This document shows positions 1 through 64,000 of a stretch of DNA of 64,000 nt, piece after piece. A program made the translations under genes and the position numbers. The stretch covers positions 744,001-808,000 of the forward strand of contig CP021226.1 of the NCBI GenBank assembly GCA_003999685.1, read 5' to 3'. The DNA is from Taiwanofungus camphoratus (lineage: Eukaryota; Basidiomycota; Agaricomycetes; Polyporales; Taiwanofungaceae). The notes under the pieces were generated by a model. The model had not been told where the DNA came from. It saw only the letters and a list, made by a program, of their open reading frames with translations, and made no database searches. Numbering within the stretch: position 1 is the stretch's first letter; each line of letters opens with the position of its first letter.

Positions 1-1414
1 CCAAGTGTCCTCCATACTCTCCTCCCCAACCTCTGACACAGCATCTTTCAGCAGCTCTGAATACCAGAGGTTGGCTTTGACTTTCAGATCATCAGCTGCA
101 ATCACCTCCAGTCATGCTGGCACACCATGCTGAGCAGCATGTGCAATGTTTAGGATAATGGCAGGCACATATGGCTGCTCACCAGCAGTGGAGGCCATCA
201 TGAGAAGGTTCTGCAGGGGGCACTGAAATAAATTTGTATATAGTTAGCATGTAAAGAGGTAGTGGAGAACCTATCAGCTCCTGCTCCAACCTCTCCTCAA
301 ACCAGGTCCAGCATGAATGATTGGGGCCAGACAAGTGAGAGAGGGCCAGATGCACACAGTTTGCCATAAGGTAGAGGCTGTCTTGCACAGATATAGTAGA
401 GGACATATTTAAAGCAGATTTTCAGTGATGAGAAGCAGCTGGAAATGTGTACAATGAGAGTGTCATGATGGTGGTGTCAACAACTGATGGATGAATGACA
501 GTGAAAAAGATCATGGGATGATCATGTGATAGGTGCATTCAGAGAGATCATGTGATCAAAACTTACTGATGCCTGTCTGATTTCTCATGTTCAATCCCAG
601 CTCTGTTTCTGCACTGATCTTGAGCTTCAAATTCATCATTTCTGTGACCCATTTACAATGTCCAGCACATTCAAAAGTGAGTGCTTTCAATATTCCTCTG
701 TTTGTGATATCAATGGCCCTGTTACAGACACTCAATCCAAGGAAAAGGGCATCACCAGGCCTTCTCAGCCTCTGCAGATGCTCTCCATCTCTCCTTCTTC
801 CTCTGATAAACAAACTCAGCATCAGGGGACAGGACAGGATCCCTCTATGTGGAGTCTGCCTCCACCACCCCAAGGACAGTGGTCCCAGAGATAGCCAGAG
901 AAGAGACAGGAGGAGGGAGAGGCCAGGGAGGAAGGGAAGAGAGTAGGAGGGGCCCCTCACAGTCAGTCAATCTCCATTCCATTTCCTTCAGACAGTCCTC
1001 TGGAACCTCCTCCCAACCTCTGGAGTGGACTGTGCTTTCTTCTCCCATTCATCCCAGGACACATCTGAACTGCTGGACTGGATGCAGCTTTCTCCCCCAC
1101 CTCCCCTATCAGCAGGCCATTTATCAACAGTGCAGGCAGGGCCCTCACCCTCAACATCAGCCGGCCAGTCAGCCTAGCTGCCATCTCAACCACCTGACTG
1201 AATGATGCTGCCACCACTGCTGGCATCCTCTGCAGATGAATCCTGGCCTCCTCCATTTGAACAGCCAGGGTGGACAATGCTACCACCATCACCCCCATCT
1301 CAGTCAGGCCCATTGGCCTGGGCTGCATTGCAAGTGCTGGAGTGGACCCAGCTGCCTCCCCCCCCCCTCTGGCATTGGCCAGACAGCCACTGGCATCTCA
1401 GTTGAGGATGCCAG
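1..1414. repeat. CpG-poor ancient repeat, left flank of element A
   Basis: No recognisable gene. CG dinucleotides are almost absent while TG and CA are abundant, unlike the host genes after 36.8 kb. The longest open stretches are short and resemble no family I know. The segment ends at the duplicated target GCCAG of element A and continues on the other side at 29776, so 1-1414 and 29776 onward were once contiguous. It is most likely an old transposable element or pseudogene eroded by cytosine deamination. Confidence 0.5.
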
Positions 1415-1914
1415 TGTTACCGATGGGTAGAACTAGAGACTTGTTCGTTTTTTCTTTTCCTTTGTTCATCACACCATGGACGCACGGCATCCCTTCCACG
1501 CATTACTTACCCAGATTGACTGACAGGCCGACCGTCCCCGCTTACGCCATGGTAGTTATGTACTTTTGGGCTGCTGACTCCTTTTGCCTTATGCTGTCTC
1601 TGGAGGACTGCTTAGTATACCTGGGGGTCAGCGGTGGCAGTATAAAGGAGGGACCCCCTGCTGGAGGTTTCCTTAGTCGTATTCTCTTTGTTCATCCATT
1701 CCAAAGTGTACTACGCATTAGTACCAATATATGCTTTTCTTTACACATCTTCCCACACCCCAAGAAGCCCGTAAAGACTATCGTGACTACATAGGGTTTG
1801 TAGTTGAAGACTACTGAGGATTGTGACTCATCGTCACTGCTGTTCCTCCTTGGCCCTTCGCTGCACACCGCTCTAAGCTTCTGCAGCATTATCAGGGTGA
1901 ACCCCTCGGTAACA
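1415..1914 (+). repeat. 5' LTR of element A
   Basis: 500-bp LTR with 7-bp inverted ends TGTTACC/GGTAACA. It contains a TATA-like motif (GTATAAAG near 1640), the probable promoter. It matches 29276-29775 along its full length with about 29 transitions and no indels seen. Confidence 0.93.
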
Positions 1915-2061
1915 CTAGAATACGACTCCACAAATCCCCCGTCCAGGTTCAAGAAGTCACAAGAAGACAGTGCCTAAAAGACCCGTATCGGTCTCGAAGA
2001 AGGCGAGGTCAGCGGACTCATAGGACTAGTACTGACCACCACGGACTATCAACGACCTTTT

Positions 2062-3998
2062 GATATTAACTATGAACAAGAAGAAGAGCTGGATCACACA
2101 GTGTTTGACCCTACTCTCCCAACTTTAGAAGAGGTCTTGGATTGAGCTGAGCACAACCTCAGAGCCATTCTCCATGCCGATAGTTCCACCAGTTTCCTCC
2201 CAGCCAAACAGAGGGAGCTGATTCATTACACCCGCTCCCGCATCTCCAGAGCCAGCGATGCTTGGCAAGCTGTATTAGAAAATCATGACAGGCTGACAAG
2301 TAGGGAAGGGAGCCGACCTCTGCCTCCCACTCCCTCTGAAGATTTCGACGAAGTCCTCGACCACCGTATCCTCACTGCTCAGAAGGTGCTCTCAAACCCG
2401 CGTTTCTCATTTCAGTTGGCCGTTCCCATAATCGTGAACCTATATCAAAGGCTACTGAGCACCCGAGATTTCTATCGCTGGTGGCAAGCTGGATCCATCC
2501 TCCAAAACGAGGTGGAGGTCGACCCTGACGTGCACCGGGAAGGCTCATTGTTATCAAGCGGAGAACAATCGGGACGTACACCGACATTACATGAAGACTT
2601 CTAACTGGAGGGTCTGCTCAACGCAACCGTGCCCTCACCACTACGACTCTGCACTCTACAGGGAAAGTGATTTCGAACCTTGTACCCCAACCAATTGTGC
2701 CCTCATCCAGGCCCGCTGGACAACCTTTGACGAAATTGACCCACCTTCTGACGAAGGCTCTAGCTCAGAACTGACCGATCCTGACATTGAACAGACAGAA
2801 CGACAAATGGAGACTGAAGGGACAGGAAAAACATTCCCTTCCACCCCGGAAACGCCCTGTGGCTTGAGCTCTTTCCGATCAGGAATAGGGGAATCAGGGC
2901 CACTGCCCGACAATGGGCTGGGGGAAGAAGGCCCCCTCGAGGGAGGGCCACCTTATGATGAAAGTGGAGGACCCCCAGAAGGACCACCTGATGGAGGAGT
3001 GCCCGGCAGAGGAGGACCACCCAGTAGAGGAGGACCACCTGGGGGAGAAGGACCACCTGGGGGAGGAGGACCCCCTGGAGGGGGGCAGCCTCCTGGAGGA
3101 ACGCCCCTTCCACAAGGAACTGCACGGATACCTGACCGAAAAGAGCCAGAAATTACTAAGTTCTCTGGAAAACGAGAAGATGCCCGACACTTCCTCATCC
3201 AGTTTGCCTGAAGATTCAACACTGAACGATGGGCCTCCGCTTCTGAACGAGAAAAGGTCGGCAATTTTCTTGGCCACCTCAAAGACCATGCCAGTGCTTG
3301 GGCCGATACCCTTATCGAAAGGGCACTCGAACCCCACCCCCTCATCAGAGGAGCGAGCTGGGGGTACGGCACTTTCAGAAATGTCGCTCTCGAGTTCATC
3401 AAAAGGTTCAGGGTAATAGAGGAGGAGGTCTCAGCAGCCATCGGACTACGGAACTTGGTCTACACCTACGACAAACCCATTGCCGACTTCAATGAGGAGT
3501 TTGACTGGCTGGCCCACAGGGCAGAAATCACCGAGGAGAGTGCCCTCATGGCCTGGTGCTGGGAAAAACTACCCAGCACCATGCGAGTCCGAATCATGGA
3601 AAGAGATGTAGCCCCCACAACCCTAGAAGGATGGAAGGAAGCTGCTGTCCAACGAGACCGGGCCTATCGGAACAACAAGGCCATCGATGCTGCTCAAAGA
3701 ACTTCAAGGACCCCCTCATGAGTCGTAGCAAGGGCATTTGACAGTGGAAAGCCAGACCATCAGCGCTTGCAAGACCGAAGGACAAGCTCCTGCTACAAAT
3801 GCCACAATAAGGGGCATCTGGCCAAAGACTGCCCTGAATGAACCTCAGGCCGGGGAACAGGACCCTCAAATCGAAGGGCCAACGTGAAAGACGAAACTGA
3901 GGTGGATGATGAAGCCTCCGAACAGGAGGAGCAGGGGCAAGAAACGAAAGGAGTCAGATTCCCCCACTTCTCTCAGCACCACAACTTTGTGGATTTTC
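2062..3998 (+). pseudogene. Element A gag (capsid, Gly/Pro-rich linker, CCHC knuckle)
   Basis: Capsid-type gag in pieces. An upstream open stretch (about 2062-2603) holds a TGA near 2143. The next frame (2591-3720) has an acidic part, a collagen-like Gly-Gly-Pro-Pro linker at about 2940-3115, then capsid-like sequence (EITKFSGKREDARHFLIQFA, TGA, RFNTERW). The nucleocapsid zinc knuckle C-X2-C-X4-H-X4-C (CYKCHNKGHLAKDC) lies at about 3790-3832. Stops near 3209, 3719 and 3838 are all TGA at sites where Trp or Arg fits. Gag would form the particle and bind genomic RNA; this copy cannot make a full-length protein. Confidence 0.8.
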
Positions 3999-4014
3999 TG
4001 TAAGGTGACCCGAC

Positions 4015-4509
4015 GTGACGCACAAGTCGTCTAAACTCTCTGTACGAAATGTAATTACCGGAACGTACAAGCGCAATACACTTTATTTACCAGGTTACAT
4101 CGTAGTAGGAGAAAAAGCCATCGCTGCATGCCCCTTGTTGGATAGTGGGGCTGACACCAACCTAATTCACCCTGACTTCGTAAGAAAGTGGGGACTCCCC
4201 ACTCGACCACTTCCCAGGACAGTAACCTCAACCACCATTGATGGCTCTACAAACAAAGGGGGACCAATTATCCACAGAGTCGAAGGAAGTATACGATTAG
4301 AGGGGAATGACATCTCAACCAACTTTTACGTCTCAAACATTGGAACACTCGATGTAGTACTTGGCAACCCCTGGCTCGCACAAGTCAATCTACGCATTGA
4401 CTGGGTAGAAGGAACACTCGAGATTGACCAAGCTCGACTCACAGAATGGCAAGGATACTATGCCTGGATCATGAGCCAACCCACAACAGATGAGATTCCC
4501 CTGTGTTGA
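4015..4509 (+). pseudogene. Element A retroviral-type aspartic protease
   Basis: About 164 residues open, with the active-site motif LLDSGADTNLIHPDF near residues 41-55 and a C-terminal flap-like region with VVLGNPWL. This is the pepsin-like protease of Ty3/gypsy polyproteins that cleaves Gag and Pol. It lies between the gag knuckle and RT as expected. It ends in TGA (4507-4509) with related sequence continuing in frame after it, so the stop is probably a mutation inside a longer polyprotein. Confidence 0.8.
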
Positions 4510-5418
4510 GCTTCCATTCATGAAGACGACGAGGAACTTTTGGACATACTGTGTGCTTACACACAAGGAGAAGGGGTTCTGGGAATCTTCCAACAGAAAG
4601 AGCAGCCACTCACATGTGAAGACGGGCTACTACAGACCCTAAAGCCCCCACAAGTGGGGCTCAATCAACTGACACACTTCTCTGACTCTCCACGTATGAT
4701 ATGGAACACCCCAGAGCTCACGGAATTGGTGATCCCCAAGGACCCACCCCCATCCATAGAAGACCTTGTCCCAGAGTACTTGTGGGACTATAAATGGTTG
4801 TTTGAAAAGGAGGCCTCTAACCGGTTCCCAGAATCCAAGCCCTGAGACCATGCCATTGAGTTAAGGCCAGACTTTGTTCCCAGGAAATGCGCCATAATTC
4901 CTTTGTCACCAAACAAGCAGGTGGCGATAGACAAATTCCTGGAAGAGAACCTGGCCAAGGGCTATCTCTGAGAATCGAACTCACCTATGGCATTCCCAGC
5001 CTTTTTCGTCAAAAAAAAGGATGGTACCTTGCGCCCATGCCAGGACTACCAATACCTGAACAAAGGCACGATCAAAGATGCCTACCCCCTACCCCTCATA
5101 GGAGAGCTAATTGACAGGCTCCAAAAAGCCACTGTGTTCACCAAATTGGACCTCCAAAATGGGTACAACAACATCCAGATCAGAGAGGGCGACCAATGGA
5201 AAGGAGCATTCATGGTCAAACATGAAAATCAGGACAAGATCGTCGAACCCACTGTCATGTTCTTTGGGATGTGCAACTTGCCGACCACATTTCAGCGAAT
5301 GATGAATGACGCATTCCAGGACATGCTGGTCGAGGGGTGGATCGCGATCTATATGGACGACATCCTCATTTTCTCTGACAATATAAAAGCCCACCGGGAA
5401 CGAACCAGACGTGTCCTA
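4510..5418 (+). pseudogene. Element A reverse transcriptase, N-terminal part
   Basis: Linker and RT fingers/palm. Visible are [20 protein letters not shown], the [11 protein letters not shown] motif carrying the first catalytic Asp, [14 protein letters not shown], and the catalytic box [10 protein letters not shown] near 5351. TGA codons near 4843 (Trp expected in KPWDHAIEL) and 4968 (Arg expected in GYLRES) break the frame. The ORF is cut at 5418 by the solo LTR 5419-5991 and resumes at 5997. Confidence 0.88.
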
Positions 5419-5991
5419 TGTTACAAGGTGGTAATGGTGTGAACATACATTTTCATTTCTCTTCACTATACCGGACTAGCGGGTCGTGTACACTTACAAT
5501 TATCACCATTACTCCTGATGGGCTGACTGTCACCTGCTTAGTTATGGACTGTTCCTCAGAAGGGACCACTTGGACCTCTGACTTATGGACGCTTAGGTGC
5601 TGGTACCCGTGGGAGTGAGGGCTGGCTTGCCCTAAACCCACCATAGTACTTAAGGGGTTGGCTCACTGCGGAGCACCCCAATCTTGTCCTCCTTAGTTAC
5701 ACCGTGTGCTTTGGTACCGTTGTTACCATTTGTACTTTGTGACTGGGCTTAGGCCCCTATACCTTTGTCTATTCAACGGGTCGCCTTAAGACCATCTATA
5801 TCCTTGTGACTACACTAGGACGTAGGCTGTGACTTAGCCCGCAACTCTCTCGAGACCGTTGGGCTAGCGGTTGAAGACTTAGACATGTACTCGTCATCAG
5901 CCAGGCTGACTCCTCGTCTGCACTTCACGCCTGACTACCCAACAACTCCCCATCACGGTAGTCACCTACGGGCGTAGACTCCCCCGTAATA
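5419..5991. mobile_element. Solo LTR inserted in element A RT
   Basis: A 573-bp insertion splits the RT ORF exactly between the codons for RTRRVL and QWLQEW. It is flanked by the 5-bp duplication TCCTA (5414-5418 and 5992-5996). It begins TGTTAC and ends GTAATA, which suggests a terminal CA changed to TA by one transition. No coding sequence is seen. No other copy lies in the window, so its family is unknown; the orientation cannot be fixed. Confidence 0.82.
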
Positions 5992-5996
5992 TCCTA

Positions 5997-6514
5997 CAAT
6001 GGCTGCAGGAATGGGACCTATTTGTAAAGCCAGAGAAATGCATGTTCGATGTTGTTGAGGTTGACTTTTTGAGAATGACCATCTCACCTGGACAGGTGCA
6101 CATGGACAAGGACAAACTGGCAGGAATCGCAGATTGGCCCATTCCTACCAGGGTCAAGGATGTAGAGTGATTCATGGGCCTCGCCAACTATTATCGACGC
6201 TTCATCCACAACTTCTCCCACATCGCCCACCCCTTGAATGTCATCAAGAAGAAGCGTGTGGAGTGAGACTGGACTGAAGCCTGCCAGGAGGCCTTTGATG
6301 AGCTCAAACAGTGTTTCCAGAGCATGCCTATCCTCTGCATGCCCGACTCGTCCAAACCATTCACCATTGAGGCCGATGCCTCTCTGGTAGCCACTGGTGC
6401 GGTGCTCCAACAACTTGATGAAGAAGGGCGGCTACACCCTATAGCTTTCCTCTCAAAGAGCCTGAAAGAGGCGGAGCAGAATTATCAAGTATATGACAGA
6501 GAGTTGCTAGCCAT
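5997..6514 (+). pseudogene. Element A RT thumb and start of RNase H
   Basis: Continuation of pol after the solo LTR: KPEKCMFDVVEVDFL, ADWPIPTRVKDVE, then FMGLANYYRRFIHNFSHIA and an RNase H start (FTIEADASLVATGAVLQQ, YQVYDRELLAI). Stops near 6168 (Arg expected) and 6265 (Trp expected) are TGA. The frame is cut at 6514 within ELLAI by element B and resumes at 26597 with VRALEEWHHHLE. Confidence 0.88.
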
Positions 6515-7068
6515 TGATACAAGCTGGTATCAACGACCGGAGAGCCTTGAACGTGAGGACCTGACTACGAGAGATGGTAGCAAGGCTTTATGGACACTGT
6601 GTATGTCCTCCTGGGCAAAGTCAATAGAGTCGAGCGAGTACTCAAGTACGAAGTGAGAGGTCGCAAGATACGAGTATAAGATTGCTAGTGGTAACTAGCT
6701 ACTTGGTAACCAGATTGAACTTAAGGTCCGACCTACAAAGTACACGGCCTTATATACGTATTCTACTCTGCGCACGGACCATGGCACATGGTCTAAGAAT
6801 CAGCATGAGTAAGCGTAAGTAAGGTGATATGAGTCATCGGGCCATATTAGCAATCAGTAAGCGTAAGACAGAATGTGTAAGCGGGGCCCGATATGAGTCA
6901 GTGTCCATGAGTAACTGGGGCCCGTCCGGGGCCTGTACCGTAAGCAGCAATGAGTCAAGATGCTGCACAAAGAAGCTGGGCCTACCCGAGGCCCGTCCTA
7001 GAAGCGAAAGGTCACGGGACCGATCCGAGGTCCGACCGATAAGACGTGCAATAAAAGAAATTGTATCA
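6515..7068 (-). repeat. 3' LTR of element B
   Basis: 554-bp LTR with 8-bp inverted ends TGATACAA/TTGTATCA. It is intact and about 97% identical by eye to the split 5' LTR. Open reading frames inside it occur in both LTR copies and I do not regard them as genes. Confidence 0.92.
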
Positions 7069-7389
7069 TTACCCCCCTACTTATGATTGAACGCCTGGTC
7101 AATCAACTAAACTCCAATGAGGACGTGTCGAGTTTTTTCGAATCGAACTTTGGTGAACGACGATGAACTTGACGAACTTCCGAGGATGAACTTGAAAAAT
7201 TCCTGAAAGTGAACTTACGGGCATTCCTCCGCGACCGATAAGGGATGACTCTTCCAACAATGAGGGTGTTTCACCTTGAACCCATAGGGGATGACCCCTC
7301 CAACCGTGAGGATCCTTTCACCTCAAACTTCACAGTTTTACGACATGTCGGTCGTACGGTGTAGTTTAACAATGTGCACGGTCATTCCC
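7069..7389 (-). repeat. Element B 3' noncoding segment with short direct repeats
   Basis: Between the extra ORF and the 3' LTR lies noncoding DNA with degenerate tandem repeats. The motif GATGAACTTGA recurs around 7140-7215. Two units of about 50 bp (GGGATGACTCTTCC and GGGATGACCCCTCC types) lie at about 7243-7330. CACAGTTT-CGACATG recurs near 7330 and 7392. Their function is unknown. Confidence 0.5.
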
Positions 7390-7662
7390 TCACAGTTTAG
7401 CGACATGCAGGAACCACTTTGGATGATACAGCGGTTCCGGGTCGTAGGTGAATGCGTAATGGACGGTGGTGCATTCATGTGTAAGATGCCCAGGCGACGG
7501 GCGACTACAGCGGAGACATTTGTAGTCGGGACATGTCCGGTGCGAGTGATAAGTGCTGCCACAGAGGTAGCATGGACCATGGCGACTGAATAATGACAAG
7601 GGACTGTTTGACTGAGACATGCGGGCGATGAGCAGGGTGAAAATGCGACTCCTTCTTCTCAT
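7390..7662 (-). CDS. Element B extra ORF with two zinc knuckles
   Basis: A 90-residue ORF directly after pol. Its ATG (7660-7662) overlaps the pol stop TGA (7659-7661) as ATGA, an arrangement that could allow termination-reinitiation. It contains CYLCGSTYHSHRTC, a canonical C-X2-C-X4-H-X4-C knuckle, followed by CLRCSRPSPGHLTHEC, a C-X2-C-X6-H-X4-C variant. Such knuckles bind single-stranded nucleic acid in Gag proteins, but B already has a separate gag knuckle at about 12790. Element A has a longer ORF in the same place ending in two similar knuckles. Function unknown; an RNA-binding accessory protein is an inference. Confidence 0.6.
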   Translation of the reverse strand: MRRRSRIFTLLIARMSQSNSPLSLFSRHGPCYLCGSTYHSHRTCPDYKCLRCSRPSPGHLTHECTTVHYAFTYDPEPLYHPKWFLHVAKL

Positions 7663-7746
7663 TGTAAGTTCTTGTGCTGCTTATATGCGCTCAGCAGCTC
7701 GTCTGCAGTACCGGTTAAGTTTTCTTCCGGTTCCCATGAGTCATCA
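7659..7746 (-). pseudogene. Element B chromodomain, C-terminal end
   Basis: End of pol after the solo LTR. The minus strand reads DDSWEPEENLTGTADELL then AYKQHKN and a stop at 7659-7661. It completes the chromodomain begun at about 8772 (EYRVRWKGYSS). The aromatic and acidic pattern (W-E-P-E-E-N-L) is that of chromodomains, which direct chromovirus integrase to modified chromatin. Confidence 0.85.
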
Positions 7747-7750
7747 GTGG

Positions 7751-8767
7751 TGATACACACTATAACACTCCAACCCCAACAGGGTACGACCTAGAGAAGC
7801 TGGAAGGCTATAGAACTAGTTAGTGTGGAGGGGAGAGTCAGCAGCAAAGGGTTCCCGATCTCAAATGGGTCGAGAGACGTTTACGAAGGTCTTCGATGAC
7901 CTTCGGTGTGTGTTGCGACTGCGCTACTATGCTGTACTATACTAAGGAGAGGCTTAAATGTGGGAACTTAGCTGATATGCAGCCCTTCGAAATACTGTAG
8001 AAGGCGGACTTGGGTTAGAGAGAGATGCTAGCGCAACCCTTCGATGTGGCTCGAAGGCGGACGTAAGACTGAACACAACTCTTCGACGGATGTCGAAGAC
8101 AGACGAGACGCAACCCTTCAAAATACTGTAGAAGGCGGATAGTAGACGCAACTCTTCAAATGTAATCAAAGACAGAAGGATGCAGTAGAACGCAGTAGGT
8201 GACTGAATCGAAGGTGCTCTTCTTGAGCTCTGCAGGATGGGGGAAAACTTCTCTGTCGTTCCGAGACACCATACATCGTGTTTATACTACTGTACTATAA
8301 TATAAGGCGCATCGGGAGTGGCATAGTATGAGTGGCATCCTAACTACTTGCATACTACGAACTACAGAGTGGCCTGTAGAGGGGGTGGCTACTTGTCGTC
8401 ACTAGAAAGGCTGAAACAAAGGAACATACATGAAATATACTAAGACAAGACCTGGGGCCGTAGCGTTATCAAGTACATCGAGTGGCGCGTCATAGCAGAT
8501 CGAGCGATATCGGAGTGGCGAGACCGGTCACGTGCGAGGACATTGAGTGGCAACTGCGTGTGGTGTATTGTGCATAGAGGGACCGGTACACCAGAACATC
8601 GGACCAGAACTGGCGGAGTGGTGGTGGCGTGATTCGAGGCTATCGGAGAGTCCCACGGTGGCTTTTCGGGCTGTATCAGACACGTCGAGTGGCGTCGAAG
8701 CCATGACTAAGGTCCTAGGGTCGAGTGAGGGCACTCTGCAGGGCCTAGAAGTGCCTGGCACCTATCA
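7751..8767 (-). mobile_element. Solo LTR of the C family inside B's chromodomain
   Basis: Reverse complement of the element C LTR. It starts (minus strand) TGATAGGTGCCAGGC and ends GTGTATCA. It is 1017 bp, longer than the 980-bp copies because it has an extra stretch near 8340-8430 that is also present in the decayed copy at 35300-35390. Flanks are GTGG (7747-7750) and GCGG (8768-8771), a 4-bp duplication with one transition. The insertion cuts the codons of WKGYSS/TDDSW. Confidence 0.88.
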
Positions 8768-8771
8768 GCGG

Positions 8772-10194
8772 ATGAGTAACCCTTCCATCTGACTCGGTAT
8801 TCTCAGCGGTTTCTTCAGCGATTCTCACGATGTCTGACCAGAGCTTCGACTTCGTAGTTATCTTCGCCGCTGATAAGCTCCGGTGGTGGTTCCGTGTAGT
8901 TGGGACCATGGGTGTCCATTTCGGTGTATGGCGAAAGAAGTGCAGCGTGGAAAATGGGGTGCACTTGTCATGTCGTCGAGAGTTTCAGCTTGTAAGACAC
9001 TGGTCCTAGGACGTCCATGATTTCAAAGGGTCCCTCGCACTTGGGAGCCAACTTCCTCGTCGGGTATGGCAGCTTTAAATTCCGTGAGTCTAGCCATACC
9101 TTCTGTCCTTTGCGGAAACCCATTCCTTTGGGTTTCACGCGTTTTGCTAACACCGCCTGTGCTAGCTCCATTACCAAGTGTGCGTCTTCCCGAATCTTCT
9201 GTAAGTTCCACAGTCGATAGGCAGCGCCCGGTGTGTCCAATCCGGGGTGTACGACAGGAATCCCTCGAGGTTCATAGCCCATCATGACCTTGAAGGGTGA
9301 CGCCTTGATCGTAGAATGCTCACGTGAGTTGTGAGCGAACTGTACTGAGCCCAGCAGCGATGACCAATTGTCTGGGTTGTTGCTCGTAAAGCATCGCAGG
9401 TAGATCTCCAGTTCCTGGTTGACTCATTCTGTTTCTCCATCCGTTTGGGGGTGGAATGCTGTGCTCATAGCCGATTTGACTCCTGTCATACGGCAAAGCT
9501 CCTGAAATACCTTTGATGCGAATTGCGGTCCTGGATCGCTAATGATCTTGTCTGGAAGACCAAACCACTTGTATACTTGGCGATATAATGCCTCGGCTGT
9601 TCCTGATGCGTCAATCGTTTTGTTGCATGGAATGAAAATTATCCCCTTCGTAAGGTCATGGTCCACAATGACCAAAATTGAATCGAAGCCCTCTGAAGTT
9701 GGCAAATCCGTAATGAAATCGCAGCAGAACGTACTGAACGGAGTGGCGTGCTGTGCAGATTTGATCGGGAGTAGGGCTGGTTGGGTGGGGTGCATGTTAA
9801 CCTTCATTTGCTGGCAAGTGCCGCAACCTTTGACGTATCGTGTGACGAATTCAGCCATTCCAGGCCACCAGTAATCTCGTCGGATGGACGAGAGGGTTTT
9901 CTGAATTCCAGGGTGGCCAGCGGAGGGGAGGTCGTGGTAATTTGAGACTGTTTGTCGTCGTAGGTCCTCGTCTATGGGAATATACACACAATTATCATAG
10001 AGGAGGTCACCGTCTCGAATCGTCCAGTGGTCATTTGAGCCGTTTTGTGCATTACGTGTTCCTTCCGTATACACCGAGTCGTTTACGCATGCTTCCACAA
10101 TGGAAGCCCTAAGACTCGTGTCGATTGCTGCTGCCCAAACCTTGTCTGGTAGGACGGTTACGTCCTGGTTGTCTGATGAACCGTCGTTGTGGTT
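8772..10194 (-). pseudogene. Element B integrase and start of chromodomain
   Basis: Minus-strand integrase. The HHCC zinc domain is visible (DLPSAGHPGIQKTL, DYWWPGM, CGTCQQMK). The catalytic core shows the Asp of DFITDLP, the second Asp in IISDPGPQFAS and the Glu in HPQTDGETE. The C-terminal part has GFRKGQKVWLDSRNLKL and YPTRKLAPKCEGPFEI, then a linker and the chromodomain start EYRVRWKGYSS. TGA stops occur at 9421-9423 (Arg expected in ETERVNQEL), near 8965 (Trp expected) and twice near 8820, so it is inactive. Confidence 0.88.
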
Positions 10195-12105
10195 GGAGCA
10201 TCAGGAGAGCGCATCGCTTTGCACCATTTGTGTGCCGGGTACGTGAATTAACCTATAATCGAATTCGGACAAGCGAAGAGCCCATTGTGCTTGCCTTTGG
10301 TTAAGATTCTGTGCCGTTTTCCAGTACGTCAGATTCTTGTGGTCGCTGTAGATCGTGACTGGATATGGGCTTCCAATAAGAAGGTGACTCCATTCATTGA
10401 GTCCTCGTATGACGCCCATGAGTTCTCGGTCGTAGACGTTGTAATTGTGTTCCGCTGGTGTCATGCTCTGGGAGATATAGCCACATGGATGCCAATCACC
10501 GTTGTCATCCTTCTGTCTGAGAACAGCACCTGTGGCGAACTTTGATGCATCCATTTCCAACGCGAACAGCTTCTCCGGGTCAGGCATCTGTAAAACCGGT
10601 TGTTTCAGGAAAGCTTTCTTTAGCGCCTCGAAAGCTTTCTGCTGTTCATCGTCCCAGTGCCATTTGACGTCTTTGCACGTAAGCGAGACCAACGGTTGAG
10701 CCAAATGCGAGAAGCTGCGTATGAACTGGCAGTAGAAGTTTTCAAACCCGATGAACGACCGCACCTCCCTGAGGTTCTTAGATATCGGCCAGTCCTTGAT
10801 GCCGGCTACCTTGACTGGATCCATGGTGAGTTGTCTGGGTCTGATGATCATGCCTAAGAATTCAACTTCTTGCACGTCGAATTTGCATTTCTCTGGTTTG
10901 AGATACAGGTTGGTATCTCTAAGTTGCTTGATAACTCGCCATGTTCGCTTCTTATGCTTCTCGGGGTCAGTCGAGTAGATAAGGATGTCGTCCATATAGA
11001 TCGCCAACCATCCTTCCTTGAGCATGTCTGTGAAGACCATGTTCATCATCCGTTGGAATGTTGCCGGTGAGTTGCACATCCCGAAGAACATTACCAGGGG
11101 TTTGTAGAACGAGGGAGGTCCTTCTCCCGCTGCTGGAACGCTGAAAGCTGCCTTTCATTTGTCTCCTTCCTTGATGCGGAGGTTGTTATATCCCTGATGA
11201 AGGTCCATCTTTGTGAAGATTGTGGCATTATTGAGGCATTCCAAAAGCTCTGTTACGAGGGGAAGAGGGTATCTGTCCTTGATCGTTCCCTTGTTGAGTT
11301 CCCTGTAGTCCTGACATGGTTGGTATCTGCCATCCTTCTTGTCCATGAAGAAGAATGGACTTGCAAGTGGCGATTTGGACAGTCGGATGTACCCTTTCTC
11401 TATGTTCTCTTCGAGGAACTTGTCCGGTTCCGCTCGTTGATCCCAGTTGAGAGAGTACGTCATCTGTTTGAAGTCTTTAAAATCCAGCTTAAGATTTATC
11501 TCATGGTCGAACTCCGAGTGCTGGGGAAGTCTCGCTGCCTTGGCTTTGTCGAACACTGGAAGGAGATTGTGGAGGTACTCGGGGATGAGTTCTATGACCG
11601 GTTTCTCCTCTTTCTTGGTGTGTTCCTTGATAGCGAGTTCCGTTGATGTGGTAAGTCGACCGATGTCGTGCGTGACCTGCCAGATGAGACCGTTTCCGAG
11701 ATGACGATAGGCTCCATCGAGAGGGTACTTCTTTTCCGTAAGAGGTGCATCTCGGTATGCCAGCTGTGAGTCCCGTCCATATATTGTGGTTTGATCGTCT
11801 CCCTCGATGAACGCTATGACCAGTTCATTGTCATTGATCGTCTCCATCACCTGCTCCAGTGTGATACCGTTGATTGATTCTTCTATCAGTGGTGTGACTG
11901 GGGTGTTGTGGCGTGCTGTCTGCCTAGACATGTCTGTCGTTGGTAGGACAGGAGACATGGTGTCGATCACCTCGAAGTCTCCTTCGTCCTCTACCTCTTC
12001 AACAGTGGGCTGCCATTGTTCCTTGAGGCGTTTGTCTCGTTTGGCGAGGAATGCCGCTACCTGTGGACAAGGGGGTGCTGACCAGTCTACCTCATAGTCT
12101 AGCAT
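10195..12105 (-). pseudogene. Element B reverse transcriptase and RNase H
   Basis: Minus-strand pol. RT motifs: FFFMDKKDGRYQPCQDYREL, FTKMDLHQGYNNLRIKEGDK, FFGMCNSPATFQRMM and the catalytic [11 protein letters not shown]. RNase H motifs: FALEMDASKFATGAVL, NVYDRELMGV, IYSDHKNLTYW, LIHVPGTQMVQSDALS. TGA stops at about 11152 (Trp expected in GDKWKAAF) and at 10198-10200 (Arg expected) interrupt one otherwise continuous frame. Confidence 0.9.
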
Positions 12106-12165
12106 GGGATCCAGGGCTTCTTCCTGTTCTTGTTCAGCTAGCTTCTTCAGCTCCAGTCACGCTAC

Positions 12166-12546
12166 TCATTGCGCGATGATCCCTTTCTTCCACTCTCGAG
12201 ACTCTTGTAGGGTCATGCAGTGTTTCAGCTTCACACGACCCCCCTTCCAGTCGATACTGGGGTTCTCGAGTTTGAGCCACGTATGTCCGAAGATGATGTC
12301 CTCGTTTCCTATACTGGCCACATATGCTTTGACAAACTCGGGCTCATTCCCGATTTTGTACGATAGCAAGGCTCGCTTGTGAATGAGCGCTTGCTTGTTG
12401 GCAGTGCCATCCATGTTGAACACCGGTATAGGGTGTGGTAGTGCCTCTGTCCGTAGCTTGTGTTCCTTAACAAATTGTGGATGCACGAATATTCCTGATG
12501 CACCACTATCAATGAAGGTGCGTGCTTCAACAGCTTCTCGTCCCAC
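12166..12546 (-). pseudogene. Element B aspartic protease
   Basis: Minus-strand frame with the active-site motif TFIDSGASGIFVHPQFVKEH near residues 11-30 and the C-terminal IIFGHTWLK. This is the retropepsin of the polyprotein, placed between the gag knuckle (12648-13046) and RT. The frame ends in TGA and related sequence continues after it toward RT. Confidence 0.8.
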
Positions 12547-12647
12547 AGTAATCGGAATGTGAAGAGCTCTGTCATTCCGGACTACAAGTACAACACAGGA
12601 CAGTGAAATGGATATGGGCAGTGGTTGCGTCAGCTCACCCTGCCCCT

Positions 12648-13351
12648 TTAAAAATCCTCCGTTCCTAACTCCTCGAACATTGCCCTTTTCTCATCTGATG
12701 AGAGCGTCTTGATGTACGAGCGGAAATCCATGGGGGATCGCGCCTCGGGTTCCTTCAAGGTATTCCTTTGGCCTAGCTTGGCTGTCTTCTTCGGACACCT
12801 GCGCACCGCATGTCCTCCCTTGTGGCAGTAGAAACATAGACAGTTGTCCATGTGATACTTCCTCTCCTTCTCGCTAAGGTTGCATCCATCTTCCCACTTC
12901 TTGGTGAACGGTGTGGGACGCGGGGTAACCAATGCGTCCACCTCCATGGGTTCGCCATAGTCGACGTCGGTGGTGGCGGAGAGGGTTTGATTGATCCCTC
13001 TGTAGACAGCGTCGAGGTGAAGAACATTGGCGTACCATTTCTCCATGGAGTTGGGTCATTCCGTATTGGTGCGGCCCATGAGTGTCATGTAGATCTGGTG
13101 GTCCAGACCCTTGATGAAGATTGCCCTCAGCGTGGGGTAATCGTTCTCAGTGCGTTGGCCTCGGAGGTCCGTGAAGGTGTCTTTTAACTTGGCCTTTTCT
13201 GCCAGGAGTCAGAACCTTTCCACGTACATCTTTGTACTGACCCTGGTCTTCTTGTTTAGTTGCTTGGCCGGCAACTCCATCAGCACGTGATGAGCCCTCT
13301 GGACTCCTTCGTGCTCAGGGAACGCGAGTCGCAAGCTCACCTTGAATACAT
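12648..13351 (-). pseudogene. Element B gag, C-terminal half with CCHC knuckle
   Basis: The minus strand reads VFKVSLRLAFPEHEGVQRA, MELPAKQLNKKTRVSTKMYV, TGA stops near 13050 and 13209, then a zinc knuckle CFYCHKGGHAVRRC (C-X2-C-X4-H-X4-C) at about 12790. It joins the N-terminal half at 14957-15579 if the insertion 13352-14956 is removed (YASWD then VFKVSL). Confidence 0.85.
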
Positions 13352-14956
13352 TGATACGACCTAGGGGACCCTGGTACCTAGGGAGTGCTCCGCAACATGG
13401 CTGTGGGGTAGTGTGATAACTGTGAGAATGTGAGGGTAGGAGCTACAACCTGTATGATACCGGGAAACCTGTATGTCTTGTTTTGTAAGTAGGGGAGTAA
13501 GGGGTCAAGGGTCCAGCACAACAGGATCTTGTTCCTAAGTGCTATATGATCCCTAAGGCCTTGTGAGGCCCTCCGAAGTACGCGAAGTTCTTCGAGATTC
13601 TGCGAAGTCCTTCGAAGTTTTAGCTAAATTGCACGAGCTGACTTCGTAGGTGCTGCGAAGTCCTTTTAGCTAGAGTTAGCTAAGGGCGTAAGGCTTAGAG
13701 GTTTGTTAGAGTGAGGTGGGCGAGGTTTGGCTAGCGTAGGAGACCTGTAGAAGAGGTCGGAGAGTTTGAGGGCATAGGAAGATGTACTATAGCCTGAAAC
13801 TAAGGCTATGAGAGAGTCGTAGGGCTATTCGTAGGACGTAGGGATGATGCAACGTGAGCCTAAGGGTATAACTAAGGCGGAGGCCCACTGGGTAGATGCT
13901 ATATGAGGTGCCAAAAGGTGCGAAGTCACGGCGACTTTGTGGATCGTAGTGCGTAGTTCGGGAAGTGTAGACGTGGTTCATAGATATATCACGAGCATAG
14001 ACGTAGTTCAAAGGTACTGAAACGGAGCTGGGAGGGAGACTTAGGGGCCTTAGGACTGTTCCTAAGATTGTACTCGCGACACTTTTCCTGAGATCGGAGC
14101 TACAGGGGAACTTGTATTCCAAAGAGAGAAGCGTGCACTGAGGGGTCTCTCTCGTACATAGTAAACTACCTCTGACTAAATAGGGGAGCGTGAGGTGAAC
14201 TATTCTTGTGCGAAGTGATCCTTACGAGTCCAAAATGTGTACTAAAGTGCATGGGCTCCGAAGTGAACACGAGGAGGATAGGAACTAAATAGGAACTGAA
14301 ACAGGGGAACTACGTATGGTAGAAAGGTGACCAAGTTCATTCACGAGGGCGGGATGACTATCCGAGAGCAGCCATGCATCGTGATCACCTATCTTAGTGG
14401 GCTAAGAGCGCATGAAGTTCTTAGCAGCGGGACTTGGCTTAATCAGGGTAGGAGGTGTCCTAACTGGGTGGAGGGCCATATGGATATGCCCTAGGATGAC
14501 CTTATGGCATAGGATCGAGACCCATGGGGTGCGCAAGGCTTCCTAAGTCCAGCTTCTGGAACTTTGGACCGTTTCGGAGCCTATCGGAGGTAACTGCAAT
14601 CACAAGAGCTAGGAGAGACTTAGCTAAGACTTCTTAGCTAAGCCCAGGATAAGTGACGTAGTAGATAGGACCTAGATCCAATGGAACAGTATGGGAGGGC
14701 TGGCAGTGTCCGATAGTGGACTTAGCAGGAGTTAGGGACTTCGCGTCTAGCATTCGAAACCTCATAGCACCTCGTGTGACTTTGCAAGACTTCGTAGGGT
14801 GTTAAAAGGGTTTAGGAAGGAAAGGAGGCATTAGGAATATTATAGGAACCTATCCCTCCTGTCGTAGGCTGTAAAAGAGTCTTAGAGTGGTCGGTTGGGG
14901 GATTAGAAAGCTCCTAAAATCGCAATTCAGGGTCCAGGAGGCTACGGGACTCATCA
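13352..14956. mobile_element. 1605-bp LTR-like insertion in element B gag
   Basis: Noncoding DNA splits B's gag frame cleanly: the codons for ALYASWD and VFKVSL are separated by this block. Its ends are TGAT and ATCA and it is flanked by the 4-bp duplication ACAT (13348-13351, 14957-14960). It holds no protein match that I can see, but many short repeats such as GCGAAGT, CTTCGAAG and TTAGCTAA. A large solo LTR is the simplest reading; a non-autonomous element is possible. Confidence 0.72.
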
Positions 14957-15579
14957 ACATCCCAGCTAGCATAGAGAGCCTGCCCTCCTGTGGCCCGTTC
15001 GTAAAACGTATCGTGCCAGATACGTGCGTCCTGCCCTCCTTTCATGAGAGCGACAGTGTAAGCGATCTTTGCATCGTCGCTTATCCCCTGATTGTTGGTG
15101 GCAGTGAGGTAATGCTCCACCCGCTGGAGGAAACACTCCAGGTCCTCTCCTTGCCCGGTGAACGGCTCCGGTGCAGGAATGTCGAGCTTAAGGGGTTGAC
15201 TCCCCTGTTGCTGTTGTGCTGAAAGGTGCGTTATGAGCGCTTCAAGCTCTGCCCTGGTCATTGTTGCGATAGTAGCCATCGTGGTAGGGGTGGTAGGTGT
15301 TACGGGTGTGGAAGGAAGTGATGGGAAGGTGGGAGTGGTCGGAGTGGCTATCAACGGTGTCAAAGGTATCGACGTGGGAAAAAAACCAGCTGGGTCTCTT
15401 TCGTCTGGCGGAGGGTTACGTCTGAAGTAGGAGGCTAATTTCTCCTGTGCTCGTCGATTCGAAATTGTCCCTGCCCACGCTAGTGGAGAGTTCAGGTAGA
15501 TCAGATCGAGGTTCTGGTCAACGAAAGTCCAACGAAGACGATTGTACAGAAGCGGCGCATCGTTTACTTGAGTCGGCAA
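14957..15579 (-). pseudogene. Element B gag, N-terminal half
   Basis: Open minus-strand frame without an early ATG; the first in-frame Met is in MATIATMTRAELEAL. It has a Pro/Thr-rich stretch followed by capsid-type sequence (EDLECFLQRVEHYLT, DDAKIAYTVALMKGG, IWHDTFY) and breaks off at YASWD where the 1605-bp insertion begins. The loss of a start codon may be another transition, or translation may begin elsewhere. Confidence 0.75.
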
Positions 15580-15680
15580 TCCCCAAGCGGTGGGGTCGAT
15601 TGTCTCGATGGTAGACGTGGTGTCTAACGGTTAGCCCTACTAGATAAGACTAGGGGCGACTTAGTGTAAGTTCGATCTTT

Positions 15681-16213
15681 TGATATAAACTGGTATCAAC
15701 GACCGGAAAGCCTCAAACGTGAGGACCTGGCTACGAGAGATGGTAGCAAGGCTTTATGGACACTGTGTATGTCCTCCTGGACAAAGTCAATAGAGTCGAG
15801 CGAGTACTCAGGTACGAAGCGAGAGGTCGCAAGATACGAGTATAAGATTGCTAGTGGTAACTAGCTACTTGGTAACCAGATTGAACTTAAGGTCCGACCT
15901 ACAAAGTACACGGCCTTATATACGTATTCTACTCTGCGCACGGACCATGGCACATGGTCTAAGAATCAGCATGAGTAAGCGTAAGTAAGGTGATATGAGT
16001 CATCGGGCCATATTAGCAATCAGTAAGCGTAAGACAGAATGTGTAAGCGGGGCCCGATATGAGTCAGTGTCCATGAGTAACCGGGGCCCGTCCGGGGCCT
16101 GTACCATAAGCAGCGATGAGTCAAGATGCTGCGCAAAGAAGCTGGGCCTACCCGAGGCCCGTCCTAGAAGCAAAAGGTCACGGGACCAATCCGAGGTCCG
16201 ACCGATAAGACGT
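15681..16213 (-). repeat. 5' LTR of element B, major part
   Basis: 533 bp matching 6515-7047 with about 16 transitions. It is cut at 16213 by element C; the last 21 bp of the LTR lie at 26571-26591. The two pieces total 554 bp, equal to the other LTR. Confidence 0.92.
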
Positions 16214-17194
16214 TGATAGGCGCCAGGCCCTTCTAGGCCCTGCGGAGCGCCCTCACTCGACCCTAGGACCTTAGTCATGGCTTCGACGCCACTCGACATG
16301 TCCGATACAGCCCGAAAAGCCACCGCGGGACTCTCCGATAGCCTCGAATCACGCCACCGCCACTCCGCCAGTTCCGGTCCGATGTTCCGGTGTACCGATC
16401 CCTCTACGCACAATACGCCACACGCAGTTGCCACTCAATGTCCTCGCACGTGACCGGTCTCACCACTCCGATATCGCTCGATTTGCTACGATGCGCCACT
16501 CGATGTACTCGATAACGCTATGGCCCCAGGTCTTGTCTTAGTATATTTCATGCCACTCCATAATTCGTAGTACGCAAGAAGTTAGGATGCCACTCGTACT
16601 ATGCAACTCCCGATGCGCCTTACATTATAGTACAGTAGTATAAATGCGATGTATGGTGTCTCGGAACAACCAGAGAAGTTTTCCCCTATCCTGCAGAGCT
16701 CAAGAAGAGCACCTTCGATTTAGTCACCTACTGCGTTCTACTGCGTCCTTCCGTCTTTGATTACGTTCGAAGGGTTGCGTCTACTATCTGCCTTCTACAG
16801 TATCTTGAAGGCTTGCATCTCGTCCGTCTTCGACATCAGTCGAAGAAGTTGCGTTCAGTCTTACGCCCGCCTTCGAGCCACATCGAAGGGTTGCGCTAGC
16901 ATCTCTCTCTAACCCAAGTCCACCTTCTACAGAAATTCGAAGGGCTGTACATCAGCTAAGTTCTCACGTTTAAGCCTCTCCCTAGTTTAGTACAGCATAG
17001 TAGCACATCGAAGCTACGTCGAGCAGTCGCGACACACGTAGAGGGTCGTTGAAGACCTTCGTAGACGTCTCTCGACCCATTTGAGATCGGGAACCCTTTG
17101 CTGCTGACTCTCCCCTCCACACTAACTTGTTCTATAGCATTCCAGCTTCTCTAGGTCGTACCCAGTAGGGGTTGGAGTGTTATAGTTCACAACA
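16214..17194 (+). repeat. 5' LTR of element C
   Basis: 981-bp LTR with a TATA-like motif AGTATAAATG near 16638. Downstream of it is a run of TTCGAAGG-type repeats (CCTTCGA/TCGAAGG) at about 16700-16960. The 3' LTR and the solo LTR at 30599 are nearly identical. Confidence 0.93.
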
Positions 17195-17216
17195 TTTCTG
17201 GAGCCCACCGTGAGGG
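17195..17216 (+). promoter_or_regulatory. Candidate primer-binding site of element C
   Basis: Directly after the 5' LTR the sequence TTCTGGAGCCCACCGTGAGG has the usual position and a TGG-start resembling gypsy primer-binding sites. Which tRNA it would pair with was not determined. Confidence 0.4.
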
Positions 17217-19972
17217 GATTTCAGACAAGGAATCCGCCGCTTTCAGATTTGCCGAAGACGTCTCCAGTATTCACCCGCTCACAAGCGCGTGAGGCTGCCA
17301 GTCGTAGCGCAAGCGAAAACCTCGACAACAGTTCTACCACCCTTTCCACAACTCCTGACACCTTCGACCATGAGGAAGAAGACCTCGTAAATCACGAGCT
17401 AGAGTTTCCTTCAATCTCCGATGAACGTACTTCGTCTCCCGAGCTTCTAGGGCTATCTACGCCAGAAGTCAACCTCTCGTCCCCCGATCCCTACGAACAG
17501 TCCGGTTCATCGCCTGAGCCAGAGGACCCAGTAGAATCAACATCGCATACCGCTATCCCCACTACTACGACTCTACCCTCGTCCCAGCAGACCGTTACTC
17601 CATACATTCTTCCCAGTTCTTCGAATCACCCCACACCAGCCACCGTCAATCCCTCTAAACCTACAATGAATCAGAACGCGGCACCTACGCCTTTTATGCC
17701 CCCTCGAGGCCATTCGACAGCCCCCATCTTCGACCCGACAGAAGTCCGATCGCTTCGACGTTACTTTCAAGACATCGAAGTCTTATTCACCCAGTGCAGA
17801 ATAGTCGATGACGCAGAAAAGAAGTCATGGGCCATTCGTTACCCCTCGATCGACGTCGCAGACCTATGGGAAACCCTCAAATCCTTTTCCAATCAGACCA
17901 AGACATACGCACAGTGGAAAGCCGACGTCCTAGCACTCTACCCAGATACCGATGACACCAGGAAATGGTCCCTTGCAGACATGGACCAGTTGATTGGGGA
18001 GCGCGCACGCATTGGAATCCACAACGCCGCAGACCTCGGAAGCTACTACCGTGACTTCGTATCTATTACGAAGCACCTAATCACGCAACGACGACTCTCC
18101 GACATCGAACAGAGTCGAGCGTTCCTACGAGGCTTCCAGCCTTCTCTACTCGCGCGACTCGAGGCCCGACTTCACCTGAAACATCCTGACCACTATCCCG
18201 ATGACCCCTATCCACTTTCCGATATTCACGCAGCGGCCACGTTCATTCTTCACGGTACTTCGAGTACGCCGACAGTCGCAGCACCGCAGACAACAACTTC
18301 AACAACTACCCCACCCGGCATGATTAAGACCGAAGACATCTCGACGATCATCGAGAGCCTATCGAAGACCATCGCCACCCTTATCCAGCCCAGTAGTAAC
18401 AAATCGAACGTAGCCGCTAGGCTCCCGTCAACCCAAGGTAGTACAGAACAAACCTGCCACTTTTGCGGCGACCAGAACCATAGTATTCGAAGCTGCCCGC
18501 ACGTAGAAGCAGACATAGCCGCCGGGAAATGCAAGCGTAACACCGAAGGAAAGGTCGTACTCCCAAATGGTCTATTCATCCCGTGTAGTATCCCTGGCAT
18601 TACGATCCGCGACTGCCTCTACGAGTGGATTCGCCGCAACGTGCCAGCAGCACCTGGCCTGCTCTACGGCATCAACGAACAAGCCAGCGTCCAGACCTTC
18701 ACGCTCAACACGGAAGGAAGAATCGAAGCCCTCGAAAGAGAGCTCCTACAGCTTCGAAAACGTAGGGAGGTCTTCGATGGCGTCGAGATTTTACAGCGCA
18801 AGAAACCTACTACGACAGCGCCGCAGACCACAGAAGTTTCTGATACGACCCCCATCTCACGCAGTACCAATAATCCAGCGCCTGACACAGTCAAGTCAGC
18901 AGCTCCTACCGAAGTACCAGTCCCAGCGACCCCAGCTAAACCTTCGACGAGTACCTCTGCACCTTCGACGATCCCCGCAGCTATAGTTCCCCCACTGTCC
19001 GTACCCTTGACACAGCCTGCTACCGTATCTACTCCATCAGTGCCCCCAGTCCATCCCTTTGCAAATGCTCGAGACGCGACCTACGCTCCGCCGAACCTTC
19101 GAAACTTCGCTACACCACCTAAGCCTTCGAACGACAAGGGCAAGGACCCAGCTTACAAGACCATAGTTCCCATCCATCAGCCCAAGCTAGCCGACGACAT
19201 CTTTGCGCGCTCAATGAGAGCTCCTCTCGTCACGCTGACGCCAGAAGAACTCCTTTCGATCTCACCCGACGTACGCAATAGGTATCGAGAAGCAGTTACA
19301 CCCAAGCGAGTATCAGCAGAACCCGTCAATGCGGCACACATCGTAGAGATTACTGACGAAGATGAAGCAAAGGAGGTAAACCAACTATCTTGCTCAGGTG
19401 CAGCGCTACAGCCAGGAGCTACTATCGTTCCCGATCCCTACGAAACTTATCTCAAGCACGTCCCACATGGCGAACATCCCGCCGATCTCACGGTTGCCCG
19501 CGACTCGAACGCTATCCGTTCGATCTACGCGCTCGTCGACAATAAAGAACAGATCGAATGCATCGTAGATCCAGGCTCACAAATCGTAGCAATGTCGGAG
19601 GAAGTCTGTTTAGGCCTGAAGCTTCTCTTCGACCCTACGATACAGTTAAACATGCAGTCCGCCAACGGTGAAGTAGACCGATCTCTGGGGCTCGTACGCA
19701 ACGTACCCTTCCAAATTGGTGAGGTAGTGTTATATCTTCAGGCTCACGTCATTCGAAACGCAGCATACAACATTCTTCTCGGACAACCCTTCGACGTCCT
19801 TACGCAAAGCATCGTAAAGAACTTTGCGAACGAAGAACAAACCATCACGATAGTATGTCCCAACTCCGGTGAAACCCTCACAATTCCTACGTATCCGCAC
19901 GGAAAACCACGCTTTCGACCGCAACATTATAGAAGCTGTCCGCATGTGGGTTTTCACGCTTCAAGGATTTGA
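17210..19972 (+). CDS. Element C ORF1: gag with CCHC knuckle and aspartic protease
   Basis: 920-codon open frame, intact. It is open from just after the LTR with no early ATG; the first in-frame ATG is 17666-17668 (MNQNAAPTPFM). Order: Ser/Thr/Pro-rich N-terminus, capsid-like region (FDPTEVRSLRRYFQDIEVLF onward), zinc knuckle CHFCGDQNHSIRSC near residues 416-429, a long Pro/Thr/Ser-rich linker, then a protease-like domain with CIVDPGSQIVAMSEEV near residue 790 and NILLGQPFDVL. The catalytic triplet reads Asp-Pro-Gly rather than Asp-Thr/Ser-Gly. It ends by overlapping pol in the -1 frame at 19969-19972. Confidence 0.85.
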   Translation: MRGFQTRNPPLSDLPKTSPVFTRSQAREAASRSASENLDNSSTTLSTTPDTFDHEEEDLVNHELEFPSISDERTSSPELLGLSTPEVNLSSPDPYEQSGSSPEPEDPVESTSHTAIPTTTTLPSSQQTVTPYILPSSSNHPTPATVNPSKPTMNQNAAPTPFMPPRGHSTAPIFDPTEVRSLRRYFQDIEVLFTQCRIVDDAEKKSWAIRYPSIDVADLWETLKSFSNQTKTYAQWKADVLALYPDTDDTRKWSLADMDQLIGERARIGIHNAADLGSYYRDFVSITKHLITQRRLSDIEQSRAFLRGFQPSLLARLEARLHLKHPDHYPDDPYPLSDIHAAATFILHGTSSTPTVAAPQTTTSTTTPPGMIKTEDISTIIESLSKTIATLIQPSSNKSNVAARLPSTQGSTEQTCHFCGDQNHSIRSCPHVEADIAAGKCKRNTEGKVVLPNGLFIPCSIPGITIRDCLYEWIRRNVPAAPGLLYGINEQASVQTFTLNTEGRIEALERELLQLRKRREVFDGVEILQRKKPTTTAPQTTEVSDTTPISRSTNNPAPDTVKSAAPTEVPVPATPAKPSTSTSAPSTIPAAIVPPLSVPLTQPATVSTPSVPPVHPFANARDATYAPPNLRNFATPPKPSNDKGKDPAYKTIVPIHQPKLADDIFARSMRAPLVTLTPEELLSISPDVRNRYREAVTPKRVSAEPVNAAHIVEITDEDEAKEVNQLSCSGAALQPGATIVPDPYETYLKHVPHGEHPADLTVARDSNAIRSIYALVDNKEQIECIVDPGSQIVAMSEEVCLGLKLLFDPTIQLNMQSANGEVDRSLGLVRNVPFQIGEVVLYLQAHVIRNAAYNILLGQPFDVLTQSIVKNFANEEQTITIVCPNSGETLTIPTYPHGKPRFRPQHYRSCPHVGFHASRI

Positions 19973-22900
19973 TACCCCATCGTCAAGGAGAAGCAGCCCT
20001 AGTCATCAACTACGATGGGGCAAAGCCAAGTATTTCTTTCGTCGCTCCGATAAATTCTTCGATCTCCGGCGCAGTCCAGTCTCTTTATCTCTCTGCTTGT
20101 TCTTCAGTCTCCTCACATTTGCAGTCTCTCTATACCGCAGACACAAAAGCATCCAGTTCGGCCACATTGAACGCTTCGACGTGGGCTTCGACACTTCTAT
20201 TTTCAGCCCCTTTTGCTTCACTTCCTAATCCGTCCTTTTCGAACTCTTCGAATTGCGCTTCGACCTCTCAGCTTCTTAATTCCATTCATCCGACATCTTC
20301 TACGTCGACTCACGAAACCTATGCAGCTACTAAGAAGAAGTACAAGCCAGTCGCACTCAAGACTTGTCCCGTTCTAGGAGCGGTCCCCAAGCAGTTTCGA
20401 ATAATTCGAGATATCAAGGGGGACCCCCTATCTATTATGCCAGTACTCTCAGCTGACCCCCCACCCTTCGAACCTACTGGCCATTATACGCGTGAACGCT
20501 TTGAAATTACGGAGAAACTTCATGACGGCACCTTCCTGCTCTCCGACGAGCGTCGAGTTCTCCATCACTTCATGTGCTTGCACAACGAAGCCTTCGCATG
20601 GACCGACGAAGAAAGGGGATGCTTCAAACCAGAGTACTTCCCTCCTGTAGATTTCCCCATCATACCACATACGCCCTGGGTGCAGAAGAATATCCCAATT
20701 CCACCTGGGATCTACAATCAAGTCTGCGCAATAATCAAGCGAAAGATCGACGCAGGTGTCTACGAGCCTTCGAACTTGTCGTATCGATCGCGTTGGTTCT
20801 GCGTAGTAAAGAAGGACGGGAAATCTCTTCGACTCGTACACTCCCTCGAGCCCCTTAACGCAGTTACTATACAGCACTCCGGCGTACCACCAACGCCAGA
20901 ATATCTCGCAGAACAGTTTGGAGGAAGACCGTGCGGTGGCATGCTCGACCTCTACGTAGGCTACGACGAACGACTCATCGCGGAGTCTTCAAGAGACCTT
21001 ACGACGTTCCAAACTCCCTACGGTGCCATGCGACTCGTCACCCTTCCGATGGGTTGGACGAACTCAGTCCCTATATTCCACGACGACGTCACGCACATTC
21101 TACAACCCGAAATCCCGCACTCTACAGTCCCCTACATCGACGACGTTCCAGTCAAAGGCCCCGCATCTGACTACAACGATAAGCGGCTGCCTTCGAACCA
21201 TGGGATTCGAAGATTCGTATGGGAACACTTCAAAAACTTGAATCGAATCGTTACTCGAATGTGCTACGCAGGAGGAACCTTCTCCAGCGTAAAGAGCGTT
21301 CTAATCTCGCGCGAAATCATGGTCATAGGGCACCGGTGTACTCCTGAAGGACAGTTGCCCGACGACTCTCGAGTCTCAGCAATACGCAACTGGGGCCCCT
21401 GCGCTACGCTCTCCGATGTCTGAGCGTTTCTAGGAACTATCGGAGTTGTTCGAATCTTCATACGCAACTTCACCCATCGTGCCGAGGCGCTCGTACACCT
21501 TACGAGGAAGGATGTAGAGTTCGAATTCGGTCCTGAGCAAATCGTAGCACAAGAAGACCTCAAGGACGCTCTACTCTCCTCCCCCGCACTACGAGCTATC
21601 AACTACAATTCCCCGTCTCCCGTAATCCTCGCAGTCGACACTTCATTCATTGCAGTTGGGTACCACCTTTGTCAGTGCGACGAAGCCAACACTCGAATCC
21701 GCTACTACAACTGCTTTGGCTCTATCATGCTGAACGATCACGAGCGAAGGTTCTCTCAACCTAAACTCGAGATCTACGGTCTATTCCGTGCCCTTCGATC
21801 CCTTCGACTTTACCTTATTGGCGTTTGAAACCTCATCGTAGAAGTCGATGCTCGCTACATCAAAGGCATGCTCAAGAACCCAGATATCGCCCCCAGCGCA
21901 AGCATCAACCGCTGGATAGTAGCCATCCTCACATTCCACTTCACGATAGTACATGTTCCCGGTACAATGCATGGCCCCGATGGTCTCTCTCGACGTACAC
22001 CACAGCCAGGCGACACGGTCGTAGAAGAAATCGACGAAGACTTCGACGACTGGATTGATCACATGCACTCCTTTGTACATCAGATACTACCTCCCTCTCA
22101 TGCCCCTACGATGTCCATGCTAACCAATGCAGAAGCCGAGGACGGCTCCAATGTCAAAAAGGAGGAAGATAGCTACGAAATTTTCCCGCGTTCAGAGCAA
22201 GTGCAGCTCGCAGATGCAAGACTCGATGAGGTCCTCGAGTTTCATCGAACACTTTCGAAGCCAGAAGGCATTTCGGACAGCGAATATGAAGGGTTTCTCA
22301 AGTACTGCGTGCTGTTCTTCTTGGATAACGACACTCTATGGCGAAAAGACAACCACGGCGCGCACAAGTTGGTCATCAAGCCTGGCGATCGCCTTCGAAT
22401 CCTTCGAGAATGTCACGACTGCACCGCTCATCAGGGCATCTACGCAACAAAAGTCTTCGTCAACGAATGATTTTGGTGGCCGTTCCACTACGCAGATATA
22501 GCATGGTTCGTCCGAACGTGCCATCTATGCCAGTCTTGTCAAGTCCAGCAAATCCTTATTCCCCCTACCGTCGCAATGCCCGCCCCTATCTTCGCAAAGA
22601 TACATATTGATACGATGCATATGCCCGCATCAGGTGGATACAAATACCTCGTACAAGGAAGATGCTCCCTCACGACGTACCCGGAGTTTCGAATGCTTCG
22701 AAAAGAAACAGCGTCAGCGCTCGCTGACTGGATCTTCGAAAACATCCTCTGTCGATGGGGCGCACTCAGCGAGATCGTTACGGACAATGGTGCAGCGTTT
22801 ATCAAAGTGGCAGACTATCTGTCGAAGAAATACCACATCAACCACATTCAAATCAGCGGCTACAACTCTAGAGCTAACGGACTCGTCGAACGACCGCACT

Positions 22901-23586
22901 TCAGCACGAGACAAGCCTTGTTCAAAACCGCCGATGGAGACGAGAAGAAGTGGTCTCGCGTGGCGTACTTCGTATTCTGGTCCGAACGCATTACAACTCG
23001 ACGACGCATGGGTTGCTCACCGTACTTTGCGGTAACGGGCACCCACCCCCTCATCCCTCTCAACATCGTAGAAGCCACGTACCTTCAGCCCCCTCTCACT
23101 TCAATTCTTTCTATGACAGATCTCATCACACGTAGAGCAATCGCGCTCCAGAAGCACGTAGAGCAAGTAGCCGAACTCAGCTCAAAGGTCTACGAAGCTC
23201 GTCGATCAGCAGCACTTCGCTTCGAAAAGGAGCATGAGCACTCGATCAAGGACTTTAATTTCAAACGAGGAGACTTAGTGCTCGTACGAAACACGAAGAT
23301 CAAGAAGTCCCTGAATAGCAAGATGCGCCCCCACTACTTAGGCCCCCTCATCGTTGTCTCACGCAACAAAGGTGGCATGTACATCATCTGCGAACTGGAC
23401 GGCACAGTCCTCAACCGGCCCATCGCAGCATTTCGAGTCATCCCCTACTTCGCTCGACAATCCATCCCTATCCCGGACAACCTAGAAGACATCTCAACTG
23501 AGCGTCTTCGAGAACTTGAACGATCCAATTCGCTCGGGGATGACGACGATGACATCGTCGAAGACGTCGAAGAAAGCGAGCAGTAG
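19969..23586 (+). pseudogene. Element C pol: RT, RNase H, integrase, with three TGA stops
   Basis: Pol frame continuing from ORF1 by a -1 shift; no ATG at its start. RT motifs: SRWFCVVKKDGKSLRLVHSL, LDLYVGYDER, TPYGAMRLVTLPMGWTNSV, and YIDDVPVKGP as the catalytic box. RNase H-like DTSFIAVGYHLCQ and LEIYGLFRALRSL follow. Integrase: HDCTAHQGIY, FWWPFHYADIA, CHLCQSC, Asp in KIHIDTMHM, Asp in EIVTDNGAAF, Glu in ANGLVERPHF, and a C-terminal FKRGDLVLVRNTKI. Stops at 21421-21423, near 21827 and at 22468-22470 are all TGA where Arg (CGA) fits. It is otherwise nearly intact and ends in an acidic tail. Confidence 0.88.
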
Positions 23587-23980
23587 AAGCCCCTGTCTCT
23601 TTACTTATACTACTATGATGTGTACTTTCAACGGTCTCATTTCTCTTACTATATGCTTGATTTCACCTCTCTTTCTATTTGATCTAGCATCATTTTTACC
23701 TGTACCATACTCGATTCAACTCGACTAAGTCGCGATATCGCTTCGACGTTCTACGAACGTTTCGATTTGAACGTTGCGCGGAGGCTCACATTCTACGAGT
23801 CCTCCTAGGCAGTGATGACAAACTGAGCCTACCAACGCTACCATTTTTCTTACCAAGTCCTTCGATATGTTCTTCTTCTTCGAATGCTTCTATTTCCTTC
23901 TAACACGCATTTCACAATTGGGACAAAGAATGTTTAAATTTTCTATAGTACAAAGACCACGACCCGCCACAAGACAACGA
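23587..23980. other. Spacer between element C pol and the antisense gene
   Basis: About 390 bp without a convincing ORF, pyrimidine-rich at 23600-23720. The two genes converge here, so both 3' untranslated regions and polyadenylation signals should fall in it. I see no confident signal. Confidence 0.5.
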
Positions 23981-25347
23981 CTACTCCTCATTGCCCGACT
24001 CAGCACCCACGTCGAAGCCGCCGCCCGCAATCGCCTCCTGTTCCATGCGAATCAGCTCCAGATCGAGGTCATGGAGCATGGCGCGGCGAAATGCAATGTT
24101 CGCGCGCTCCGCCCGAATCATGCAGATGGCGGTGCGCGACTGCTCATCGAGGTCGAGCGAGTCCAGGTCATCCTGCTCGAGGCCCAGGCGACTACCACCA
24201 TCCAGGGGAACCTTGATAGCGGGGCGAGGCGGCTGGGCCACTCGACGGTGCTTCGATCTGCTGACCTCTCCCGTCGAAGGTCCAGGTGAAGGAGGGGGGG
24301 CTGCAGAGAAAGACAAGTCAGGGACAAATGCAAGAAAGAAGAAAAAGACTCACCCTGCTTCTTCGCACCACCGCGAGTCTTCTTTGTACGACCCAAGACC
24401 GAGACCCCACCGAAATAGCAGCCCTGCACTGCCTGGATGCACCGCTCACACGCAGTGGCGCCCTCCGCCCAGACACACTCGACGGTCTGAATACGGATTT
24501 GACATCGATCGCACTACGAAGAAGCATTAGCTCAGGAGAGTAGCTGAAGAAACAAATCACATACCTTTTCCCCCGCCTGCTGCTTCATCCGCGCAACTCG
24601 CGCCCAGTCAGTCTCGGGCGCCGTCGAGCCGTCGCGGTCGCTCTTTGACGCCTTCTACAAGCCGGTCAGTAATCGAATAGGAGGGCAAGACTCTGTAACG
24701 TACCGCCGCAGTGTCATCATCCCGAGCCCGTTTCTTTCCCTTCGAAGTGGCAGCGGCCCCTTCGACGTGCTCCCCAGTACCCTCCACCATCCTAGACACG
24801 TCGGCATCTGCCAACTGCGCGGCCTCCTCCGCCTTTCATTGAAGGGCAGCCTCCTCCTCCTCACGCACCCGAGCCACACGCGCGGCTTCTTCTTGGCGGC
24901 GTTCTTCTTCGACACGACGAGCCTCGGCCGCAGCAGCACGGAGGCGTGCCTCTTCTTCGTGACGCCTCTCCTCTTCAATGCGACGAGCAGTGACGGCGTC
25001 GATCGCAGTGGCCAGGGCCGGCCATTCATCGTGGACCCACACGGCCCACGACTCGGCGGCAATCTCAGCGAGCTCACCAACCAGCGTCGACACACGCTCA
25101 TCCACCTCCACGTCCTCAACGGGCCCCCGCGCCTTGCGATATGTACTCTACGACAGAGGTAGTTAGCAAATAGGAAAGGACGAGCTGATAAGAGACGTAC
25201 CAGCAAATCCGCAACATCCTGCGCCCAAGCTTCGACCTCCTCGGGGACGGTGTCGGCACAGGGTGTATCGAGTACCGCGATCAGACGGTCCCAAGCGCGC
25301 TGAACGCGCGAAGCGACGACAGTGGGGGTAGCAGAACGAGAAGGCAT
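23981..25347 (-). CDS. Antisense five-exon gene in element C: coiled coil plus six-Cys cluster
   Basis: Exons on the minus strand are 25347-25201, 25147-24704, 24654-24565, 24513-24354 and 24300-23981. The introns of 53, 49, 51 and 53 bp all run GT-AG, and the joined length (1161 nt) keeps one frame of 386 residues. In order: N-terminal helix-rich part; an Arg/Glu/Ala coiled coil (about residues 100-152); a basic stretch KGKKRARDDD; then, starting at residue 228, six cysteines spaced C-X2-C-X8-C-X8-C-X2-C-X6-C, similar to fungal Zn2Cys6 clusters except for the longer first loop; then basic RTKKTRGGAKKQ and an acidic C-terminus. One in-frame TGA at 24836-24838 (codon 153) probably replaced CGA. 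I infer a nuclear, possibly DNA-binding protein; function unknown. Starting 239 bp inside the 3' LTR, it may be driven by a promoter there. Confidence 0.75.
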
Positions 25348-25573
25348 TGTAAGGAAAAGGAGGAGATGATAGAAGAGGGGGAGCGTGTCGAATGTGGAAC
25401 GATGAGCGAAGAAAAACAGCTAAGTTGCTCCGGCTTAAATCCTTCTCAACGGCACGTGATTGGCACGAGTCACGAGAAGGTCGGAACCGCGCAGGTCCCC
25501 ATAAAAGCTTCGATCCAGTCACATCCACCAAGCGTCTAGGCATCACGTGTGGACCGGGGACGGTCCAAATTCC

Positions 25574-25586
25574 AAAAAGGAGGAGA
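25574..25586 (+). promoter_or_regulatory. Polypurine tract of element C
   Basis: AAAAAGGAGGAGA directly abuts the 3' LTR start TGATAGG. An uninterrupted purine run in this position primes plus-strand DNA synthesis in LTR elements. Confidence 0.8.
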
Positions 25587-26566
25587 TGATAGGTGCCAGG
25601 CCCTTCTAGGCCCCGCGGAGCGCCCTCACTCGACCCTAGGACCTTAGTCATGGCTTCAACGCCACTCGACATGTCCGATACAGCCCGAAAAGCCACCGCG
25701 GGACTCTCCGATAGCCTCGAATCACGCCACCGCCACTCCGCCAGTTCCGGTCCGATGTTCCGGTGTACCGATCCCTCTACGCACAATACGCCACACGCAG
25801 TTGCCACTCAATGTCCTCGCACGTGACCGGTCTCGCCACTCCAATATCGCTTGATTTGCTACGATGCACCACTCGATGTACTCGATAACGCTACGGCCCC
25901 AGGTCTTGTCTTAGTATATTTCATGCCACTCCATAATTCATAGTACGCAAGAAGTTAGGATGCCACTCGTACTATGCAACTCCCGATGCGCCTTACATTA
26001 TAGTACAGTAGTATAAATGCGATGTATGGTGTCTCGGAACAACAGAGAAGTTTTCCCCTATCCTGCAGAGCTCAAGAAGAGCACCTTCGATTTAGTCATC
26101 TACTGCGTTCTACTGCGTCCTTCCATCTTTGATTACGTTCGAAGGGTTGCGTCTACTATCTGCCTTTTACAGTATCTTGAAGGCTTGCATCTCGTCCGTC
26201 TTCGACATCAGTCAAAGAAGTTGCGTTCAGTCTTACGCCCGCCTTCGAGCCACATCGAAGGGTTGCGCTAGCATCTCTCTCTAACCCAAGTCCGCCTTCT
26301 ACAGAAATTCGAAGGGCTGTACATCAGCTAAGTTCTCACGTTTAAGCCTCTCCCTAGTTTAGTACAGCATAGTAGCACATCGAAGCTACGTCGAGCAGTC
26401 GCGACACACGTAGAGGGTCGTTGAAGACCTTCGTAGACGTCTCTCGACCCATTTGAGATCGGGAACCCTTTGCTGCTGACTCTCCCCTCCACACTAACTT
26501 GTTCTATAGCATTCCAGCTTCTCTAGGTCGTACCCAGTAGGGGTTGGAGTGTTATAGTTCACAACA
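25587..26566 (+). repeat. 3' LTR of element C
   Basis: 980-bp copy of 16214-17194. The TATA-like AGTATAAATG lies near 26010. It ends CACAACA followed by the duplicated ACGT. Confidence 0.93.
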
Positions 26567-26570
26567 ACGT

Positions 26571-26591
26571 GCGATAAAAGAAATTGTATCA
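26571..26591 (-). repeat. 5' LTR of element B, remaining 21 bp
   Basis: Terminal 21 bp of the B LTR displaced by element C, ending TTGTATCA and followed by the duplicated target GCCAT and the resumed RNase H frame of A. Confidence 0.92.
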
Positions 26592-26596
26592 GCCAT

Positions 26597-28546
26597 TGTC
26601 CGAGCACTTGAGGAATGGCACCACCACCTTGAGAGAAGTGGACACCTGGTCACGGTGATCACCGACTGCAAGAACCTCATCTATTTCTGAGAAGCACAAT
26701 GACTCAACCGACGCCAGGCCTGATGGCAGGTATTCTTGTCGCAATTTGACCTGCAACTATTAAACAAAAAAGGCAGTTGACTCATAGTCGCCGATGCACT
26801 CTCTCAGAGACCTGACCACCCAGGAGGGGAGCATGACAACGAAGGTGTCGTCCTGCTACCAACAGACCTCTTTGTCAATGCCACCAACACTGCAATCATC
26901 GAAAAGATACGTGAATGTCGTAGTCGTGACAGGATGGTCATTGAGATGATTGACACTTTAAAACGGGAGAAGGTACCATCATTCAAGGGCACAGGCTTTG
27001 TGCACACAAAACTGGCAGACTGGGACATTCAGGAGGAACTAATTTTATACAAAAACCGAGTTTACATACCCCCTGATGATGATCTGCGCCAAGAAGTCAT
27101 TCAACTCTGCCATGACACATCAGCAATGGCACACCCAGGGGCACAAGGTACGATGACCATCGCTCAAAGAGACTGGTTTTGGCACAGAATGTCTTCATGC
27201 ATCGAGAAATACGTTGAGGGTTGCATCAAATGCCAGGAGAGCAAGATCAACACACACCCCACAAAACCCCCCCTGATGGCCATCCCCACAGAACCAAATT
27301 CAAGGCCATTCTCTCACATATCGGTAGACTTTATCACTGATCTACCAGAGTCACAGGGCTTCAATGCGCTCATGGTAGTGGTCGACAGAGAACTCACCAA
27401 GGGCATTGTGCTCATACCCTGCACCAAGAACATAGATGCGGTAGGGACGGCAGAGGCCCTACACCTCAATGTATACAGGCAATACAGCCTACCTGACCAG
27501 ATGATATCCAACCGAGGGCCACAGTTCGCAGCGGCCACATTTCGAGAATGGTGTAAGCTGACAGGAGTCAAGGCAGCAATGTCCACCACCTACCACCCCC
27601 AATCAGATGGAAGTACAGAATGGGTCAACCAGGAACTGGAGGCGGCCTGGAGGATCCATGCGCAAATGACCCCCACACCTGGGTCAAACACATCCCCGAG
27701 TTCAAATTTGCACACAACCAGGTGCCGCATGCTGGAAGGAAGGAATCGCCATTCAAGCTCACTATGGGGTATGACCCGAAGGCCATTGGCTCTCCACGAC
27801 CCTCTGACAAATACCCCACACTCCAAGACCGTCTGATCCAGATCTCTGAATCCCGCAAAGAGGCCCTTGCGGTGCAAGAGCTAGCCCAGAAGCTGATGGA
27901 GGAATGAACCCCTTTTCCCTGGAAACCTTTCCAGGAAGGTGACAAGGTTTGGCTAGAAGCCATGAACCTCTGACTAAGAACAATAAGTCAGAAATTTGAC
28001 CCAAAGCAGCTTGGACCCTTCAAGATCACAGAAGCCAAGGGGCCACTGATGTACAAGCTACAGCTCCCAAGAACCTGGAAGATTTACCCGGTGTTCCATG
28101 CATCACTGCTCACCCCATACAGAGAAACAGCAGAACACAGACCCAACTTTCTGAAACCCCCACCTGATCTGGTTGAAGGGGAAGAGGAGTACGAAGTTGA
28201 GACCCTCCACGGGCATTGTGCCCGACGTGGGAAGTGGGAGTTCCTCATCAAATGGAAGGGATGGCCGGTCTCTGCCAGCACCTGGCTGAAGGAAGACGAT
28301 CTATGGCATTCCCCTGACCTGCTGAGGCGTTATAAGAAGGCAAACCACCTAGGCATCAACCCAGTTGGCAACCATTCAACTACCCTGCAAAGAGCAACTC
28401 CGCAGCATTTCAAGGCCACCTCCCACCATGTCACATCGAACCAACGCCGCCCGAGCCCGCTTTGCCATCTCCATCCTCACCGCAGGGAATGCCCGCACCC
28501 TGAATCCCTTCCTTCAGGGACCGCAGAACCTCCCCAACTTTGCTGA
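26597..28546 (+). pseudogene. Element A RNase H end, integrase and chromodomain
   Basis: Resumes at VRALEEWHHHLERSGHL with RNase H motifs VTVITDCKNLIYF and IVADALSQRPDH. The integrase zinc domain shows LCHDTSAMAHPGAQGTM and CIKCQESKI. The core shows SVDFITDLPESQGF, QMISNRGPQFAAATF (Asn where the second catalytic Asp is expected, GAC to AAC) and HPQSDGSTEWVNQELE. A frameshift near 27650 moves the reading frame. The C-terminal part has LRTISQKFDPKQLGPFKI and the chromodomain KWEFLIKWKGWPVSASTWLK at about 28220-28345. TGA stops near 26688, 26701, 26742, 27904 and 27970 fit lost Arg or Trp codons. Inactive. Confidence 0.88.
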
Positions 28547-29234
28547 GGGGATCATTATTCCCCTACCTCACCAAGCAACATCTGGCCTCACCGCTGACTT
28601 CCTGACCCCCGCTGACCACCTCAGATGGGTGCTGGCCAACGAACGACTATGCCCGGTGGTGGACACCACCCTCGTCATCTGGCCCGATCTTGCAGCCCAG
28701 GTTGCCATCTTCCGACATCAGGCCGAGGTTGTCTTACACCTCAATCAGGTAATAAGGGGGTACAGAGGGGAGAGGGAGAAGGGGAAGCACGACAAAGCTA
28801 AGTGGTGGGCCAGCCCCATCCAGGAAATCAATATATCGTACTGGCAGGCCTGTAATGCGACGCGCTCCCATCTAAACTTCCTCCTTCACACTGACATCGT
28901 CTCCACCCTCGAGCATCTCCTACCACCCTCCTCTATCATCACGTGCCTGGCCCCCTCCACGCAGGACGAGTGGACACTTTGTCTCCACCCCGAGTGCTGC
29001 CCTCTGAACCGATGGGCTAGGGCCTGTGAATTCTGCATGGGCCTCGATCATGTTGCTGCCAACTGCATCCACCAGCCATGATTGGGGGAGCTGGCTGTTG
29101 AGCCTTTTGTCCCACCTCGCTGTCTGGATTGTTACGCTGACGACCATGACACCGACCAATGCCCCAAGGCAGGGGCCGCTTGGTCTGAAATCAGTGGGCC
29201 AAAGCAGCCTGACGAGGAAGCTACCAGGTCATGA
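28428..29234 (+). pseudogene. Element A extra ORF with two CCHC knuckles
   Basis: Frame of 268 codons after the chromodomain, overlapping the end of pol. It starts at ATG 28428 (MSHRTNAARARFAISILTAG). The N-terminal 200 residues resemble no family I recognise, with helical stretches such as WPDLAAQVAIFRHQAEVVLH. It ends in two canonical knuckles, CEFCMGLDHVAANC and CLDCYADDHDTDQC, both C-X2-C-X4-H-X4-C. A TGA at 29079-29081 (Arg expected) separates them. The architecture is gag-like (possible capsid-type domain plus knuckles) but distinct from the element's own gag at 2062-3998. Function unknown. Confidence 0.65.
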
Positions 29235-29275
29235 AGGTAGGTGTTGGGGCGACACCTGAGAGGAGATGGGGGTAG

Positions 29276-29775
29276 TGTTACCGACGGGTAGAACTAGAGA
29301 CTTGTTCATTTTTTCTTTCCCTTTGTTCGTCACACCATGGACGCGCAACATCCCTTCCACGCATTACTTACCCAGATTGACTGACGGGCCAACCGTCCCC
29401 GCTTACGCCATGGTAGTTATGTACTTTCAGGCCGCTGACTCCTCTTGCCTTATGCTGTCTCTGGGGGACTGCTTAGTATACCTGGGGGTCAGTGGTGGCA
29501 GTATAAAGGAGGGACCCCCTGCTGGAGGTTTCCTTAGTCATATTCTCTTTGTTCATCCATTCCAAAGTGTACTACGCATTAGTACCAATACACACTTTTC
29601 TTTACACATCTTCCCACACCCCAAGAAGCCCGTAAAGACTATCGCGACTACATAAGGCTTGTAGTTGAAGACTACTGAGGATTGTGACTCATCGTCACTG
29701 CCGTTCCTCCTCGACCCTTCGCTGCACACTGCTCTAAGCTTCTGCAGCATTACCAGGGTGAACCCCCTGGTAACA
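29276..29775 (+). repeat. 3' LTR of element A
   Basis: 500-bp partner of 1415-1914, preceded by the purine tract GAGAGGAGATGGGGG and followed by the target duplicate GCCAG. Confidence 0.93.
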
Positions 29776-30240
29776 GCCAGAATGGGCTGACCTTCCTCCT
29801 CCCCCTAAAACCATCAAGAGGGCAAGCACAATGGTGGTGCATGCCCCCCTCCATGTCACACTAGCATCCATCCAGAAGCAGGAGCCATCTGGAAGGTCAA
29901 AACCCAAGCCCTGATTTGCAGGGAGCATGCAACAGGGCATCAAGAAGAGATGAGAAGTATCATTTGAAGTGGCAGGACGTTCACCTGCACCATCTGGAGA
30001 AAGTGCAGTGCCAGTGGGTTGTGCACTGGCACCATTGGGACATAGAGCAGGGACAGCATCATTGGCTGGTATAGCAGGGCTGTCAGGAGCAGGTGAACTG
30101 GCATTGGAGCATGCAACGATGCTGTTAGATTCAAGTATGACACCATTGGGTCCCAGTATGGTGCTGTCAGGTCTCAGCATGATGCTGATGAGTCATGGTT
30201 CAGTGCTGTTGGGTTCCAGCATGGTGCTGATGGGTTAAAG
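29776..30240. repeat. CpG-poor repeat with 21-bp minisatellite, part 1
   Basis: Continuation of the sequence before element A. From about 30060 it consists of degenerate units such as GTGCTGTCAGGTCTCAGCATG, encoding heptads of the type Ser-Met-Val-Leu-x-Gly on the plus strand. The LINE interrupts it at 30241, and the same minisatellite resumes at 33544. Confidence 0.6.
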
Positions 30241-30266
30241 TTTTTTTTTTTTTTTTTTTTTTTTTT

Positions 30267-30598
30267 AATTCCTTGGGTTTATACTCCATATGACGTAAGT
30301 ACATGTAGAGTAATAATGATAGTAAGTGGACATCCGCGCCCACATGAGCGGCCCACCTACAGTTTTCAGTGGCCTCGTTATGTGGCGTGGGCATATAATC
30401 CAACAAGGCCTGCAAAAGGAGGGGTACAGTCATCCATAGGAAGCCATACCTGACCCCCACCCGACCCGCTTTTCACGCTCTGTGTGTTTACTCGGCCCGG
30501 TAATCCCGTTCCGTCAGTAAATCACTTAAAGAACTGGGTGTAGCCCTACAGGTTTCAGGCCTCAGTTATCGTTCGGATATACGTGGGGGTCGTCACGG
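30267..30598 (-). other. LINE 3' untranslated region
   Basis: Noncoding segment between the poly(A) tail and the solo LTR. It has normal CpG content, which contrasts with the depleted sequence around the LINE and suggests a younger insertion. Confidence 0.55.
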
Positions 30599-31578
30599 TG
30601 ATAGGCGCCAGGCCCTTCTAGGCCCCACGGAGCGCCCTCACTCGACCCTAGGACCTTAGTCATGGCTTCGACGCCACTCGACATGTCCGATACAGCCCGA
30701 AAAGCCACCGCGGGACTCTCCGATAGCCTCGAATCACGCCACCGCCACTCCGCCAGTTCCGGTCCGATGTTCCGGTGTACCGATCCCTCTACGCACAATA
30801 CGCCACACGCAGTTGCCACTCAATGTCCTCGCACGTGACCGGTCTCGCCACTCCAATATCGCTTGATTTGCTACGATGCACCACTCGATGTACTCGATAA
30901 CGCTACGGCCCCAGGTCTTGTCTTAGTATATTTCATGCCACTCCATAATTCGTAGTACGCAAGAAGTTAGGATGCCACTCGTACTATGCAACTCCCGATG
31001 CGCCTTACATTATAGTACAGTAGTATAAATGCGATGTATGGTGTCTCGGAACAACAGAGAAGTTTTCCCCTATCCTGCAGAGCTCAAGAAGAGCACCTTC
31101 AATTTAGTCATCTACTGCATTCTACTGTGTCCTTCCGTCTTTGATTACGTTCGAAGGGTTGCGTCTACTATCTGCCTTCTACAGTATCTTGAAGGCTTGC
31201 ATCTCGTCCGTCTTCGACATCAGTCAAAGAAGTTGCGTTCAGTCTTACGCCCGCCTTCGAGCCACATCAAAGGGTTGCGCTAGCATCTCTCTCTAACCCA
31301 AGTCCGCCTTCTACAGAAATTCGAAGGGCTGTACATCAGCTAAGTTCTCACGTTTAAGCCTCTCCCTAGTTTAGTACAGCATAGTAGCGCATCGAAGCTA
31401 CGTCGAGCAGTCGCGACACACATAGAGGGTCGTTGAAGACCTTCGTAGACGTCTCTCGACCCATTTGAGATCGGGAACCCTTTGCTGCTGACTCTCCCCT
31501 CCACACTAACTAGTTCTATAGCATTCCAGCTTCTCTAGGTCGTACCCAGTAGGGGTTGGAGTATTATAGTCCACAACA
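30599..31578 (+). mobile_element. Solo LTR of the C family inside the LINE
   Basis: 980-bp LTR nearly identical to the LTRs of element C (TGATAGGCGCC to CACAACA). Flanks are ACGG (30595-30598) and GCGG (31579-31582), a 4-bp duplication with one transition. No internal region is left, so it is the product of LTR-LTR recombination. Confidence 0.9.
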
Positions 31579-32233
31579 GCGGATATTGAGTTCCGCTATC
31601 CCCTCATCTATCCAATTATGGTACATTTCAAACGCCTTTGCTTCGGCGTCATACCACTCGCAGAAATCCCGGTACTTTCCACCCAGGGCTGTGGTCATAC
31701 TGGGATCTAAATGTCAGTCCGCATGGAACCGTTGCCAGGCCGCTTGTCTTCCGACAGTGTGGCACATAAGACGGGCACAAGTGAACGTTCTTGTGCGCGC
31801 CGCTTCAGCTTCAAGCAGAGATTCTGCTAAAATCTCCGCCCAATCAAATGTGGAGACCATCGGGTTGAGCTGAAGGAATTCCATAATGTCATCTGGGGTC
31901 CATCCCCTTTGTTCAGGGGGCCCCATCAGAAGCGGATCACGAGGAACCTGTTGGCGCTTCGTCCTGATCCAGAATGGACAGTCAAAGAGCACATGTTCCC
32001 TGGTTTCCTCCGCTCTGCACAAACAGAGGTGAGGGCCAGGGATATTGAATCTAGAGCAGTATTCATCGCCTGGAAAATGATTGATGAGCACACGACACAC
32101 ATGTGCCACCTCCTTGTTAGACTTGCCAGCTGCCTTCAAGACCCACGTGCCCTTAGCTGTGGTCCCGTGCAGTGGTAGGGCGTCCTCGGTTACTTTCCAT
32201 AACCGTTGACCGCGATAGTTGGGATTGTCGACT
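31579..32233 (-). pseudogene. LINE C-terminal region (Cys/His-rich)
   Basis: The minus strand reads RGQRLWKVTEDALPLHG, VCRVLINHFPGDEYCSRFNI, then CLCRAEETREHVLFDCPFW, a CCHC-like motif found downstream of RNase H in many fungal LINEs, and RQAAWQRFHAD. A TGA near 31712 replaces an expected Trp. Sequence continues to the solo LTR with KYRDFCEWYDAEAKAFEMYH. Confidence 0.82.
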
Positions 32234-32565
32234 AGTGTCTGTTGAAGTCTGACTTACATGTCAAAATATCGGACTAATGCACTGCATTGTAATGCTGTGC
32301 TTAGTTACCTTAGAGACCATCACTACACAGCATTACTATGGACACTGCCTCATCTTAGTTACAATCACTGTACAGCCTTGTTGATATCAATCTGCACAGC
32401 CATGCAGTGCACACAGCCTTAGTATCCTAGTTACTGTAGCACTGCATAGCCTTACTGTAGATGTATATAAACCCTAAAGTCCCAGTCCTGGATCCCCAGT
32501 GACTTACATTGGACTCTAGGTATGTCTTGTATATTTTCTTGTTAATATATTAGTGACTTACATTG
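32234..32565. mobile_element. 332-bp insertion in the LINE, unclassified
   Basis: It interrupts the LINE frame between the codons for DRRARV and DNPNYRG. Flanks share GACT (32230-32233, 32566-32569). It contains TGTATATAAACC (about 32463), a TATA-box-like motif, and two 22-bp direct copies of a GTGACTTACATTGG-type sequence (32498-32519 and 32552-32573), the second running into the LINE target. It could be a small solo LTR or another non-autonomous element; the ends are set by the broken reading frame. Confidence 0.5.
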
Positions 32566-33540
32566 GACTCTAGCTCTTCTGTCCCAGCAAGTCATCTCTG
32601 CTTGCATATATCTTGGAGTGTAACTCCTTGTGATATTGTCTGAACTTAACAGTGTCCCCCAACGCTTTTTGACCCTTGCCTTAACACGAGCAAGGGCCAT
32701 CGATTGTGAGATGAATTCCAGTTGGGGATCATCCAATGCTTTCTTCGTGAGTTCGTCAACAAACTCGTTCTGAAAAATGCCTTTATGGGATGGAACCCAA
32801 AAAAGGACAATGTGTCGGTGTTCATCTGCATCGAGGAACGCTCGGACGTGTTGAGAGGCCATGACCACTGCCATCTGCGACAGTCTGACCTCCGTCTTGA
32901 AAATTTGATCGAGTGCCGATTGGTTATCAGAACAGACTATAAGGGTGGTGATGTGGACAGGGACATCACGGACTGCTTTACGCAGCCCGCGCGCCAATGC
33001 CAGCATCTCTGCATCAAAGCTCTGGACCTTGCCTGCCTCGAACTTCCCATGGGCAATGTGATCTTCCCTGTCAATGATGAGCCACGCGCTATCAGATCTC
33101 ACTTGTGGTGCATTTGCATACGATCCATCAGTGAATAGCATTCGCCCTTCTGGCTGGGCCAACTGACGCCGGAATTCCGGCCACCAGGTGAACTCCAACC
33201 AGTCGGCAAATTCTGGTGAGCTTTTGTTTGGACCTTTTCCGTCCAGGAACACCCACTCAAAGCGATCAATGTACCGATCCACGACCCGTTCACCGGGCCA
33301 CGCCTCCGGATGGAGGGGTGCAAAGTCTTCTGATGACTACCGCCCGATGCAATCTATGAACGTCATGGGGGTGATAGCCTGTTTTTTGCCACGGCGCAAG
33401 TTAAGCGGCCATGGCGCAGTGATATTGGTGATGTTGGTCGCCCAATAAGGTGGAAGAGCGGCCCTCATTGGGTGCCCTTCATGAACTCGCCACGTTCTAA
33501 GCGCAGTTTTCTCCATGTATCGGTCGACCTGAATGCGGAT
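32566..33540 (-). pseudogene. LINE RNase H domain
   Basis: Minus-strand open frame 33282-32542 plus upstream remnant. RNase H signature residues: the Asp of MLFTDGSYANA, the Glu of FDAEMLALARGL, the Asp of LIVCSDNQSALDQIF and the His/Asp region VLFWVPSHKGIFQNEFVDEL. This arrangement is typical of the RNase H downstream of RT in I/Tad-type LINEs. One TGA lies near 33340. The 5' end is truncated at about 33543. Confidence 0.88.
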
Positions 33541-33543
33541 GGG

Positions 33544-33840
33544 GATGGGTTATAGTTCAGTGCCATCAGGTCCCACCCCAGCATTAATGGGTTGTGGTTC
33601 AGCACTGATGGACCTCAGCATGGTGCCATCAGGTCATGGCTCAGCACTATCAGGTCATGGCTCAGTGTTGTCAGGTCATGGCTTAGCACTGTTGGGTTAT
33701 GGCTTGGTGCTGTCAGGTGCAAGCACAGCACTATCAGGTTGGTGCTATCAAGAGCAGGTGCAGCACTGGTGGCTGCAAGCACATCTGCAGCAGGGAGTGC
33801 AACAACCTTGATGTCAAAGAAGAAGAAGGGCAAGAAAATC
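33544..33840. repeat. 21-bp minisatellite, part 2
   Basis: Tandem units of 21 bp such as TCAGGTCATGGCTCAGCACTA, five to six clear copies at about 33630-33740. On the plus strand they encode heptads Ser-Gly-His-Gly-Ser-Ala-Leu. The repeat is continuous with 30060-30240 if the LINE is removed. Confidence 0.7.
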
Positions 33841-34973
33841 TGGCCTAAAATGTGAAAAAGTATTGTCAGTCCCACCCCATTCCTTCTGGGTGCTTGACAT
33901 CCACCATCTATGACACCATCATTGACATCAAAAGGCCCACCAAGCCTCATTCCAACCTCACCCCCTTTGAGAAGTGGAGACATTTTGGCCCCAGACATCC
34001 CACCATGATCTCCGCAGACTACACAGAATTGATGGCCATCAAGCATCAGAAATTCTTTGTGGATGAGGAGTTTGTGACAGTGAGATTGAGTCTCAGCCAA
34101 AGGAGATTGCCTCTTCCTTCTCCTTCATCCTTCTCTTCTGGTAGTGGCTCTTCTGGAAATGGATATGGCAGTGAGAGACAGAGCTCTGAAAGAAAGTTGC
34201 AGTATGAGATGGATAGTAATGAGGATGATGATGAGGATGAGAATAAGGAGGATGAGGAGGGGCAATGGCAGGGGCAGGGGGATGTCATAGAGCTCAGCTC
34301 TGATGCTGAGCAGCATGCAGATCAGATGGAGGTGAATGAGGGCCAGGCTCAGGTAGGTAAGTCCTTTTTCCCCTTTTCTATGGTTCTAATAGTACATGGG
34401 CATGTACAGGCACAATTCTGAGCAGGAAGACAAGCTCAAGGGTCAGACCCCAGTGATGATGATGAGTTCTCAATCATGGTTTCTCATTCAACTCCTGCCT
34501 TTGTGTTCACTCATTATTTATGTAGAATCTGTTTTTTTGGCAGACTTGTTGAGATGGGCTGATAAGCAGACTGAGACCCAAGCTGCTGCTCAGTTGGTAT
34601 ATGCTTATCAGCATCTTAGGGTAGAGCAGGTCAAATCTGCTGATTCTTTGCAAAGGCTGACTGATATGAGGGACTTCAATGCATTGGGGATGGGTTCTGT
34701 AGCACATGTACTAGAAAGATACAAAATGTAACCATATCTACATTTCTGTTCTTGAGACTTCATGTATATCTGAACATGGCTGTAATTTATCAAGGCTTTA
34801 TGCAATAGTGAGGCCTTCATTTAGGCATCAGATTTGGCCTGACTGCTGCAAGGGCCAGGGGGCATTCCTGGAAATAAGGAATGGCCAGTCAACCTGTTGC
34901 AACAGAATGGGTCCGCCACTAGCTGACCCATTGCAGTGGGTGGGTCTCATCACTGGCTGACTCATTGCAATGG
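33841..34973 (+). other. CpG-poor region with two unassigned ORFs
   Basis: Plus-strand ORFs at 33852-34421 and 34396-34731. The first (189 codons) has RRLPLPSPSSFSSGSGSSG, a Glu/Asp-rich stretch and the string DVIELSSDAEQ; the second has AQLVYAYQHLRVEQ. CG dinucleotides are nearly absent. I do not recognise a family. The segment is probably the remains of an old transposable element; a functional gene is unlikely in this setting. Confidence 0.35.
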
Positions 34974-36057
34974 TGATAGATGTCAGGCCCTTCTAGGCCC
35001 AGCAGAGTGCTCTAACTAGACCCTAGGGCCTTTGTCATGTCTTCAATGCCACTCAACACAGCCAATACAGTCTGAAAGCCACAGTGAGACTTTCCAATAT
35101 CTTCAATTCATGCTACAGCCACTCCAACAGTTCTGGTCTGATGTTCCAGCACATCATTTTCTCTACATGCAATACGCCATATGCAGTGCCACTTAATATC
35201 CTCACATGTGACTGGCCTCACCATGCCAGTATTGCTCAATCTGCTATGATGCACCACTTGATACATTCAATAATGCTATGGCTGCAGATTTTGCCTTAGT
35301 CTATGTCATGTATGTACATTCCTTTGTCTCAGCCTTTCTAGTAATGTCAGTACAGTAGCCTCTCCCTCTATGAGCCACTCCATAGTTCATAGTACACAAG
35401 TAGTTAGAATGCCACTTATACTATACCACTTCTAATATGCCTTACATTATAGTACAGTAGTATAAATGTGATGTACGATGTCTGAAAACAGGACACAAGA
35501 GAAGTTTTCCCCCTATCCTGCAGAGCTCAAGAAGAGCCCCTTCAATTCAGTCTTCTACTGTGTTCTACTATATCTTTTCATCTTTGATTATGTTCAAAGA
35601 GTTGCATCTACTGTCTGCCATCTACATAACTTGAAGGGTTGTATCTAGTCTGTCTTCAACATCTGTTGAAGGGTTGCATTTCAGTGATCATCACAGTTCC
35701 TATCCACCTTTGACTCTGTTGAAGGGTTGCATCTTGTATCCAGTCTTACATCCACCTTCAAGTCACATTGAAGGGTTGCATTAGTTATCTCATCTCTAAC
35801 CCAGTCCACCTTTTACAGTAGTTAAAGGGTTGCATATCAGCTAAGTCCTCAAGTCTAATTCCTCCCTAGTATAGTTCAGCATAGTAGTGCATCAAAGCTA
35901 TGTCAAGCAATCACAACACATATCATTGGTCATTGAAGACCTTCAAAGACATTTCTCAACCAATTTGAGCACCCCATAAAACTGCATTAGCAGAACTCTC
36001 AACTCACCTCAATAGCATAGCACCCATATATGAGTGTAGCATGCTAACTAGGTAACA
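34974..36057 (+). repeat. Ancient CpG-eroded LTR of the C family
   Basis: Aligns over about 1 kb with the C LTR, from GATAGATGTCAGGCCCTTCT through the TATA region (GTATAAATGTGATG near 35459) to about 35970, then weakly to GGTAACA at 36057. Nearly every CG of the younger copies is TG or CA here. It keeps the extra stretch near 35300-35390 shared with the 7751-8767 copy. After 36057 the sequence TTGGTGGCTCCAC could be a primer-binding site, so it may be a 5' LTR of a lost element. Confidence 0.75.
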
Positions 36058-36821
36058 TAATTGGTGGCTCCACAAATGAGTTGAGGTGCAAGTTGTCCAT
36101 CAAGCCAGTGACAAGGGAGAGAACAACTTGTACCTTGTCATTTGGAAGGTTGCAATCAGTCACGTGCCATTACAGTAGGTATCAGTGCATAGAATTGAAA
36201 GCAGTAAGGAATTGAAGACTCAACAAAACAACCTGTCATAAAATGTATGAGATGCACAGCACTCCAGAATATTCACAAAGTGCAAGAATTATATTCCAGA
36301 GTAAATATGTGTACTGAAACTGTGATATGTCATCCAAACATGAGCATATTAAGCACCTGGAAGCACAATCACTCCCCAACATACCTCGCCGGATTTCTAC
36401 TCGCTCCGACGGCCCCCTTTTTCCCTCAACGGCCTCAGCCTGACCTCGTGTCGAAAATCCGATTATTACCCGCCTCGGTTAAGCCTATGCCTCAAACTTC
36501 TCTGCGGCGTGAGCGTTCTGCTGTGGAACAAGTCGACTGCGCAGATAGATTGCACTATTCTCGGCACAATAATGGTGAGTGCGCAGATAGATTGCACTAT
36601 TTTCGGCACAATAATGGTGAGCTTGTTCTATGAGGTTGTTGAGCTACCATGACGCACGTCGCCACTGCACGAGGTTTCCTATCGGTTCCCAAATCTAGGC
36701 GGCGTAACCGTATCCCCTCTGAAATAATATAAATATCACACCCACTCCCCTTGTCTGCCCCCCCATTCCCCCTACAAACAAATCTATACCCTCGGCATCT
36801 CCCAACCACTGGCATACCACA
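36058..36821. other. Transition from repeats to host chromosome
   Basis: CpG content returns to normal at about 36385. No convincing gene is seen apart from the 42-bp tandem repeat at 36538. The last 150 bp should contain the promoter of the aspartic protease gene. Confidence 0.5.
36538..36621. repeat. 42-bp direct tandem duplication
   Basis: Two adjacent 42-bp units (36538-36579 and 36580-36621) beginning TGCGCAGATAGATTGCACTA, differing at one C/T position. The unit length is a multiple of three, but no gene is assigned here. Confidence 0.9.
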
Positions 36822-38522
36822 ATGTCCCACGTCGTCATCCGGTCGATCCCATTCTCCACCCGCTTCACGGTGGGGAATGCGAAGGAGATGATTGCGCGTG
36901 ACAGGGCCCGCGCGCAGAAGCTGCAGAGCCTGGTCAAGCCCTTCGGACCGCTCGCCTTCCATGAAGAGCGCAGGCGGAGGCACCACCACCATGGTCATAG
37001 GTCTGGGGATGGTTCTGGCACCGGAGCGGGCACAGGCTCGGGTGGCACTGGCGCAGGCACAGGCTCGAGCGGCTCGAGCGCTGGGTCTATGGGCGTCGAT
37101 GTGACCGACGCTAGCGTCACTTACACTGCATCCGTCGGTGTTGGCTCGCCCGCCACGCAATACACACTCCTCATCGACACTGGTACATCGCCCTCGCTGT
37201 TGCTGGGGTGCGCATACTGCTGACACTCATCGCAGGCAGCTCGAACACCTGGGTTGGCGCGGACAAGAAGTATGTGCAGACAAGCACGAGCCAGGACACG
37301 GGAGACAGTGTTGTATGTCGATTACACCCTTGCAAATTGCCGATCACACTGCACTCGTTCACTCACGTTGCGCTCCCAGAATGTCTCCTACGGCTCTGGT
37401 TCCTTCTCTGGCACCGAATGTGCGTCCACTATTCCTTACGCTTCAGTATTCCTTCAGCGTGTGCTGACGTGATCCATCAACAGACACGGACACGGTGACG
37501 CTCGTGCAGGGGCTCGTCATCCAGAACCAGTCCATTGGCGTCGCATCTACCGCGCAGGGCTTTAGCGGCGTCGATGGCATCTTAGGCATCGGCCCTGTCG
37601 ACCTCACACAAGGCACTGTGTCCAACACCACCACCATTCCCACCGTTACCGACAACCTCTTTGCGCAGGGCACCATCAGCGAGGACTCAGTCGGCATCTC
37701 GTTCGAACCGAGCACCACCGCGAACGCTATGAACGGTGAACTTACGTTCGGCGGCACGGACAGCACACGGTGCGTACGCGCTGAATGCCTGCACGTCAAA
37801 TGGGGCTGATCCGCCATGCTGTCTAGGTACACCGGTGAGATCACGTTCACACCCATCACCTCAACCTCCCCCGCCTCCATGTATTGGGGCATCAATCAGG
37901 ATGTCACCTATAGCCAGGACACCTCCCTCCTCTCCGGCAACGCCGGGATCGTTGATACCGGCACCACCCTCCTCCTCATCGCCTCCGATGCCTTCCAGGC
38001 GTACCAGCAGGCGACCGGCGCTACCATGGACCAGTACGCCCGCGTCTATGACCCTCACCTTCGAAGCACTGACCTGTAGTATATTAGTACGACTGGCCTC
38101 CTCACGATTACGGAGGAACAGTACAATAACCTGCAGTCCTTGTACTTCACAATCGGTGCGTATCGCATTTACCGTCCCACAACATGCGCTGACATCTGCA
38201 CTATTTCTATTCTATTACTCCTTCAGGGGGTACGACGTTCGAGTTCACGGCGAATGCTCAAATCTGGCCACGCTCACTCAACTCTGCGATTGGTGGCACG
38301 AACGACCAGATCTACCTGGTTACCAGCGACCTCGGGTCCAACAGCGGCCAGGGGCTCGACTTCATCAGTACGTTACTAGATCGTATATGAGTTCATCCCG
38401 AGATGCTGATCTGCACTGTAGACGGCTTCGTGTTCCTCCAGCGCTTCTATAGCGTGTTTGACACAGGCAGTGCCCAGGTCGGGCTTGCTACAACTGATTA
38501 CACGGATGCCATGACCAATTGA
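36822..38522 (+). CDS. Pepsin-type aspartic protease (A1 family)
   Basis: Eight exons: 36822-37182, 37236-37312, 37380-37419, 37484-37769, 37827-38043, 38080-38155, 38227-38367, 38422-38522. They join to 1299 nt, 432 residues in one frame. The first active-site motif LIDTGSSNTW is formed across intron 1 and the second is GIVDTGTTLL. Basic His/Arg- and Gly/Thr-rich sequence at about residues 45-90 looks like a propeptide or linker. The fold continues through YGSGSFSGTEYTDTV and ends with GFVFLQRFYSVFDTGSAQVG, as in fungal polyporopepsins. No clear N-terminal signal peptide is visible in MSHVVIRSIPFSTRF, which is odd for a normally secreted enzyme. Intron 5 is only 36 bp (38044-38079) but is needed to keep the frame. 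Confidence 0.92.
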
Positions 38523-38904
38523 AATGTCTGGCATGCAACGAAGCTGGTTCTAGTGTGATGATCTGAAGGACTTTTCTTGGATAGATACCGCTTTTGACAC
38601 CCGTTGAAATGAAATGGAATATCACCAGGCTAGATGTACATTCAGTTGTTGCATGTATTGTTTACGAGGTTATAAGATACGAGAATACGCATACCCGCTC
38701 TTGTGGAAATCCCAACATATCTGTGTTTGGACAATCAGTTGCACCTATCTAAAGAACCGCAATGAAATAGGTGCTTTCTCTATGAAGCCCGATGCGAATT
38801 CCCTATTAGCAAGTCCTTCATTCAATCAGACTTGAGTTCAGGTGGATAATGTATAGCTCTGGCTCCCTATCATGATCGCGAACCGTGATCAGATAGGCCC
38901 ACAT
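38523..38904. other. Convergent intergenic region
   Basis: About 380 bp between the 3' ends of the protease (+) and aquaporin (-) genes. No gene is seen. Confidence 0.6.
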
Positions 38905-40480
38905 TTAAGGACCTAGGGTAGCGGGAGAGGCGTTGCCGTCCTTTATGCATAAGGATCCGTCGGACGTTTCGTCTACGCCACCGTCCCTGATACGCTCCTC
39001 ATATGCTCGCAAACCCACGAGGCGCTCGGCATGTGGAGGCGTAACAGCTCCATTCAACAACATCATCAGCCCAATGGTTCAGTCAAGGAAGAGGCAAGGT
39101 AATGCACACACTTCGGCTCGAGTCATGCAGCACCAATTCGTAGAACACACCTGCAAGGAGCGTCGCAGGGATGTTCGTGAGCGCCGCAAGTGCAGCGTAG
39201 CGCCCTCCCGACGCCTGCTTGCCCCAGATAGTCAGCGCTGCGAGTCGCCCACCGACGTCGCGTGCAGCATTTGCGGCTAAGCCGACAGGCGCGTAACCCC
39301 AGATAACGACGGCGCTGAAAAAAGGGAATAGGTGAGCGTGATGGAGGTACAAAAGTCCAAGGACTGCTGATATGATGATAAAGGAGGAGGTAACGTACTA
39401 GGCAAAACCAATGATCCAAGGGACTACAGCAGGAGGTGTGAACGCGTTCGTAGGGTCTACTGCCGCAAATATGACTATGGCGAGGACAAAGTCCTGCGTA
39501 AGAGAGAAGGATCTTAGAATACGTGAGACAATGTTGGTGAGAGAGGCCTACAGAGACAAATTCATTAAGGAATACGTATCCGAGGTTGGCAGTCGGCAAG
39601 GCATAGAATGCGAAGATCCCACCAGGGCCTGTGGAAGTGAACATAACCGAGTCGTATTCACCCTTGGCCACAAGACCTGCCTCTATTGGCTGATTAACGA
39701 ACCGAGCTTCAGTTGTGGTCTGAGGTTTCAGCGATAATGAGAAAGGCAGTCTTGCCTCTATCAGATTGTGGTACTGGACATAAATAATCAGGCACGCGAT
39801 GTATGCACCCAGGATCTGTGCGAAGATCAGTCTGTACGGTGACAACACGGTCACGTTAGTTGAGATTATGATGCATAACCACGGCATTATTACCTTAGTC
39901 CCCTCATAGGAGTGCACTTTCCAAATAGCACGGCATGGATGGTGATAGCAGGATTGAAGTGGCCGTTTGACGTCGGCTGCAGGCACTAGGTCTCGATGCA
40001 TAGGAGAATAGGATGGTATGTCGAACTGACCGAACAGATTGCAATAGCCATCACTGCACCAATGGCGTATGCTACTCCGATTTGGAAAAGGCCTGTGGGA
40101 GACAATCACGGTAAGCAAACAAGGACATGAGAAACAAACTGACACTACACATACTGCCTAGGTTCGGGATATTCATGAAATTCCCTATAATCCACGATGC
40201 TGTGGAACCGACACCTGTGAAAGTGTAGAAGAACGTGGCTGTCTGTGCCGCAGCTGAGTAGCTGATGTTGAACGTTAGTCTGTTGACTGACCAGTTCAGC
40301 AGTGAACTCTATGGCCCAGTGCGCTCGACCATGCCGATGTTTCTCCCATAGGTTCATCAGCCTTGGCCGTGGTTCGACATCGGACAAGTGGACTTGCGGG
40401 GTCGTAGCCGTAAAAGTACCACTCTTCATATCGAACAGTTCTTCAAGTGTAAAGGTGAATGAAGGACAAGGCCAAGCCAA
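38905..40480 (-). CDS. MIP-family channel (aquaporin/aquaglyceroporin-like)
   Basis: Multi-exon minus-strand gene. Membrane segments in order include YSAAAQTATFFYTFTGVGST, QIGVAYAIGAVMAIAI, the first pore loop SNGHFNPAITI with a canonical NPA, IFAQILGAYIACLIIYV, DFVLAIVIFAAVDPTNAF, AVVPWIIGFA, AVVIWGYAPVGL and the second loop AANAARDVGGRL. There the usual Asn-Pro-Ala is Asn-Ala-Ala, while the following Arg-Asp of the selectivity filter is kept. A final exon encodes a hydrophilic tail ending ASPATLGP (stop 38905-38907). The start is either 40480 or the in-frame Met at 40429. The protein probably conducts water or small solutes across a membrane; the variant loop makes the substrate uncertain. 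Confidence 0.83.
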
Positions 40481-41675
40481 GAGCGACTGATGATCTTGAG
40501 TGCACGCCTGGGACGCTGAGTAGTTGGCGCTATATAATTGAGTGGATGCCCGCGTGCTTCAATCTCAATCGGCGAATGCTTGAAGGAATCCATTGGCTTT
40601 ATAGGCCAGATTTATAGCTATAAGGTTCACGAACTTCGAAAATAGTAACATCAATGATATAAGACAGGGAAAGACAAGGAAGTGTAATTTTTTTCCTTCT
40701 GTGATGCTTGTGGTAACAGCGTCAAAAGGAAGGACAAAACACGAGACTGACCTCGTTTCCCGATTGGCACTGAGTAAGGCACCAACCTTGCTGAAACCAG
40801 CTTGAATCCGTTCTCGGGGAATGACCTCGCATGGTGAGATAGAGGGAAGCACGACAGGATGCGTGTTTCTGATTTGGCTCCTCGTTGAGAAGCCAGTTTA
40901 CGGCTAGAGGAGGTGGACCGCGAGAAACCAGACTTAACACCGGATAGCAACAGGATGCGAATTCGATGTGTTACAGCCCCCGAATTCCCACCGTCAAGAA
41001 TGGACGCTAAAGCCAATATACAACTGATGGATGAAGTACGGCCACGACTACATGGGTCAATGGACTGAACTGCGACCAAGTATCAACCAGATGTGAAGTT
41101 AGGATGCTAAGTCCGCCAATCGTCTTGGAACATGGTTTTGGAACCGCCTCGAGGGCCCTGGCCTCTGATGGATTTCCCTCACTCATGAGCTAGCAATTAC
41201 GATGATGGAGACATCAAAAGAAATAATGCACCAGTCGGGCCCGTGTCTGCAGTATACGTATGACTTCCAGCTTTGTTGCGGCGGCTACTCAATTAGGGCC
41301 ATGATGCAAGCCAGTGCCTCAGAATGCTAATGCACTTCATCTAGGAGATCGGACATTACGAGTTCGGTAAATGTATGTTCGTTTCGTATTGTTACTGAAT
41401 ATCACGCATAATTGGGGTTGGAAAAGAAGAGCAAGAGGTACCTTCAGTGATCGGAACTGAATCCCTCAGAGTCGGTCAAAGTGCTTAATCGCATGACTCA
41501 TGACCAGCGGCATTTACAACAGGTTGATTCGAACCAGCATCCCGTACACCCATCTGCTTCTTTGGAGTCGAATAGTTCAACGATGGCCATCAGCGTTAAA
41601 CTGTATACATAGCTTAAGCGGGGCCTAGCATTAAGGTGATATCACATAATACATGAAGGTGGGCATGTTCAAGAA
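40481..41675. other. Intergenic, no gene recognised
   Basis: About 1.2 kb. Short ORFs at 40565-41079 (minus) have no family resemblance or intron support and I do not call them. It should contain the aquaporin promoter. Confidence 0.55.
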
Positions 41676-43954
41676 TTAGACCCAGTCTTCTGAGGCATCT
41701 TCGTCATCATCACTTGACATCATGTCCTCGTCTGAATCCGGATTCCACCGTCGCAACAGGAATACATCACCCTCTCCTTCCTGTCGGAGGATCCTACAAA
41801 AAGTATCGATTTGTTATGCAATACAAATGCCCTGACGATGCACCCACTCATCAAAAAGTGCGATTGTTCCGACATCATCTTCCAAATCCTCTGATGTGGT
41901 ACCCAAGGTCAAGGCTCTTATCATCAAGCTGTGACTGGCAGGATCATGCATAGGCAATGCACGAACTTCTCCAGAAGTTGATGACATATTGGCCACGTAT
42001 GAAGATGTTGCAGTTGGGCTATGCAGGACTATATGACGCTCGATCCCAGACGTCACAGCAAGAGGGTAGCATGGATGGAACAAAGTTGTATTAATGATTG
42101 ACTGATGTCCTGCAGACTACTTCACGAATCATGCTGATTAAGATGAATGTTGTCACTCACCTGACAAACGGCACAAGGGTGTAGACAATTCAACGGGGAT
42201 ATAGCGAGGTTGTAGACGAGCAGATGCAAAAGCTATGAAATACCCAAATGAAATGGACGAATATGCTGTCAAAGAAGACAGCAACGGACCGACGATGTCG
42301 GGATTTTCAATTTTGGCCCAATCGTTCACTTCTATCCGCTCCCTGTGTTGCAAAAGCTGAGAGTTGTCTGGAATTTCCCAAACATATGCACGGAAATCAT
42401 CCGAGCCCCCAGAATAATACTGGTCTTCGCCCAGACCCATGTTTCCGAAAGAGCCATGCTAATGAATACACTATAGGTGTTCAAGTTATACAGAACATAT
42501 CAAAACATATGAACCACCTTGATTGTGCACGAATTTGAATATGTCCTCTCACCCACAGGAATTGATGATCCGTCTGGCAGCTTTCGTCCACTACAAATGG
42601 CAATTGGGTGGATGTCAGGAATAGAGTATATAGTGGGAAAGTAATGCTAGAAATAATTGAATAACGATTCACTGTTTGAAGTGTCCAAAAGCACCTACCA
42701 GCATCGTGACGGCAAGCTTAGTGCCTTAATTGACTGTTAACAGTAATATCAACCCAGTTTTCAGATTACGTACCATGGCTATCAAAGGCGATGCTGCTGA
42801 CTTCAGGATTGCTCAGATACGGAAGCGATGGTTTCGATAAGGTAGTGACGTACTGCCTTGTGTTGAGATTGACATGGAGTGAATTACTCAAAACATACCG
42901 TTTGCACAATGCCACTTTGGCTCCGTTGTGATAGTGGACCAAATGCCATACGTGTATCACGGAGGCAGACTTGTCCTCGATTATCACTTGTGGCAAAAAT
43001 ATGTGGCATGGTAGGATGGTACTGAACACCGGTAAATTCTGCATCATGACGCAAAGTGCCTTGTGCCCTTGTGAGCTGGCTTTCTGCCCTTGAGTCGTGC
43101 ATTATGATGCATCCATCCTCACTAGAGTGAAAGTTAGGTAAGAAGGGTCCCTTGTGCGCAACGCTATTACATACCCGCCACTCAAGAAAATCTCGTCCTT
43201 CTCCGGATGGCATGATATCGCACGAATATTGTCCTGCGACCCATTTTCAGAATAAATGCCATGTGAAAACACACCCTTATAGCATACCATATGTTGCTGA
43301 AATATAGTGCTTGGCCCGGTAGGGCTATGCGTGCCTACTTGCACTGAAGATGAGGAAGTAATGTCATACCGAAGTATGGTGCTATTGGTGTCACCACTTT
43401 GCATCGCAATTAGTCAGTAAACAGTGGTATGGATATATGCTATATGCTGACGAGTAAAGGTACTCATTTGTCGCAGAAAATGCGAGCGTAAAGACGTTGG
43501 CCTGTAGGAATATATAACGAAACATTAATCACGAACTCAAGATTAGTCATCTTACCCTAGGGCCGTCAAACTTCCATGATGGAGAGTTCAAGTTGTCCTG
43601 ATGAAAATCCCAAAGGAGGATGTAAGGATCTGATGCAAGTAACTGCCAATTGGTAGGCTAAGACGTATGCTAATGTGGCACTGACCGTCTCCCGCACTTG
43701 CGAGCCATCTTCCATCTCCAGAAGAGAACGCCAGTGCGTTGACACAAGAAGTGTGGCCAATAAGCTTTCTATGGTTGACTTGGGGTCAACAGCAGGTATT
43801 GTAGACTCGGACGGTCATCCTCTCACCTTGAGTATGGGAAACCTGTTCTCACCAAATCCTTGATGACATATCTTCGCTTTTGGGCAGGGAAGGCAGCATT
43901 AGGATAGTGAACAGGCCCAAAGTCCAGGGCTGATCGATGAGGTCGTGACAGCAT
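41676..43954 (-). CDS. WD40-repeat protein, DCAF-type (CUL4 substrate receptor-like)
   Basis: Multi-exon minus-strand gene starting MLSRPHRSALDFGPVHYP (ATG 43952-43954). It ends in an acidic tail (DEDMMSSDDDEDASEDWV; stop 41676-41678). WD-type repeats are visible as RKLIGHTSCVNALAFSSGDG, DNIRAISCHPEKDEIFLSGG, FTGVQYHPTMPHIFATS, VSSIAFDSHG, YYSGGSDDFRAYVWEI, and INTTLFHPCYPLAVTSGIER followed by HIVLHSPT. The last motif and the overall order are like DDB1-CUL4-associated factors of the DCAF5/6/8 kind, which recruit substrates to CUL4-DDB1 ubiquitin ligases. The family is secure; the specific orthologue is not. Confidence 0.8.
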
Positions 43955-44369
43955 AATAAAGCTGAAGTAGATGGGATACTACTAGTACGACACTGGAAAG
44001 CCCCGAGTTTGCACGCCGTACGGCGTGGGTCAAATCATAGTACGAATCCTTGAGAACCTGCTACCCCATATGACAGAAAACCCCTTTGGACAAGTGTATA
44101 CTACACCACTTATGTAGATGCTGGGGTGACAAGTATGTAAAAAGTCCAAACGACTCAGACTAACAGTTGCCCAACGTGAGAATTTTCGTCCCAAACTTCG
44201 AGGCCGCAATGGCCCAACTTATATATGGAAGACATGAAAAAACTAGATACTTAAGACATGGCAGCACCCTACCACACGAACAGGTTGGACGTATCGGCGA
44301 CCTCTGTGTGGACAGCGTATTACTTCCTCCTAGTATTTGAGCATTACGCGGGACAAGTGCCACATCTGT
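43955..44369. other. Intergenic, upstream of the WD40 gene
   Basis: About 415 bp lying between the WD40 gene start and the heme oxygenase stop. No gene seen. A GC-rich inverted stretch (CACGCCGTACGGCGTG) occurs near 44013. Confidence 0.55.
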
Positions 44370-45472
44370 TTATCGATGGGCCCCAAACCATTGCTGCACG
44401 GCTTCCAGCTTCGCATAACCTCTCTCCCCCGTGAAGCCTCCTACGACCATGATAAAATGGGCCAATGATAGAGCCGCAACAACGGCGATCACAGAAGAAA
44501 GATTGTATACCTTCTCGAGTGAATCTGGCGCTTGATAGACGACTTTTCCGGCCATCTGAGTTCCTCTCACATCGTCCACGGGGGAGTCAGGAACACCCAA
44601 AGGAGGGGTTGCTGGGTCAGATGCTCTGGGAGAAACAGGTGCTGTCAAGCATGCAAAAAGGCCACTGTTGAGCCCGAACGCAACGATAGCTTCTCGCAAG
44701 ATGACAGCTATGAATTACATGCGACATAATCAGAAACCAAAAATGTATAAGACGAATCAGCTCACACTTCAACACCTGATCATTGCCAACTGCGGCATTC
44801 ATGCCTTCCCGATACCATTCTTTGATCTTCTTCATATCACCAATGGTCGCGATACCCGTCCCTCCGAGGGGCTTAAACTCGTAGAACGATGTCCCAAATC
44901 CGTTGTCCAACCCGTAGGCCTTGGCAACTTTGGCCCGAATGATCTGACCGCCGCTGAGGTCACCGAGGTATCGAACATAGGCATGGGCCAGTAATGCAGA
45001 TGGATCAGGTGATTCTGCAATTGACTCCAGACGTGTGATGTATCGAGTCAGGGGTAAGGGGGGTGATTCCATGAGTGCACGATGCATTGGATGAGATCGC
45101 CATGAGGATTCGCTTGTCTCTAGTAAGAGACTAATATCTAAGGATAGATTGGTTGTCCGGAAGAGCAAAGTTGGATTATACGTGGGATGTAAAATAGGAT
45201 GATCTGCATGTTGCTCCAGAGCGCGTTCGAGCGCACTGGTATGATGAATTTTAGACCATCTCAATTGGATACAAAGAATGTGTGGCTCACTCGTAAACAT
45301 GCCACAGCATCATCAAGAACCGAACATATTCCTCTCGATCGAGCTCACCACGAGCCAGCCACCCTGCGCCTTGACTTACTTCAATATCTTCATGTGCTGC
45401 AGCAGTACCCAAACGAAGGAGAGTTGCCATCGGCAACGAGAGATCCAGCTCAACATCAGAATAGTCTGTCAT
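44370..45472 (-). CDS. HMX1: Heme oxygenase, C-terminally membrane anchored
   Basis: Three exons: 45472-45291, 45235-44766, 44707-44370, joining to 990 nt (329 residues). The N-terminal helix with the probable heme-ligand His is TAAAHEDIEV. The distal helix glycine motif is YVRYLGDLSGGQIIRAK. A hydrophobic segment near the C-terminus (VYNLSSVIAVVAALSLAHFI) should anchor the protein in the endoplasmic reticulum, as in yeast Hmx1. The enzyme opens heme to biliverdin, carbon monoxide and iron, using electrons from a reductase, and serves iron recycling. A Pro/Asp-rich linker separates the catalytic part from the anchor. Confidence 0.92.
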
Positions 45473-46101
45473 TATCGAGGCTAGATAGATATCATATAAT
45501 GGAAGGGAATTGCACAGCAATCAGATACGCAAGGGCGAACCGCGGTGAAAGATAGAAGTTAAAATCAAGTCCTGGGACCTTACGTGTGCATCCGTCACAA
45601 GCTTAAAGCTAATGTTATCTTATCTGATAGCTGTTGACCTACTTTGATCCGGAACCTGCCGGTGCAACACTTTTCAGAACTGCCCGGGTCCTCTCAAACG
45701 CGCACCGCTAAGTACTCACTATATGACGATTCGAATCGACTATCGAAACACACGCGCGCTCTTTCGTAAAAATTGGAGAATAATCTATAGTCGCTTTCTA
45801 TAATTTCCACCTGGTACCTGGTCCCATTTGCTACTACTAATACAAACTTGAAGTGAGATACGCTTCAAAATTCAAGAAATTACGCCGACAGTGAGAACAG
45901 TGACGAAAGCATCACAAATGTGTACGTCGATGAATATAGAATCACCTACGGTGTACGTATGAGTAGCACAAAAAATGTTCGAAGCCCAAGAGAAACGACG
46001 AAGAGTCTGCGGTGGAAAGTCGAGATGAAATTGGCGCATGTACACGATGCTATCAGGGCATTTCTGCAGCAAACAGCTGTTGACAATATAAGCTACCTAG
46101 T
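45473..46101. other. Intergenic, heme oxygenase promoter side
   Basis: About 630 bp without a gene. It should hold the heme oxygenase promoter. GATA-type motifs occur (for example CTTATCTGATAG near 45618), but their role in iron regulation is only a guess. Confidence 0.5.
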
Positions 46102-47799
46102 CTAGTTCATCATGCTGTTGTCACTCACCCTGACTACCTCAACACCCCTCGAGACTGGGGTAGGAGGTGTGGACATAGATCTGACTAACAACCTCGCGGA
46201 CGATGCATAGTTACCACTAGAGGAATCCTCGGCAGGGCTGACACCACGATTGTGAAGGGTATTGCCATCAAGGATTCTGTGCGCAGAATACCCGGGTTCA
46301 GCCTGTTCAGGTCGAGGCGGTGGAACGACAACGAGTCTCTTGTTTTTTCTTGCCCGAGAGCTTTGCCATTCTGGCTGAATTTGTGAGGGAGCAAGCGGGG
46401 ATGGCATCAGAGAGGCATCAGGGGACAGCCAATGGCAATGATCGCTTTGCAATTTAGGTATACTCCACACACCGGATGGGCCCTCATCTGAAAGTGATGC
46501 GCTCCCTTCACCGTCTGTTTGGAGAATTCACCATGAGAAAGGGTTTTGTGCAGGTAGCGAAGACGACTTACAATTTTCTGGATGTGCAAACCTGCAATCG
46601 TCTCCCTCGGGACAATGACCTGTCATGAAGTCTCTGCACAGCTCTCCTTCGATGACAATACATCACAGTAACGGTAGTGATAGTGACGAGCTAACTTACT
46701 CTGACCGCCCATCATCACCCCGCCACCAATCACGCGCCATGTCACCGGGAAAAAATTCTTCTTGCGAGTTTCTTCGACGGGGGAGGCGGGCTTCTGCGGA
46801 AGTTGATATTTATCCGCATGTAGCGCCTCGTCAAAGTCGCTGGCACTGCTGCTGCTGATGCAATCAGGGTCATGGCTTGGAGTATCCTGCACAGAAAGCC
46901 CTGCATTTTTCAAGATTGCTCTTTCAATGCCGGTTCCGTGGATACTACGCGAAACATTGTATTTGTATTCAACTTCAACCTACATGCAGAAAGTGAGCCC
47001 GACTTACAAGTTGCACCTGTCACCTTTGATGCAAGATCCAGTTGCATTATAGAATCTGCATGGCTTCGCTGCATAATGGGAACATTACACACAGCATATG
47101 GCAACAACCGAAGAGAACCAACTCTTGAAAAAGGTACTCCTGTGAGGGACAGAGAACGATCCTGTATATTTGCGCGTCCTCATGCCTTGGGAAGGCGACG
47201 AAATACGCAAATCTCCACCGGATGACGTTGGCATGTGCATAGCGGCGGAGGGGACGTCGGTGGAACTATCAAAAGACGTCGGAGTAGTAGGAGGCGGAGG
47301 AGGATATGTGCGATCAACAACCCCCACGTCCAAAGCGATCCGTTCATCCGTCGAAACACTGGAGGCCTCAGATGCTGAATGATGGTTCCTAGAAACCGCG
47401 CAAGTCTGGCGATGAGCTAGCATGCATGAATAAGACTGTTGCAATCGCAACACATACTGCATGTTGACGGGAGAGAATGGGCCAGTCGTTCGTACAGGAG
47501 TCGGCGTTAACGGCAAGCGCCCCGAAGGACCGGTATGCAAATAAGCGCAGTGATCTCCAAATCTGCACTGTCCAAGGGGATAATTGCGACACGGTTTCGC
47601 TGTGTGGCGGGGATAGCGGCTAAGAATAATAAAATATGGTAATCACATTGAAAACTCACTTCTGTAATTTGGATTGTACCGACGTTGACGAACGGTATCA
47701 CGAACGAAATTGTTTAGAGCGCCATCGTGCGCACAATCCGTCCGTCTGCACCAGCAATGCATATCAGATTCGGTCGTGGAGAAACGACTTTCCAACATG
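46102..47799 (-). CDS. Protein with three CCCH zinc fingers
   Basis: A gene I assembled across several short introns from ATG 47797-47799 (MLESRFSTTESDMHCW) to a stop at 46102. Three CCCH fingers appear: CRNYPLGQCRFGDHCAYLH (C-X7-C-X5-C-X3-H); CRFYNATGSCIKGDRCNF, completed across an intron by IH (C-X8-C-X5-C-X3-H); and CRDFMTGHCPEGDDCRFAH (C-X7-C-X5-C-X3-H). Between fingers 1 and 2 is a Ser/Thr/Pro-rich region with a run of prolines. The C-terminal region is rich in Ser/Pro and contains RARKNKRLVVVPPPRP. CCCH arrays of this type bind RNA, so a post-transcriptional regulator is likely. The exact exon ends, especially the last one, are uncertain. Confidence 0.75.
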
Positions 47800-49220
47800 C
47801 AATTCAGTATTGAAATCAATACAGGACAAGGGGCAACTCGCCTTCCTGCTCGTGATTCCCAGAGTAATATTTGGCTGCAGGCAAACGCGACTGCAATTCA
47901 GAGTGGATCAATACGAGTCGCTGCCTGTAGAGCAATCAAACGCCCTTGGAACGACTTCGTGGAAGCATTCGATGGTCGTGCAGGATCCAGCGACCGAGAC
48001 GATTAAATCTAGCGGTAGTATCCATCATTTATAACACGGTGCATCAGATGAGTCTGAAATCGACCTATCCAAAATGGCAGACAATGTCGGACGCAATGCT
48101 TAGTCATTTTCGAGTTTGCTGAAGTCCCAGCCAGCCCTTTTGTCGACATATAGCATCTCGATGCAGTCAAGGCGTGATCGAAGCCAGTGAAGACAATAAG
48201 AGTGGGTAAGCCGGAGCGCGGAGGGAATATATTGGGCTTCAATGTGAGGCCACGTTGCACAAAACAATTGCGGTGCTTGGACCTTGTACACCGAGATGAT
48301 CTGATAGCTAGTAGCGGGACAGACTAGATATGACTCGCCCGACAACGTCTAAGACCTCAGAAAGGGATGCTTTCTTCGACATCGGGCAATAGATCTGAAA
48401 GTACCAGGCGCACAAGAGCATAGATTTCGACTGGCCGTATCAGGGAAGATGGTTCCTTCGTGGTGGTGAACAATAAGAACCACTAGTCCCTTTCCAATAG
48501 CCGAGCTGGGAAGGATGTCCAGAAATTTCGTCAGAGGTGGCTACGTGACTATATAGTCGCTCCCGAACACTTGAAATTGAATTCCCCGAGATTATGAATT
48601 ATTTGACAGATGCGGGCCTTGTTTTTCGCCGTTCAGCCCTAAGCAGCATCATACGGAGGAACCTTGAGGCTACGGCGTGCCTTCAAGGTACATGAGGTAG
48701 CATCATGCAACACTGACTGTGGTCATCTGATGGGCTGATTGGGAGGGCTAGCCTACGCGGTACCACCCTCGGTCACTATAAGATGACAACTGGCTGCGAG
48801 CAGGGATAAGCTCTCGCAGTATGCATGGGGAGGAGGGCAGAAAAGAGCCCTGGATAAGTATGGGAAAAGGTACGTAAATATCCCTTCTTTCTCAAGATGC
48901 ACTTCGCAGCGAGTCACTTCTATCAGAGAAGTGGATATAGTGGGTTACTGTAGCTCTGTGATTCAGAACACAAGATATACCGGCCTATCATCGATTCAGT
49001 CACCATTACAACGGAACGATATGAGGGCTATTATTGCAACGACTCTTAAACCTACATCTCGCCGGGTGTTCAAGGACACTTCTGAATACGTGAGTATAAA
49101 ATACACTGTCATGATTGATCTGAGCATAAAACACAACGGCAACGAGGGGGGAGGTTGATGATATAACAGGGTATTGATCGTTAGCGTCGTGAGAAGGATC
49201 GTGGCAGCTACAGATGCAGG
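47800..49220. other. Intergenic, no gene recognised
   Basis: About 1.4 kb with only short, unsupported ORFs (for example 47710-48006 plus, 48009-48345 minus). No RNA gene or repeat seen. Confidence 0.5.
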
Positions 49221-50711
49221 TCATGAAGCTGCTTCGTAAGAGTGATCAGCACCGTTGCGCAGTAACGGTGTCCGTTCTGTCGGCGCCGGCGATACGGCGG
49301 GTGAAGAATGTGAAGACGCATGGTTGTCTGCTGGTGATTCCTCCATATTAGGGATGGGTACAAGGTCAGAAGGGAGCGAGTGCGGCTGAGGTGGTGGATG
49401 GGGTTGTGTCACGTCCATTTTGCACACAGGGCACTGATTGCGCAAGAAAACGGTCAATATTAATTCGATCACGGTCAATGACTAGGCCATACCAGTTTCT
49501 TTTTGTGTATCAGCCACTCGTCAACCTCGTCCATGTGGAACATGTGATAACAGGGCAGGACCCGGACGCGGTCGCCCTTGGCGAACATCTCAAGACATAT
49601 CGCGCACTCGACCTGTTGTTCGACCCAGGAAGGCAGCTCGCAGTCATGCGACGTGGACGAATACGGATGGTCGGAATTCGATAACCCTACACTAGTAGTA
49701 CCTTGTTCAAGATTGGCGTTGGAAGCAGACGAGGCGTCGGCGGCTGGGAATCCGGGCTCGTGTTTCTCCCAGCCTGTTCCCGTCCAGACGCGCCACGGGA
49801 AACTGTGCACAATGTCTTCTGGCGCGCGATCGCGTTGTGCAGCACGGGCGGCCCGGAAGCGATGGATGAGAAGAGTGACAAACGTGAGGAGAGAGGGGAG
49901 TAGCAGAATGACTACGAATGTTATGATTGGCCTGCATGAAGGGACTGAGCATCCAAGTTCGCTATCAGACAGTAGGGACATACGAGTACCATTCCCATGC
50001 TTGGTATTCGGTGCTGATAAGGAGAGAGAGCGTCTTCAAGCCAGCATGGGTAGTGTTGGACGAAGCAATCGCCGCTGACAGCTCGACATAGTCCCAGTAC
50101 TTGATGAAGGTAGCGGCGATGGTAACATCGGATGAGTCCCCTTGGTTTTGAAAATCAGGCAGGAATTACATATCGGGTAATTGGTACGTACTTTCGCTGT
50201 ACATGTTGAGCAATGCCTCTGGATTGTCTTTGTCTCCTCCAACGACCACAGCCTTTGCCCCCAAGCGTTGTGCTTGACGTGCCTTCTCCACGAATGGGCA
50301 TCCACCTCTTTGGACGAGTGCGATCCATGACTCGTTCGGCTCTGGTTCGTTCGGTTCAGTAACGCAGAGATCGGGACAGCCCTGAACGGGATCGGGTTCG
50401 AAGTAAAGCTCAGAGACGTTTGATTCTGAAACGTGTATACAGGGCACAGTGAAGGCAGAAAGCGGGATGACATAGCCGAGGAGAGGATCGGCGAGCTCAG
50501 CACCGAAAGAAGCGGGTCGTGCGGAGTACATGATGGGGGGAGATCTGTCGACAATGGAGACTGAGCCGTCTGATGCCCACGCCCATGCCCAGAACCAGCT
50601 GTGGTCCTCCCTGGCAGTGTTGGAGAACTTGCGCAACCAGTCGATGGGATGGCATCGGACCTCGGCGATGAATTTGGAGGAAAGGGCAAGCAGTAGACAG
50701 ATGTGTATCAT
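49221..50711 (-). CDS. PA-TM-RING type E3 ubiquitin ligase-like protein
   Basis: Signal peptide [18 protein letters not shown] (start 50711 chosen; an in-frame Met at 50783 is possible). Then comes a protease-associated lumenal domain with [20 protein letters not shown] and [11 protein letters not shown] transmembrane helix [20 protein letters not shown] follows, then a cytosolic [37 protein letters not shown] and, across an intron, CPVCKMDV. The C-terminal tail is Ser/Pro-rich. Proteins of this layout sit in endosomal or vacuolar membranes and promote ubiquitination of cargo. The position usually filled by Cys in H-x-x-C-I/V-D-x-W-L is Glu here, so one zinc ligand appears changed. Confidence 0.87.
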
Positions 50712-50783
50712 GGATAGAGTGAGTATGGGCGGAAGATGGCGGGGGCGGTGAGGAAGAGGAGACAGATGTAGTGAGCGCACCAT

Positions 50784-51532
50784 GGTCGAGCCTTGAGTCG
50801 GAGGGGCCTTGTCGGAGCCTTGGGCGAAAGCCGTCGAAGAGCTGGGCTGGGCTGGCTCTCAGCTGGCTGCGAGCACGCCCTTGAAGTCATAGCTCGCGGT
50901 CACATGGAAACCCGGCATCTCCCGAGAAGTCTCTGCTTTGCTGTTCCCTGCATTTTTTATTTGACTATCCAAGACACCGTCGACGCTGCCTGCACATGTG
51001 TGCACAACCTGGCCTGCCGGTTCTCGAGCGTTCACAAAAAGCGGGAGAAATAACAGAGGCATGTTCGCCTCGATCGCTCCAAGCTCGTCCTCAGTTCTGC
51101 ACACCCGTCGTGAACTCATCATGGGCCTAGCTGATTCCACGGGCCACATGGTGATGGCCCGTCGTGGCGTGAGCATCAACCTGCCACCCTCGGGCTGCTG
51201 CGCCGGTCATATTTGCCTCTTCAACTCGCAAGCCCACACTCTGGCGTCCCAATACAGGCTTCACTCGTTTCACGAAGCAACAATTCACAAATTCTCTGTT
51301 GACCTGTGTGAACATGATGCACAGCAACCGGGAACTATCTCCGTTTGGATGACATCGAAGCAGGCGATCTCTGCCGCGTTGCGCATGCTACATGGCCTTG
51401 GCAGGTCATTACTATACCACTGGCGCTCAGACCAATCTGAACGTAGTACACCACTTTCCTAGGGTTGTCCGTATACGTATACAGATACACAGATGAGCCG
51501 TATCTGGCTTCATTAATAGTGAGAGAGGGCGG
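50784..51532. other. Intergenic, no gene recognised
   Basis: About 750 bp between the RING gene start and the arrestin gene end. A plus-strand ORF at 50998-51462 has no recognisable features. Confidence 0.5.
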
Positions 51533-53218
51533 TCATGCTGACGTCTCGTAGCGCAGTTCTGGGTAGACTTCCTCCGGGGTCGGAGGCAGCGAGTAATCGG
51601 CCATGGTGAAGCCCTGACCCATCCCGTCGTTCGACCACGGGTCGGTGGTCAGTCGGATGGGAACGACCTGCCGAAGCTCGCTGAAGGGTGCCTTGGTCGG
51701 CTCAGGTGGCGTCACTGTCACGACGATGCAGTCCTGTTGCATACGACGGGCACTATAAGCTCCTTTGATACGACGGGGCGGACAAACTAGGACAAACCTT
51801 GACCGAAAACCCTCCCGCCCTGAACCCGCCAATTTTGACTTGATCACTTACACGGATCTCGCCTCGAAAGGCGATCCAATCTGGGCCGTCACCCTACAAG
51901 ACATGTCGCATGTGCATAGTCGGACTTGCACGGGATTGCACTCACAGCATGCTTGAAAGAACCTTGGCCGATCGAGACAGTTTGCCAGATGTCGGTCTTG
52001 GTGCCGAGGATGAGCGCATTTCTAAAAGCTTTCTAATTGAGGTGCTATGAACAAGAATGTCCAACAAGTGATACGTACCGAACGTCAACAGTAGTCTGTC
52101 GGAGGAGCTGAATGCGAGTATGTTGTTTACTTGAGGAATGGATGGAAGCGGTAGGCACCAGTGGTAAAAGGGTTGCCAGAGATAAAGCGGACGATGTGAA
52201 AGTGAGATGGAAAGGAATGGGCTCTGACTTGCAGAATACTCGCGATGCCGGGACATAGAACTGCTCCAAGGTGAGTAAACATGCTCCCTTGAGACCTACG
52301 TCGATCGACACGCACCCTGGAAATAATATCCTTGCCACCAGAGGTCTTAGCGATCATTGTAGACTCATAACACCGCCAGTCAGCAGACTCCAGCAGCATT
52401 GCAAACTCAGGAACGTAGCGCATTGGACTCGGGAGGGGTACTGCCGGACGTGATCGAGGGTAGTAAATAAAGGGAGTGGATACAGTGCTGTTCAGCAGCG
52501 GTCAAACGATGTATCATGGTTGCACTATCTTCTTACCTATGCGCTGTGCGCAATAGACCAGATGATTTTTTCTTGTGGACGAGGACGCTGACCGTGTATT
52601 CGATGTGTGCCCGGAAACCGGGTACGCCGGATAAATGCGCTTCATGAGAAGGGGGTAGAGGCTATCTAGGAGTGAGCAGCAATGATGCAGTACAAGATGA
52701 ACGCGACGAACGTAAGTATCCTTCCCGTCTGAGAAGGTCGTAGGAAGTGTGATACTGAACGGAAGCGAAGCAGGACAGGGGCCCGTATTCCTGTCTCTGC
52801 TCCATAGAGCCAAGATCAATATACACAATCTATGTGTCGTCGTGCCGCCTTCTGCGATCTCTTTTAGTCGCAAACTTCCTTCAAGCTAGCACCAAATGAG
52901 TCATGTCATGGGCACAGTGCCCTACAAAGGCTTACATACCTTGACCTCCACGCTTGCGGCGTTATCTGGCTTGGCCAAATCGACCGTGCCTTCAACTGAG
53001 TCTCCGCAGCCGTATACCGGGAGGTTTACATGGTCTTCTTGCTCAATGAGCCGGAGACTCACACCACCAGTCTTGGATTGCTTGACAAAGTCGCCGGAGG
53101 GCCTTTGCCGCAGGAGATTCAGGGCCAGACGCTGTTCATAAGCCTGGGGTTCAGCAGTGTACGTCGGGGTGCGCGAGAAGGGAGGCGGGACGTAACTAGG
53201 CAGGCTCGTCGTCGACAT
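51533..53218 (-). CDS. Arrestin-like protein 1 of a tandem pair
   Basis: Multi-exon minus-strand gene starting MSTTSLPSYVPPPFSRTP. Arrestin N-lobe features: GGVSLRLIEQEDHVNLPVYG followed by VEGTVDL and, after an intron, EGSLRLKEIAEGG; then SLPFSITLPTTF and SGVPGF. The C-lobe has FYVPASRVF, EPIPFHLTFTSSA, GGFRAGGFSVKDCIVVTVTP and PIRLTTDPW near the end. A Pro/Tyr-containing tail (YSLPPTPEEVYPELRY) follows. Fungal alpha-arrestins link membrane proteins to ubiquitin ligases, but no classical PPxY motif is seen. The next gene to the right (53982-55559) has the same architecture. Confidence 0.82.
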
Positions 53219-53981
53219 TGAGCGGTGCAGACAGGACGAAAGAGCAATGAACGGAAGACGGAAGGGAGCCCTTGAGTCAGCCTTTAGGCTTCAATACACC
53301 GCCCGTAGCCTAAGGATCCATATGGTCTCCACCTCGGCATTGTGTCGGAATGCCCGGGGCGAGGTCCACTGCGTGAGCTATCTTACCGTCTGGACAGCTG
53401 AGCGTTTCACGTTTGTGGCTTCGTGTTCTGCGTGAGTATGCTTGACGGCCATAATCATCAGTCGGTGGGTTCTCAGTACAAAGAATGTCCCATATAGCAC
53501 TTGGCTCAACGGTGTGCAGGCGTCCATTCAGACTGACTCGACGGTCAGCAGCCCAGGTCTGCCAGCAGCTACGGACTCAGAACCATGCGTATCTAGGCCA
53601 CGACCTACATTGTGCCATGTGCAAGGTCCCGCAGAATGATTCTTCCGCACTGATCCTCTCCGTGTGGTTGTGGACTCGCGTCTTCGCGGATTGCAAGAAT
53701 CCGCCAAGAAGTGAAGATGCTCCACCGTCACCTCCCAACAGCGAGTCAGAACCAGCTAGAACCAATGGTCTTTACGCTATTGCATCGCGAGTTGGCCTGC
53801 CACTGATAGTAGACGACCAGAGCAGGCGGCCACCCGCACCTGGCGGGCAAATGTACTACGTTCTACACTAAAGTATACGTGTGTATGCTACGTTGTGCGA
53901 TTATAAATACATGCATCAATCCCCTCAACGAGACTCGGATAACAGTCCGCAGTACTTCCGTGTGTAGCTTGCGTCCCCGCT
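53219..53981. other. Intergenic between the two arrestin-like genes
   Basis: About 760 bp without a supported gene; it contains the promoter of arrestin-like gene 1. Confidence 0.5.
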
Positions 53982-55559
53982 TCACAGCCATTCAGACACC
54001 AAGGCAATGGAATGCTCCTCACGAGGCTCCGTAGTCAGGCGTATTGGAATCGCCTCGCGGAATGCCATGTATTGCGAAGAGTCTGGGGGCTTGATCGAGA
54101 CGACGATGTTGTCCTATCACCAACCGTCAGTCGAGCAGCTCTTGTGATGAAGGCCGCTCCCCATCACATCAGCGGACTCACCGTCACTCTCAGGCCGCTA
54201 GCTATGAACCCGCCATTGGTGACGCTAGCGGAAACAACGAGCGTGCCCGACCAAGTAATGGAGCGGAGGCCCCTGCTGGTGTTGTGCACGATGCCTTGGC
54301 CAATGACCTTGTTTCTAAAGATGTGGCCCTTTTCCGACGAGGCTGCTAACTCCGCGCCGAGCGCGTTCACGGTCGTCGTTCTCTGGAGCTGCACACGGAT
54401 AGGCGGTGCGCCCACGGACGCGCGCAGGGCGAGCTGTTGCTGCACTGACGTCAGCGACGTGTGCGAAGCTGTTGATGAGAGCGGGTGGAAGGAGGCGGGC
54501 GATGGGCGATAGTATGTGAAAGGAGCTAGAGTGTCTTCGTCCGCGAATAAAGTTACAAAGAACGGAATAGGCTCGTTCAGGCTACAAACTTGTGACGAAG
54601 GGAGAAAAATCTGAGAAAATCAGTGTCAAAAGAGATAGCCAGCCAGCTCTCTGGAGAACAATGACGGACATGCGTTTGGATTGGTGGGTTTTCCAGATGT
54701 CGAGGCTCGAGGATGAAAGAGAAGAGTGTTTGAGGTCCCGTCGAAGAATTCGAAGGGTTGAGAGGGAAGGAACCTATGCCTGGACAGCGGCTTGATTGCT
54801 GTACAAGAAAAGGAACTTGCACACTGCGAGGTGGGCACATCAGTGGTCCAACCGCAGGTCAACAGCGTGACATCAGCCTCACCAGCTCTTTTTCCGCCAC
54901 AGGTTCGCCTTGTGTCTCTGTCGGATGAAATTTACGACAATCTTGTACGAGACATGGACCGAGAATCCAGGGATACCTGACAAATGGGCTTCATAGGTCG
55001 GCGGCAAGGGAAAACATTCTCCCGAAACTCTATCCGAGTACTCTCTGGGCAGTGAATAGCGGAAGGAGACCTTGGATGGGAAGGACGCATTTCGCCGGGA
55101 ATCCCATGTATACAGAGTCTCTCCCAACATCTCGGACTCCGCCGACCCTCCTCCGGCAACCTCTTTGATTCTAATGAGCCCTTGTACCTGCGCAATGGAT
55201 TGGGACGCTAGTTTACGGACACCAAGAAAGCAACTTACCTTGACATCAAGATAGAGCAGTCCGGATGGTCGAGGTATGGCGATAACCCCATCGATGGTGC
55301 TCCCACCGCGATACACTGGCATTGAGAGGCCATCCTCCTGCCCGCTTAGGAGCAGAGTTACTTTGCTCGAGTGTTTGACAAAATGCCCAGGAGACGTCCG
55401 AACACAATGAGACGAGACGGGCGGGCGAAAGCGAGTCTGGGTCAGAGGATGCAAGTCGGCAGCAGGAAGCGTAGGGTCGGTGGCATGCTCGGACAGCGGT
55501 AGCCGGTCGCTCGAAAGAGAATTGCGCGAGTAGCGGACGCTGGCGAATGGGTGCCGCAT
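53982..55559 (-). CDS. Arrestin-like protein 2 of a tandem pair
   Basis: Starts MRHPFASVRYSRNSL (ATG 55557-55559), stop 53982-53984. Shared with arrestin-like 1: a VTLLLSGQEDGLSMPVYRGG block then GVIAI, LYLDVKV split from EGLIRIKEVAGGG by an intron, FRYSLPREYSDR, LPPTYEAHLSGIPGFSVHV, EPIPFFVTLFADED, and the final DNIVVSIKPPD and PIRLTTEPR. Several short introns are needed, and the middle part (54577-54880) is pieced together with less certainty. It is presumably a paralogue made by local duplication and since strongly diverged in sequence. Confidence 0.8.
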
Positions 55560-56201
55560 GGTCTGAGTGAGTGAGAGAGGGCAGAGGAGGGCGAGCACCG
55601 CCTGGAGGCTAGATTTGAGCTGCCGGGTACATCTCTGATGGGATGGCGGAATGTATGATGGGCATCAGGCCGAGTGGCTTCCCTCGTCACAAGGCGACAA
55701 GGCTTGTGCGAAAAGGTGACAGGGAAGGTAGCGCGGAAGCTAAATCGAGGCATGGCGAATGGCGGGGACGGGCGTCAGAGCTAGAATGGAGACTTGTGCC
55801 GGCAGAGATATCAGGGTGGAATGCAGTGAACGTCTTTTGACAGTCTGTGCTCCGCGAGCGACTATGTGTTAGATTGAGCACATTGCTCGGCTCGAGGCAG
55901 ATATTGACAGATTCATGTAGCTCGAGTCCGATTCGTGCAATCCGAGATTCCAAAGATCTACAGAGTAGCAATGGAAATAATGTTGAAAAGACAGAGGAAA
56001 AATACCAGACACAAGTCCCAGCTGACTCGGAGGTCGGTGTACACGCCAAGACCAATTCGATCAGATACACTGTGCTGTCACATCTCGATCTAAATATCCC
56101 TACTTCACCTTCCATAAATGGACTATCCACGTGGCGCACGAACTCGCCCAGCTCTCCTGCACCATGCATCGCGCTACCTCTGCAACAGCCCAGAGCCTAC
56201 C
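55560..56201. promoter_or_regulatory. Divergent promoter region, arrestin-like 2 / RFT1
   Basis: About 640 bp between two divergently transcribed genes. No ORF is supported. It must hold both promoters; no specific site is identified. Confidence 0.5.
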
Positions 56202-57919
56202 ATGGCCTCAGGATCTGGGACACCTCCAGTCACATCCTCACCGCCTGCACAGAAAACAGACCTGCTACTCTCCACCGCCTTGGCCTCCGCATCCTCTCTC
56301 GTCCTACTGCAGCTCTTCTCTCGCATATTTACCTTCATCCTCAACCAAGCTCTCGTCCGATTAGTCTCACCCCAGGTATTTGGTACAGCTGCCATTCAAT
56401 TTGAGCTCCTGCTCTCCACCATTCTCTTCCTTGCGCGCGAGGGCGTCCGCAGCGCTCTTCTCCGTGCACAGTCCCCTCCGAACAAGGCTTCTGCAGATAA
56501 CTCACCCCGGGCTCGTTCTGGGGACCTCATTACCAACATCTCCGTGCTTCCCTCTCTCCTTGGTATCCCCGCGTCTGTCCTCATATCTCTCATCTACATC
56601 AACACCACTTCCGCTTCTACCTCATCGCAGCCTTATTTCGTGCACAGTGTCGCCATCTACACCTTCGCAGCGTGCTTCGAGCTCCTCGCTGAGCCTCTGT
56701 ATATTCGCTCACAGAACGAATTTCGGTTCGATCTTCGCGTGAGAGCCGAGGGCCTGGCTGTCTTCTTCAAAACCGTAGTCACATTCGTTGTATTGGCAGT
56801 TGGCTCAGCCCAGTTAGCTTTGCTTGCCTTTGCTCTGGGACAGGCAGCGTATGGGCTTGCCGTCCTTGCGTCTTATATCCGTGCCTATGGGAGCCTCGTT
56901 CTCTGGCCCAAAAAGGTTGCGCTCACGGTGCATGGCAAGTGTGTGTTTCCGGCTTCATCTCTGTGCAGTCTTCTGATGATGCAGTAGCACAAAGTCCATG
57001 TACTTTGATCCAGAGCTACTGCAGTTATCTAGGGCTATGACAAGCCAATCTCTTGTCAAGCACTTTCTGACTGAAGGTGACAAGTTCCTCGTCTCTCGCC
57101 TCAGTCCCTTAGCGGACCAGGGCGGATACGCTGTTGCATCCAATTACGGTATGTCTCGATTACAATCTCGCGTTTCCTCTGGCTATCATCTCATACATCA
57201 AACTCCCACCAGGATCACTCATTGCCCGCATCATCTTCCAACCAATTGAAGAGACCTCCCGCGTGTTCTTTTCTAAGACACTTTCCGCATCCCCGTCAGA
57301 CAAGCAAGCCGCGCTCCAAAGCGTCTCCGGAACGCTCTCCGGGTTCCTCCTTCTCTTCGCGCACCTCTTCCTCTTCCTCGTCGCCTTTGGCCCGCCTTAT
57401 CTCCCTCTCGCCGTCACGCTGCTGCTCCCTCCGCGGTTCCTAAACACCTCTGCCCCGACGATCCTGCGCACGTATGTATATTACATTCCCACGATGGCAT
57501 TCAACGGCGTGCTCGAGGCGTTCTTCGCGTCCGCGTCGGCTCCCGCGGACCTGCACGCGCAGAGCAGGTGGATGTTCGTGTTCTCGCTCGGCTTCGTCGC
57601 CGTCGCGGTGGGACTCGCGAAGGGCCTCGGGCTGGGCGACGCCGGGCTCGTGTGGGCGAATGTCGCGAACCTGCTCTGCCGGGCGGCGTACGCTTGGGCT
57701 TTTGTGCTACGCTACTTCCGAGAAAGTGGCGCGGGTGAGCTAGTGGACTGGAGGAAGTCGGTGCCGCCGGTGAAGGTTCTGATTGTGTTTGCGGCTTGTG
57801 CTGCCGTCATGCGGATGAGCGAGCAAAGTTACGGTGGCTATCCACTAACTGTCCGTGATCAGATGGGCCATATAGGGACGGCATTGCTCTGCCTTGGAAG
57901 CTGTCTGACTGCTTGGTGA
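56202..57919 (+). CDS. RFT1: RFT1-type lipid-linked oligosaccharide membrane protein
   Basis: Three exons: 56202-56938, 56988-57148, 57213-57919, joined to 1605 nt (534 residues). The start ATG (ACCATGG context) gives MASGSGTPPVTSSPP. Many membrane helices are visible, and Rft1-like motifs include FSRIFTFILNQALVRLVSPQ, FELLAEPLYIRSQNEFRFDL, EGDKFLVSRLSPLADQGGYA and ARIIFQPIEETSRVFFSK. It is an ER protein required for N-glycosylation, acting on Man5GlcNAc2-PP-dolichol on the way into the lumen; whether it is itself the flippase is disputed. Length matches the family. Confidence 0.95.
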
Positions 57920-58197
57920 GGATCTGTACCGGACATTTGTGTTAGCGTTGAATTGACCGTCCCGCCTAGCTATGCTTTCGAGCGCAAGACATTCATCCAT
58001 ATATACGAGTCCCTCCGAAAGCGATAGATACCGTGACATAACACATGGTCACGCAGTGGATTGGGAGGGTGTGACGTCATCGCACCGTTGGACTTTGGTA
58101 TATAGGCGGTCCTCGCAGACAGTGTCTCACTCCATTGCTTGTACTTTACGACTTCCTGGTCCACCTCGCATACCATTCTATCTCACTGCTCTCTACC
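57920..58197. other. Intergenic upstream of the microexon gene
   Basis: About 280 bp, with a possible TATA motif (GGTATATAGG near 58097) roughly 100 bp before the next start. Confidence 0.5.
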
Positions 58198-58891
58198 ATG
58201 TCTGCCGCAGCGCAAACAGACACTGGGCGGCCACGTTCACCAGCACCCACAAAAGTAGGTGCGCTCCACATGCCGAATCGCCACCAGGACACTCAGACGT
58301 GCAGACTCACCGACTTGCATTCTAGGAGTCTCATATTGGACCATCAGCCTCAGTTCAAACAGACGAGCCCACGAATATTCAGACCGACAAAGCTCCCGAC
58401 CAAAGTGAGTCTCATCATGCACGGGCAGCTTCGCGCCCTGTTCAACTCTTCTTTCCTTGGGCAGCATCTGCACCATCTGGTGATCCTGAGGGAGCCCCGG
58501 TGTGTGTAGTTCAGCAACTTCCGTACCAACCCTCCTTCAAAGAGCGGGTTGTCGGTGAGTATGACGTGTCCCAAGTCAGTATGTCGTCCTGATCATGTCT
58601 TCGCCGGCCCCAGGTCACGCAAAGGTAAGCACTCCCAGCCTACAGACAGTGTTACCACGGTCCCTGACATGGCATCTTCTGTGCACAGGATATCCGCGGT
58701 ACTGTACGTGTTGAGATAACTGGCTGTCCGTTCCGCTACTTACCCTGTAGCCTTGCAGGTATTGCGCAAGGTATGATCACGTTACACTCTCGGTGATGCA
58801 GTCAGCAATCCTGACGTCCATTCAGCGAGAAACGAAGGAATATGGCGAAAAGATCCTGAAGGGAGAGGCATCCTTCAATCCGAAGCAGTAA
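58198..58891 (+). CDS. Small 109-residue protein with a chain of microexons
   Basis: Seven exons: 58198-58254, 58326-58404, 58465-58554, 58614-58624, 58689-58703, 58759-58770, 58826-58891. They total 330 nt in one frame with GT-AG introns of 55-71 bp. Three consecutive exons are only 11, 15 and 12 nt. The protein begins MSAAAQTDTGRPRSP, is polar and Pro/Thr/Gln-rich for 70 residues, then has a conserved-looking block QPSFKERVVGHAKDIRGTVL followed by RKRETKEYGEKILKGEASFN. No signal peptide or membrane segment. I do not recognise a named family; the basic-amphipathic C-terminal half is the likely functional part. Confidence 0.75.
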
Positions 58892-59311
58892 TGATTGCTG
58901 CTCTCAGTTCCCGTATGGTTCCCTAGCATCATGATTTCCTGCGCTCGAGTTTAGTATATACATAGTTTTGATGTGTATCGCAGCTACCACAACATGGACG
59001 AGGAGTTGAAGTATGTTGTTTAAGTGTGTAGAGTGAAAGTTACGATTGATCCGTACGCGTTTGGTTAGTAGACCGCCGTAAGCAACAGAAAGTAAGTTTT
59101 GACTTTTAGCCTGAGACCGTTACGCGCTTTGTCGTTCGATGATCATGGACATCGTGTTGACGTCGTGCCAACAGCATGCTGTTCAAACTTCTACCACATT
59201 TTCTCCTATCATGATGGGGCCACCCTAACTCGCATGGACTTCTGCACAACCCATTCATAAAGTAGCTTACCCCCAGCCCATAATTGGCTGTTATCACCGG
59301 TCTGTTTCGCA
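58892..59311. other. Intergenic, no gene recognised
   Basis: About 420 bp between two plus-strand genes, containing no supported ORF. Confidence 0.55.
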
Positions 59312-60842
59312 ATGACCATTTTGACTCTTAGCTTAAGCTCGCCCCTATTAACCGAGAACGAGAAATCCACGGACGGATCCGCATGTATTGCTCACAATGT
59401 GAATCCAGTTGTGGATGGAGCCTTGTACGGCCTTCAAGTGAGTCTAATGACCCCCTTCAGGCCCGGGTAATAGCTGAACGGTCGTCCTCGCGCTCCCAGA
59501 AGACGGACCTTGTCACAATCAGCGAAAGAGGTGTCGAGGCAACTGCAAAATATGTGTGTCTCTTTACCTGCAAAAATTCTCTCTGCTCACTATTTACACA
59601 GATTCATTCCAGGTTACAGGCCGAGTCCTACACGCCCCGGACATGGCGGACCCACCCGCTCCATCTCTTGTCTCCCGACCCCTACTTGCCCGCCGACCCC
59701 GCCACGAAGGCGTGCCTCGACTGGCTTTTCCTCATCTCCTCTCTGAACTTCAGCTTCTGGTCGGAGCGTGAAGGGCACCAGGACCGCTACGGCGTGGAAT
59801 GGTGGGCAGGTTGGGGCTCGGAAGAAAAAGTAGTGCATACCGGCTATTGGTCACTAGTTGCCGCAGTTAATAGAGGTAAAAGCCTCTTATCTGACTTTGT
59901 TTGACATTATTAATTGTTTTCCACAGCCTTAGAGGAAGGAATACCTTTCACCGACCCCGCATTCTACTCTTCGGAGCAGGAATGTCCAGACAGTCTATTC
60001 GAACACATATTCAGGCCCGCACCACATTGCAGCGAGACGATCCCTCTCCTGAACGAACGAATACGTGTCCTCCGCGAAGTCGGACGTATTTTGTGTTCAG
60101 TACGCACATTCCAACACGTTTCTGCATTTAGGAGCCACGAACTGACCTGGATGGTCTTGTAGGACTTCGGAGGATCGTTCCAAGGCTTTCACAAGGAGTT
60201 TTTGCACCGCCACCGTGGGCGGGGAAATGCCCTGCAATTAGTTCAGATGGTCGCGGACACATTCCCCTCTTTTCGTGACGAAACTAACTACCAGGGCCGC
60301 AGAAGTATGTCCCTGCACCATTGCCTAGACCCGCCTCTGTGATCCTGATCGCGTTTCCCTTGTCAGTCTACATATGGAAGCGCGCGCAAATTCTCGTCGC
60401 CGAAAGCTGGGCAGCGTTCTATCCTGCTTCGCCTTCCTTACCCCACCCTCTCTTCCCAAACGGCGCTGAGATTCACCAACTCACCATGTTCGCCGACTAC
60501 CGTGTCCCTCAGATCTTGCATCATCTCCGCATCCTCGTCTACCCTGTTATGTTGATCAAGCTACTCAAGAGGCACCGCATGCTGATGCCGGGATGCCGTG
60601 AGGAGCTCAGTATCCGGGCAGCAAGCATCATTGCGGTGGAAAAGCTCAAGGTGGAGATCTCCCGACTTTCACGTTCTGCGGCGGCGAAAGCGGGATACAG
60701 TGAAGATCGCATTAGTAGCGTATTGATTGACTTTTTCCTGTGGGATCTGGCAAAAAGGATTGAGGAAGGCAAGGAGAGCATACGGGAAATAGAAATCAGT
60801 GAGATGCTACCGGCCCATAGGACCAGAAGTATATGGTATTAG
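59312..60842 (+). CDS. QNG1: Queuosine 5'-phosphate glycosylase/hydrolase (DUF2419 family)
   Basis: Multi-exon plus-strand gene from ATG 59312 (MTILTLSLSSPLL) to TAG 60842. Joined exons read KTDLVTISERGVEATAKY then IHSRLQAESYTPRTWRTHPL, KACLDWLFLISSLNFSFW, YGVEWWAGWGS, GYWSLVAAVNRALEEGIPFT, LREVGRIL, DFGGSFQGF, LVQMVADTFPSFRDE, VYIWKRAQILVAESWAAF and FADYRVPQILHHLRILVY. This order is that of DUF2419/Qng1 proteins, which release queuine base from queuosine monophosphate so it can be re-inserted into tRNA; eukaryotes cannot make queuine themselves. The C-terminal all-helical part is complete. Confidence 0.92.
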
Positions 60843-60961
60843 CCACTGGCATGGCACCAATATTTGCAGCCCGCCCAAATCTTGGTCACATCTCTGGAAA
60901 AGTACGATTAGGATATAGTTCCTGAATATACATACGTCGAGTATCGCATGATGGAGCTATA

Positions 60962-62743
60962 CTATGGTTTACCGCGTGCTACACCTTTCTTGTCATTCCT
61001 GCCTTCAGGCACGACGTAACGCATTCCCAACGCTGACATTATATCCTCCTCGCTCTCAGCCCTGACCAGCTCCCAGAAACCCTTCTCTTCTTCGCCGTCG
61101 ACATCCTTATCATGGGACTGCCATCGCCAGAGACCGAACTCGTTCAGGTGCATGCCAAGCTTAGTCGCGCGAGCACGAAGATTGCGATTGAAGTCTACAT
61201 CTCCAGTCAGCGCAAGCAAAGCGGCCCCTCGGGATTTCATAGGTGCTAAGCTGAACGGATCGTAAGGTGATGTACTAGTAACACGGGACATACGCTCACT
61301 TCAAATCCATTCTGCGAAACGACCCCGTCTTGTCCGCTATGTGCTCGAGCCTGTTTGTCTTCTCTTCCCACTGATGTTCGAAGACTCTCTGAGGGATGCG
61401 AACAATCCCTTGCCACTTACTCGCGCCCGACGTAAACGTACCGGCAATCAACCCTTTCTCAATCAATGGCTGTACGACGTCAGAGGAGAGCGGAGAAGCC
61501 TTGCGTGAGGATGCTTTAGAATAGGTGGCGCGGAACGAAAGAGACGGCTGTCGGCGGCGAACAGTATTCCGTGCAGTGCCGGACGGAGCCTCGGCAGGCG
61601 TAGGCACATGTACAAAGGCGGGGTGGAAGAGAAGGACATCTATGTCTGAGCAGCTCGTAGCTTTGCGTCGACTTGAAAACAATGAGTCCATGAATGTTTG
61701 AGGATCTGAACGTGAGACATACTAACTGCCGACCAGAAGAACCTCAAACTTCGGAGATACGTTTTCACGGATGAAGGCCTAATGCCAATGAAGAATGAAC
61801 ACAACCAGGTGCCGAGGGCGGATGAGCTTACTGCGACCGTTTCCGCCTCCTCATGAGTAACAGATTGGTCCATGTATTCCATGAAATCTAGAGCAACGCG
61901 GATAGATGGCGTCAAATTTTCATAAAATGGATGTTGGCGCAATTGGTCAAGGGTAGTGCACCCGGCATCGACCAACTTTGTGGCCTTTACCCAACTGTAT
62001 GTGAACATTCATATTTCTGCATTTGTATAACAGACGAGAAGGAATGTTGGAGGAACTGACCCAATCCCTGATACGGTCATCAGAGTTCCAATTGCTTTAC
62101 GCCTCTTGGCTTCTGGACTATTATCATCCGCAGATCCTTGAGAGACTGACAGTGACTTGAGACAAAAGTTACTACGTAGGTCATCTCGTGAGGTTGTAAG
62201 GCACGTACGAACATCGCTTCCTTCTGTCAGGAATATTTCGATCCGACGTTTGATGCCATTTCCAATTCCCGAAAGCTGCGAAGAAATAGGCTCCAATGAA
62301 GTGCTTTGAGACAGTGTGCATTTCTTGGGGATCCCACCTGATTAGTATCCTCGGGGGATTGTATCGGTTGTTCAAGGTTTCCAATGGTCGAGACGGCCGA
62401 CGCAAAGGCGCGAACTTTAAATGTGTTCCTTTCAGGTTTCTCGTTCTCCTCTTGCATACCTGTCACAATCGGATCAATATAGAATATCAGATAAAGCCTT
62501 GAGCCATAGTAGTGAATCTGTACATCGTGTCAACATTTCGAGTATACCATGATTTGGCCCCCCTGCAGATTCATGAGCACGCCGAGTGCTAGTCAGACTG
62601 AAGGAGTGACGAAAAGAGCGAAATATCTTTAGACTTGCAGACGAAACTACTGAAGACATGTAGGTCCAACCACTGTGTATAACAGTGACTGCTGCTGAGG
62701 ATGTTGTTGGCCATGAGTTAGCCATCACACGAGTGCAACACAT
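60962..62743 (-). CDS. Family X DNA polymerase (beta-like)
   Basis: Minus-strand gene of several exons. The 8-kDa/HhH part reads EENEKPERNTFKVRAFASAV, then QLSGIGNGIKRRIEIF and a second HhH, TVSGIG joined to VKATKLVDAGCTTLDQL. The palm has FEVLLVGSYRRK (Gly-Ser motif formed across an intron) and CSDIDVLLFHP carrying the metal-binding Asp-x-Asp, and the third acidic position lies in FRRMDLN. The thumb has KSRGAALLALTGDVDFNRNL and LNEFGLWRW. Family X polymerases fill short gaps in base-excision and end-joining repair. The start is uncertain: Met at 62743, 62725 or 62659. The last gives SSVVSSASLKIFRSFRHSFS, which resembles a mitochondrial presequence. No BRCT domain is seen. Confidence 0.88.
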
Positions 62744-63041
62744 ACTTGCTGTATCTGAGATCCAAGCGCTATACGCTAACGCTAAACATTCTCAAAACAT
62801 GCGTAAGTATATCCGCTGTCCTTGCAATTGTGATGCATGAACGAGCGCAATAGCTACATTTATAGTACTAGCAACATAGCAGTAGCGATCCACACAAAGG
62901 ATCTTACACTTCATATCTAGAATTATGTGGAATACAAATAACGTTTAAACGGGTTACGACAAGTCATCGATATCCAGTCCTGTAACATGTAGCTAACGGA
63001 TAAGTTCACCAAACCCAAAACGACGAGTAAGAATAGCAGGT
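62744..63041. other. Intergenic upstream of the polymerase gene
   Basis: About 300 bp, no gene seen; it should contain the polymerase promoter and the 3' UTR of the SNF5-type gene. Confidence 0.55.
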
Positions 63042-64000
63042 CTATCGTCGTCTCCTAGAAGTTGTCTGCGATTGAAACTTAGAAGTCTCGCGTCGCAAAC
63101 GCCTAACAAATATATGATTAGAGAAATTCCAGAAAAATGACTTGCACGACCCACCGACTAGCTCTTTCTCTTTCGATCTCCCGACGTTCAACTTCCTCTG
63201 CGGTCAAGACTTCGAATCTTGTCCTGAACTCTTCCGCTTCAGCCCAGTCTCTCCATACACTCCTCAACGGCTTCGGCCCTCTACCGTCTTTTGGCGCACG
63301 ACCCCAACCCAGGCCTAGCCCTGTCTTGTCCTTCATCAAACTCAGTCCACTCTTGTCTCGAGGTTTGTCAGTTGCGAGGTCTTCTGCATTATCCTTAGAT
63401 TCTCCACCGAGGACGCCCCATTCAAGAGCATCACGTTTGTGCTTAACCAATTCCTCGTGGATTGCGTGAGCAATTAGAGGCACTGCTTCTCCAGACAGGC
63501 CTAGCTCGGAGCAGAGCTTGCTCGCAAATGCTTCCGGAGTTAGGGGAGAGAGTAAATCCCATTCAATATGATCCGTTAGATGATATGTAGCAATTTGAAC
63601 ATCGATCTGTTGAACTATGAGACGATTACATAGGACGCGAGATATGCAACTCACACTAAGGATCACCCGACATTCGCCCACTTCTTCGACTACCTGATCT
63701 CCAGTTTCGTTATCTATTTCTGGCTCCGACCCTAAATCAACGGCTGGAACACCTTCGTGTTCTTCCAACTGGGCGCGTATTTGATTCGCAATAGTTTCTA
63801 CCCATGGGTTGGAGGGAATGTCCAAATCTGTACAGAACGTCCTTGCGAAGGCCTCTGGCTTGATGAGCTCTTCATTCAAATTCCAAACGAAACAGTCGCG
63901 AATCCTGTGGGTGTCTGTCTCGAATTCCACACGTATGGGCACTAAGTTTGTTGGCTTCTTAGCCTGCGTTTCTAAGGCCTCAGGAGGACTGAGAGAGTTA
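63042..64000 (-). CDS. SNF5/SFH1-type chromatin remodelling subunit, partial
   Basis: The minus-strand gene runs off the right edge, so the N-terminus is missing; the frame is open at 64000. Two SNF5 repeats are visible: PIRVEFETDTHRIRDCFVWN with NEELIKPEAFARTFCTDLDI, and after an intron QQIDVQIATYHLTDHIEWDL with LTPEAFASKLCSELGL. A C-terminal part ends, after a last intron, RRLRRETSKF (stop 63042-63044). These repeats define the core SNF5/INI1 subunit of SWI/SNF or RSC complexes, which reposition nucleosomes. The short acidic linker between the repeats is normal. Whether it is Snf5 or Sfh1 cannot be decided from this part. Confidence 0.92.

Follow-up and report, generated by a model that had tools for sequence, protein, structure and literature searches.

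A spliced antisense gene for a six-cysteine protein inherited with Gypsy-type LTR retrotransposons of Taiwanofungus camphoratus

Gypsy-type (Ty3) LTR retrotransposons of Taiwanofungus camphoratus carry a spliced, protein-coding accessory gene on the strand opposite to gag-pol, which is inherited with this lineage in at least two families of the genome. Between subfamilies, purifying selection acts on the antisense exons, and none of six cysteines varies among the aligned proteins; constraint, intron conservation and the occurrence in two separate families establish that this is a true gene. The best explanation overall, to which a probability of roughly 0.6 is assigned, is that the inherited antisense gene encodes a nuclear, zinc-binding regulator of its own element. 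All positions given without further label refer to the window, i.e., the whole stretch of 64,000 nucleotides that was analysed.

Results

The host element

The element that carries the antisense gene extends over 16214..26566 on the plus strand. It is bounded by a 5' LTR of 981 bp (16214-17194, +) and a 3' LTR of 980 bp (25587-26566, +), which are mismatched at 14 of 980 aligned positions, and the tetranucleotide ACGT flanks the element at both ends (16210-16213 and 26567-26570). These borders bear out the LTR element that an earlier note on this DNA had placed around the gene. A putative primer-binding site containing TGGAGCCCACCGTGAGG lies directly 3' of the 5' LTR (17195..17216, +), and the polypurine tract AAAAAGGAGGAGA lies immediately 5' of the 3' LTR (25574..25586, +). 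The gag-pol region (17210..23586, +) consists of several open reading frames with protease and weak rve matches, and its end at 23586 is 394 bp away from the stop codon of the antisense gene. Pfam profiles detect an aspartic protease, an RNase H and an H2C2 integrase in the near copy L010, and the matching RNase H profiles are those of Ty3-type polymerases. The assignment to Ty3/Gypsy rests on the LTRs, primer-binding site, polypurine tract, protease, RNase H and H2C2 integrase together. Neither the 1061-aa nor the 469-aa frame of L010 is matched by the RVT_1 profile at E up to 0.1, and none of the window frames scanned is matched at E up to 0.01. Since the Chromo profile has no match in the 1061-aa pol frame of L010, the element is not classed as a chromovirus. 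No CCHC zinc knuckle is matched by Pfam at E up to 0.01 in the 920-aa gag-protease frame (17210-19972).

The gene-bearing element is nested inside an outer, chromovirus-type element with LTRs at 1415-1914 and about 29276-29775, a GCCAG duplication and a chromodomain match in the reading frame 28049-28546. A 534-bp direct repeat (6514-7047 and 15680-16213), with the two units 97% alike, reaches precisely up to the point where the gene-bearing element inserted. Apparent solo LTRs of the gene-bearing family are found at 30599-31578 and 7755-8767 (-), and their flanks, ACGG/GCGG and CCGC/CCAC, again show a central CpG or its decay product. Further along the window, a reading frame with an RNase H domain (32542-33282, -) probably belongs to another retroelement, and the host genes near the repeats encode an Rft1-like protein (56118-57919, +) and an SNF5-like protein (63118-63942, -).

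Exon-intron layout of the antisense gene

The antisense gene runs from 25347 to 23981 on the minus strand and consists of five exons, which are read in one frame across four short GT-AG introns. Exon 1, with the predicted ATG, corresponds to 25201..25347, exon 2 to 24704..25147, exon 3 to 24565..24654, exon 4 to 24354..24513, and exon 5, which includes the stop codon and the conserved C-terminal part, to 23981..24300 (all on the minus strand). The intervening introns have lengths of 53 nt (25148..25200, phase 0), 49 nt (24655..24703, phase 0), 51 nt (24514..24564, phase 0) and 53 nt (24301..24353, phase 1), likewise on the minus strand. All four display a GTRNGT donor and a YAG acceptor, with a CTRAY motif that begins 15-21 nt upstream of the intron end, so that the five exons and four introns proposed earlier are recovered with their splice signals. 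The joined exons of the window copy comprise 387 codons including the stop. The single open frame of 386 residues claimed by the earlier note is, however, not found in this copy, which is broken by an in-frame TGA at codon 153 in exon 2.

The six-cysteine motif, for which the spacing C-X2-C-X8-C-X8-C-X2-C-X6-C had been given, is confirmed in the joined protein with its cysteines at residues 228, 231, 240, 249, 252 and 259 (24418..24513, -). In the window copy, intron 3 abuts the first of these cysteines on its 5' side. The remainder of the protein appears to include an Arg/Glu/Ala-rich, coiled-coil-like segment at residues 96-170 (24785..25009, -), as judged from the sequence alone, and contains the Lys/Arg-rich stretches KGKKRAR, TKKTRGGAKK and K-R/H-RRV.

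The block upstream of the antisense ATG

The antisense gene is preceded at 25348..25586 on the minus strand by its putative promoter and leader. This block of about 240 bp, which separates the 3' LTR from the antisense ATG, is well conserved among the diverged window-type subfamilies, and contains a TATA-like GGATTTAAGCC (25442-25432, -) and two CACGTG boxes (25453-25458 and 25544-25549). Of 20 window-type copies, 18 have a TTTAA box, mostly as GATTTAAGC, 91-105 bp upstream of the ATG; the exceptions are L041, where the distance is 73 bp, and L010, which has none. At least one CACGTG, followed by a pyrimidine-rich leader, is found in 15 of the 20. The conservation of the block suggests that the gene has a promoter of its own in the window-type families, and the block would then act as the core promoter. 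In the sister copy L051 neither a TTTAA box nor a CACGTG was seen.

A second polypurine-tract-like 18-mer (25355..25372, +) lies just upstream of the antisense ATG. Three of the 17 near copies contain such a repeat of the 18-mer at the polypurine tract (25574-25591) in this place. One of these three, L010, lacks the 220 bp between both repeats, a pattern as a template switch would give. L010 is open although about 220 bp of the block, together with the TATA-like box, are lost.

Copies in the same genome

A genome search with the 1367-bp gene region yields at least 41 matching places (the copy numbers of the gene region and of the sister places are lower bounds). Seventeen near copies extend over the full length and are 92-100% alike; eight of them are open over 386 or 388 codons and nine, the window copy included, are broken. 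A further near copy that is split in three by insertions (L026-L028) was left out of the 17. As counted by eye, GT-AG is kept in 66 of the 68 introns of the near copies. Another 20 copies are diverged, with 69-79% identity, and where they retain the region their donors, branch motifs and acceptors, read by eye, have mostly persisted despite a DNA identity of about 70%. The intron 2 acceptor of several such copies lies one codon further on, with the frame intact. Four (L030, L031, L034 and L040) of the 11 diverged copies with both ends are open over the full length, a count which omits the nine of 20 in which an end has been lost or rearranged (L029, L032, L039, L042, L043, L044, L045, L047 and L048). 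The search through other element copies proposed in the earlier note thus finds the frame and the introns kept elsewhere, and the claim of a real antisense gene whose introns survive copying holds, given the intact splice sites and the purifying selection described below.

A search with the last 90 residues also leads to 41 places, 37 of which are arranged tail to tail with a window-type integrase match. The distance between the matched stretches is 387-413 bp in 36 places and 964 bp in one. The other four places are partial, L048 being a fragment and L029, L049 and L050 being pieces that contain stops. This pairing used the 48 window-type matches among 120 integrase matches, and beside three window-type integrase places (C13:274220-275224, C11:841490-842453 and C9:1095289-1095546) no gene match is found. 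The antisense reading frame accordingly lies between pol and the 3' LTR on the opposite strand, the position of an aORF-3R, and its presence in 17 near and 11 diverged copies and in at least 40 sister places shows that it belongs to most copies and is not a single transduction.

Coding constraint

Eight copies, chosen for being open, were used in the dN/dS and divergence tests. The absence of stops in their gene frame is therefore no separate evidence; opposite-strand frame 0 is likewise stop-free in two of the eight. Between subfamilies (six pairs), dN is 0.21-0.27 and dS 0.93-1.15, giving dN/dS ratios of 0.21-0.27, which are approximate as dS is near saturation. The comparison among copies that had been suggested earlier hence reveals purifying selection. 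Within subfamilies (three pairs) the ratios are higher, 0.35-0.59, because decay after insertion is added. In four wrong frames, compared in five pairs, dN/dS amounts to 0.82-1.49. The opposite-strand frame that shares third positions takes values of 0.37-0.44 (five pairs), below those of the other wrong frames and above those of the antisense frame, and contains 3 to 15 stops in each of the eight copies. The divergence at aligned sites in four pairs is 27-30% in exons and 40-48% in introns.

The constraint is unevenly distributed along the protein. When L010 is compared with L030, L031, L034 and L040, dN is highest in the N-terminal part and the coil (0.30-0.40; 0.34-0.40 for the coil), takes values of 0.16-0.40 in the linker, and is lowest in the cysteine and C-terminal parts (0.11-0.16). 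Under fixed splice rules, none of 300 dinucleotide-preserving shuffles of L010 reaches 1100 coding nt, the maximum being 675, and real L010 and L012 give 1212 and 1158 coding nt, respectively. With 741 and 666 coding nt, the diverged open copies L030 and L034 stay well below these values, since not all of their splice signals conform to the strict rules applied. A chance frame is rejected by the dN/dS ratios, the wrong-frame controls and the shuffles.

Sister family and relatives elsewhere

A second and more abundant Gypsy family of the genome, with an integrase that is about 74% alike and open frames of up to 1284 aa, carries a homologous gene at the same place and on the same strand (L051 834-2211 (-); G000:C2:1848129-1849514). 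The sister and window-type proteins share 25% identity, and all six cysteines match. Introns 1 and 3 are located at the same alignment column and intron 4 is one column off, with identical phases of 0, 0 and 1, whereas intron 2 is missing in the sister gene. Three of the four sister copies that were read are open, and the gene is found in at least 40 places at 96-100% identity. The six cysteines are invariant in all 15 aligned proteins. From the cysteines, position and introns shared by both families it follows most simply that the gene predates the family split.

Outside these families, a search with the whole protein, in which 8000 candidates were scored, returns 23 matches, 21 of them from Postia (Rhodonia) placenta and the rest from T. 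camphoratus. With residues 212-386, 76 of 77 matched proteins are from Postia/Rhodonia placenta and the other is again from T. camphoratus, and part of the sister protein has one match in the protein database, a T. camphoratus gene model. Some introns are removed in public gene models, namely sister intron 1 in P0081 (AcW1_001443) and window-type introns 2 and 4 in P0011 (AcV7_007205); P0011 and P0013 omit most of the cysteine exon. We infer from the splice signals, their conservation and these gene models that the antisense transcript is probably spliced. According to the available text of PMC8865532, gene prediction for T. camphoratus drew on RNA-seq.

Tests for known domains

Fungal Zn2Cys6 regulators follow the spacing C-X2-C-X6-C-X5-12-C-X2-C-X6-8-C. 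The antisense protein resembles them in having six cysteines arranged in two C-X2-C based halves, and some Rhodonia homologues carry the source name 'Zn(2)-C6 fungal-type'. It differs from them in the gap between the second and third cysteines, which is X8 in the window-type and sister genes and X9 in the aligned Rhodonia proteins, where Zn2Cys6 needs X6, and in the lack of a PF00172 match at E up to 1 for two window-type proteins and the 22 members of alignment A2. A canonical Zn2Cys6 domain is rejected on these two grounds. The term 'zinc-cluster-like' used in the earlier note is thus fair as a description, but does not extend to membership of the Zn2Cys6 class.

No convincing Pfam relative is found for the window-type proteins or alignment A2; neither the TRP28 domain (PF04195) nor a bZIP family is among the Pfam families matched. 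In the PDB the C-terminal half has no match at E up to 1, and the cysteine profile gives one match, to a beta-expansin at E 1.3. For three proteins searched against NCBIfam no family comes near the cut-off. A DNA-binding fold is therefore not supported by any profile in Pfam or solved structure in the PDB.

Insertion sites and decay of copies

The insertion sites of window-type elements were taken as the last four bases before LTR starts, with a pattern that omits G as first base and thereby also removes polypurine-tract starts. At the 73 readable of 75 places, the central dinucleotide is CG in 48, TG in 15, CA in 9 and AG in 1. Of 258 LTR starts of the sister family, 52 follow a polypurine tract; CG is central in 177 of the 206 others, and at the 29 of 206 without a counted CG the bases were not read. 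In the window CG makes up 5.4% of dinucleotides. By these counts, nearly all insertions of both gene-bearing families are at N-CG-N or a decay product of it, a second testable surprise. The chromovirus family of the genome shows 5-bp duplications (GCCAG, TTACC and CCCGA) without a central CpG at three complete sites, and no antisense gene of comparable size was seen before the 3' LTR of its window copy. In the literature on CpG target sites, represented mostly by titles and abstracts, no description of such a CpG preference was recognised. In the gene region of the 17 near copies, 156 of 185 singletons are C-to-T changes (on either strand), including 94 at CpG, which is the pattern that methylated repeats would show.

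Discussion

Although antisense genes have been described in LTR elements, most of them lack an explanation. For the gene described here, the reading as a regulator of its own element would involve a promoter of its own, located between the 3' LTR and the ATG, from which transcription proceeds towards pol, and then splicing and translation. The three Lys/Arg-rich stretches could mediate nuclear import, and the N-terminal coil may allow the protein to form dimers. The six cysteines would hold zinc, and the compact fold thus formed might bind DNA or a chromatin protein. By analogy to HBZ, the antisense protein would then regulate the expression or chromatin of the element. The earlier note had envisaged that the gene may control the element or where it inserts, and this may hold. 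The element replicates through its sense transcript, in which the antisense introns are not splice sites and hence are kept; a true multi-intron antisense gene is in this way a natural record of the sense RNA as the replicating form.

Other roles for the protein have been considered. It may oppose methylation or heterochromatin of the element that encodes it, in the manner of VANC in the Arabidopsis VANDAL elements. This is rather unlikely; the C-to-T decay, mostly at CpG, gives the impression that copies are methylated, but at the same time shows that they are silenced despite the gene. An integration-targeting factor, which would bind CpG or a CpG-associated chromatin protein and lead integrase there, would agree with the near-exclusive CpG insertion of both gene-bearing families, with the missing chromodomain match in the L010 pol frame, and with the 5-bp duplications lacking a central CpG in the chromovirus family, in whose window copy no such gene was seen. 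Yet a preference of integrase itself would produce a symmetric central dinucleotide and is the simpler account of CpG insertion. Moreover, nothing ties the antisense protein to integration, and the control consists of three sites from one family, so that a targeting role is considered unlikely. Still less probable is a combination of both roles, in which the six-cysteine factor would recognise CpG or a CpG-bound host protein, direct integration to N-CG-N and shield new copies from methylation. If true, the latter would amount to a self-made system for target choice and anti-silencing outside integrase. The lack of a CCHC zinc knuckle in the gag-protease frame would leave room for a replication or packaging helper, with the cysteine domain acting as a nucleic-acid chaperone or an extra nucleocapsid part in the particle. 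Such a role is distinctly unlikely, in that the motif does not seem to be a CCHC knuckle, a separate antisense transcript would control amounts poorly, and the basic stretches resemble nuclear signals.

Two further explanations concern the origin and nature of the gene rather than the role of its product. The earlier note suggested that the gene may be a captured host regulator, and its introns and promoter-like region are indeed like those of a host gene; it might also have entered the element by chance insertion. All 17 near copies, the diverged subfamilies and the sister family have it at the same place, which contradicts a recent capture, although an old event before the split of both families is conceivable. 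No host copy appears among the best candidates in searches of the genome, and with 37 of 41 places tail to tail with integrase, the other four being partial, and without a convincing relative in Pfam, NCBIfam or the PDB, the proposal is unsupported; a host origin is accordingly judged improbable. Alternatively the antisense transcript itself could matter, through double-stranded RNA and silencing, with an incidental frame. Other elements are known to have antisense promoters that lack coding capacity, as described in the available text of PMC7264820. However, the low dN/dS between subfamilies, a frame that passes through four introns in diverged copies and the invariant cysteines make this reading scarcely credible. 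Antisense RNA without a protein is rejected by the coding constraint; an extra role of the RNA is compatible with it. The regulator of its own element is therefore retained as the best explanation. Its function can be tested, since the families are abundant and a sexual cross as well as RNA-seq data sets have been described for T. camphoratus (PMC8865532, in its available text).

Comparison with known antisense genes

In the literature on antisense or spliced genes of fungal LTR elements and on T. camphoratus, mostly at the level of titles and abstracts, the present gene was not recognised. Several known systems are nevertheless comparable, for which PMC8365987, in its accessible part, is a further source. 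Among plant elements, the aORFs of maize Grande (gene23), rice RIRE2, Silene Retand (with TRP28) and PvRetro13 also lie in antisense between pol and the 3' LTR and are conserved within families, as far as the available text of PMC7264820 and PMC11963269 extends. The Grande antisense gene is reported in the same texts to have its own promoter and a nuclear protein product (PMC7264820, PMC11963269). No intron of the plant aORFs is mentioned in the main text of PMC7264820 or PMC11963269, whereas four are found in the fungal gene. Unlike Retand, the T. camphoratus element has no TRP28 match and carries the six-cysteine motif instead.

Closer in host kingdom is brtn of the Boty-like Gypsy elements of Botrytis cinerea, where an extra antisense gene likewise lies between pol and the 3' LTR of a fungal Gypsy-type element (PMC7264820 and PMC4227169, in their available parts). 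The gag-pol of Boty is described there with a CCHC-type zinc finger and a chromodomain (PMC4227169). The host of brtn is an ascomycete, unlike that of the Polyporales gene.

The HBZ gene of HTLV-1 is spliced, as the gene described here probably is, and likewise lies in antisense near the 3' end of its retroelement; the HBZ product has a leucine zipper (PMC3185765, in its available text). HBZ transcripts start in the 3' LTR, whereas the promoter-like block of the fungal gene is internal and adjoins the LTR (PMC3185765). HBZ is a bZIP protein, and the fungal antisense protein has no bZIP match. The brtn gene was reportedly described by Zhao et al. 2011. Our best guess from the sequence features is that the T. 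camphoratus gene encodes a nuclear, zinc-binding regulator, with a layout comparable to that of HTLV-1 HBZ or Botrytis brtn.
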